Shown here piece by piece: positions 1 through 30,099 of a stretch of DNA of 30,099 nucleotides. Numbering within the stretch: the first letter of the stretch is position 1; the number at the start of each line of letters is the position of its first letter. The stretch comes from a virus. The notes beneath the pieces were generated by a model, which worked only from the letters and a program-made list of their open reading frames with translations, had not been told where the DNA came from and searched no databases. The stretch covers positions 1 through 30,099 of the IMG/VR virus record IMGVR_UViG_3300032278_000080; one strand, written 5' to 3'. A program made the position numbers and the translations under genes.

Positions 1-1365
1 CTCGAATTGGGAGCGGTCGAGGTCGATAATGCCTGAGCGTAAAAGTTTGGGGACAACAGTTGACCACGTTATTTCGCCTGCGATGAGGCTACCGGTCGCA
101 AGTTTTATTCCTGTTTTGGATTCGTTCTGTAATACCGCAGCGGTCGCTGCTTTCTTTACACCAAAGAACATCTTGGGGGTACCCGCATTGTTGACACGAG
201 TCATGCTGCCAACCAAATCTGTAGCTGTAGCAGATACAGAAGATACAAGATCCGAAGCATAGGCAGGGACAAGGGTGTCGGTGAAACGGGTAAGGTCGGC
301 TCGGTAGAGGGTGCCGTAAGCAGTGCCCCACCATACGAAACGACCGTCAGCTTCAAGTGAGTAGGCTTCACCGCCTGTGTCGATAACCGGGCCGATGGTT
401 AAACCACCGGATTGGACATCGACGAGTGCTGTACGAAAGCCTTGCGATGTGGCTAAACAAAGAATAGGTCCGTAAGAAAGGATGGCGTTTATGGATTCGT
501 TACGTGGTAAGGAACCGGCAATGACTGGTGTAACTAATGTGCTATCTGTGGTACTTACGTCTATGTAATATACGGTCCCCGTGTGGTCTGTGTTCGCTGC
601 GGCATAGATACCGTTAGGACATGCCTCGATATCTACCCATTCGCTGTTAGCGAGAGGTAAAGAGTAGTCGAGTGACGAACTTACTTTGGCACCTGCGGCA
701 TCCAGTTCGTAAATAGAATTGTCTTTAGTACCAATTAGACGGCCTGCTGCGACACTAATAAGGTTGACATCCTCTGCTGTACCGGGCCAGCTACCTGTCG
801 CTGTACCAATAGTGAGACGTTCAGGTAATGTCGCTCCAGTAGAAGAAACATATATGTACTGGCCGTCGCTTGTGAAGCCCGTGATAGTTGTTGTACTTAT
901 GAACGCTGACGCCCAGGTAGGAGATCCCGATAAAGGATCAGAGGTATAAGAAAGCGTTAGACCATTAGCACAATAAAGAAACTCGGTACCAGTAGAAGAC
1001 TGGACTACTCGATCAACAAGTATTTCGCCAGCAATGAATGAGGTTGCCGGTAACGCACCCGGTGTTTCCGCAGTCGGAAGCAACGTGATCTGTCCCCGAG
1101 TCCAAATATCTATACCCGTTGACGAATAGAAACGTCGCCGGTCTGAGTCTTCGTTATCTAAATAGAGTTGACCAGCGCCATACGACCAATCAGTTTGAGA
1201 ACGTACCCACGCACCAGTCGTATCTAAAGTATTTTCACCGGGCTCTTTACTGTTGTCACGTTGCTGACGTGAAACAGGAACAGTTGTCCGCCGATAGGCA
1301 GCAGTATCTACCAGATACGAAATGCCATTCAACTCGACTGGCAACGACTCGGCGTTAAAACTCAC
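1..1365 (-). CDS. Probable minor tail / receptor-binding protein, beta-rich, C-terminus cut by window edge
   Basis: The frame is open from a GTG at 1365 to the left edge, giving 455 codons with no stop. The GTG overlaps the stop of the upstream gene as GTGA, which decides the start; only a weak GGGG lies ahead of it. The N-terminus (about residues 10-100) carries a pattern I associate with actinophage minor tail proteins: a SYLVDT-like start, then PGENTL, W.RSQ.DW..GAGQ, EDSDRRRF, a conserved DIW..GQ and LLP. After this come repeated short beta-strand units of the type YVSSTGA, IGTKDNSIYELD, YYIDVS and TLYRADLT, suggesting a beta-propeller or beta-solenoid that binds a host surface structure. 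It is the last visible gene of the late operon. The family resemblance is from memory; the receptor-binding role is inferred from position and fold. Confidence 0.72.
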   Translation of the reverse strand, partial: MSFNAESLPVELNGISYLVDTAAYRRTTVPVSRQQRDNSKEPGENTLDTTGAWVRSQTDWSYGAGQLYLDNEDSDRRRFYSSTGIDIWTRGQITLLPTAETPGALPATSFIAGEILVDRVVQSSTGTEFLYCANGLTLSYTSDPLSGSPTWASAFISTTTITGFTSDGQYIYVSSTGATLPERLTIGTATGSWPGTAEDVNLISVAAGRLIGTKDNSIYELDAAGAKVSSSLDYSLPLANSEWVDIEACPNGIYAAANTDHTGTVYYIDVSTTDSTLVTPVIAGSLPRNESINAILSYGPILCLATSQGFRTALVDVQSGGLTIGPVIDTGGEAYSLEADGRFVWWGTAYGTLYRADLTRFTDTLVPAYASDLVSSVSATATDLVGSMTRVNNAGTPKMFFGVKKAATAAVLQNESKTGIKLATGSLIAGEITWSTVVPKLLRSGIIDLDRSQFE

Positions 1366-2285
1366 CGCAGATAACCCCACTGGCTGCTACGCACAGCAGC
1401 ATGACGGTTCCATTGTTGTGGGTATTGTGCGACAAGGCGACCAGATTCGGCTTCGAGCCGAGCCCGCCGTCGCCCCATCAGATCACGGAACGACGCTGAG
1501 ATAGCGCCGGGTGGAACTTCTTCACCCATACGTGAGGTACCTTGGGCGTCAAGGAACTCTCGGCGGATAGGTCGAGTAGTCATTAATGCCATAGCTGCAC
1601 CAAGCGGAGGTAGGTCATAAGCGGTAGTTGCTAAACCTACATTTGCTAAAGGAGTAGTGCTGTCTGTGATCGGGGTAAGAGGTGACTTGTATAGAACTCT
1701 TACTGTTCTTCCGGGTACGGCACCATCATAAAGAATGAGGGCGTTACCGCTAGCGAAAGATGCAGTAGCTCGATCTCGTTTGAGTCGCCACGAAATTATT
1801 TCGGGTTCGTTAGCTAACACTCCGACCGCTGCATGGGTTACTTCATAAACAGAATCAACCACATTGCCACTTGTATCTAGGTTATAGCCTGCAACTCCAC
1901 CGTTATAGGTGAATGTGGTGGTAAGCATTTGAAACATGCCGTTGATAGGAGAACAGATGTCAGCAAGATCGTCGTTGAGAGAGGAAATGATTCGGTGAGT
2001 AGGGAACTTGGGTGACACACGAACAATGTCACTAGCTGCATGAGCCGCTGCTGTTGATCCTCCGTAGCCACGTAACACTGAAACAGTTGTCGAAACAACC
2101 TGAACGACATACATCAACTCAGCGTTTAATTCAATGACGACACCTGTAACGATAGAAGATGCGTAGCCTTGAACAATTATCTCCGAGTCCGATACCCCCA
2201 CACTCCCAGTGATTATGTCTAAGTCTTCGACGTAACCTGATAGAAGCATGTCACGAGTTTGGTCAATCCATATTTGTGCTGTCAT
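1362..2285 (-). CDS. Virion structural protein of unknown function (307 aa), possible neck/adaptor
   Basis: The start is ATG at 2285 with GGAG eight bases upstream. It overlaps the stop of the zinc-ribbon gene (ATGA), and its own stop overlaps the start of the tail protein (GTGA), so it is coupled on both sides. The first half is rich in beta strands and small residues, with a VLRGYGGSTAAAHA segment near residues 70-85. The C-terminal third is helical with an arginine-rich stretch (LMGRRRARLEAESGRL, about residues 268-283). A conserved-looking block near residues 225-255 (LPPLGAAMALMTTRPIRREF) is the kind of sequence seen in phage head-tail joining or tail-adaptor proteins, but I cannot name a family. 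Being just before the probable tail protein fits a structural role. No catalytic motif is visible. Confidence 0.6.
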   Translation of the reverse strand: MTAQIWIDQTRDMLLSGYVEDLDIITGSVGVSDSEIIVQGYASSIVTGVVIELNAELMYVVQVVSTTVSVLRGYGGSTAAAHAASDIVRVSPKFPTHRIISSLNDDLADICSPINGMFQMLTTTFTYNGGVAGYNLDTSGNVVDSVYEVTHAAVGVLANEPEIISWRLKRDRATASFASGNALILYDGAVPGRTVRVLYKSPLTPITDSTTPLANVGLATTAYDLPPLGAAMALMTTRPIRREFLDAQGTSRMGEEVPPGAISASFRDLMGRRRARLEAESGRLVAQYPQQWNRHAAVRSSQWGYLR

Positions 2286-2680
2286 TCCAAAATCTCCTGT
2301 AACTGTGACTCAGCCTTTTTACGGTTCCCCTCTTTAATAATATGTCCCGCTTTAACTTCCCATTTGTTTCCGGCCCGAGTTTCAAGATCAGCAGCCCCGT
2401 CTATAGACGGAGGATGAAGACCTTCCGAGCGAAGCCGTTTATAGGCCGCCATATCTCTATCTTTATTTTGTTCTTTAGTTTTAGTTCCGTCCCAGTCGAT
2501 AGCTTTACCATCGTGAACCCCACGGGTAGGTGTAGCTGACGCAGAGATCTGCACTTGCCCAAAATGTTTGCGTACTACACCACTACACCCATCGCAGTTT
2601 CCTTGATAGGTGTCTTCGAAAGAGTGATAGATATCGAAAGAAAGGCCGCAGTCGAGGCAGCGGTAAACATATGTGGGCAT
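2282..2680 (-). CDS. FmdB-type zinc ribbon protein
   Basis: This 132-aa protein starts MPTYVYRCLDCG, the typical opening of FmdB-family zinc ribbons. Two CxxC knuckles (C8/C11 and C29/C32) would bind one zinc ion. The rest (about residues 45-132) is hydrophilic and charged, with a KTKEQNKDRDMAAYKRLR helix and a second helix near the C-terminus; no second domain is recognised. The start shares a base with the previous stop (TAATG at 2680), and AGGAA lies upstream. FmdB proteins are small putative regulators in bacteria, but phages also carry such ribbons among structural genes. Here it lies between a repeat protein and a structural protein, so it could be a virion component or a late regulator; neither is shown. 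Confidence 0.78.
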   Translation of the reverse strand: MPTYVYRCLDCGLSFDIYHSFEDTYQGNCDGCSGVVRKHFGQVQISASATPTRGVHDGKAIDWDGTKTKEQNKDRDMAAYKRLRSEGLHPPSIDGAADLETRAGNKWEVKAGHIIKEGNRKKAESQLQEILE

Positions 2681-3549
2681 TAAGAAATTCCTGATCCTAC
2701 GTCGATGGGGTAACCACTTGCTTCTAGTAATGCTATCTCACTGGGGGTGAGGTCTGAAGGTGGGAGGTGACCGCCAAGAAGCCATCGTGTAACTGTTGTG
2801 GTGTCTACTGGGAGGTAATCTTGTACGGATGTTCCCTCGATAATGAATAGGTTTCTGGCTCGGGGTCTTGGTATGTAATGTCGAGCTAATGCGTAGGCGG
2901 CAGGAGTGGGTTGGTTGCGGAGCCCGACGGGCGGGACGAGAGCTTCGGCTCCGGGGTAGAACGTATAGAGTTGTCTCACGGCATTACCTGTCCCAATACC
3001 TGTGATGACAGCAGGGGCTACATCCATTACAGGTGTTGCACCGGGAACAGCGCCGACACCGGCGATCGTTGCCGGAGTAATAATGTTGACACCCGTGATG
3101 GGGTCAACGCCGCCGACACCGGCGATGGTAGCTGGGGTAAGTGAAACTCCTGTGAAGAGTGTTGGTGCAGGTACAGCGCATATGGCAGCTATACCCGCAT
3201 CGACATGAATATAGTTAGCGTCAATATCGACAGCCGGGACAGCCGCTACAGCAGCAATAGTCGCAGGGGTAACCGTGATTGGTATACCACCCGTAGCTGT
3301 GATCGAAGTAGTGACAGCGACCGTAGCTGGGGTAGCAACAACCAGATAAACGTTGCCTGAGATTAGGGCTTGACGATAGTCATACCCATTTCTGTAAGCC
3401 TGTACGGGTCGAGATTGCCGGTATTCGAACTGGAGATCAGTAGGAATGGCCGCTGTGCACGCAATCGTCGCAGGGGTAATAGTCGTAGGCGTCCCATAAG
3501 CGACGCTCGATGCTCTATATACAACTCCTGATTGACGATATTGTGTCAC
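2680..3549 (-). CDS. TPATIA-repeat virion-associated protein (289 aa)
   Basis: The start is GTG at 3549 with GAGG seven bases ahead. Residues 25-178 carry about six or seven imperfect copies of a short hydrophobic motif: TPATIAC, TPATVAV, TPATIAA, AGIAAICAVPAP, TPATIAGVGGV, TPATIAGVGAV and APAVITGIG, separated by variable strands. Similar Pro-Ala-Thr-Ile repeats occur in phage virion proteins and are probably short beta modules. The C-terminal third is not repetitive: it has YIPRPRARNLFIIEG, then TTTVTRWLLGG and LTPSEIALLEASGYPI, which looks like a small helical domain. It lies directly downstream of the lysis pair and upstream of the FmdB gene, coupled by TAATG. The function is unknown; a decoration or fibre-associated role is a guess. 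Confidence 0.6.
   Translation of the reverse strand: MTQYRQSGVVYRASSVAYGTPTTITPATIACTAAIPTDLQFEYRQSRPVQAYRNGYDYRQALISGNVYLVVATPATVAVTTSITATGGIPITVTPATIAAVAAVPAVDIDANYIHVDAGIAAICAVPAPTLFTGVSLTPATIAGVGGVDPITGVNIITPATIAGVGAVPGATPVMDVAPAVITGIGTGNAVRQLYTFYPGAEALVPPVGLRNQPTPAAYALARHYIPRPRARNLFIIEGTSVQDYLPVDTTTVTRWLLGGHLPPSDLTPSEIALLEASGYPIDVGSGIS
3016..3477 (-). repeat. Tandem coding repeats (TPATIA motif)
   Basis: This block encodes residues 25-178 of the 289-aa protein. At DNA level the two best-conserved copies share the plus-strand string CCGACACCGGCGAT, at about 3053 and 3114, each followed by a variant of GTAGCTGGGGTAA. Copies further out have diverged at DNA level but keep the amino acid motif, which points to older duplication with selection on the protein. 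Confidence 0.65.
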
Positions 3550-3566
3550 AGAACGACCTCATTTTC

Positions 3567-3770
3567 CTAACCGCTTAGCGACGCCGTTTCGGGATCGCCC
3601 ACCTTTGTAGCGGCAATAGCTTTAGCAATACTAATAAGTGCAGCGACTCCTGCGATTTTTAGGGAGTCACCCCAATCAGGTCCGGGGATAGCCATAGCGG
3701 CAGCCCAAGCCTGAGCGAACGTGGATACTCCACGCTCTAATGAGTCTTTAATAAAACGCTGGTTGAACAA
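3567..3770 (-). CDS. r1t-type holin
   Basis: A small membrane protein that would permeabilise the cytoplasmic membrane and let the endolysin reach the wall. I choose TTG at 3770 as start (67 aa): GGAGA lies about eight bases ahead, and the product then begins FNQRFIKDSLERGVSTFAQA. That matches the r1t holin pattern of a K-D-x-x-E-R-x-x-x-T-F-A-Q-A amphipathic helix, followed by a hydrophobic stretch (LKIAGVAALISIAKAIAA, about residues 38-55) and a GDPETASL tail. A longer frame reaches back to 3830, but those extra residues lie wholly within the amidase coding region and do not fit the family. The start lies inside the 3' end of the amidase gene (23-base overlap), so the two lysis genes are translationally linked. 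No second membrane gene is adjacent. Confidence 0.82.
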   Translation of the reverse strand: MFNQRFIKDSLERGVSTFAQAWAAAMAIPGPDWGDSLKIAGVAALISIAKAIAATKVGDPETASLSG

Positions 3771-4560
3771 CTTCTTGTCTCCGTATCTGCATAGCCGCCC
3801 AAGTTTTGGGACCGACCACACCATCAGCAACTAGCCCGTTTGCTCGTTGCCATTGTTTTACTTTGGCGAGTGTACCACGACCAAAGATTCCGTCTGCTAA
3901 CGCTCCTATCTGTCGTTGAATATGAACAACAGCTTGGCTGCGTGACCCTTTGCGTAGTGTTCCGGGGAATGGAACGAGGCCGTCTTCTGGTTCTTTAGGT
4001 AAAATCATTGTAGGAACTGATGTGACCATACGTCGATGAATCATCATGCGTAGCTCCGACATAGAGAACGAGGGATCAACCTTCCTAGAGGTCCATTCCT
4101 TGTGACCGAGCACAGCACAGTCCGGGTTCCATTTGTGTCCGTCGCACAGAAAGGCGCACAAGTCAACTAATGCGTCCATCTGAGCCTCGGGCACATCCTC
4201 ACCCAAACCATCATTAATAATTGATACCCCAATGAAGCGGGAGTTGGCACTAATCTTTCCTGGTTTCAATGCGTTACCCAAAACAGGAAGGTTTTTCTGG
4301 GTACGAGTCAACACCGATTGGAGTCCTCGACCTGCGTGATTAGCTTTAATGTTGCTTGCAGTCAACTTGACAATGGCACCATCACGTTTTATGAGGTAGT
4401 TGTATAAAGGTCCAGGTACCTTGTTGACGCCACGAATACATAGGGCGACCACGTTGTCAGGGTCTGCGATGCGGTTGGAGGCTGTGTGGTGTACGACTAT
4501 GCCGAATGGTTTGAGTGGCCGACCGGTAGTGATTTTGCCGGGGGCATCGACAATGTTCAT
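3748..4560 (-). CDS. Endolysin: N-acetylmuramoyl-L-alanine amidase with peptidoglycan-binding domain
   Basis: The 270-aa product has two domains. Residues 15-170 form an Amidase_2 (PGRP-like) zinc amidase that cuts the bond between N-acetylmuramic acid and L-alanine. The expected zinc ligands are H24 (in IVVHHTAS), H153 (in LGHKEW) and D162 (in KVDPSF), with K160 in the catalytic position known from T7 lysozyme. Residues about 199-266 form a PG_binding_1 domain: LRKGSRSQAVVHIQRQIG, then DGIFGRGT, VKQWQRANGL, DGVVGPKTW. No signal peptide is present, so export depends on the holin encoded next. The start shares a base with the upstream stop (TAATG at 4560). This modular layout is common in phages of Gram-positive hosts. 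Confidence 0.93.
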   Translation of the reverse strand: MNIVDAPGKITTGRPLKPFGIVVHHTASNRIADPDNVVALCIRGVNKVPGPLYNYLIKRDGAIVKLTASNIKANHAGRGLQSVLTRTQKNLPVLGNALKPGKISANSRFIGVSIINDGLGEDVPEAQMDALVDLCAFLCDGHKWNPDCAVLGHKEWTSRKVDPSFSMSELRMMIHRRMVTSVPTMILPKEPEDGLVPFPGTLRKGSRSQAVVHIQRQIGALADGIFGRGTLAKVKQWQRANGLVADGVVGPKTWAAMQIRRQEVVQPAFY

Positions 4561-4970
4561 TAGCTTTCGCGTGGGGCAGGAAGATTAGCTTCGTAATCCC
4601 ATTCGACTTGCACCCATTCTTGGATGTCTTCAGCCCAAATCCATTCCTTGCCCTCATCAGAATCTTCACTTGGTTTGGCTTCGGGAGGAACCCAATCTAA
4701 ATCATCATTCAAAACCCATGTAGGCCACGGCTTAGGCCACAAAAAAGCGCCATCAGGGTAACCTTCTGCTATCTCACGAAACTCACAGCCGGTACTTGCG
4801 TACTGTTTACGGTAACCAGTCTCTATTTCGGTGAGAAACCAGCGGCCACCTTGACCTAAATCTTGGGAAAGAAACTCTTCGCCTCGACCACGCTCACTAC
4901 CGGGGACAACCAAGATTCGTAGAACGATGTTGTCGTCGTCAACTTCAGCGTAGTAACAATCTTCAGACAT
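4560..4970 (-). CDS. Acidic virion-type protein of unknown function (136 aa)
   Basis: The start is ATG at 4970, just after the glycine-rich gene's stop, with GGTGA seven bases ahead. The protein is acidic and rich in tryptophan. It opens with a Y-Y-A-x-V-D-x-x-N-I-V strand pattern, has GGRWFLTEIETGYRK near residues 41-55, and ends with W-rich units (PKPWPTWVLNDDLDWVPP, then KEWIWAEDIQEWVQVEW). Small proteins of this pattern are frequent beside tail-fibre genes in marine phages, but I know no function. The position between the adhesin-like gene and the endolysin agrees with a fibre-associated protein or chaperone; this is inference. Confidence 0.6.
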   Translation of the reverse strand: MSEDCYYAEVDDDNIVLRILVVPGSERGRGEEFLSQDLGQGGRWFLTEIETGYRKQYASTGCEFREIAEGYPDGAFLWPKPWPTWVLNDDLDWVPPEAKPSEDSDEGKEWIWAEDIQEWVQVEWDYEANLPAPRES

Positions 4971-4977
4971 TTATTTA

Positions 4978-5898
4978 TCACCCATCTGTTAGGTAACATA
5001 TAACGGCTATTCCGCTGCCACCAACTGAGTTTGTGTTGTGATAGCCAGCGTTACCGCCAGCACCGCCGCCAGTGTTGGCTGTGCCACTGTTTCCGTAAGC
5101 ACCGTTGGCATCTCCGGCCCCAGTCGAACCACCAGCGCCCTCCCCACTAGCTGCACCTGAACCACCACCGCCCCCTGCGCCGACAAGTGTTAAACCAAAC
5201 GGAGCAGATTCCAAAGTAGGTGTAAGACCAACGCCACCGGTACCACCACCAGTGGAAGCACCGTCGTTAGTACCTGCTGCACCAGCCCCACCGCCCCCAC
5301 CTGCCGCAGTTGAGTTGCTTGTTTGACCGGCACCGCCAGCATTACCCCAAGCGGTACCACCACCAGTAGCGACTTGGTTAGATGACCCTGCTGTGCCACC
5401 GCTGTTCCAGTAATCTTGACCCCTTCCACCGCCGCCGCCGCCGGAGCCACCGGAATATCCGCCTTCTCCGCCGGAACCGCCTTTGCCGCCCCCCGTGGCT
5501 TGGGCCATCCACTCGTAGCCGCTTCCAATTTTACTATTTACGCCGTTAGCGTTTGAGCTACTTGCCCCAATAATTACATTGAGATCTTCGTTGCCCGTAT
5601 AATCTTTTGGTTGATTTTCTTTCTTACGTGCATGGATACCGCCGCCACCAGCGCCACCAGAAGCAATGTACCACCCATAGTTATAGTCGTATCGGCCAGT
5701 ACCACCGCCACCGCCCCCAGCTACGGCAACCATCCAAAGAGTCCCCTCACCGGCAGTCATAGTAAACGTACCTGAAGCAGTAAAAGTATGGACCGTGTAG
5801 TCACCTGACGTTGTTACCGTGCCACCAGTTGCTTCAATAGGACCGCCGCCTCCGCCAGCGGCACCTAACAACGCAGCTTTTGCAGCCCCTAATGGCAT
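4978..5898 (-). CDS. Glycine-rich adhesin-like tail fibre protein
   Basis: The frame extends back to 5934, but the start is set at ATG 5898, where TAATG couples it to the preceding fibre gene, giving 306 aa. Residues about 1-60 contain a short strand domain (TTSGDYTVHTFTASGTFTM) of the kind that precedes glycine-rich regions in phage and bacterial proteins. From about residue 60 to the C-terminus the protein is dominated by glycine runs (GGGGGG, GGSGGEGGYSGGSG and similar) alternating with Ala/Ser/Asn. It closes with GGSGIAVICYL. Glycine-rich sandwiches of this type form the receptor-binding tips of T-even gp38-like adhesins, so host recognition is a reasonable guess. The G-rich coding strand gives a strongly C-rich plus strand. 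Confidence 0.72.
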   Translation of the reverse strand: MPLGAAKAALLGAAGGGGGPIEATGGTVTTSGDYTVHTFTASGTFTMTAGEGTLWMVAVAGGGGGGTGRYDYNYGWYIASGGAGGGGIHARKKENQPKDYTGNEDLNVIIGASSSNANGVNSKIGSGYEWMAQATGGGKGGSGGEGGYSGGSGGGGGGRGQDYWNSGGTAGSSNQVATGGGTAWGNAGGAGQTSNSTAAGGGGGAGAAGTNDGASTGGGTGGVGLTPTLESAPFGLTLVGAGGGGGSGAASGEGAGGSTGAGDANGAYGNSGTANTGGGAGGNAGYHNTNSVGGSGIAVICYLTDG

Positions 5899-6569
5899 TA
5901 TGCCATCGCCAGCCCAGCAGCAAACCCGTACCAAACCGGAGAAACACCGCCATTGAAAGTAACAAACGTAAGAATATCTATACCCGTAGTAGCAGTAGTC
6001 GTCAATGTAGGAGCCGTACCTTCAGCCCACTTCACACTAGTAAACGTACCAGTACGACTACCCGTACCATCCTGAGTAAGAATGAGTGTCAACGAAGTAC
6101 CAGCTTGAAGCCCAGAACCTGACGGCATTGTGAACGTACAGTTACCTGTCATCGTCCACGTTTGGACATTGCCATTAGTTTCAGCAAGTGTTTTAGCAGT
6201 AGCTGTATCACCACCAGCGTAAACAGTTTCGGCATAATCCTTATGCGTAACCGTTGACATAACCTGATCTGCACCAGTAACAGCACCCGAAAGAGTAGTA
6301 CCAGCAAGAGTCGAACCAGTCAAAGTCTTCGACCACGTTGTCGTAGCGTCAACACCAGAACCACTCTTTTGCATCAAAGCATACTGATCGGCATCGGCAG
6401 CATTATTCGCTGCAATACCCAACTTTGCTTCCAAAGCAATAAGCGCAGTTGAATGCGCCCCATGCACCTGATCGTGCTCGTAACCAGAAGCATCTAAATC
6501 TGTAGTAGAAGCTGGTGTCGGCTGTTGCGCTGATGTATCTAACGAAGTTGGGTAATTAGATGAAGGCAT
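5898..6569 (-). CDS. Tail-fibre-like virion protein (223 aa)
   Basis: The start is ATG at 6569 with AGGAG seven bases ahead; the SD begins within the stop codon of the gene before it. The N-terminus (YPTSLDTSAQQPTPAST, then GYEHDQVHGAHSTALIALEAKLGI) matches a segment often seen in fibre proteins of environmental phages. The middle (about residues 75-110) is Thr/Ser/Gly-rich. The C-terminal domain (about 130-223) has WTMTGNCTFTMPSG, LTLILTQDGTGSR, VKWAEGTAPTLTT and DILTFVTFNGG, a beta domain common in collar and tail fibres. The stop shares a base with the start of the glycine-rich gene, suggesting the two act together at the host-contact structure. Confidence 0.72.
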   Translation of the reverse strand: MPSSNYPTSLDTSAQQPTPASTTDLDASGYEHDQVHGAHSTALIALEAKLGIAANNAADADQYALMQKSGSGVDATTTWSKTLTGSTLAGTTLSGAVTGADQVMSTVTHKDYAETVYAGGDTATAKTLAETNGNVQTWTMTGNCTFTMPSGSGLQAGTSLTLILTQDGTGSRTGTFTSVKWAEGTAPTLTTTATTGIDILTFVTFNGGVSPVWYGFAAGLAMA

Positions 6570-6578
6570 TTATGTCTC

Positions 6579-7040
6579 CTACGGCTTCAAATCAAGAGTA
6601 AATATACCGGAAGGGTTCCATTGGATCTGGAACGTACCGGAAGTTGTACTGAAATTCCCATCGAAATCTATATACGCAATCAACGAATCATTACTCGCTG
6701 ACGCATCGTTCGCTGTTTTGCTATATACGACTGCGGCTCGAACATCCGTCAACGTAGAAGCAGTCCACGAAACGTCGGCTGCGTCGAAAGTAATAACCGC
6801 AGAACCGTCACTAGTTTGAGTAACAGCAGTAGACGTAAGTGTTGCACCACCTGCGACATAACCACCTGTTGCCGGAAGTTCGCTGTCTATATCAGAGAAT
6901 TTGGAATCAGTATCAAACTGAGGGGTCCACCCCGCAAGTTTAACTAACGCACAATTAAATGTGTCAGTGTCGAAATCGACAGTTGTACCGCTACCCGTCA
7001 TTAAGGTTTTGAATGTGGCAGCGAAAAGCGAACTAGCCAT
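6579..7040 (-). CDS. Phage virion protein of a beta-sandwich type (153 aa)
   Basis: The start is ATG at 7040, with a moderate AGGAACGAG upstream. The sequence has the layout of a widespread phage structural protein: an N-terminal helix (SSLFAATFKTLM), a strand with FNCALVKLAGWTP, an ELPATGGYVAGGATL block (residues 54-68), ITFDAADVSWTASTLTDVRAAVVY (a conserved WT.STLT core), then LIAYIDFDG and FQIQWNPSGIFTLDL at the end. Such proteins are found near capsid and fibre genes in siphoviruses and podoviruses; their exact place in the particle is not known to me. It lies between the capsid/33-aa peptide pair and the fibre gene. Confidence 0.68.
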   Translation of the reverse strand: MASSLFAATFKTLMTGSGTTVDFDTDTFNCALVKLAGWTPQFDTDSKFSDIDSELPATGGYVAGGATLTSTAVTQTSDGSAVITFDAADVSWTASTLTDVRAAVVYSKTANDASASNDSLIAYIDFDGNFSTTSGTFQIQWNPSGIFTLDLKP

Positions 7041-7084
7041 TTGTAGTACTCGTTCCTGTAATCGGCTTTGGCCTGATGATTACG

Positions 7085-7186
7085 TCACCGTTTGGTTTTT
7101 GCATATGTTTTCTTTTTCTTTGCAGCGGCAGCAGCCTTTTTACCTTTAGCGGTATAAGGATACTTTTTTCCATTAACAACAGGCAT
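7085..7186 (-). CDS. Small lysine/alanine-rich peptide (33 aa)
   Basis: A 33-codon frame (ATG at 7186, TGA at 7087-7085) encodes MPVVNGKKYPYTAKGKKA followed by an alanine run, KKKK and a basic end (TYAKTKR). Peptides with the M-P-x-V-N-G-K-K-x-P-Y-T-x-x-G pattern are common in phage genomes next to capsid genes, which is why I call this real in spite of its size. Its strong positive charge could suit DNA or inner-capsid contact. No clear Shine-Dalgarno precedes it; a stem-loop lies between it and the capsid stop, so translation may rely on readthrough of the capsid message. Confidence 0.68.
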   Translation of the reverse strand: MPVVNGKKYPYTAKGKKAAAAAKKKKTYAKTKR

Positions 7187-7205
7187 AGGTTGAATGATAG
7201 CAGAG

Positions 7206-7254
7206 GAGTGTGGGAGGCCGGGGAAAGGGGGAAAACCCGACCCCCCACACACTC
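7206..7254 (-). other. Stem-loop between capsid gene and small basic peptide
   Basis: GAGTGTG (7206-7212) can pair with CACACTC (7248-7254). Further imperfect G/C pairing lies inside, including a GGG-AAAA-CCC turn near 7229-7237. The transcript side is the minus strand. No T-run follows on that strand, so it is not a standard intrinsic terminator. It could limit readthrough from the highly expressed capsid gene or protect the capsid message 3' end. Confidence 0.45.
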
Positions 7255-7268
7255 TTAGGTGCTAACTA

Positions 7269-8237
7269 TTAGTTGGCACCAATACTGGAAGCTGATTCCA
7301 CACGGATCATGCACTTCTCTCGGAAGATGCCGTATCCAACTAGGTGGTACCAACCAATTGGGTTGAACCGACGCAGAGTATCAGTCACAGGGCCAACAAC
7401 AATAGTTGGATCTGGACCAAACCCTGGGGCACGAGAGAAGCCTTTTGCAAGAGCTTGTCGGCCACAGATAAGGGTTTGGTAAACATCGACTGTACTAGCA
7501 CCACCGTCAGCGATTAAACCTGCACGAGGGTTCTCGATGTAGGTAATACCGTTGAAAGTACCAATCGAACCTACACGAATAGGTTCACCTTGCTGGTACA
7601 ACTGGTACTGAATGACATCCGTTACCGCAGCATCACTACGAAGATCGTAGGAAACATCCGGGTGGATGATCGCCATGTAGTTACCGTTTTCCCAGCCGGG
7701 GGCTGAATCGGTACGCAACTGAGCGACGGCTCGTCTACCCAAGGTAGCGTCATAAAGGTCGGTAGCAGTAATAGCGCCACGGCTAGTGCCGGGGCCTGCG
7801 CCTATACCCGAATAGATAATTTGCGCCGCTACAACGCTGCCATTGGCAACATTAGACACAAGTTTATCAAGCGAGTTCGCCATGTTATAGCCAACAATGT
7901 TGGCTGCATCAGCATCAACATTCAGGAACGATGTTCCACGAATCTTGGCACTGGTGATAACCGCATTGCCGTACTCTAAAAGAGCTACGTCTACCTTGCT
8001 ATCGCTAATTGCAACAGCGGTAACGTCAGCGTTTTCGGTTAATGCTGTTACTGCTTGGGCAATCTCGTCAATGAACGTGAACTGCACAGTCGCCGCATTA
8101 TGGCTTTGAGCAGTCGAACGCACATCAGCGAGCATTTCGAATAGGGGTTGTGACCGGAGCGCAAAATACGAGATTTGGTCAAATGCCGTAGTTACCTGAT
8201 TGGTAAGCGTACCAGTCGTTACTGTAGGTGCTGCCAT
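7269..8237 (-). CDS. Major capsid protein, N4-gp56 type
   Basis: The 322-aa product builds the icosahedral shell. It resembles the N4 gp56 family of HK97-fold capsid proteins: an N-terminal helix (AFDQISYFALRSQPLFEML), a strand with TVQFTFIDEIAQAVTALTENADV, the ALLEYGNAVITSAKIRG block, MAIIHPDVSYDLRSD (about residues 188-202), and the family-typical end WYHLVGYGIFREK followed by MIRVESAS. Length is normal and I see no separate protease or delta-domain. The start ATG 8237 has AGGA eight bases ahead. It follows the scaffold-like gene by 38 bases and is probably transcribed from the promoter near 8850 as well as from the long operon. A capsid of this family is found mainly in podoviruses and some environmental siphoviruses. 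Confidence 0.88.
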   Translation of the reverse strand: MAAPTVTTGTLTNQVTTAFDQISYFALRSQPLFEMLADVRSTAQSHNAATVQFTFIDEIAQAVTALTENADVTAVAISDSKVDVALLEYGNAVITSAKIRGTSFLNVDADAANIVGYNMANSLDKLVSNVANGSVVAAQIIYSGIGAGPGTSRGAITATDLYDATLGRRAVAQLRTDSAPGWENGNYMAIIHPDVSYDLRSDAAVTDVIQYQLYQQGEPIRVGSIGTFNGITYIENPRAGLIADGGASTVDVYQTLICGRQALAKGFSRAPGFGPDPTIVVGPVTDTLRRFNPIGWYHLVGYGIFREKCMIRVESASSIGAN

Positions 8238-8275
8238 TGAGAATCCTCATGGTTAGGACTCCCCGGCGTTATGAG

Positions 8276-8758
8276 TTAGACGCTAGCGTTCCACCCAAAA
8301 CCTTGCGATTCCATTAAAGCCTTTAACTCAGCTTCATTCGTAGTAGCTTTAATGCGATCATCAAAATCAGGTGGGATTACCGGATCTCCGCCTTCGCCAG
8401 CAGTCTGGATACGGGCCTCAGCAAGCATTTCGCTGGTCCATTCGGGTTCACGATTCGGCTGGGCTGGCATCGGATTGTCTCCGATAAACCCTGCCGCCGC
8501 TGCTTCCTCACGGATAGCTTCGGGGTCCATGTCACCGTCATAACCTTTAACGAAATACTTGACACGAGAATCATCAGGATCAAGTCCTGCTGATCTAAAC
8601 GTATCCCGACGTTCGTAATCTGCGAGTTTCGCAGCCAAGTCAGCCTGAGAGTCCTCAGCCTTTTTGGCACGATTCTCTAGTTCACGTCGCCAGTTCGGTT
8701 TCGATTCGGTACTGCCAGAATCGTAGTCACTGTTACCAGTGGAGTCGGAATCTGTCAT
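8276..8758 (-). CDS. Scaffolding-like head assembly protein (160 aa)
   Basis: The start is ATG at 8758, with a good AGGTGAG about nine bases ahead. The protein is acidic and highly charged: a Ser/Asp/Gly-rich N-terminus (residues 1-20), a predicted coiled coil (PNWRRELENRAKKAEDSQAD to YERRDTFR, about 21-54), then GLDPDDSRVKYFVKGYDG, an acidic helix and a C-terminal helix (NEAELKALMESQGF). The coiled coil plus the GLDP..S.VKYF.KGYDG motif, placed immediately before the capsid gene, is the pattern of actinophage scaffold proteins that organise capsid subunits and then leave the head. The assignment is from pattern and position. It is the first gene after the likely internal promoter. Confidence 0.75.
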   Translation of the reverse strand: MTDSDSTGNSDYDSGSTESKPNWRRELENRAKKAEDSQADLAAKLADYERRDTFRSAGLDPDDSRVKYFVKGYDGDMDPEAIREEAAAAGFIGDNPMPAQPNREPEWTSEMLAEARIQTAGEGGDPVIPPDFDDRIKATTNEAELKALMESQGFGWNASV

Positions 8759-8830
8759 ATGTCACTCACCTACTTGTGCGCATCGAGGCGGTGGAACCCC
8801 AGATGGAAATTGTGTACCGCATCCCGCTCA

Positions 8831-8874
8831 GATTTAGTACATGTTAAGTATGGCAGAAACTATTGCACTAAATC
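8831..8874. repeat. 8-bp inverted repeat bracketing the promoter
   Basis: GATTTAGT (8831-8838) and ACTAAATC (8867-8874) are exact reverse complements separated by 28 bases. One arm lies in the -35 box, the other just downstream of the expected start of transcription. This is operator-like geometry; an RNA hairpin in the readthrough transcript is the alternative. Confidence 0.5.
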
Positions 8875-8876
8875 AA
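8847..8876 (-). promoter_or_regulatory. Likely sigma70-type promoter for scaffold and capsid genes
   Basis: On the minus strand, TTGATT (8876-8871) and CATACT (8852-8847) are separated by 18 bases. Each hexamer matches the sigma70 consensus at four of six positions. The -35 box overlaps the TGA stop of the 516-aa gene, and the 114-base gap to the scaffold start is the longest gap within the late cluster. The leader would be roughly 80 bases. Confidence 0.5.
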
Positions 8877-10423
8877 GTACCCGTAGTACCGAAACCAGCG
8901 AATCCGCCTTGGTCCCCATAAAGACCGCTACGTCCACCCAATCTAGAACGCCTATTTTCTACAACTGATTCGATTTCTTGGTTCGCAGTACTATCCATAC
9001 CCATGCTACCTAACGCAATTTGGTCTGTTGACAACGAATTCTCATTCAACAATCGAGAAGTTAACCCTCGTGAACCAGCTAGTTTTGCCATATCGCTGAC
9101 ACGAACCGCTGCTTTCTCTAATTTCTCAGCAGCAGATTTACTTAACCCTGATCCCAAAGAACGAACAACACCAGCAGACATCTGGGCAGTACGCATCTCC
9201 CGTTCCTGCTGAATAATACTTTTTGCACTCGTCGGGTCAAGATAAATCGCAGTTAACTGATCTCGGGTTACACCATAAAGACTTTCTAACTGGTTAACAG
9301 TCTCAGAATCAGCACCACCCGCCGCCTGATAAGCAAGATTTACACGACGTTGAAACTCTGGGGCTGCAACATCGCCACCAATAAGCTTGGCAAAATCGGC
9401 TGCCTGATCATAAAACGTAGCAGGAAGTTTGGCAGCTTTTAACGCTGTCCGATAGTCATCTTCCAAATCTAAATAAGTAGTTTCGTTAATGGCATTAAAA
9501 TCGTTTGCAGCACGCAACGCCATACCGGGGAATCGGGCTTTATATTCTGGTCGTTCACGCAGCTTTTGAATAATCCCAGTATCGCTTGTCCCCTCAATGA
9601 TTTCGTCAGATAAAAACTCAACCAGTTTCATATCTAAACCATAAAGTTTGATTAAACGAGTGAGGGCACCTTTAGCACTTTCTTCACCCTCAGCGTTAGT
9701 TAAACCGTCACCCCCACGCCATAATGTGTCGCCAATGGCAGGAGCAGCCCCAGGACTAGATCCTGCTGCCCCAGGGATTGACCACGTTTGGTTCGGATCA
9801 TATTCGCCAGTGATCGGGTTTATATTGGTTGATTGTCCTGGTTGGAGATCCGGCCAATGAGGCGAATAAGGTGATTCTCCTGGCTCGGGTCCGCCCCCAA
9901 CTGGTCCCAGCCCCGGGTCCTGAGTACCCGATGTTACCTGAGGGGGCTGACCACTACCGAAGAATCCATTAGGTGTCCACTGATTCGTATAGTGGTCAAC
10001 AATATATTTTTTCTGACCCCACTGGTCCTCCTCTTGCATCCATCCTTCAGGCAAAGTATCTTCCGACGGTGGATCAGGCATATTGTATCCCCCCTGCCAT
10101 CCACTCATTACTTCGTCACGACCCCCATAGGTCCTGTCGTTCCATGTGCCTTCGCCTTCAAATTGGCCGCTAACAAAAACACCTTCATCAGCAAGTTGGG
10201 TTGTGATATCGAACACATCACCCGTAGTTGTGCGATGCTCCTGATCCCAACCTCCACTTAACTCTAAAATCTGAGACAAATCTGGCGGTTGCGGACCGAA
10301 ATATCCTATAGCGCCTTCTTTCTCAGCGTTTTCAGCACGCTCACGACTGACAGATCCCCAACTACCCAGCGGTCTTTCTTTCGATGGAGGATAAAGAATA
10401 AAGAATTGTGATTGTTGGGCCAT
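8873..10423 (-). CDS. Large probable internal/structural virion protein (516 aa)
   Basis: A longer frame starts at 10441, but ATG 10423 shares a base with the preceding stop (TAATG) and gives the natural start MAQQSQFFILYPPSK. The first half (to about residue 230) is rich in Gly, Pro, Trp and Asp with little predicted structure. The second half is helical: LDMKLVEFLSDEIIEG, an ERPEYKARFPGMALRAANDF segment, YRTALKAAKLPATFYDQAADFAKLIG, then VTRDQLTAIYLDPTSAKSII and a long charged helix. It ends in a Gly-rich tail. No enzyme motif is seen. It belongs to a block of four large genes between portal and scaffold and is most likely a minor capsid or ejected protein. No family name can be given. Confidence 0.6.
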   Translation of the reverse strand: MAQQSQFFILYPPSKERPLGSWGSVSRERAENAEKEGAIGYFGPQPPDLSQILELSGGWDQEHRTTTGDVFDITTQLADEGVFVSGQFEGEGTWNDRTYGGRDEVMSGWQGGYNMPDPPSEDTLPEGWMQEEDQWGQKKYIVDHYTNQWTPNGFFGSGQPPQVTSGTQDPGLGPVGGGPEPGESPYSPHWPDLQPGQSTNINPITGEYDPNQTWSIPGAAGSSPGAAPAIGDTLWRGGDGLTNAEGEESAKGALTRLIKLYGLDMKLVEFLSDEIIEGTSDTGIIQKLRERPEYKARFPGMALRAANDFNAINETTYLDLEDDYRTALKAAKLPATFYDQAADFAKLIGGDVAAPEFQRRVNLAYQAAGGADSETVNQLESLYGVTRDQLTAIYLDPTSAKSIIQQEREMRTAQMSAGVVRSLGSGLSKSAAEKLEKAAVRVSDMAKLAGSRGLTSRLLNENSLSTDQIALGSMGMDSTANQEIESVVENRRSRLGGRSGLYGDQGGFAGFGTTGT

Positions 10424-11991
10424 TATGCTATTGCACCCCACTTCCTTAGAATCATGTCAGCCTTATCCGTATACTCGATTTTAGCGTTTTGGGTTTCATC
10501 CCATTTATATTTAGGAGTTTTTTTAAGATACATCCCTGCTTCATGATAAGACATAGGACGAATTGTCCCAGTGGCATCATCAGTCGAATGTAAAAACATT
10601 TCATTAAACATGTTGCGATCTCTACCATACATATCCACAGGCCGTTCCAAAAGAGCTTCTGCCTCTGCCTGATATGGGCCTACATAGTCACCAAGGTTGT
10701 TACCGTCATCCATAAGTTTTTGAAGATGCGGATACTGTTCGTAAGCCATTTTCCTGAACTTTGTTTCAAGTCCATCTATTGTTTCCAACCCAAGATTAAT
10801 TCGTTTCGCATACAGATTTCTTTGATCTGGGGTCAACGAAATCATATGAGTTCGAGCTTGATCCATAACGTCGTCAACTGCTGTCTGGTGTTTGCCAACA
10901 GCTTGATCCATAACAAATTCTTTATGGTCATAAAACATCTGTGCAATACGACCATCTTCTGCTGTCCAACCATGTCGTCTGATTTTGATTGCGATCTCTC
11001 TAAGAACCGGATGGTCTTCGGGCACGTCGAGGCCAAACGCTTGGGCCTGTATCCAAACATTGTGAAGAGTATTCTCGATCTCGCGATCCTGCTCCTCAGG
11101 AGTCATCACCGACCAATCAGCATCCCACGATGTGTAGGTTGCAAATCCGGGGGTTTTACGCATGAACTCTAAAGCACGATTAGGGTCAACCTTAAAATAA
11201 GATAAATAATTAACAACGTTCCAAGGTTCGTTAATCGGAGGGAACCCCTCTGGGATGTCTTCTGGTTGTATCAACCAGTCATCACCTTCGAAAAAGTCGA
11301 GTCCACCGATAAGATCTTGCAACGCACCCAAATCATACGGTTCGTCGTCTTCGTCTTCCCCATCTTTCTCGCCGTCTCCCGGTGGAATAGTTTTGGGAGT
11401 CCCGACAAGAGTAGCCGGATCATCCATAAATCCCGGTGTAGAGGCACCTTCCCGAATATCAGGCTGTGGTACAGCAGGTCCACGTTCAACATCTGGCCCC
11501 GGCATATCTTCTTCACCGGGTTGGGTAGTCGGATCAGGTATAAGTCGGTCATCAGGATGGAAACCAGATGAACCTAATATTTTATTACCCAGACCTGCTG
11601 CCGTAACATTACTTGACGTAGAACCAGATAAAACAGAACCCCTTAACCATTCCTCTTGCTGGGTCCCGGTTGGGTGGTCGGAAGCCGGGGCTGAATTTAA
11701 CCAATCTTCCAATTCAGATATAGTCTTATCAGACGCAACAGATCGCCACTCATCTTCAGAATAATTACTTCTTATCCATTCAGCAACGTATTGAAAATCA
11801 CCGATTGGTCCAAGATCTTTGATCTGTTCCATCGCTGCTTGGTTTTGCATGAAAATAGGGTCATCGGCCTCTGTACGTTCAAGGAAGATATTGTTCAGAA
11901 GACCAGTAGCATCCACATTTCGGGCATATTTGATAATTAGATCCAACAACCGTTTTGTCGCATTATAAATTTCTATAGTTCGAGTAGCCAT
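10423..11991 (-). CDS. Large probable internal/structural virion protein (522 aa)
   Basis: ATG 11991 shares a base with the stop of the 305-aa gene (TAATG). Residues about 1-130 are helical (TIEIYNATKRLLDLIIKYAR at the start). Residues about 145-215 form an acidic Pro/Gly/Asp-rich linker with PGEEDMPGPDVERGP and DGEKDGEDEDDEPYD. From about 235 onwards the protein is helical again and rich in Trp, Asp and His, including ALEFMRKTPGFATYTSWDADW, HNVWIQAQAFGL and DEYTDK-like charged ends. There is no recognisable catalytic signature. The two-domain layout with an acidic linker and its coupled place after the giant gene suggest a virion protein that works with it. Confidence 0.58.
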   Translation of the reverse strand: MATRTIEIYNATKRLLDLIIKYARNVDATGLLNNIFLERTEADDPIFMQNQAAMEQIKDLGPIGDFQYVAEWIRSNYSEDEWRSVASDKTISELEDWLNSAPASDHPTGTQQEEWLRGSVLSGSTSSNVTAAGLGNKILGSSGFHPDDRLIPDPTTQPGEEDMPGPDVERGPAVPQPDIREGASTPGFMDDPATLVGTPKTIPPGDGEKDGEDEDDEPYDLGALQDLIGGLDFFEGDDWLIQPEDIPEGFPPINEPWNVVNYLSYFKVDPNRALEFMRKTPGFATYTSWDADWSVMTPEEQDREIENTLHNVWIQAQAFGLDVPEDHPVLREIAIKIRRHGWTAEDGRIAQMFYDHKEFVMDQAVGKHQTAVDDVMDQARTHMISLTPDQRNLYAKRINLGLETIDGLETKFRKMAYEQYPHLQKLMDDGNNLGDYVGPYQAEAEALLERPVDMYGRDRNMFNEMFLHSTDDATGTIRPMSYHEAGMYLKKTPKYKWDETQNAKIEYTDKADMILRKWGAIA

Positions 11992-12908
11992 TATTGACTC
12001 ACGCCTTCATAGTCACTCAACAACATGTTCGCATAAGCCACATACTTTTTACGACTCTGCATCGCCACAGCCTCAGGAGCTATCTCTCCCACACCAGTAG
12101 CCGCATAAGCACCCGGATTCATTTCCTCACCACGCTCTGTTTTTTCCTGCTTTGCTGCCCGATATCCCTGAAGCCATTGCTTATAACCTCCGGGGTTTCC
12201 TTTCCTTATGCTGTAACCAGCTTTTTGCTTTGAAGTTGTATCAAACAGTTCCCGCAAATAATCTGGGTCAGGCATTTCTGTTGCCCCAAGAATAATATTG
12301 TCCAGCATTTCTTCAAAAGAATTAAAATCTGTATCAGCAAATCGGCCTTCTAAAGTCGGGACGTAATCCATGCCCGAATCTTTTGTGAAGCCATGTTCCG
12401 TTAACCCAAATTCTTTCGCTCGTGTTGACACATCCGAGATAGCTGCACCGATACCGTCTATCACAGTATCTAATTCGTAAAGATCATCTGCTTCATCAAT
12501 ATCATCAATGAAGCCTTCGATCAAAAGCCCTTGCGCTAATTTCCTGAAATCTTCCTGCCCTGGTATAGACCAAAGATCACGAACATAATTTAAGACATCG
12601 GCGCTTCGCCATTCTCGACCCTCGTCGGAAAGCTGATAAGGTTGCCCCCCGGTAAGGCTGCTACCCGGCATCATTCGTCCGGGTTCCATTTCGTATCCGA
12701 GGACTACACCCATCCGAGTTGCTGGTAAACCACCCCCAGCAATTAGATTTCTGACCATTTCATCTAGTTCTTCATCAGTTGCGGCCATCCCCAGTATCCA
12801 AGGGAACTGTTCAAGAATGTCTGCTTTGTTTACCTGAAATTCAGGATCATTTTTAGACCAGCCCCCCTCTGGTTCTTTAATGATTGTATTTGTAGGTCGA
12901 TCTACCAT
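11991..12908 (-). CDS. Probable virion protein of unknown function (305 aa)
   Basis: ATG 12908 lies three bases after the giant gene's stop. The protein is acidic in its first two thirds, with helices such as KADILEQFPWILGM, TDEELDEMVRNLIAGG and DLYELDTVIDGIGAAISDVSTRA. The last quarter turns basic and aromatic (GYKQWLQGYRAAKQEKTERG, then SRKKYVAYANMLLSDY). Helix content without membrane segments or enzyme motifs is like that of internal virion proteins. It is coupled to the 522-aa gene by TAATG. I do not recognise a family. Confidence 0.55.
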   Translation of the reverse strand: MVDRPTNTIIKEPEGGWSKNDPEFQVNKADILEQFPWILGMAATDEELDEMVRNLIAGGGLPATRMGVVLGYEMEPGRMMPGSSLTGGQPYQLSDEGREWRSADVLNYVRDLWSIPGQEDFRKLAQGLLIEGFIDDIDEADDLYELDTVIDGIGAAISDVSTRAKEFGLTEHGFTKDSGMDYVPTLEGRFADTDFNSFEEMLDNIILGATEMPDPDYLRELFDTTSKQKAGYSIRKGNPGGYKQWLQGYRAAKQEKTERGEEMNPGAYAATGVGEIAPEAVAMQSRKKYVAYANMLLSDYEGVSQ

Positions 12909-12910
12909 CT

Positions 12911-15900
12911 TTATACCTGTAAACTTTGGTCAGCAGCTAATTGCCTTATACTAGACGGCCAACTGTCTCGTGTAATAACATCGTCATTATCAAAATAGCG
13001 CAAAAACACTTCTTGGAAATCAGGTATCAAACCAAAGGTAAGTCGTAACGCTTCCCACCGCTCTTTCAAATCCTCGTTCTGGGAATGCGACAAGGTTTGC
13101 ATATCCGAATCTCCACTATGTTGAGATCGACTCAACATTTCTAATGCGATCGCATCTCGTTCATAAAGATACATAATGATGTGCGGCAACTCCGGTCGCC
13201 CTTGATGAGTTTCCAAATCTGATTCAACAAAATCTCGGAACTCATTGATAACACGAGCGGTCTGACCCATTGAAGAAACACTGTTGTATTCCTCCAACCA
13301 CATCGGATATCCCTCACCTATCACCCGAATTATTAGTTGTTTTTTGGCAAGATGATGCTGGTTGTAGTCGGCATTCAAACTGAACGGCAACCCAAGGCGT
13401 CTCTGAGTATCAAGCTCCTCATTGATCGGAGTCATATATGTAGAGAATCGATACCACCCCATATTTCCTTGTGCTCGTCGCAGAATTTCTGATGGTGTTT
13501 GATAGACACGGCGACCTTCTGCGATTTCTTTTCTGTAGACAGCCCGATTAAATTCGTATTGGACATCCAAAGTTCCAAGTTTGCCAAGCAAAAAATCTTG
13601 GATCTCGGGGTGGTTATCGATAAACTCTTTGTTGGCTTCATAAAGATGGTGGCCTTTTAATGTTGCAGCAGCGACTCCTTCGACACGAGTTTGCCGACCA
13701 AGTTGCCCCCAAAGATGCGGATAATGCCGTATCAAATGTTCATCTGCTGCTTCTAAACCGTATTCTTCTTTAATCCGTTGGTAATCGTTAATGGCTTCTT
13801 GATATGGTGACTGCACCAATGTGCTAAACGGAATTGCCAAGGCACTTATCAAACGAACTTGGAGATGCGCTTCTGCTCGCTTCGTTACCTCATCATCCCA
13901 TTCTTGTAATGCCTGTGGCGAATCCCATAGCTGATTGTTTAATGTCCATTCTGCTATAACATCGCCAGCGTGACGAGCAAAAACTCGTGCCCGTTCATCT
14001 GTGGAAAACAGTTGACTTCCCAGAACACTTGCTGCTCTTGGTAATGTCGAATCAATCAGTCGTGTCCAGGCTGAGTGTCCTTCGGCGATACCTCCAGGGA
14101 ATACTCGTGCCATTGTGATTTCTAGTTCTGGCATCGCAATACGAATTTCGGAAGCTAGGGCACCATATAGGGGACCGTAACCGGGCATACCTCCTGTGAT
14201 CATTGCCATAGATCCAAGATTGACTTGTATTTGGTGATCTTTCAATACACCCATCTTGCCTAAGTAACTGTGACCACCGAAAGCAGGTACCCAATCTGGT
14301 ATTTTTTCGTCAACGTCTAATCCAAAGATTTCACTCGGGATTCTAATGAGTGCTAGTTTTTCGGGGTTTCCGTTTTCGTCAAGCCAAAGTTTGGGTTCAC
14401 CCGTTTCTTCATCAATGAGGGGGTTGCCTTCTGCATCTGTTTGCACAATGAAACCATCACCGGGCCATATGTCTCCCTCTATGGCTTTACGGAAATTACG
14501 TGCAGCTTTGAGAACAAAGTCAGGATTCCTGACTGCGATACCTGCCCACCGAGTAATAACTTCTTGGTATGCGGCGAAGAACGGCATAATGTTTGCCATT
14601 ATTTCTTCGAATCGTGTCCGTTCAGCTAAATCATACAAAAGGTCTTTGGTGTGCTTTAACGCTATGCGCCGTGATTCGCCTTCGATAGCGTTAATCCGTT
14701 TGCTGTCAATAATGAAACCAGAATCGGGGCTACCTAACGCTTGTATTCTTTGTGCGACTTCACGTTGGTAAATGGTATTGAATACAACGCTTCGTGTAAG
14801 TGTGTCCGTCGGCAATGTGCCGATGTTTTGAAACATTTCGTCTATCCGACGTTTCACATTAACAACTAACCCATGCGTCCTAGCAGCATCAACAAAACTG
14901 CCGTCACCGATGACTTTGCCAATAGCGTTATAAGAACCCAACCCAGCTTCATATGCTTGCGTACGAAGCTTTTCCACGCTGCCACCGAAATGCTGATTAA
15001 TAATCGGTTGGATATCTCGAACCCAGTTTACTTCATCGCCCCTAGATGCCGCCCTTCGAACAAATCTGAATTCTGGAAGATTGGGAATCAACGAATCCGT
15101 TTCAAATCGGACTTGCGTAACCCAATCCCTAAGAGAATGTTCGTTCTGAGCGAACTGGGTAGGCATAATCGTTTTCAAATCTTGGCCTGGACCTTTTGTC
15201 AACCAACGAACAATGTCATCATCGGTAACATCGTCTAACCAAAACATACGAGTAAAATCTTGGTAAGGGTTACCTTCGACAGCAGCTACACCTGATTGTT
15301 CCCGCCACCATTTTGCGTCTGCCTTACGGTTAGCAAGATCATCGAGTGGATTATCGGGATACATCGTTGAGCGAGCGTATGCATCAGCATCTCCTAGCGG
15401 AATCCATTGCCTATTAATGGTGTCATTCCATGCATCAACAAAAGGTTTACCGTTGGTGTAGTCGTACTGTTGATGGCTAGTAGCTCTAATGTTTCTTCGT
15501 TGAGCTTGGCTTGTAGTGGACCAAAGAGCACGACTGTAACTATCGGCGGACATAGCATTTCGCCACATTTCTACGTCCTGTGGAACATTCCCGAATTCGT
15601 TTCCGATTCTTACCCCACTCATGTGGTAGTCGCTTACACCGGCATCAGACATAATTTTGCCGACCGTATCAAAGTTCTCTGCAAGATCGTCGTGCTCATA
15701 TACGGCCATTTCGTCGTAAACGTTTTCGATCTCGGCCTTTCTCTTTTTCTGAAGATCCTTCATTATCTGTCTTCGGCCACGTGGTTCCGTAAGCGCCCAT
15801 TGTTCTATGAGTTGGCTGCCTTGGGTTTCTAAAACTCTTTTAGCATCTCTCAGAGTTTGCATTTCTTTGATGGCACTGTCGTATTCAGGGGTTCCTTTAA

Positions 15901-18900
15901 CGAGTTTGCCTTTGAACCACCTATCAGTGCTTACGCTTCTGGCGATAAGACCTTCAATGTCGGCAATCCGGTTACGCATACGCCCTGTCGCCATATTCGA
16001 CAAGGTGTAACCCATAGTGTTCGCTGTTTCGATTTCGGCTAACCGTCGAAGCGACCGGCGAGAATGCAGAGCATGTATACCACCGGCTGCGGCCATCCCT
16101 ACTGGTCCAGCCACAAAAGCGCCTACTGCTGAAGCCCCCATCGCTCGACCCGCACTTCGACCCAACCCCGGAATACCCTTGTCCCTATAAGACTTGACAA
16201 TAACGCCTTTAACTAGTTTTTGTATTTTCGTATGATCGTCAGCGTACTTAGTCGCAATAGCCTCAACTAGCAGCGGATAATCGGCATTCCTGGCAGTAAG
16301 GTGACTGCCCGCTCCTTTGAATCCTGTGAAATCTAATCCCAGATCTTTCTTAAAGGCATCCATTACCAACGGGTTAAGATCAACACCACGTTGCTTATAC
16401 CAACCTGCTTGAAGATTTCCCCATCCATGAACAAACCCACGCAAAGCATGTAGAGCACCCAATTCGGCTGCGTTACGTGCAAGCTCATCTGTGATAACTC
16501 GCATCGGCCAAGCTGGACGCAACAGAACTGAACGCTTCCAAATACTTGTGAAAGCATTAGCTGTATAACCAACAGCATCTTTTATGCCCCTAGCTGCTAA
16601 TGCTGTTTTACTGAGATCAGTAAATGCATCACGATAGAGATCGTACCGAGGGACAAGATTTGATGTTGCCAGTTGTTGCGGTGTCAGATTTTCGAATTGT
16701 CGAACATTAATAATGCCGCCTTCCTCGGCTCGGGCAATCATCATTTGGCTGTTGCCGTAGATGCGTCCGTTGGACCCCATCTCCTGAAGTGTGCGTTCAG
16801 CACGCTTATGATTTCTGCGTAAAACTCTGGTCAGGTCATTAGGTGTGTAACTCGTTTTCCCATTGAAAAGAATTCTTCCGTGGAATAATGCTGGAAGATT
16901 ATTGTTCAGCTTTTCAACCGTTTCATGGAAAATTATTTGCTTCTCTTTTGTGGTCTTTGCAGCAGAGAATCGTGCCATAACGTCGTCAGGGTCTACACCC
17001 GCATACTCAGTTAGAGAAACAGTATCCTCACCATCTACTTCGGCTCTTTTGACCTTACCCCGTTTGGTTTTAGCCCAATCATTTGTAACTCGTGATGCGT
17101 CACGCATCATCCGATCCATTTGCTCGTATGCGTGCTGTACGTTGTCCCAATAAATAATTCCCTGTGGAACTTTTTCGTTAAACAGCCGCACAACTCGATT
17201 CGGGAACCACGGAGAATCTGCCGCATCTTGCCAGAACTCTTTCATCCAGACTTCACGTCTAGACATTTCTGGGATACTTCCGATAATACCCGGTTGGACC
17301 TTTTCCATGATTTCGTGAGCAGCAGCCATAACCAAAGCTGAATCTCTGTTAAGACCCTCCTCCATAGCATCTATTAACTCGTCACCCTTCTGGATAGAGA
17401 TATCTCGCCGTCGAGCCAAGGAACGTAACTTCAATTCTTCCATAGACAAAGCTGCCGCATACGGGAACCCGACATATTGGCCGTTCATAAGTTCACCGTA
17501 TATTTGGTTTTGCATCGCCATGAGTTCATCATCAGGGATTTCGTCTATAACAAGGCCACGACTTTGCTGGCGTCGCACGACTTCTCTTGTTGTAGCCAGT
17601 TCACTCGGTGTCATCTCTCTATAGAACCGACTCTGATCTCGCATAGCGATACGCATTTCGTCATCAGCAAGAACGGTGCCAGTAACAATATCTTCCCAAA
17701 CACTTGTATCGGTAATTGTCCAGCCGTGAGTTTTAGCCCAATCCTCAAATTGATCTAATGGCACGACTGTTATATCGCCACCGAGAGTGCCCAAAAATTC
17801 AGAAGAAGCATATTCCTCGAAATGTGCGTATTCAGAAAAAGCTTTAGGTGCTCCTGCTATCGGTTCACCGGCAGCAATAATCACATCTTTCTTTTTACTG
17901 TCAGCCCATTCTCTCACTTGGAAATTGCGACGAGTTATAAGTCCTGTTTCTGGGTCAAGGTACTGAACTTCTTTCCGTGGACGTTTGACATATCTACTAT
18001 CTTTAGGTCCCTGAACCCATTTACCCGTAACCATTGGGACACCGGTAAGGGGATCAAGATCTCTCCCAACAGTATGCGGACCACTCTGAAGTTCTTTACG
18101 ATAGTCAGCTACCTGTTCAGCCTTTTGGCTAATCGCTACATCAAGTTCAGCAAGATCCATTTGAGCTACCAAATGTGCTTGATCCGGCACTAAACCAGCC
18201 TCTACATGTTTTGCCGTTATCTTTGCAAGAATCCCGGCTCTTATCAACATTCGTGTTTGGTTAGCGTTATCTGTAAGTCCAGACGTTGCCACATTACGTT
18301 GGTAAACACCTTGATCAGTAATTTGTACTAATTCGTCAGCAATTGTTCCCTCTGACGATGTGAGCATCCAATCCCAGTCGGATTCAAATCCGATATATCC
18401 ATCCCACTGTTTAGCAAATTCCTTACTTGCTTTAGCTTTAGATAATTTGCTAGGGGTAAGGTCGTAGAGCAAGCCTTCGGGGGTTGATTCTGCAATTACT
18501 GCTGTGACTTCTCTACGATGGTTATTGATCCAACGTTTATCTTTAGTTGCAAGATTTTTCCAAGAAACCCGGTTTTCTATAAGATGTCGTATACGTTCAG
18601 GAACATCATTTATATCTCCTGTCTCTGACAAATCCTGCCAGAACCGATTCCTGAATTGCTCTGGTTTGACTGCCCGTGTCGATTCAACTTCGAGAATGAA
18701 ATCCATCCACCAAATATCGAATGGATCATCAGGTCCCATTTCAGATGTGAGCTTCCACCTGTTTGTAGCCCAATAAGGAAGATTCTTGTTCCCCTCGGCT
18801 GTTGGCGCATACATCGGAACTTTTCTTCCACGTATCGGAAGATTCAGACCAGTGTCGGTTCGACGTATCTCGTGAGCCTCTCCGAACTTTGCGAGAATTC

Positions 18901-21472
18901 TATTTCTCGCATCTATAGGAATCTTTGACCATTTGTCACCTATATACGTCGTGAGTGTCTTGTCGTTTCCAATAACCTCCCGCAATATTTTTCGACGTTG
19001 TGCGACGGTAAGGCTTCTTAGTTGCTGGTTTAATTCTTTAGGAGCAGTCGCACCTCCCCCCTTCGGATTGACAAGTCCTCGCGGAGTACCCATTTTCTTA
19101 AAGTCGGTTTGATTTGCACCTAAGAAATCCCAGTACTCCTCTAGTCCTTCGTGAGAAAGATAACGGAATTCAGGAGCATCGGGATGCATAAAAGCATCCG
19201 CCTTACGACGGTCATATACGACTGGAACATCGGGATCAAGTCCTTCTGCTTTGGGTCCCTGAATCGGATTTCCCTCACGATCTAGCGGCCAGCGATCACC
19301 GCTACCGGGGAATTTTCCCTCTACAAGTTCTGTACTCTGGAGTCTTTGTTGGGTGGGGGGTCCTATTTCCCTAACCGGTTTCCCATCGGGACCTAATATG
19401 TAAGATCCAGTTTCCCCAGCCCTGAAACCCGCTTGGTCAACCCCTTGCCTCGAACCGAACCCCATTTGGGGGCCACGTCCGTGACCTTTACCCCTCATAG
19501 ACCCACGAACGACTTGCTGAACAAATCCTTGATAAGTTACTTGCGACAAATCGTGAAGATTAATTGGTTTGCCATAACGTGCCGACCAATACAAGGCTCC
19601 GTCCATAGCATCAATAATTGCGGCTCGCCGATCTGCCGAAAGCCCATCAAATGCGGCTTGGGCTGAAGCCTTACTCGGTTGCCGCCCAACACCTAATCCA
19701 GTTACAAATGCTCTTTCTTCTCCAGCAAGTTGTTGCGCTTCACGATTTTTTCTTAACTGTTCAGTTGTTTCTTTCAGACCTTTACCGGTACGAGCAGTAA
19801 CTGTTCCCCCAGCTTCATTTCGTTGCTGATTCCGCATAGATTCCACGGAATGATCCATAGCTTTGTCTGTCTCTATTAGATCATTCCATCGTTCAACAAA
19901 TTCTGCTACACCAGTTTGGTCATCTGGGTGAACGCCAGCCCAATTCAATAATCCTTGTTGGTCTGCTTCTGGTAAGTCATCCCAAAGTTTGCGAATAAAA
20001 TGTCCTGTCGCACCACGAGTCGGTATCCACCGGTAGCCACCATTGCCCAACGGGTCGATCTCTTTCGCAGATTTCTTGTTGAACCAAAAACCTGTACGAG
20101 TAGCAGCATCACGAACTTGATCCTGAGCAAATATATCAAGACTACCGAATGTTTTATCATCCAGAACTACACCAAATGCTTCTGCCCAAAGTTCATCTAC
20201 TGATTGACCATGCCAATCAAACATCTGAATTTTGTTTGGATTCCTGACTTCTGCACCCGAGACAAGAGGACGACCGTCAGGACCATAAAGAATTTGATTT
20301 ACACCGGCACTATTTCTTAAAGCAATATCTCGTTGTATCGGGTCGAGAGGTAACCCATCGAGGCCAACAACTGGCATTCGTTGGGCAGGCTGATTGAGTT
20401 TATCTATTGTGTCTATCAGTCCTCCCTCAACTTTTTGATTCAGATATTCGTTTGCTTTCCCAATCATTTCGGGAAGAACTGTGGCATCACCTGCCCAGAG
20501 ACGTATCAGCATGTCAAATGCTTCGTCGTTATGAATAACGGAAGCTAATTGGCGTGCTTGGTAATGCTCCATATCTCTGACTTTGGCACCAAGTTTGCCC
20601 TCATTAGCATCCGTCAATATTTGGTAAGCTAACTGGGTGATAATTTCGGTGTCTCTTGTATTGGGTTCAAACCCTAAACCAGATTTGAATCTGTCAGAAG
20701 CTCCAGTAACGAATTCATCTAATTGGCCGATGTTTTGGATTTGAGTTTTCCAGCGAAGATATTTTCTGGACTGGACGCCACTTTGAGCTAAATAATCTGT
20801 AGAACGAACTGTCCGTTGCGCTATTTGCGACAACTTTCTGAGTTTGGCAGGAGCGACAAGGTTTGCCGGATCTAACCAAATGTTACCTATACCGTCAAGA
20901 AGACCACTCGTAAGGTTGAACCATGATGATCCTGAATAACGTTCTTCAACATTTGTTTGTGTCCAATCAGCCCCGGTAAAAGATAAAGCGAATGCTTGTC
21001 CAGCACTTCGCGAATTAGTGATATTCCATGCTTTCATCCAATCTGTCGGATCGACAAGCAAAGTCGGATCTTTCCAACTATTACCTGCAATAGTTAAAAA
21101 TGTTCCGACTGGTCTATCAACTGCGTATTCATAAACTCCGTCTAATAACTCGAAGGTGGGGGTGATGATGGTATTGCTAGCACTTCTGACCTCTTCGGGT
21201 ATCGACCCGAAAAACAACCCACCAAATCCGCCCCCATATTCTCCTGTTTCTTTATCGTGGGTATCTGGACCAAAAAGAGAGTTAACAACTCCCTGTTCCC
21301 CTAAAACGTTGTCTTTCCATGAACCCCAAATAGCATCTAAAAGGTTGTCCCCTTCGAATTCGTCGTCTATTCCAACGGCTTCTTGACCGATATCAATAAA
21401 AAACTCGGCAGATTTTTTGCCGGTGTGCCACAGGGCTTTGCCCATGCCCTCTATGCGGCCAACAAAACCCAT
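12911..21472 (-). CDS. Giant probable ejected/internal virion protein (2853 aa)
   Basis: One uninterrupted frame of 8.6 kb starts at ATG 21472 by a TAATG junction. The N-terminus (MGFVGRIEGMGKALWHTGKK) has no signal peptide. Residues about 390-420 and 690-760 contain turn-rich linkers (GPDGRPLVSG, GPDGKPVREIG, DREGNPIQG); 555-590 is a likely coiled coil. Around 1640-1680 is SIWKRSVLLRPAWPMRVITDELARNAA, a block I associate with giant virion proteins of environmental phages. Residues about 1777-1805 form a Gly/Ala-rich hydrophobic stretch (GASAVGAFVAGPVGMAAAGG) that could enter a membrane. Near 2310 is FEEIMANIMPFFAAYQEVITRWAG. The C-terminal 400 residues are helical. I found no lytic transglycosylase, peptidase, nuclease or RNA polymerase motif. 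Its place right after the portal block, and the absence of a tape measure, fit a DNA-ejection protein; that function is inferred. Confidence 0.62.
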   Translation of the reverse strand: MGFVGRIEGMGKALWHTGKKSAEFFIDIGQEAVGIDDEFEGDNLLDAIWGSWKDNVLGEQGVVNSLFGPDTHDKETGEYGGGFGGLFFGSIPEEVRSASNTIITPTFELLDGVYEYAVDRPVGTFLTIAGNSWKDPTLLVDPTDWMKAWNITNSRSAGQAFALSFTGADWTQTNVEERYSGSSWFNLTSGLLDGIGNIWLDPANLVAPAKLRKLSQIAQRTVRSTDYLAQSGVQSRKYLRWKTQIQNIGQLDEFVTGASDRFKSGLGFEPNTRDTEIITQLAYQILTDANEGKLGAKVRDMEHYQARQLASVIHNDEAFDMLIRLWAGDATVLPEMIGKANEYLNQKVEGGLIDTIDKLNQPAQRMPVVGLDGLPLDPIQRDIALRNSAGVNQILYGPDGRPLVSGAEVRNPNKIQMFDWHGQSVDELWAEAFGVVLDDKTFGSLDIFAQDQVRDAATRTGFWFNKKSAKEIDPLGNGGYRWIPTRGATGHFIRKLWDDLPEADQQGLLNWAGVHPDDQTGVAEFVERWNDLIETDKAMDHSVESMRNQQRNEAGGTVTARTGKGLKETTEQLRKNREAQQLAGEERAFVTGLGVGRQPSKASAQAAFDGLSADRRAAIIDAMDGALYWSARYGKPINLHDLSQVTYQGFVQQVVRGSMRGKGHGRGPQMGFGSRQGVDQAGFRAGETGSYILGPDGKPVREIGPPTQQRLQSTELVEGKFPGSGDRWPLDREGNPIQGPKAEGLDPDVPVVYDRRKADAFMHPDAPEFRYLSHEGLEEYWDFLGANQTDFKKMGTPRGLVNPKGGGATAPKELNQQLRSLTVAQRRKILREVIGNDKTLTTYIGDKWSKIPIDARNRILAKFGEAHEIRRTDTGLNLPIRGRKVPMYAPTAEGNKNLPYWATNRWKLTSEMGPDDPFDIWWMDFILEVESTRAVKPEQFRNRFWQDLSETGDINDVPERIRHLIENRVSWKNLATKDKRWINNHRREVTAVIAESTPEGLLYDLTPSKLSKAKASKEFAKQWDGYIGFESDWDWMLTSSEGTIADELVQITDQGVYQRNVATSGLTDNANQTRMLIRAGILAKITAKHVEAGLVPDQAHLVAQMDLAELDVAISQKAEQVADYRKELQSGPHTVGRDLDPLTGVPMVTGKWVQGPKDSRYVKRPRKEVQYLDPETGLITRRNFQVREWADSKKKDVIIAAGEPIAGAPKAFSEYAHFEEYASSEFLGTLGGDITVVPLDQFEDWAKTHGWTITDTSVWEDIVTGTVLADDEMRIAMRDQSRFYREMTPSELATTREVVRRQQSRGLVIDEIPDDELMAMQNQIYGELMNGQYVGFPYAAALSMEELKLRSLARRRDISIQKGDELIDAMEEGLNRDSALVMAAAHEIMEKVQPGIIGSIPEMSRREVWMKEFWQDAADSPWFPNRVVRLFNEKVPQGIIYWDNVQHAYEQMDRMMRDASRVTNDWAKTKRGKVKRAEVDGEDTVSLTEYAGVDPDDVMARFSAAKTTKEKQIIFHETVEKLNNNLPALFHGRILFNGKTSYTPNDLTRVLRRNHKRAERTLQEMGSNGRIYGNSQMMIARAEEGGIINVRQFENLTPQQLATSNLVPRYDLYRDAFTDLSKTALAARGIKDAVGYTANAFTSIWKRSVLLRPAWPMRVITDELARNAAELGALHALRGFVHGWGNLQAGWYKQRGVDLNPLVMDAFKKDLGLDFTGFKGAGSHLTARNADYPLLVEAIATKYADDHTKIQKLVKGVIVKSYRDKGIPGLGRSAGRAMGASAVGAFVAGPVGMAAAGGIHALHSRRSLRRLAEIETANTMGYTLSNMATGRMRNRIADIEGLIARSVSTDRWFKGKLVKGTPEYDSAIKEMQTLRDAKRVLETQGSQLIEQWALTEPRGRRQIMKDLQKKRKAEIENVYDEMAVYEHDDLAENFDTVGKIMSDAGVSDYHMSGVRIGNEFGNVPQDVEMWRNAMSADSYSRALWSTTSQAQRRNIRATSHQQYDYTNGKPFVDAWNDTINRQWIPLGDADAYARSTMYPDNPLDDLANRKADAKWWREQSGVAAVEGNPYQDFTRMFWLDDVTDDDIVRWLTKGPGQDLKTIMPTQFAQNEHSLRDWVTQVRFETDSLIPNLPEFRFVRRAASRGDEVNWVRDIQPIINQHFGGSVEKLRTQAYEAGLGSYNAIGKVIGDGSFVDAARTHGLVVNVKRRIDEMFQNIGTLPTDTLTRSVVFNTIYQREVAQRIQALGSPDSGFIIDSKRINAIEGESRRIALKHTKDLLYDLAERTRFEEIMANIMPFFAAYQEVITRWAGIAVRNPDFVLKAARNFRKAIEGDIWPGDGFIVQTDAEGNPLIDEETGEPKLWLDENGNPEKLALIRIPSEIFGLDVDEKIPDWVPAFGGHSYLGKMGVLKDHQIQVNLGSMAMITGGMPGYGPLYGALASEIRIAMPELEITMARVFPGGIAEGHSAWTRLIDSTLPRAASVLGSQLFSTDERARVFARHAGDVIAEWTLNNQLWDSPQALQEWDDEVTKRAEAHLQVRLISALAIPFSTLVQSPYQEAINDYQRIKEEYGLEAADEHLIRHYPHLWGQLGRQTRVEGVAAATLKGHHLYEANKEFIDNHPEIQDFLLGKLGTLDVQYEFNRAVYRKEIAEGRRVYQTPSEILRRAQGNMGWYRFSTYMTPINEELDTQRRLGLPFSLNADYNQHHLAKKQLIIRVIGEGYPMWLEEYNSVSSMGQTARVINEFRDFVESDLETHQGRPELPHIIMYLYERDAIALEMLSRSQHSGDSDMQTLSHSQNEDLKERWEALRLTFGLIPDFQEVFLRYFDNDDVITRDSWPSSIRQLAADQSLQV

Positions 21473-21828
21473 TAGAACTGTCCATCACCGTTTAGGGGAG
21501 TGACCATCGCTTTCCATTGGTTAACAATATTTCGGGTAGAGGCACTAGATGTCGGTTTTGATGCTGCCTCTAATAGTTGAGGCATAATCCGTGCAACTTT
21601 GAGACTGTAATCATCTCCTGAATCTCGATCAGCAATTGGGTTATCAGACATCGGAGCCGATACTGGTTGATTAGGAAATTCGGTTGGGCGCAACAAAGGA
21701 CCAGCACTCCCCGGTCTTACCGAAGGTTCAACGTTTTGTGGCAAAGGAATCATTTCTTGTGATTCAAGTTGCTCTGTTGCCTTACCGTATTGTTGACCTG
21801 TGGATGCTTTGGCAGGTTGATTTGCCAT
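21472..21828 (-). CDS. Small portal-adjacent protein of unknown function (118 aa)
   Basis: ATG 21828 shares a base with the portal stop (TAATG), and its own stop couples to the giant gene. Residues 1-75 are Pro/Gly/Ser-rich and likely disordered, with PGSAGPLLRPTEFPNQPVSA near 40-59. Residues 75-118 contain one amphipathic helix (YSLKVARIMPQLLEAASKP) and NIVNQWKAMV. Proteins with the PLLRPTE..N.P..A segment are commonly encoded after portals in environmental phages. A role as a minor head protein or as an adaptor between portal and giant protein is possible but unproven. Confidence 0.62.
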   Translation of the reverse strand: MANQPAKASTGQQYGKATEQLESQEMIPLPQNVEPSVRPGSAGPLLRPTEFPNQPVSAPMSDNPIADRDSGDDYSLKVARIMPQLLEAASKPTSSASTRNIVNQWKAMVTPLNGDGQF

Positions 21829-23588
21829 TACAGTGCCCCTATTAATTCATCCAACCCTGCTTGCGGTTGTTCCATCATCGGTTCCATTGGCATAGATTCG
21901 GCTCCCATTCCAGGTAACGCCAATCCTGGTTGCGCTTCTGGCGCATCCATCGGCACTTCTTGTGCTTGCCGTTCCTGTGCTTCACGTTGAACTGTTGTAA
22001 CAGCTTCGGCAAGTTCTTGTTTATTGTGTTTTACTAGATCCATAATCCGTGCAAGGTCACTCGGTGGGATAATTCCTTCACTGGCTTGTGCTTGGATAGC
22101 TGTCAATAATGCTTGTTCTATTTGTTCCGCAATAACTATGTCATGTTCCTGTTCTGGATCATCGACCAGCGGATCAATCGACATGAACGATTGTTTCGAC
22201 ATCGTACCCATACCAAGACGTTGACCGCCTCCGATAATGAGTTCGTTGATATCGGAACCGGGATGGCTGTATGAAACTATGTTCTCTGTGGAATCAAAAT
22301 TGGTGCTTGGTGTGTAAGTAACGTGCCCCTTAGCGGTCTTAGCGCCAACATAGAACGACCTTTTGCGTCCACCAGCATACTTTTTCGCCATTTTGACAGC
22401 TATTTCGTTCTCTTCTTGGAGTGAACGGGACATGATTCGTTGTGCTTCTTGTACTGTGAAGTCAATAGTGGCTGACAAAACAGCGTCACCTCGTCGCCCA
22501 GTACGGATATTCGAAGTTGATTCCCCTCCAAATTCCTGAGGGATACCAGCGGTAAGTCGTTGTGCCCGTTCTAGCCGATCAATTGCCGGATTCGTCATGT
22601 AACCCGGTTGCATTTGCATATCTTTCAATTCTCCACCCCGGATTACACCAACTTCACCAGTCAAACCATCTGCTGGGTTAACTATTTGGGGTGTTTCGCC
22701 CTGTCGCCCAATCAACCATGTATCAGGGAATATGCCTTTTTGTACTGCTATTACTTCGAGAGCCATTAACCGGGCTTGCATCTGATACATACCAAGAATG
22801 CCATCGAATTGGCCTCGTGCATCGTCCAAACTGATTCGTTGGGCGAATACAACAGGGCATTCTTCTAATCGGTTCTCTACTCGTTCTAATTCAACAGCAA
22901 CAAAGGGGCTTTGTTCAGTCATTTGACCAAACGATACGGTTTGTATTGGGGATCTAGTCCCAACCAGTACTTGTTCTTCGGCTGAAACGTATTCGATCAT
23001 TTCGATAGTATGATCTTGTTGCGTTGTGTCTTTAGCACTAAATTCTGCTGCGGCTGATGGGTAATGTTGTTTCAACCAACCGAACGAACGTTCGTAAGCG
23101 AAAATCACATCTCGTGGACGCATGTCTTCAACACCGAGCAAAGTTGCCGGATATGCCGTTAATGGATCTCGGACTCTCCATTCAGGACATTTCGTGACCT
23201 GATTAAACCGTAACTGGGTACAGGTTGTTGAATATCCAATAAGATGCCGTGCTCGTTTGGAAAGTTGGAGATCCATCCGGCTGTGTTCCCACCAACCAAA
23301 TAATGCTTTACGTCGAATATCGGCATTGTCTCGTGCCTTTTTGGTAGCAGAGTCAATAGGGGGACAGAAGATGTCGGGGTTAGTTGATGAAATCCGCATA
23401 GCAGTTTGATCAAGACCTTGTGCAAGCAAATTAGCAACCGCAGATTTTTCATCTGCGTCTAATTCTGGTAGCGGAACTACAACATCGCCGTTATAATAAT
23501 CTCGCAATGTACGCATTTTTGATTTTGCGTTATCGTTTATGCGAGATCGGGATGTGTAAAGTGCTACAACTTCATCAACTGTTTTCAT
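21828..23588 (-). CDS. Portal protein
   Basis: The 586-aa product would form the ring at the unique capsid vertex through which DNA enters and leaves. It has the length and layout of portals from tailed phages of Gram-positive bacteria: an N-terminal helix (YTSRSRINDNAKSKMRTLRDYYNGD), VANLLAQGLDQTAMRISSTNPDI, then the clip/wing region with WRVRDPLTAYPATLLG and RDVIFAYERSFGWLKQHYP. The FGGESTSNIRTGRRGDAV block near residue 360 and a long helix (SATIDFTVQEAQRIMSRSLQ) match the crown and stem part. The C-terminus is Gln/Pro/Met-rich. It directly follows the terminase. The SD before ATG 23588 is weak (GGATAGG). Confidence 0.86.
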   Translation of the reverse strand: MKTVDEVVALYTSRSRINDNAKSKMRTLRDYYNGDVVVPLPELDADEKSAVANLLAQGLDQTAMRISSTNPDIFCPPIDSATKKARDNADIRRKALFGWWEHSRMDLQLSKRARHLIGYSTTCTQLRFNQVTKCPEWRVRDPLTAYPATLLGVEDMRPRDVIFAYERSFGWLKQHYPSAAAEFSAKDTTQQDHTIEMIEYVSAEEQVLVGTRSPIQTVSFGQMTEQSPFVAVELERVENRLEECPVVFAQRISLDDARGQFDGILGMYQMQARLMALEVIAVQKGIFPDTWLIGRQGETPQIVNPADGLTGEVGVIRGGELKDMQMQPGYMTNPAIDRLERAQRLTAGIPQEFGGESTSNIRTGRRGDAVLSATIDFTVQEAQRIMSRSLQEENEIAVKMAKKYAGGRKRSFYVGAKTAKGHVTYTPSTNFDSTENIVSYSHPGSDINELIIGGGQRLGMGTMSKQSFMSIDPLVDDPEQEHDIVIAEQIEQALLTAIQAQASEGIIPPSDLARIMDLVKHNKQELAEAVTTVQREAQERQAQEVPMDAPEAQPGLALPGMGAESMPMEPMMEQPQAGLDELIGAL

Positions 23589-23592
23589 AAGC

Positions 23593-25518
23593 CTATCCAG
23601 AGATCGCAGAATCTGCGACCCATGTAGGTCGCCACTGTCGATTATTAACTATAGTTGGAACATAGAGTTTTTCTAAATTATGTTCTAGGAACCATTCTGC
23701 CATAACACAGTCGTCTGTGCGTGAACCTGTTCCTTCGGCATTCCATCGAGTCACCTCGTTGACCAAAAGTAATGAATGCGGTCGGGCTTCGGTGTTCTGT
23801 TTGCCGGGCAAACGCACTCTGCCAACACGCCATAATGGTGCGAGCATTTGCACTCCATATTTGGGGTCGCCTTTATTTTTAGAATGCGTATAATGTGGGA
23901 CCAACTGGACGTTGCGAAGCGCCGCCCAACGTCTGAAATGATCGTATTGTAAAATGAATTTTTGTGCCGCATTTGCTTCAATAATCCAATGCGTTATTGG
24001 CCGTCCGAGGTCATTGCTAATCTGCCACCACTCTTCAGCTACCCCCGTGAACCGTTGAGTTTCGTGGCTCCAGTCGAGGAAGGATGGTGCATCCATCTTT
24101 CGACGGTATGATTCTAACAAATAACGGAACTCGGTATTGGGATTGTATGCCCAACACTGGATCGCCCAATAGTTTGCAGGGGATGGGTCGGCGGTAGCTA
24201 CAACAAATAAGTCATCCGATACCCCATAGGGAAGCTCCCACAGATCTCTATCGTTATCCCAACAACCGGGATGTTCTACTCCATCAGAACCTACACCTCC
24301 TGAAACCCACAACGGGTTAACGAGGACATTCGCAGGGTCTACATCGGATTGCTGGTAAAGAACTTCGAATCGGTCTGGGGTTTGGGCTTTGATATGTCGT
24401 AATCGTCGCCAAGGTAGCCTTCTTGGATACAGAAGGCATCCTTCGGGCCACGGTTTCCCACTTGGTTTATGGTCTTCGGGGTTACTAGAACATCGTTCTT
24501 CGTAATGTGCTTTGTATTTGATGTGCGTATATTTACGCCATTCTTCTGGTGCGTCTTCTGGACTGAATTCGTCAAGTTCGTAGTCATCTGGTGGCGCAAC
24601 TTTATCGAGGGCGTATCGGTAAATGTCATCAGCAGACATTCTCTGTCCTTGTAAAACAAGGAGTCCTCCAGGTTCGAGTCTGGTTTCTGCAACTTCATCC
24701 CACCATCTTCGCATATCTTCTCGTGCGTCTGCGGAACGCATTTTACGTGGGTCGTATACGTCGTCCCAGATTACCAGATCAAATCGGCCACCAAGGAACC
24801 CCGAATCCATTCCGAAGGCAGACCAAGTAGGTTCTTTCTGCGAAAGGGGCTGATCGTCTGCTTGGAGAACAGTGAACGCTTCTGCACGCCAAATCTCTGA
24901 CGAGTCGGGACGGAACATTCCGAAGTCTTGTTGTAATGTTGCGTCGGCATCTACCGCAAGGTTGAGTCGGAGGTCGTTAAGTTCTGCTTTGACTGGTACT
25001 TGACGATCAAATTCTGCTCTTAGGCGACGGGCATACCATTCAGCAGTACGTTGAGAATGCGATCCGATCATCCCTCGGATTGCACGGTTGCGACATGTCG
25101 CCCATGCTGGCAAAACTTTTGCGAAGAATGTTGATTTACCGGTACCGGGAGGTGCATTGATAACCACATATTCTTCGTATTCGGTTCCTAGAAGATCAAA
25201 GATTGTTTCGGTAGCTTCGAGTTGCCACGGTTGAAGAATGATCCCGAAATATCGTTGAGCGAAAACAGCGATGTTGTTTAATGCTTCTCTTGCTTCGGGA
25301 TTAAGTTCGTCTTCGTCGGGAACATGTGGGGCGACCTGTGCCCCAAGTATTTCTTGTGCAGCAACAAAATGACGTGGTGCTTTACCAGCTTCTGCGTCTC
25401 GACATGCATGATACGACAATCCACAATTTTTGGATGCAGCCCATATCGATTGCCCTAAACGTCGTAAGGCTAAATATTCAGACCATTTTTCTACAGATGT
25501 TGCTTTGCCCGATGGCAC
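23593..25518 (-). CDS. terL: Terminase large subunit
   Basis: This ATPase-nuclease packages DNA into the prohead. The start is GTG at 25518 with AAGGGGT upstream (641 aa). The ATPase domain has Walker A APPGTGKST (122-130), Walker B FDLVIWDDV (246-254, catalytic acidic pair D252/D253) and a coupling segment LLVLQGQR (286-293). The C-terminal RNase H-like nuclease has candidate metal ligands D444 (ATADPS), E514 (WIIEAN) and D602/D603 (RTDDCVMAEW). Residues about 10-45 read like a helix-turn-helix (RRLGQSIWAASKNCGLSYHACRDAE). That is unusual for a large subunit and could recognise DNA or the small subunit, for which no separate gene was identified. The portal gene follows after a few bases. Confidence 0.92.
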   Translation of the reverse strand: MPSGKATSVEKWSEYLALRRLGQSIWAASKNCGLSYHACRDAEAGKAPRHFVAAQEILGAQVAPHVPDEDELNPEAREALNNIAVFAQRYFGIILQPWQLEATETIFDLLGTEYEEYVVINAPPGTGKSTFFAKVLPAWATCRNRAIRGMIGSHSQRTAEWYARRLRAEFDRQVPVKAELNDLRLNLAVDADATLQQDFGMFRPDSSEIWRAEAFTVLQADDQPLSQKEPTWSAFGMDSGFLGGRFDLVIWDDVYDPRKMRSADAREDMRRWWDEVAETRLEPGGLLVLQGQRMSADDIYRYALDKVAPPDDYELDEFSPEDAPEEWRKYTHIKYKAHYEERCSSNPEDHKPSGKPWPEGCLLYPRRLPWRRLRHIKAQTPDRFEVLYQQSDVDPANVLVNPLWVSGGVGSDGVEHPGCWDNDRDLWELPYGVSDDLFVVATADPSPANYWAIQCWAYNPNTEFRYLLESYRRKMDAPSFLDWSHETQRFTGVAEEWWQISNDLGRPITHWIIEANAAQKFILQYDHFRRWAALRNVQLVPHYTHSKNKGDPKYGVQMLAPLWRVGRVRLPGKQNTEARPHSLLLVNEVTRWNAEGTGSRTDDCVMAEWFLEHNLEKLYVPTIVNNRQWRPTWVADSAISG

Positions 25519-25527
25519 GGTGACCCC

Positions 25528-25809
25528 TTACTGGCACGACTCGCACGCCTCGGGATTTTCTAATCCAGATTCGAGTATTTCGTTGTCGTTGAATGGGTCT
25601 ACTGATGGGCGTTCACCGAGTAGTTCGGGGTGTTGTTCAAATACTTCCATGAGCGTAAGTGGTTCCACGTCTAGTCCTTCATCCAACGCCATATCAAAAC
25701 AGAAACAACTATCAAGGCAATCAGGACACCGGTCGCACGCACAGTCATAGTGATAAAAGTGGCATATGCACTCTTCCTCGTCGCAGCCGCAGTCGGATGG
25801 GCGTGCCAT
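25528..25809 (-). CDS. Cysteine-rich acidic protein (93 aa), probable metal binder
   Basis: ATG 25809 shares a base with the upstream stop (TAATG); a TTG two codons earlier is less likely. Twelve cysteines occur in 93 residues: C7, C9, C14, C16, C23, C25, C28, C31, C35 and C37, plus a C-terminal CESC pair (C89, C92). Two histidines (H17, H20) lie among them. The CxC and CxxC spacing suggests two or more metal sites. The remaining middle part is acidic (EPLTLMEVFEQHPELLG). It is immediately upstream of the terminase large subunit, where a small terminase is often encoded, but it has no recognisable helix-turn-helix. Function unknown. Confidence 0.65.
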   Translation of the reverse strand: MARPSDCGCDEEECICHFYHYDCACDRCPDCLDSCFCFDMALDEGLDVEPLTLMEVFEQHPELLGERPSVDPFNDNEILESGLENPEACESCQ

Positions 25810-26252
25810 TACCAATCAAGATATTCTCTTAGTGTTTCGTCTGCCCATTTGCGGGTACGAAAAAGTTCTTCGTAAACCCATGCTCTATGATGTAGGTCGT
25901 CTATTTCCCACATGAATTCTTCCCCGGAGTCTCGGTTGAATTCGTTGTGCCATGTTTCAAGTTCCACGATGCGGGACACGAGTTCCGCATTGTGGTCCAT
26001 ATTGGCAAGTTCATCGATTTTTTGTTCCAGAGTGTCAAGGCGGATAAGGATTGCTGGGTCGGTTTCGAAGTTGAGTTCTGCCATGTCTTGTTCGACTCGG
26101 TTGACTGTTTGTTCGAGTTCGCTTATTCGGCCTGCTACTTGGGCGGCGTTCCATACGATGACTCCGCTGGTGACTGCTACGGACATGATGAGTCCGAGTG
26201 TTAGTCGGGAGATTTTGATTTGTTTGAAGTCGCTTTCGATTTCTTCGGCCAT
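25809..26252 (-). CDS. Membrane-anchored coiled-coil protein (147 aa)
   Basis: A longer frame starts at 26333, but ATG 26252 has AAAGGA about eight bases ahead and lies just past the upstream stop, so I take it as the start. Residues 1-16 are charged, 17-37 form one transmembrane helix (LTLGLIMSVAVTSGVIVWNAA), and about 38-110 are a heptad-like coiled coil (ISELEQTVNRVEQDMAELN, then LIRLDTLEQKIDELAN, VSRIVELETWHNEF). The C-terminus is aromatic (HHRAWVYEELFRTRKWAD). This topology resembles an inner-membrane spanin or a membrane tether, but it is far from the lysis genes and no outer-membrane partner is seen. I give no function. Confidence 0.62.
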   Translation of the reverse strand: MAEEIESDFKQIKISRLTLGLIMSVAVTSGVIVWNAAQVAGRISELEQTVNRVEQDMAELNFETDPAILIRLDTLEQKIDELANMDHNAELVSRIVELETWHNEFNRDSGEEFMWEIDDLHHRAWVYEELFRTRKWADETLREYLDW

Positions 26253-26253
26253 G

Positions 26254-26532
26254 CTAGATCCTTTGGGAGATTCTATCTTCCCACTCACTACGGAATTGGG
26301 GTGGGTTTCTTTGGCCGTGGTATATTTCTCCATCGATCCCAGTCTCGAATGTTAATTCCCACCAGTCTCTTTCACGACTCATTTCCCAAACATAGCTACC
26401 TGGATCTGTATATTTTCTGTCAGAAGGATCTATATATTCTGGAGAAACAGAAGAATCATATTTTTTGTTGTCTGGGGAGTCGGGATAAGGGTGAGGCGTA
26501 TTTTTTCGAATCCAATCGTCTGATTTAGTCAT
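26254..26532 (-). CDS. Hypothetical protein (92 aa)
   Basis: The frame is bounded by a TAATG start at 26532 and a TAG immediately before the next ATG. The product is hydrophilic, rich in Asp, Ser, Tyr and Pro in the first half (HPYPDSPDNKKYDSS, EYIDPSDRKYTDPG), and has a Trp/Glu/Arg-rich core (YVWEMSRERDWWELTFETG). No membrane segment or known motif is seen. The reading frame is supported by coupled junctions at both ends and by its place in the operon, not by homology. Confidence 0.5.
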   Translation of the reverse strand: MTKSDDWIRKNTPHPYPDSPDNKKYDSSVSPEYIDPSDRKYTDPGSYVWEMSRERDWWELTFETGIDGEIYHGQRNPPQFRSEWEDRISQRI

Positions 26533-26786
26533 TACTTCCGACCTCGGTTTTGTGATCTGTTTCCGGCTTTTAACTTACCACCTTTACCCCGAACCATATC
26601 CTGGTTCGATTTCACTGTTCCAGCTTTTTGTGCTTTATATCTAGCACGTCCATGAGCAGCCCGGTCTTCTTTCTGTGAAGATCGAGCGTTGAACGCTTTA
26701 TCGTAGGCAGCTTTTTTGGCTCGTGCCTTAGCGTTTTTTCTGTAATAGGAAGCAGACCGTTTGGGGCTAGCTACCGTCCGAGACAT
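26532..26786 (-). CDS. Small basic protein (84 aa), degenerate HNH-like or nucleic-acid-binding
   Basis: The start shares a base with the preceding stop (TAATG at 26786). The protein is strongly basic: residues 8-45 form a Lys/Arg/Ala/Tyr helix (SASYYRKNAKARAKKAAYDKA), and the C-terminus reads GKGGKLKAGNRSQNRGRK. Similar small marine-phage proteins have K-A-R-x-K-K-x-A-Y-D helices followed by a G-D-G-K-D-x-x-H...NRxxN end, reminiscent of HNH proteins; here the histidines of such a site are missing. DNA or RNA binding is likely from charge alone. Confidence 0.55.
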   Translation of the reverse strand: MSRTVASPKRSASYYRKNAKARAKKAAYDKAFNARSSQKEDRAAHGRARYKAQKAGTVKSNQDMVRGKGGKLKAGNRSQNRGRK

Positions 26787-27223
26787 TACTTCTGGCGGGG
26801 GCGACGAGGCGCACCCTTACGTGAATCTCTTTTACGTGAATCTATTTTGTTCCGACGGGGACCTTTTGGTCCACCCCGTTTGGTCCCACTCTCGGACATC
26901 CTTGGGGGGACGTACTCCGGTATAAGAGAAGCATCAGCAATTCGCCATGCTCTCGCCGATCCGGTTGTGTCTTGTCCCCTAATACGGCTTGTTATCGCAT
27001 CAGTTGCTCGACCAGCCGTAGCATCATACACCGCATCGATTCCGCGCAAAGCTAGTTTTGAAGCGTCCATAGCGGCATTGGCTCCCTTCAAAGCACCCCT
27101 TCGAGTGGGTCCCGACCCTATTGCGTTATCTATCTCCCAAGCAGCACGTCCAACAGTTTGGGCAGTACTACCTGCTTCACGCAAAGCCCGTTTCGTAAGC
27201 GACCACGCTTTTTTTATAGGCAT
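26786..27223 (-). CDS. Basic hypothetical protein (145 aa)
   Basis: ATG 27223 shares a base with the preceding stop (TGATG). The first 85 residues are alanine-rich amphipathic helices (LTKRALREAGSTAQTVGRAA, GALKGANAAMDASKLALRG). The last 40 residues are extremely basic (SGTKRGGPKGPRRNKIDSRK, then RKGAPRRPRQK). A helical body with an Arg/Lys tail suggests binding to nucleic acid or packaged DNA. No family recognised. It is one of three consecutive basic proteins. Confidence 0.52.
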   Translation of the reverse strand: MPIKKAWSLTKRALREAGSTAQTVGRAAWEIDNAIGSGPTRRGALKGANAAMDASKLALRGIDAVYDATAGRATDAITSRIRGQDTTGSARAWRIADASLIPEYVPPRMSESGTKRGGPKGPRRNKIDSRKRDSRKGAPRRPRQK

Positions 27224-27780
27224 CAGTAGCCGTAAGGATTATGCCGGGATATATCGTGCATCCGCCTGCTATCCATGTCCCTAGCCTGTTCCTTGGCAGC
27301 GGCCCTAGCTTTTCTGCTCGTAGCAGAGTTGGGATCTCTGCTAAGTCGTAGACCAATATCGGTTCGTGCACGGTTATAGTTTTCCGAAGAAACCTTACTT
27401 TTGTGTTTCGGTCGTGACCTATGCGGGTCCCAAATCCTTTCATGCTCACTCATATAGCGTCTGGAAACTTCAGCATCCGTGCGACCGCTCCTAGCCTGAG
27501 CCTCTGCTATGTATCTATTGTCACCCGCTGCTACGGCCCGATCCATTCGAGCCTGACCCGCTTCTGCCCGATACTGGCTAGTCCCAGTATCCCATCCGCT
27601 ACGATCATCGAACCAAATTCCGGATAGCGTTTTTCCTTTCTTCCAATCCGACTTACCGGGTCCAATCGGAATCCTATGAGGGGTTTGCACCTTACGCAGC
27701 CCACTCTTAGAAGGCAAAGCCTGAGTCTTACGCTTCACGTCCCGATGAGTCTTTTTCTTTTTCTTCGGATGTCCATGCAT
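27223..27780 (-). CDS. Basic histidine/lysine-rich hypothetical protein (185 aa); first gene of the late cluster
   Basis: I take ATG 27780 as start: GGAGA lies about seven bases ahead, which fits better than the TTG one codon earlier. The N-terminus is a run of basic residues (HGHPKKKKKTHRDVKRKT). The middle has WFDDRSGWDTGTSQYRAEAG and helices rich in Ala/Arg (ARMDRAVAAGDNRYIAEAQA), followed by SRDPNSATSRKARAAAKEQA. It ends HDISRHNPYGY. No catalytic motif is visible. As the first leftward gene it should be close to the promoter of this transcription unit. Confidence 0.55.
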   Translation of the reverse strand: MHGHPKKKKKTHRDVKRKTQALPSKSGLRKVQTPHRIPIGPGKSDWKKGKTLSGIWFDDRSGWDTGTSQYRAEAGQARMDRAVAAGDNRYIAEAQARSGRTDAEVSRRYMSEHERIWDPHRSRPKHKSKVSSENYNRARTDIGLRLSRDPNSATSRKARAAAKEQARDMDSRRMHDISRHNPYGY

Positions 27781-28143
27781 CAAAAATCTCCAAAAATAGT
27801 GTAAACCCCCTACGCCGACATGCTACAGTACAAACGAACCCGCCGCTAACACCGGTCAGATCGCCCGTCAGAGGGGCTTCCGACTCTATGTCCAGACACG
27901 ACGGCCTAAGTTACTGCAAAGAAACACTAGGGGGCACAGAGCGACCAGCACGAGCGGCTAGGTCAAGGTAAGTGGTACCTCAAACCACGGCGGGACCCAG
28001 GGACAAAACCACCCACCCAAACACCCCCCAACCACACCACTGAACCTAACTCAAACCCCCAAAGATAAGCAACATACTGTGCTAGGGGGGCACGGCATAC
28101 ACCCCTAAGAGAACCCACCCCCCAGTGGCCCCACCTTAGCACA

Positions 28144-28161
28144 CCAGACTTCTTCGTCTGG
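28144..28161. other. Short perfect hairpin
   Basis: CCAGAC and GTCTGG flank a six-base TTCTTC loop. On neither strand is it followed by a T-run, so it is not a standard terminator. It lies in the middle of the divergent region. Confidence 0.4.
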
Positions 28162-28269
28162 GTACCTGCGATCCGCCTCTCCCGGGTGGCCCACCCCTCG
28201 CAGCAGCGCCGCCAAAACGACCCCGGAGGCCAATCCCCGCTGCCCAGAGCTTCCGAAGCCAGATGTCAT

Positions 28270-28303
28270 CATTGTGACAATGGAAACGAACATTGTAACA
28301 AAG
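28270..28303. promoter_or_regulatory. Tandem operator-like sites upstream of the rightward genes
   Basis: CATTGTGACAATG (28270-28282) is a perfect palindrome around a central G. CATTGTAACAAAG (28291-28303) matches it at 11 of 13 positions. The two start 21 bases apart, about two DNA helical turns, so bound dimers would sit on the same face. They lie about 150 bases before the first rightward gene. A weak promoter (TTGTGA, 18 bases, TAACAA) overlaps both, consistent with repression, though it is a poor match. Confidence 0.5.
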
Positions 28304-28448
28304 ATGAAATCTGTTTCGGAACCCAAGCTCGAAGTCTGGCGTGCAAAGGAGGGTCAACTGGGGGGCGGGACTGCAACAAACGCAGCGCCCGTCCGTCCAG
28401 CTAAACGACAACGAAGTCCGTTGTCATCAACTGAAAGGTGAGTGCATC

Positions 28449-28697
28449 ATGTACTCCACTATCATCCGCGAGGTTCCCGATCTCGGGTACATCGCGTTCC
28501 GTGTGCTTACGAACGGCGACAAGCGTACCTTGCTGCTGAATCGTAGCGTTTACTACGTGAAGCCACACGTCACAGGTAACGTTTGGGTTACGACCGGCAA
28601 GGTCATCAAGCCCACAGCCCGTAAGCACACCATCCTTGCAGCGTTTCAGTCACGCATCGCTGCCGAGGTAACACCCGCACAGGCTCGCAAGGCCTAG
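28449..28697 (+). CDS. Hypothetical protein (82 aa), first rightward gene
   Basis: The frame extends back to 28341, but ATG 28449 has GAAAGG about ten bases upstream and gives a sensible start (MYSTIIREVPDLGYIAFRVL). The product is small and basic with alternating strands (GDKRTLLLNRSVYYVKPHV, NVWVTTGKVIKPTARKHT) and a C-terminal helix (ILAAFQSRIAAEVTPAQARK). This looks like a small beta-barrel plus helix, but no family is recognised. It is followed by the tRNA-like fold and further small genes, all with strong ribosome sites, which suggests an early-expressed module. Confidence 0.62.
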   Translation: MYSTIIREVPDLGYIAFRVLTNGDKRTLLLNRSVYYVKPHVTGNVWVTTGKVIKPTARKHTILAAFQSRIAAEVTPAQARKA

Positions 28698-28706
28698 TAG
28701 CTGGTA

Positions 28707-28745
28707 GCCCTGAACGGTTCATCCGGGTTCGATTCCCGGCAGGGC
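28707..28745 (+). ncRNA. Truncated tRNA-like fold (acceptor stem plus T-arm)
   Basis: A standard T-arm is present: CCGGG (28723-28727), loop TTCGATT (28728-28734), CCCGG (28735-28739). CAGGGC (28740-28745) follows in the place of the 3' acceptor strand and pairs with GCCCTG (28707-28712) only ten bases before the T-arm. In that gap, TGAACGGTTCA (28711-28721) can form a tiny hairpin if the last two acceptor pairs open. A full tRNA is not possible: no matching 5' acceptor strand, D-arm or anticodon arm exists at the normal distance, although TAGCTGGTAG just upstream recalls a D-arm. It may be a decayed tRNA, a 3'-tRNA-derived attachment site, or an RNA-processing signal. Confidence 0.5.
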
Positions 28746-28787
28746 ACGGTACGACAACCGTCATACCAAACGAAAGGGAGCTTCATC

Positions 28788-28925
28788 ATGCTCACACGTC
28801 TTATCCATCTCTACAGGGAACGGGCACGGTTCTTCCGTATCTACCACCGTGCGCCCTTCCCATACAGCGGGTGCGGTTACGGCACCGGCATGGGCGACAA
28901 CCTTACCTCCGTCGATCGCTACTGA
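28788..28925 (+). CDS. Small hypothetical protein (45 aa)
   Basis: ATG 28788 has a strong AAAGGGAG about eight bases upstream, the same style of ribosome site as the neighbouring genes. The 45-aa product begins with a basic aromatic helix (LTRLIHLYRERARFFRIYHR) and has a Gly/Tyr-rich second half (YSGCGYGTGMGDN). No family is recognised. I accept it because of the ribosome site and its position between the tRNA-like fold and the next gene. Confidence 0.5.
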   Translation: MLTRLIHLYRERARFFRIYHRAPFPYSGCGYGTGMGDNLTSVDRY

Positions 28926-28972
28926 TCGGCATGACCTTATCCATCCACTATCCACCCGAAGGGGGGTGAAAC

Positions 28973-29209
28973 ATGAGCGCATCATACCGTCTAGTTAACA
29001 CACAACTCCCGATCTGGGAGGAGGCAGAGTGGACAGTCAAAACCAAAGTTGTTCACTATCAGGGCGACCTCGGCCTAGAGGACACATCCCTGACGCACTA
29101 CCGAGCGGTTGCAGAACCGCACCTTCGTGCATGTCGTGGAATCATAGCGACGTACAACTTCATAGCGTACACGCTAGAACACGGTGACTTGACCGACTTG
29201 GTTGAGTGA
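28973..29209 (+). CDS. Hypothetical protein (78 aa)
   Basis: ATG 28973 follows GAAGGGGGGTG at good spacing. The product is a small mixed protein: strands near the start (SYRLVNTQLPIW, EWTVKTKVVHYQG) and a helix near the end (ACRGIIATYNFIAYTLEHG), finishing with an acidic DLTDLVE. One cysteine, no membrane segment, no known motif. It is part of the rightward small-gene module; the two hairpins after its stop separate it from the SLOG gene. Confidence 0.58.
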   Translation: MSASYRLVNTQLPIWEEAEWTVKTKVVHYQGDLGLEDTSLTHYRAVAEPHLRACRGIIATYNFIAYTLEHGDLTDLVE

Positions 29210-29220
29210 CAGCACAGGGT

Positions 29221-29264
29221 CACCGGCTTCGGTCGGTGGCCCGATGGTGTCAATACCGACACCA
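29221..29264 (+). other. Two consecutive hairpins before the SLOG gene
   Basis: CACCG (29221-29225) pairs with CGGTG (29234-29238). TGGTGTC (29245-29251) pairs with GACACCA (29258-29264) around a six-base loop. They fill the gap between a stop codon and the ribosome site at 29271-29279. No T-run follows. They may stabilise or process the mRNA, or control access to the strong ribosome site. Confidence 0.45.
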
Positions 29265-29287
29265 ACATGAAAGGAGGTGGGAGCCGT

Positions 29288-29749
29288 ATGGCCTCCACCA
29301 AGAAAGCGGCTGCAAAGCCGATTGACCTATCCATCTACACCCAGGTAGAGGCACGTCCAGACGTAACCTTTACCATAGCTGTCACTGGTTCATCCACTTG
29401 GACAAACCAAGACATGATCAACACTGTGCTTGACAAGAAGATGAAAACTCAACTTGCCAAAACAGATGCCAACATTCGCATGATCACCTTTGGTCAAGCG
29501 AAAGGTGCAGACAAGATGGTTGCTGAGTGGGCTGCAAAGCATGACTCGGTGAACGTACAAACACGTCCAGCCAACTTCGACCGCAACGGCAAGACAGCAA
29601 TTGCAAACCGTAACTGGTCAGTAGCACAGACAGAAGGTATCAAAGCGATCGTAGCTTTCGATACCAACCCAGGCGAGGGTTTCATGATCGCCGACCTGCA
29701 TCGTGTAGCAGTCAAGAACTCAATCAAGTTCGAGGCGTACACACAGTAA
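29288..29749 (+). CDS. SLOG-superfamily (DUF2493/YpsA-like) protein
   Basis: The frame extends to an ATG at 29267, but that codon lies upstream of a near-perfect ribosome site (AAGGAGGTG, 29271-29279). ATG 29288 is therefore the start (153 aa). After a Lys/Ala-rich leader (residues 1-12), the Rossmann-like SLOG fold shows FTIAVTGSSTW (28-38), a strand then the glycine loop FGQAKGADKMVAEWA (68-82), and RNGKTAIANRN (99-109), all hallmarks of the DUF2493 branch. The family is thought to bind nucleotides or nucleotide-derived ligands, and members occur in phages and defence-related loci. The first loop has GSSTW where GSR.W is usual. Role in this phage unknown. Confidence 0.8.
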   Translation: MASTKKAAAKPIDLSIYTQVEARPDVTFTIAVTGSSTWTNQDMINTVLDKKMKTQLAKTDANIRMITFGQAKGADKMVAEWAAKHDSVNVQTRPANFDRNGKTAIANRNWSVAQTEGIKAIVAFDTNPGEGFMIADLHRVAVKNSIKFEAYTQ

Positions 29750-29793
29750 TCGGTTAGTACATACCCACCTCGAAGGAAGGGGGGGTGGGGAGA

Positions 29794-29931
29794 ATGGTGG
29801 TGGATAAGTCTGGAGTCACTATCAGAACTATCCGCCTAGTACGGGGGATCTACGCTCTGTTGAAATTTTGGGCGGAGCCGGTAGTACCCGCCCAAAATTT
29901 CATCAGAGCTAAAGGAGAAGAAAATGAATAG
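29794..29931 (+). CDS. Possible small protein (45 aa) spanning the long inverted repeat
   Basis: ATG 29794 follows a G-rich purine tract (GGAAGGGGGGGTGGGGAG) and opens a 46-codon frame ending TAG at 29931. It overlaps the next start by eight bases (ATGAATAG). The product would be MVVDKSGVTIRTIRLVRGIY followed by a hydrophobic/aromatic part (ALLKFWAEPVVPAQNF). The frame may be real and coupled to the next gene, or it may be a chance frame across a regulatory hairpin; I cannot decide. Confidence 0.35.
   Translation: MVVDKSGVTIRTIRLVRGIYALLKFWAEPVVPAQNFIRAKGEENE
29854..29909. repeat. Long near-perfect inverted repeat (22-base arms)
   Basis: GCTCTG-T-TGAAATTTTGGGCGG (29854-29875) and CCGCCCAAAATTTCA-T-CAGAGC (29888-29909) pair at 21 of 22 positions around a 12-base loop (AGCCGGTAGTAC). 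The single mismatch is T against T. The SD of the next gene begins at 29911. No T-run follows the stem on either strand, so a plain intrinsic terminator is unlikely. An operator, a replication or recombination site, or an RNA element controlling the next gene are the options. Confidence 0.75.
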
Positions 29932-30099
29932 AACAATAAGAAGAGGAGAAGAAGATATGAGTGAAAAAATAGAGTGGACAGTGGAGGGACAGATGCTACA
30001 TCGAGTAGCTAAGAGAATGGAACAAGAAGAAGAGAGAGAGAGGATAAGAGGAATGAGGAAATTAGATTGTGGTTGTTCTGTAAGTAACGTGGAATTGTA
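29924..30099 (+). CDS. Purine-rich hypothetical gene, cut by the right edge
   Basis: ATG 29924 follows AAAGGAGAAG and opens a frame that stays open to the edge (58 codons plus two bases). A second start at 29957 also has a good site (AGAGGAGAAG) and would give MSEKIEWTVEGQMLHRVAKR. The middle is a charged helix (RMEQEEERERIRGMRK) followed by LDCGCSV, perhaps the first half of a metal knuckle. The coding strand is extremely rich in A and G and uses AGA/AGG for almost all arginines, unlike the CGT-using genes just upstream. This suggests a different origin or an mRNA-level constraint. Function unknown. Confidence 0.55.
   Translation, partial: MNRTIRRGEEDMSEKIEWTVEGQMLHRVAKRMEQEEERERIRGMRKLDCGCSVSNVEL

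Follow-up and report, generated by a model that had tools for sequence, protein, structure and literature searches.

We propose, with good confidence, that the giant gene of the window (the 30,099-base virus record analysed here over its full length) encodes the principal DNA-ejection protein of a marine podovirus, an internal virion protein belonging to a new family. The giant protein most likely resides inside the virion, is ejected and forms a conduit. This role is proposed because the giant gene and three partner genes (P2, P3 and P4) are co-conserved beside the portal gene, because P3 and P4 of some relatives carry cell-wall domains, because the C-terminal part of the giant is predicted to be helical, and because cysteine is excluded from the four proteins. 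The cysteine exclusion is the strongest of these four lines. The proposal gives a role to the giant, uncharacterised family phrog_10618. The aquatic phages that carry this family are widespread, and the hosts of their cultured relatives are Streptomyces and actinobacteria that abound in freshwater. The genes concerned, and the segments of the giant referred to below, are as follows.

1..1380, minus strand: tail nozzle, 460 aa, cut by the window end, identified from the model of a relative (L008)
1362..2285, minus strand: probable head-tail adaptor, 307 aa, by its position beside the nozzle; phrog_7578, uncharacterised
5898..6569, minus strand: tail-fibre-like protein
7269..8237, minus strand: major capsid protein (MCP, Phage_capsid_3)
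8276..8758, minus strand: probable scaffolding protein, by its position ahead of the MCP
8873..10441, minus strand: P4, about 516-522 aa, without cysteine; its profile matches gp13 of Beephvirinae
10423..11991, minus strand: P3, 522 aa, without cysteine; its profile matches both gp11 and gp12 of Beephvirinae
11991..12908, minus strand: P2, 305 aa, cysteine-free; profile matches Beephvirinae gp10
12911..21472, minus strand: giant protein, predicted main DNA-ejection protein, 2853 aa, 321 kDa, 0 cysteines
12929..14854, minus strand: conserved, mostly helical C-terminal core of the giant, residues ~2207-2848 (P2297-F2298, P2430, P2459, G2461, R2825)
16067..16144, minus strand: Gly/Ala hydrophobic stretch of the giant, residues 1777-1802, absent from most family members
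16457..16699, minus strand: conserved M-core of the giant, residues ~1592-1672 (W1645, R1658, D1662, R1666)
17531..20389, minus strand: ~950-residue insertion of the giant, residues ~362-1314, in the hypervariable N-M interval
20846..21169, minus strand: conserved N-core of the giant, residues ~102-209 (G158, G190, D193, P202)
21472..21828, minus strand: 118-aa product of a gene at a conserved position between portal and giant; phrog_8200, uncharacterised
21828..23588, minus strand: portal protein, 586 aa
23593..25518, minus strand: TerL (terminase large subunit)

The giant open reading frame starts with ATG and contains no internal stop. Its start codon and the stop codon of the 118-aa gene overlap (TAATG), and the 118-aa gene in turn follows the portal gene, confirming the direct coupling to the portal block described in the initial annotation. 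That annotation had also taken the frame for an intact gene, and over 100 contigs carry homologues of 1479-3175 aa in the corresponding place, which establishes that it is real and not a chance frame. A PHROGs search returned phrog_10618 (uncharacterised, E 4e-21) as the sole family match, and no domain was recognised in Pfam, NCBIfam or PDB searches, in line with the earlier statement that no lysozyme, protease, nuclease or polymerase motif is visible. Two conserved-looking blocks had been pointed out, around residues 1640-1680 and 2310: the former contains the M-core residues W1645, R1658, D1662 and R1666, and the latter is marked by P2297-F2298, A2301 and E2304. The Gly/Ala-rich stretch suggested as a possible membrane-insertion segment is indeed present at residues 1777-1802, where the Kyte-Doolittle mean over 21 residues reaches up to 1.5, and is found in several near relatives too; a family-wide role for it does not hold, just 40 of 133 family members having a hydrophobic stretch in the corresponding interval. 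Membrane insertion by residues 1777-1802 as a mechanism of the whole family was thus rejected, most members lacking the stretch.

Structure prediction of residues 1654-2853 yielded a mostly helical model of moderate confidence (pLDDT 67, pTM 0.46). T7 ejection proteins are likewise mostly helical. A fold search of this moderately confident model against the PDB gave zero matches, and a search against BFVD returned uncharacterised relatives, including one from phage Manuel.

The extent of the family was determined by scanning IMG/VR with the capsid protein, which yielded at least 595 relatives, and with the portal, which added hundreds more. From these relatives, 112 distinct complete large ORFs (1479-3175 aa) were taken, 104 of which match the family profile. 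The giant family is present in more than 100 IMG/VR contigs, in the Streptomyces podophages of the Beephvirinae and in Planktophila phage F5. Among annotated phages, giant matches are confined to gp9-type products, encoded by Beephvirinae and their close relatives, which are Streptomyces phages. The core profile matches Beephvirinae gp9 with E about 1e-117 over most of its length, and the profiles of the partners match the products encoded next, P2 corresponding to gp10, P3 to gp11 and gp12, and P4 to gp13. One P3 profile matches both gp11 ('peptidase', L002 12251-13567) and gp12 ('glycosylase', 13567-14865), and these two look paralogous. Some 220-300 additional N-terminal residues are located ahead of the N-core in the L276, L280, L295 and L131 giants.

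Gene order follows the same pattern. The order TerL-portal-(118)-giant-P2-P3-P4-scaffold-MCP is seen in 28 contigs, each as far as the contig reaches, and the giant, P2, P3 and P4 genes are found together beside the portal in all lineages examined. Immanuel3 and FlowerPower have the order of the window save for extra genes and a tRNA array. The comparison with related phages that had been called for therefore shows a constant order across the 28 contigs, the Beephvirinae and F5, and both core profile similarity and gene order place the giant in the Beephvirinae gp9/phrog_10618 family. The gp9 proteins of Immanuel3, FlowerPower, Manuel and Abafar share with the giant a homologous core, gene order, partners, a podoviral setting and the lack of cysteine; they differ in length (1635-1648 aa versus 2853), are without the window insertion and are annotated as hypothetical protein only. 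Planktophila phage LanE43AprF5 (OX376641), isolated on a host of the actinobacterial order Nanopelagicales (PMC10202952), shares the gene order and encodes a distant giant (1711 aa, E 5e-13) that is in the same position and also cysteine-free. It is very divergent, and a search of F5 with the P2 profile gave no clear, separate P2-like match.

The initial annotation had the giant replacing the tail machinery expected after the portal, stating that no tail genes were recognised. This is correct for a naive reading of the sequence, but podoviral tail genes do occur in the window. The 307-aa and 460-aa genes are conserved as a pair downstream of the capsid gene. PDB profile searches by sequence gave no match for either nozzle or adaptor, and the nozzle identity comes from a model of the complete L008 relative (642 aa, 60% identical), which adopts a beta-propeller (pLDDT 71, pTM 0.65). 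Compared with the PDB, this model gave 594 significant matches, mostly beta-propellers, among which P22 gp10 was best by E-value; Sf6 gp8 was also matched, and the gp10 and gp8 alignments span 537-557 columns versus ~340 for most propellers. The window phage is therefore predicted to have a podoviral tail, composed of a nozzle and a probable adaptor, the latter assigned by position alone. Abafar, of the Beephvirinae, is a podovirus with a tail of 16 nm (PMC11536984). Since the window encodes a nozzle resembling P22 gp10 and Sf6 gp8 together with a probable adaptor and a tail-fibre-like protein, and since Abafar has a short tail, the tail-replacement claim is unsupported. Also located among the tail genes (window 2282-2680, minus strand) is a gene for a protein of 132 aa that begins with a zinc ribbon (PF09723) and has relatives in many contigs.

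Cysteine content sets the giant, P2, P3 and P4 apart from the neighbouring proteins. In 116-154 distinct sequences of each, cysteine occurs at 0.06 (giant), 0.00 (P2), 0.03 (P3) and 0.09 (P4) per 1000 aa, compared to 10.9 for TerL, 4.9 for the adaptor, 4.5 for the portal, 4.2 for the nozzle and 2.7 for the MCP. The cassette of the window contains none versus about 31-40 expected. When the giant gene is read in its five other frames, each frame has 63-152 TGY codons, and cysteine is the sole strongly depleted residue in the family (log2 -6.35, the next being -0.63). The ejection proteins of T7, P22, SP6 and phiKMV taken together contain 1 cysteine in 8473 aa, and the virion RNA polymerase of N4 has 0 in 3500. 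The remaining tested proteins of T7, P22, SP6, phiKMV, N4 and lambda average 7.0 per 1000. In this respect the cassette behaves as do the known members of the podoviral DNA-ejection class that were tested. A cysteine-free composition is a signature of ejection proteins without being exclusive to them: the lambda tape measure H, the SP6 scaffold, P22 gp26 and the N4 MCP are cysteine-free too, as are several of the small proteins encoded in the window. Lambda H, which shares the signature, is itself a protein of the tail lumen. The absence of cysteine has been remarked upon for one N4-like virion RNA polymerase (PMC4837373), and our literature search for a general statement on cysteine exclusion in ejection proteins found none. 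Cysteine exclusion offers an easily applied and testable criterion for recognising ejected proteins where homology fails; gp15-like proteins, for example, have been matched mostly via size and synteny (PMC8954989).

A phage lysozyme domain was detected in 2 of the 28 P3 members scanned, and a peptidoglycan-binding domain in 2 of the 25 P4 members scanned. The same domain scans recognised no peptidoglycan hydrolase domain in the P3 and P4 of the window itself. We propose that the giant, P2, P3 and P4 constitute a four-protein set that would be built on or near the portal within the head. Ahead of the DNA, the set would pass in extended form through the portal and then the nozzle, and refold to yield a conduit across the cell envelope. 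In those relatives that possess lysozyme or peptidoglycan-binding domains, P3- and P4-type proteins may aid passage through the cell wall, while the ~950-residue insertion could be an accessory module entering the cell along with the conduit. The podoviral adaptor/nozzle tail of phages of this class is represented in the window by the modelled nozzle and by an adaptor placed by position only. Several points argue against ejection: the cassette is located between portal and scaffold, a position unlike that in T7 and P22; similarity to known ejection proteins and a PDB fold match for residues 1654-2853 were not found; lack of cysteine also occurs outside the ejection class; and the P3 and P4 of the window have no recognised peptidoglycan hydrolase domain.

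The idea that the giant and the 305-, 522- and 516-aa products (P4 being about 516-522 aa) might be an ejection apparatus unlike those of T7 (gp14-16) or N4 was already contained in the initial annotation. The first part gains support from the co-conservation of the four genes, their cysteine-free products and the cell-wall domains of relatives. The second agrees with our searches: profiles of giant, P2, P3 and P4 scored no more than 9.6 bits against the ejection proteins of T7, P22, SP6, phiKMV and N4, a sequence relation thus being undetectable, and PDB sequence and fold searches with the cassette gave nothing convincing. Since homology to known ejection proteins is absent, the claim is one of similar working and not of membership in the gp14-16 family. 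The T7 gp14-gp15-gp16 ejectosome and the cassette, whose place inside the virion is predicted, have in common that they are cysteine-poor internal podovirus proteins of which one member may bear a muralytic domain. They differ in the lack of any sequence, profile or fold similarity, in the number of proteins (four in the cassette), in the size of the giant (about twice that of gp16) and in gene position, the T7 ejection genes being downstream of the nozzle gene.

The invariant place between portal and scaffold could also indicate an internal structural protein of the head or portal core that is retained rather than ejected. This we consider improbable, as cysteine exclusion is common to channel-passing proteins and is not seen in portal or TerL, and as some relatives have cell-wall domains in their P3 and P4. 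A tape-measure-like protein would account for the size, helicity and absence of cysteine, in which the giant resembles lambda H, and weak fold similarities in BFVD (E 0.01 and above) point the same way. Set against these are the tail of just 16 nm in a related phage, the P22-like nozzle in the window and the range of family lengths (1479-3175 aa); tail tube and terminator genes were not found in the window, and PHROGs and Pfam gave no profile matches to tape measures, making this reading very unlikely. N4 gp50 is likewise very large, lacks cysteine, is packaged and has its gene next to those of virion proteins, and the window giant shares its size, lack of cysteine and location close to structural genes. 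A virion RNA polymerase of the N4 type is nevertheless hardly credible: searches of Pfam, NCBIfam and PDB with the protein or its profiles gave no polymerase match, gp50 is not matched by the profiles, and the giant has neither a polymerase domain nor homology to gp50.

A further reading, compatible with ejection, is that the giant is a polyvalent carrier, in which the core packages and delivers while the ~950-residue insert acts as an early host effector. Near relatives align to the window giant from residue 1 to ~367 and resume at ~1287-1336, with ~950 residues missing between. Only the closest relative, L147, shares the insertion among near relatives (58% identity over the first ~193 residues, where the L147 contig stops). 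An assembly chimera was rejected as an explanation, since L147 has the insertion too. No relatives of the insertion beyond L147 were found in IMG/VR, GTDB genomes, phages or PDB. Across the family, the N-core to M-core distance ranges from 254 to 1647 residues, with a C-terminal region of near-constant length. Expanded N-M intervals fall into 10 groups between which similarity was not detected, and parsimony on the portal tree requires ~16 changes across a 600-aa threshold. The 47 long N-M intervals hold 3 cysteines in 37459 aa and are as cysteine-poor as the core, which is consistent with passage through the same channel. A second variable interval separates the M-core from the C1 block; it measures 681-1210 residues in the L152, L153, L162, L164, L166-L169, L174, L179 and L205 giants.

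The N-M interval of one relative (L074:931-6288, identical to L143:5295-10652) contains an ADP-ribosyltransferase (PF03496, E 5e-14) at residues ~297-464. The 'TYR' (R), 'STS' and 'EQE' (ExE) motifs are legible in the L074 sequence. This domain, together with the variability and cysteine-poor composition of the intervals, favours a carrier role, as does the report of phage polyvalent proteins beside late genes (PMC5512222); these proteins resemble the giant family in their large size and location. Conversely, the window giant has no recognised enzymatic domain, and the effector is recognised in one member only, PF03496 being absent from 49 other records and Pfam effector domains from 49 segments. 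The conserved core with three constant partners suggests a structural machine, and fast-evolving structural domains could explain the long intervals. We regard a cargo role, plausible for the window insertion, as possible but somewhat doubtful. A bolder reading, which we consider rather less likely than not, is that the giant ejection protein has one dedicated cargo interval, the modules of which (the ADP-ribosyltransferase in one phage, the ~950-residue module here) would enter before the DNA, with cysteine exclusion as a general mark of both conduit and cargo that needs no homology. The interval, given the ADP-ribosyltransferase of one relative, would make the notion of ejection proteins doubling as effector carriers directly testable.

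WhiB is regarded as an indicator of actinophages (PMC10202952). Of 50 related records, 37 have a WhiB gene, but among the roughly twelve marine records closest to the window almost none does. The L151, L164, L165, L193 and L205 records are among these nearest records with WhiB not detected, unlike most of the family. The host of the records nearest the window may therefore differ from that of the wider family.

Upstream of TerL, the window encodes a 95-aa cysteine-rich protein (25528-25815, minus strand) that is Pfam-negative. The region 27800-30099 has few minus-strand ORFs, a higher GC content and a reversed AT skew, and probably represents a switch to another gene module. On the opposite strand, a 160-aa ORF (29267-29749, plus strand) matches the YspA/cpYpsA-related SLOG family (PF10686, E 4e-9), and a 22-nt inverted repeat is located at 29854-29909 within the same region.

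Follow-up and report, generated by a model that had tools for sequence, protein, structure and literature searches.

Polycistronic mRNAs of T7-type phages carry RNase III sites, which act as processing signals between genes, and in eukaryotes the small tRNA-like mascRNA and menRNA, in which the arms are reduced, arise when RNase P and RNase Z process a longer transcript. tRNA-like folds at gene borders have been described as t-elements in plant mitochondria and, upstream of the 5S rRNA, in Haloferax; they sit at the ends of mRNAs or rRNAs and are cleaved by RNase P, RNase Z or both (PMC11658184, PMC4326828). In plant mitochondria, t-elements set mRNA ends via both enzymes (PMC11658184), and a t-element of Haloferax can serve as a means of excising an RNA (PMC4326828). 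In vitro, bacterial RNase P efficiently processes hairpins composed of an acceptor stem, a T-stem and a T-loop, and host RNase P is known to cut phage transcripts, namely the M3 RNA and the C4 antisense RNA (P1/P7) (PMC11143913).

The locus analysed here is a 39-base tRNA acceptor-half fold located at positions 28707-28745 (+), between two small phage genes of the window, by which we mean the whole stretch of 30,099 nucleotides of viral DNA. Like t-elements, it is a tRNA-like fold at a gene border. However, t-elements occur in small numbers in a genome and, by prediction, adopt the typical fold of tRNA-like RNAs, whereas the phage elements are far smaller, lack the anticodon arm and recur, in Gordonia phage VanLee, in nearly every gap of one operon. 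The RNase P model hairpins share with them the acceptor stem stacked on the T-stem with its T-loop, but these hairpins are synthetic whereas the phage elements are natural and carry a D-loop-like GG linker and an ACG trailer. The M3 and C4 RNAs are single small RNAs and not repeated operon punctuation, the mascRNA/menRNA family (RF01684) is found at the 3' ends of eukaryotic lncRNAs whereas the phage elements lie between protein-coding genes, and the RNase III sites of T7-type phages have a similar role with a different enzyme and fold. On the analysis presented below, we put at roughly 70% the probability that the phage element is a minimal tRNA mimic serving as a substrate of RNase P, and probably of RNase Z, that punctuates polycistronic phage mRNA.

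The features of the locus are collected in Table 1. The element combines a 6-bp acceptor stem with a T-arm, giving 11 bp, and has neither D-stem nor anticodon arm. The first-pass annotation had reported both arms missing, as was found, the linker being just 10 nt long; the mini-hairpin that it placed there, GAA-CGG-TTC, is present, but a miniature D-loop or D-arm, which would offer its GG to the T-loop, is the better interpretation. Acceptor stem and T-arm constitute both the MFE and the centroid fold of the element. Its folding energy is unremarkable (z=-1.25; 23 of 200 shuffled sequences were equally good); as single-sequence folding could therefore not prove the element, energy was rejected as evidence, and it was the comparison with relatives, through the match to covariance model R1, that decided that the element is real. 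When Rfam was searched with the window, the best family was mascRNA (RF01684), with a score of 22.8 against a gathering cut-off of 42.5, and no family reached its cut-off. The RF01684 scores in VanLee (26.8) and Cafasso (25.4) were also under that value.

Table 1. Coordinates of the half-tRNA element and of its surroundings in the window
Feature	Position	Strand	Basis or remark
Acceptor stem, 5' strand, GCCCTG	28707..28712	+	sequence, fold, R1 match
Linker AACGGTTCAT, 10 nt, miniature D-loop; GG at 28716-28717	28713..28722	+	sequence
T-arm, CCGGG-TTCGATT-CCCGG	28723..28739	+	sequence, fold
Acceptor stem, 3' strand, CAGGGC	28740..28745	+	sequence, fold
A73-like base and conserved ACG trailer	28746..28748	+	ACG ranks first among the family trailers
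Second hairpin, ACGGT-ACGACA-ACCGT, directly 3' of the element	28746..28761	+	score 7.7, weak in the window
Shine-Dalgarno-like AAAGGGAG	28773..28780	+	sequence
Upstream small ORF, 82 aa, no family	28449..28697	+	stop TAG 28695-28697, 9 nt before the element
Downstream ORF, 45 codons	28788..28925	+	start codon 42 nt past the element

When the window region was compared with 50,697 phage records in a sensitive DNA search, actinophages that are otherwise unlike it (Predator, Cuke, Fowlmouth, MrMiyagi and VanLee) gave short matches coinciding with the element, and the fold was preserved in the matched sequences though both sides of the stems differed. A scan free of stem sequence, which looked for an acceptor stem, a linker and a T-arm, found 13 elements in VanLee, 5 in Cuke and, in ten Markov simulations of each genome, none. 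Sixteen elements, all from phages other than that of the window, were used to build the covariance model R1, which matched the window at 28705-28749 with 52.4 bits (E=9e-12). A covariance-model search for T-arm/acceptor minihelices was a check that the first-pass annotation had proposed. Its reading of a T-arm with a TTCGATT loop, followed by an acceptor strand pairing to GCCCTG, was upheld by this match as well as by the predicted folds.

R1 detected 17 copies in VanLee, 10 each in Cuke, Fowlmouth and Cafasso, 7 each in Predator and Konstantine and 4 in LittleE. Streptomyces phages Joe and Octobien14 carry 5 and 3 copies; prophiBWHA-1, Arthrobacter phage MrSmee and Rhodococcus phage REQ1 carry one each, and three IMG/VR contigs carry 12, 10 and 9. 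Some copies thus lie in Omega-like, Streptomyces and Arthrobacter phages. As a negative control, six whole actinobacterial genomes gave 2 weak matches. Regarding the Mycobacteriaceae, 6 of 151 genomes were matched at E<=1e-5; two of these loci, L339 and L342, the latter with two elements, are consistent with prophages, and the ORFs beside the L339 element resemble what we take to be phage packaging and capsid genes.

A first scan of viral contigs for GCCCTG followed by a T-arm showed, among the loci inspected, the full fold at the window copy only. The pattern GAACGGTT with variable spacing returned many real tRNAs among its matches and exposed the class with 10-12 nt linkers, and a fixed pattern applied to genome contigs mostly hit tRNA-like variable arms or other DNA, with one clear minihelix (L308). 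Viral contigs L252, L259, L260, L151 and L132 contain short acceptor/T-arm folds that resemble the elements and have linkers 10-28 nt long, and other phage groups may have their own versions of this fold.

The location of the elements is regular. In VanLee, each of the 17 elements falls into a gap whose flanking genes run in one direction, and gaps of 45 nt or more account for 6.4% of this genome. The elements occupy 17 of the 19 leftward gaps and none of the 16 rightward ones. Over the 94 elements examined, the upstream stop codon lies at a median of 9 nt (4-13 nt in 62 of the 87 elements with a recognisable stop) and the next start codon with a ribosome-binding site at a median of 44 nt downstream; each gap holds a single copy, on the gene strand. 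The number of copies, up to 17 per genome, would provide dosage for an excised, stable mini-tRNA of about 40 nt, maybe with CCA, acting as a decoy or sponge for host factors that bind tRNA (the CCA enzyme, tRNA-targeting toxins or defence nucleases), and such a decoy would fit the canonical T-loop and GG linker retained in nearly all copies. We nevertheless regard this explanation as rather unlikely, as the single copy per gap, the fixed distances to stop and start and the constant strand are what is expected of a cis signal, and the element has no anticodon to lure anticodon nucleases.

Family elements measure about 39-50 nt, lack an anticodon arm and are mostly without a D-stem. A canonical tRNA gene was rejected, as the linker of 5-22 nt (mostly 10-12 nt) leaves no anticodon arm and ARAGORN found no tRNA in the window. 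An extra closing pair beside the T-stem, present in 77 of 90 elements, brings the stack to 6+6 = 12 bp or nearly so, which is the length of acceptor plus T-stem in tRNA; the window element and some others have 11 bp. The 5-bp T-arm bears a canonical TTCRANN loop that is near-invariant in the family. GG was found in the linker of 90 of 90 elements, compared to a mean of 52 and a maximum of 63 for shuffled linkers, a count to be read with the fact that GG was demanded by the scan that seeded the model, so that the model favours it. Open linker loops in relatives include AACGGTT, ATGGTT, ATGGTCG and CTGGCAGAC, and alternative linkers form real hairpins of 3-4 bp with a TGGT or CGGT loop (CTC-TGGT-GAG, CCC-TGGT-GGG and CTC-CGGT-GAG). 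In tRNA, G18 and G19 of the D-loop dock on the T-loop, and the linker GG may dock in the same manner. Linkers such as GACTGGCAGACAC and GATGGTCGAAGG look like the D-loops of tRNAs, with no single parent tRNA evident.

The trailer is mostly ACG, with CCA in a few elements only; the tRNA-Lys gene of phage Cuke, which is CCA-less, likewise ends in A-CGG. Within a few bases 3' of the element, a second hairpin with a score of at least 8 occurs in 64 of 90 cases, against a mean of 2.2 and a maximum of 5 in shuffled sequences. On one IMG/VR contig (L327, 17.3 kb, 10 elements), several of these second hairpins are near-identical, GATTGACAC...GTGTCAATC, as if they were a conserved signal. A stable stack of 11-12 bp with a hairpin right behind it in most copies could also serve uncut, as an intercistronic stabiliser or insulator protecting against 3' exonucleases or ribosome read-on. 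This is an unlikely explanation, given that ordinary hairpins would suffice for such a function, which would need neither the near-invariant T-loop, nor the GG linker, nor the tRNA-like trailer.

Base pairs are formed in 99.2% of the pair cells of 93 aligned elements; this percentage is partly by construction, since the model that collected the rows rewards pairing, but the placement of the elements is not. The alignment contains 354 double-change cells, compared to 94 +/- 8 in shuffled alignments and 48-74 when it is slid by 1-3 columns, and each pair position of the acceptor shows several pair types. In four phages, the acceptor and linker are constant (GCGCC aacggtttt) while the T-stems are exchanged as matched pairs: GATGG/CCATC, AGAGG/CCTCT, TGAGG/CCTCA and AGTGG/CCACT. 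The element looks like the 3' half of a tRNA, and the first-pass annotation had considered two tRNA-derived origins: a remnant left by deletion within a tRNA, and an attP-like copy of the 3' end of a host tRNA. Both origins are now very improbable. Compensatory changes keep the pairing in more than 90 copies that are fixed in position and orientation, and a single genome holds many copies, up to 17, that differ in sequence and sit in operon gaps. Moreover, the 22-nt T-arm/acceptor half is absent, allowing at most one mismatch, from all 396 actinobacterial-phylum genomes searched, which are a sample. That these GC-rich hairpins between genes are part of an intrinsic transcription terminator has a negligible probability, because none of the 90 elements is followed by a TTTT run within 45 nt and the scan of the window detected no terminator at the element.

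Taken together, the fixed place and strand, the single copy per gap, the tRNA-specific features and the absence of a terminator point to a cis signal for tRNA enzymes. Among the three options of the first-pass annotation, the best-supported by our analysis is its third, a functional RNA that would recruit such enzymes. In the proposed mechanism, the acceptor stem would stack coaxially on the T-arm (11-12 bp) and the D-loop-like GG of the linker would dock on the T-loop. Host RNase P would then cut on the 5' side, just past the upstream stop codon (28706/28707 in the window), and RNase Z would, less surely, cut on the 3' side, just past the A adjoining the acceptor (28746 in the window). The polycistronic mRNA would thereby be split, and the downstream piece would open with a hairpin followed by the ribosome-binding site, with possible effects on mRNA stability or translation. 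It should be noted that RNase P model hairpin substrates usually carry a 3' RCCA. Several findings stand against this reading: the trailer is mostly ACG, whereas it is RCC(A) that base-pairs to the RNA of bacterial RNase P; some elements reach 11 bp only; and, as described below, the window phage has a single copy and its capsid relatives have none.

Extended to actinobacterial phages at large, the class of half-tRNAs of about 40 nt could represent a general intercistronic punctuation code, an extension to which we give slightly better than even odds. The order stop codon, half-tRNA, hairpin and ribosome-binding site would be repeated gene after gene, and host RNase P and RNase Z would split one transcript into many mRNAs, each beginning with a hairpin. 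Such a code would be the counterpart, in bacterial viruses, of mitochondrial tRNA punctuation, without real tRNAs.

Regarding the window phage itself, it has only one copy of the element. By capsid and terminase, its closest long relatives form a marine phage group, and R1 gave no match in 40 marine viral contigs related by capsid. None of eight long relatives has homologues of the right-end genes of the window, and a search of viral contigs found no homologues of the ORFs flanking the element. Since the closest long relatives lack both the element and its neighbouring genes, the element lies in a variable module of this lineage. Elsewhere in the window, positions 12911-21472 (-) form a single ORF of 2853 codons, whose sole match, to a PHROG without assigned function, is weak; in a marine group of viral contigs it shows 26-35% identity over the aligned part, whereas capsid and terminase show 72-86%.

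No description of a repeated half-tRNA in phage operons was found in Rfam, in the annotations consulted or in the open-licence papers covered by our searches, an earlier description elsewhere being possible, and the VanLee genome paper mentions one tRNA only. The family is thus apparently undescribed so far, and its members, which would work like t-elements or tRNA punctuation, have a fair chance of deserving a class of their own. If cut as predicted, they would rank with the smallest tRNA-like processing signals in nature, would mean that many phages hand mRNA maturation to RNase P, and would account for many of the gaps of about 100 nt in the small-gene operons of actinophages. Possible uses are as minimal RNase P/RNase Z substrates and as a compact punctuation part for polycistronic expression, and the idea can be tested in ordinary M. 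smegmatis phages.

The elements also help to correct gene starts and spurious tRNA calls. In Cuke (L321:12429-12762 and 16043-16093), genes 43, 44 and 52 have been annotated with starts that extend into an element or beyond it, and the real starts are probably about 45 nt downstream of each element. In Streptomyces phage Endor2 (L469:347-429), the annotated tRNA-Arg covers an element and the end of the preceding gene, and is probably a spurious annotation caused by the half-tRNA. In the VanLee, Cuke, Cafasso and Predator stretches, ARAGORN overlapped one element, with a doubtful tRNA-Val in VanLee (L319:45226-45316). After the elements of LittleE (L448, L454 and L458) and prophiBWHA-1 (L450), G-rich words recur about every five bases in intergenic, low-complexity sequence (GGCAA, GGCGA and GGCTA).

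Finally, an unannotated tRNA-like fold was observed in the gap between genes 3.5 and 4 of T7-like Klebsiella phages, as in K11 (L123:2975-3045, about 10970-11040 of the record), a position which we take to be near a T7 RNase III site. The same device may have arisen here independently. The fold has a 6-bp acceptor, a 6-bp T-stem, a TTCGATT loop and a linker of about 35 nt with one or two hairpins, and it recurs in about 145 related records, in which diverged copies retain the stems.
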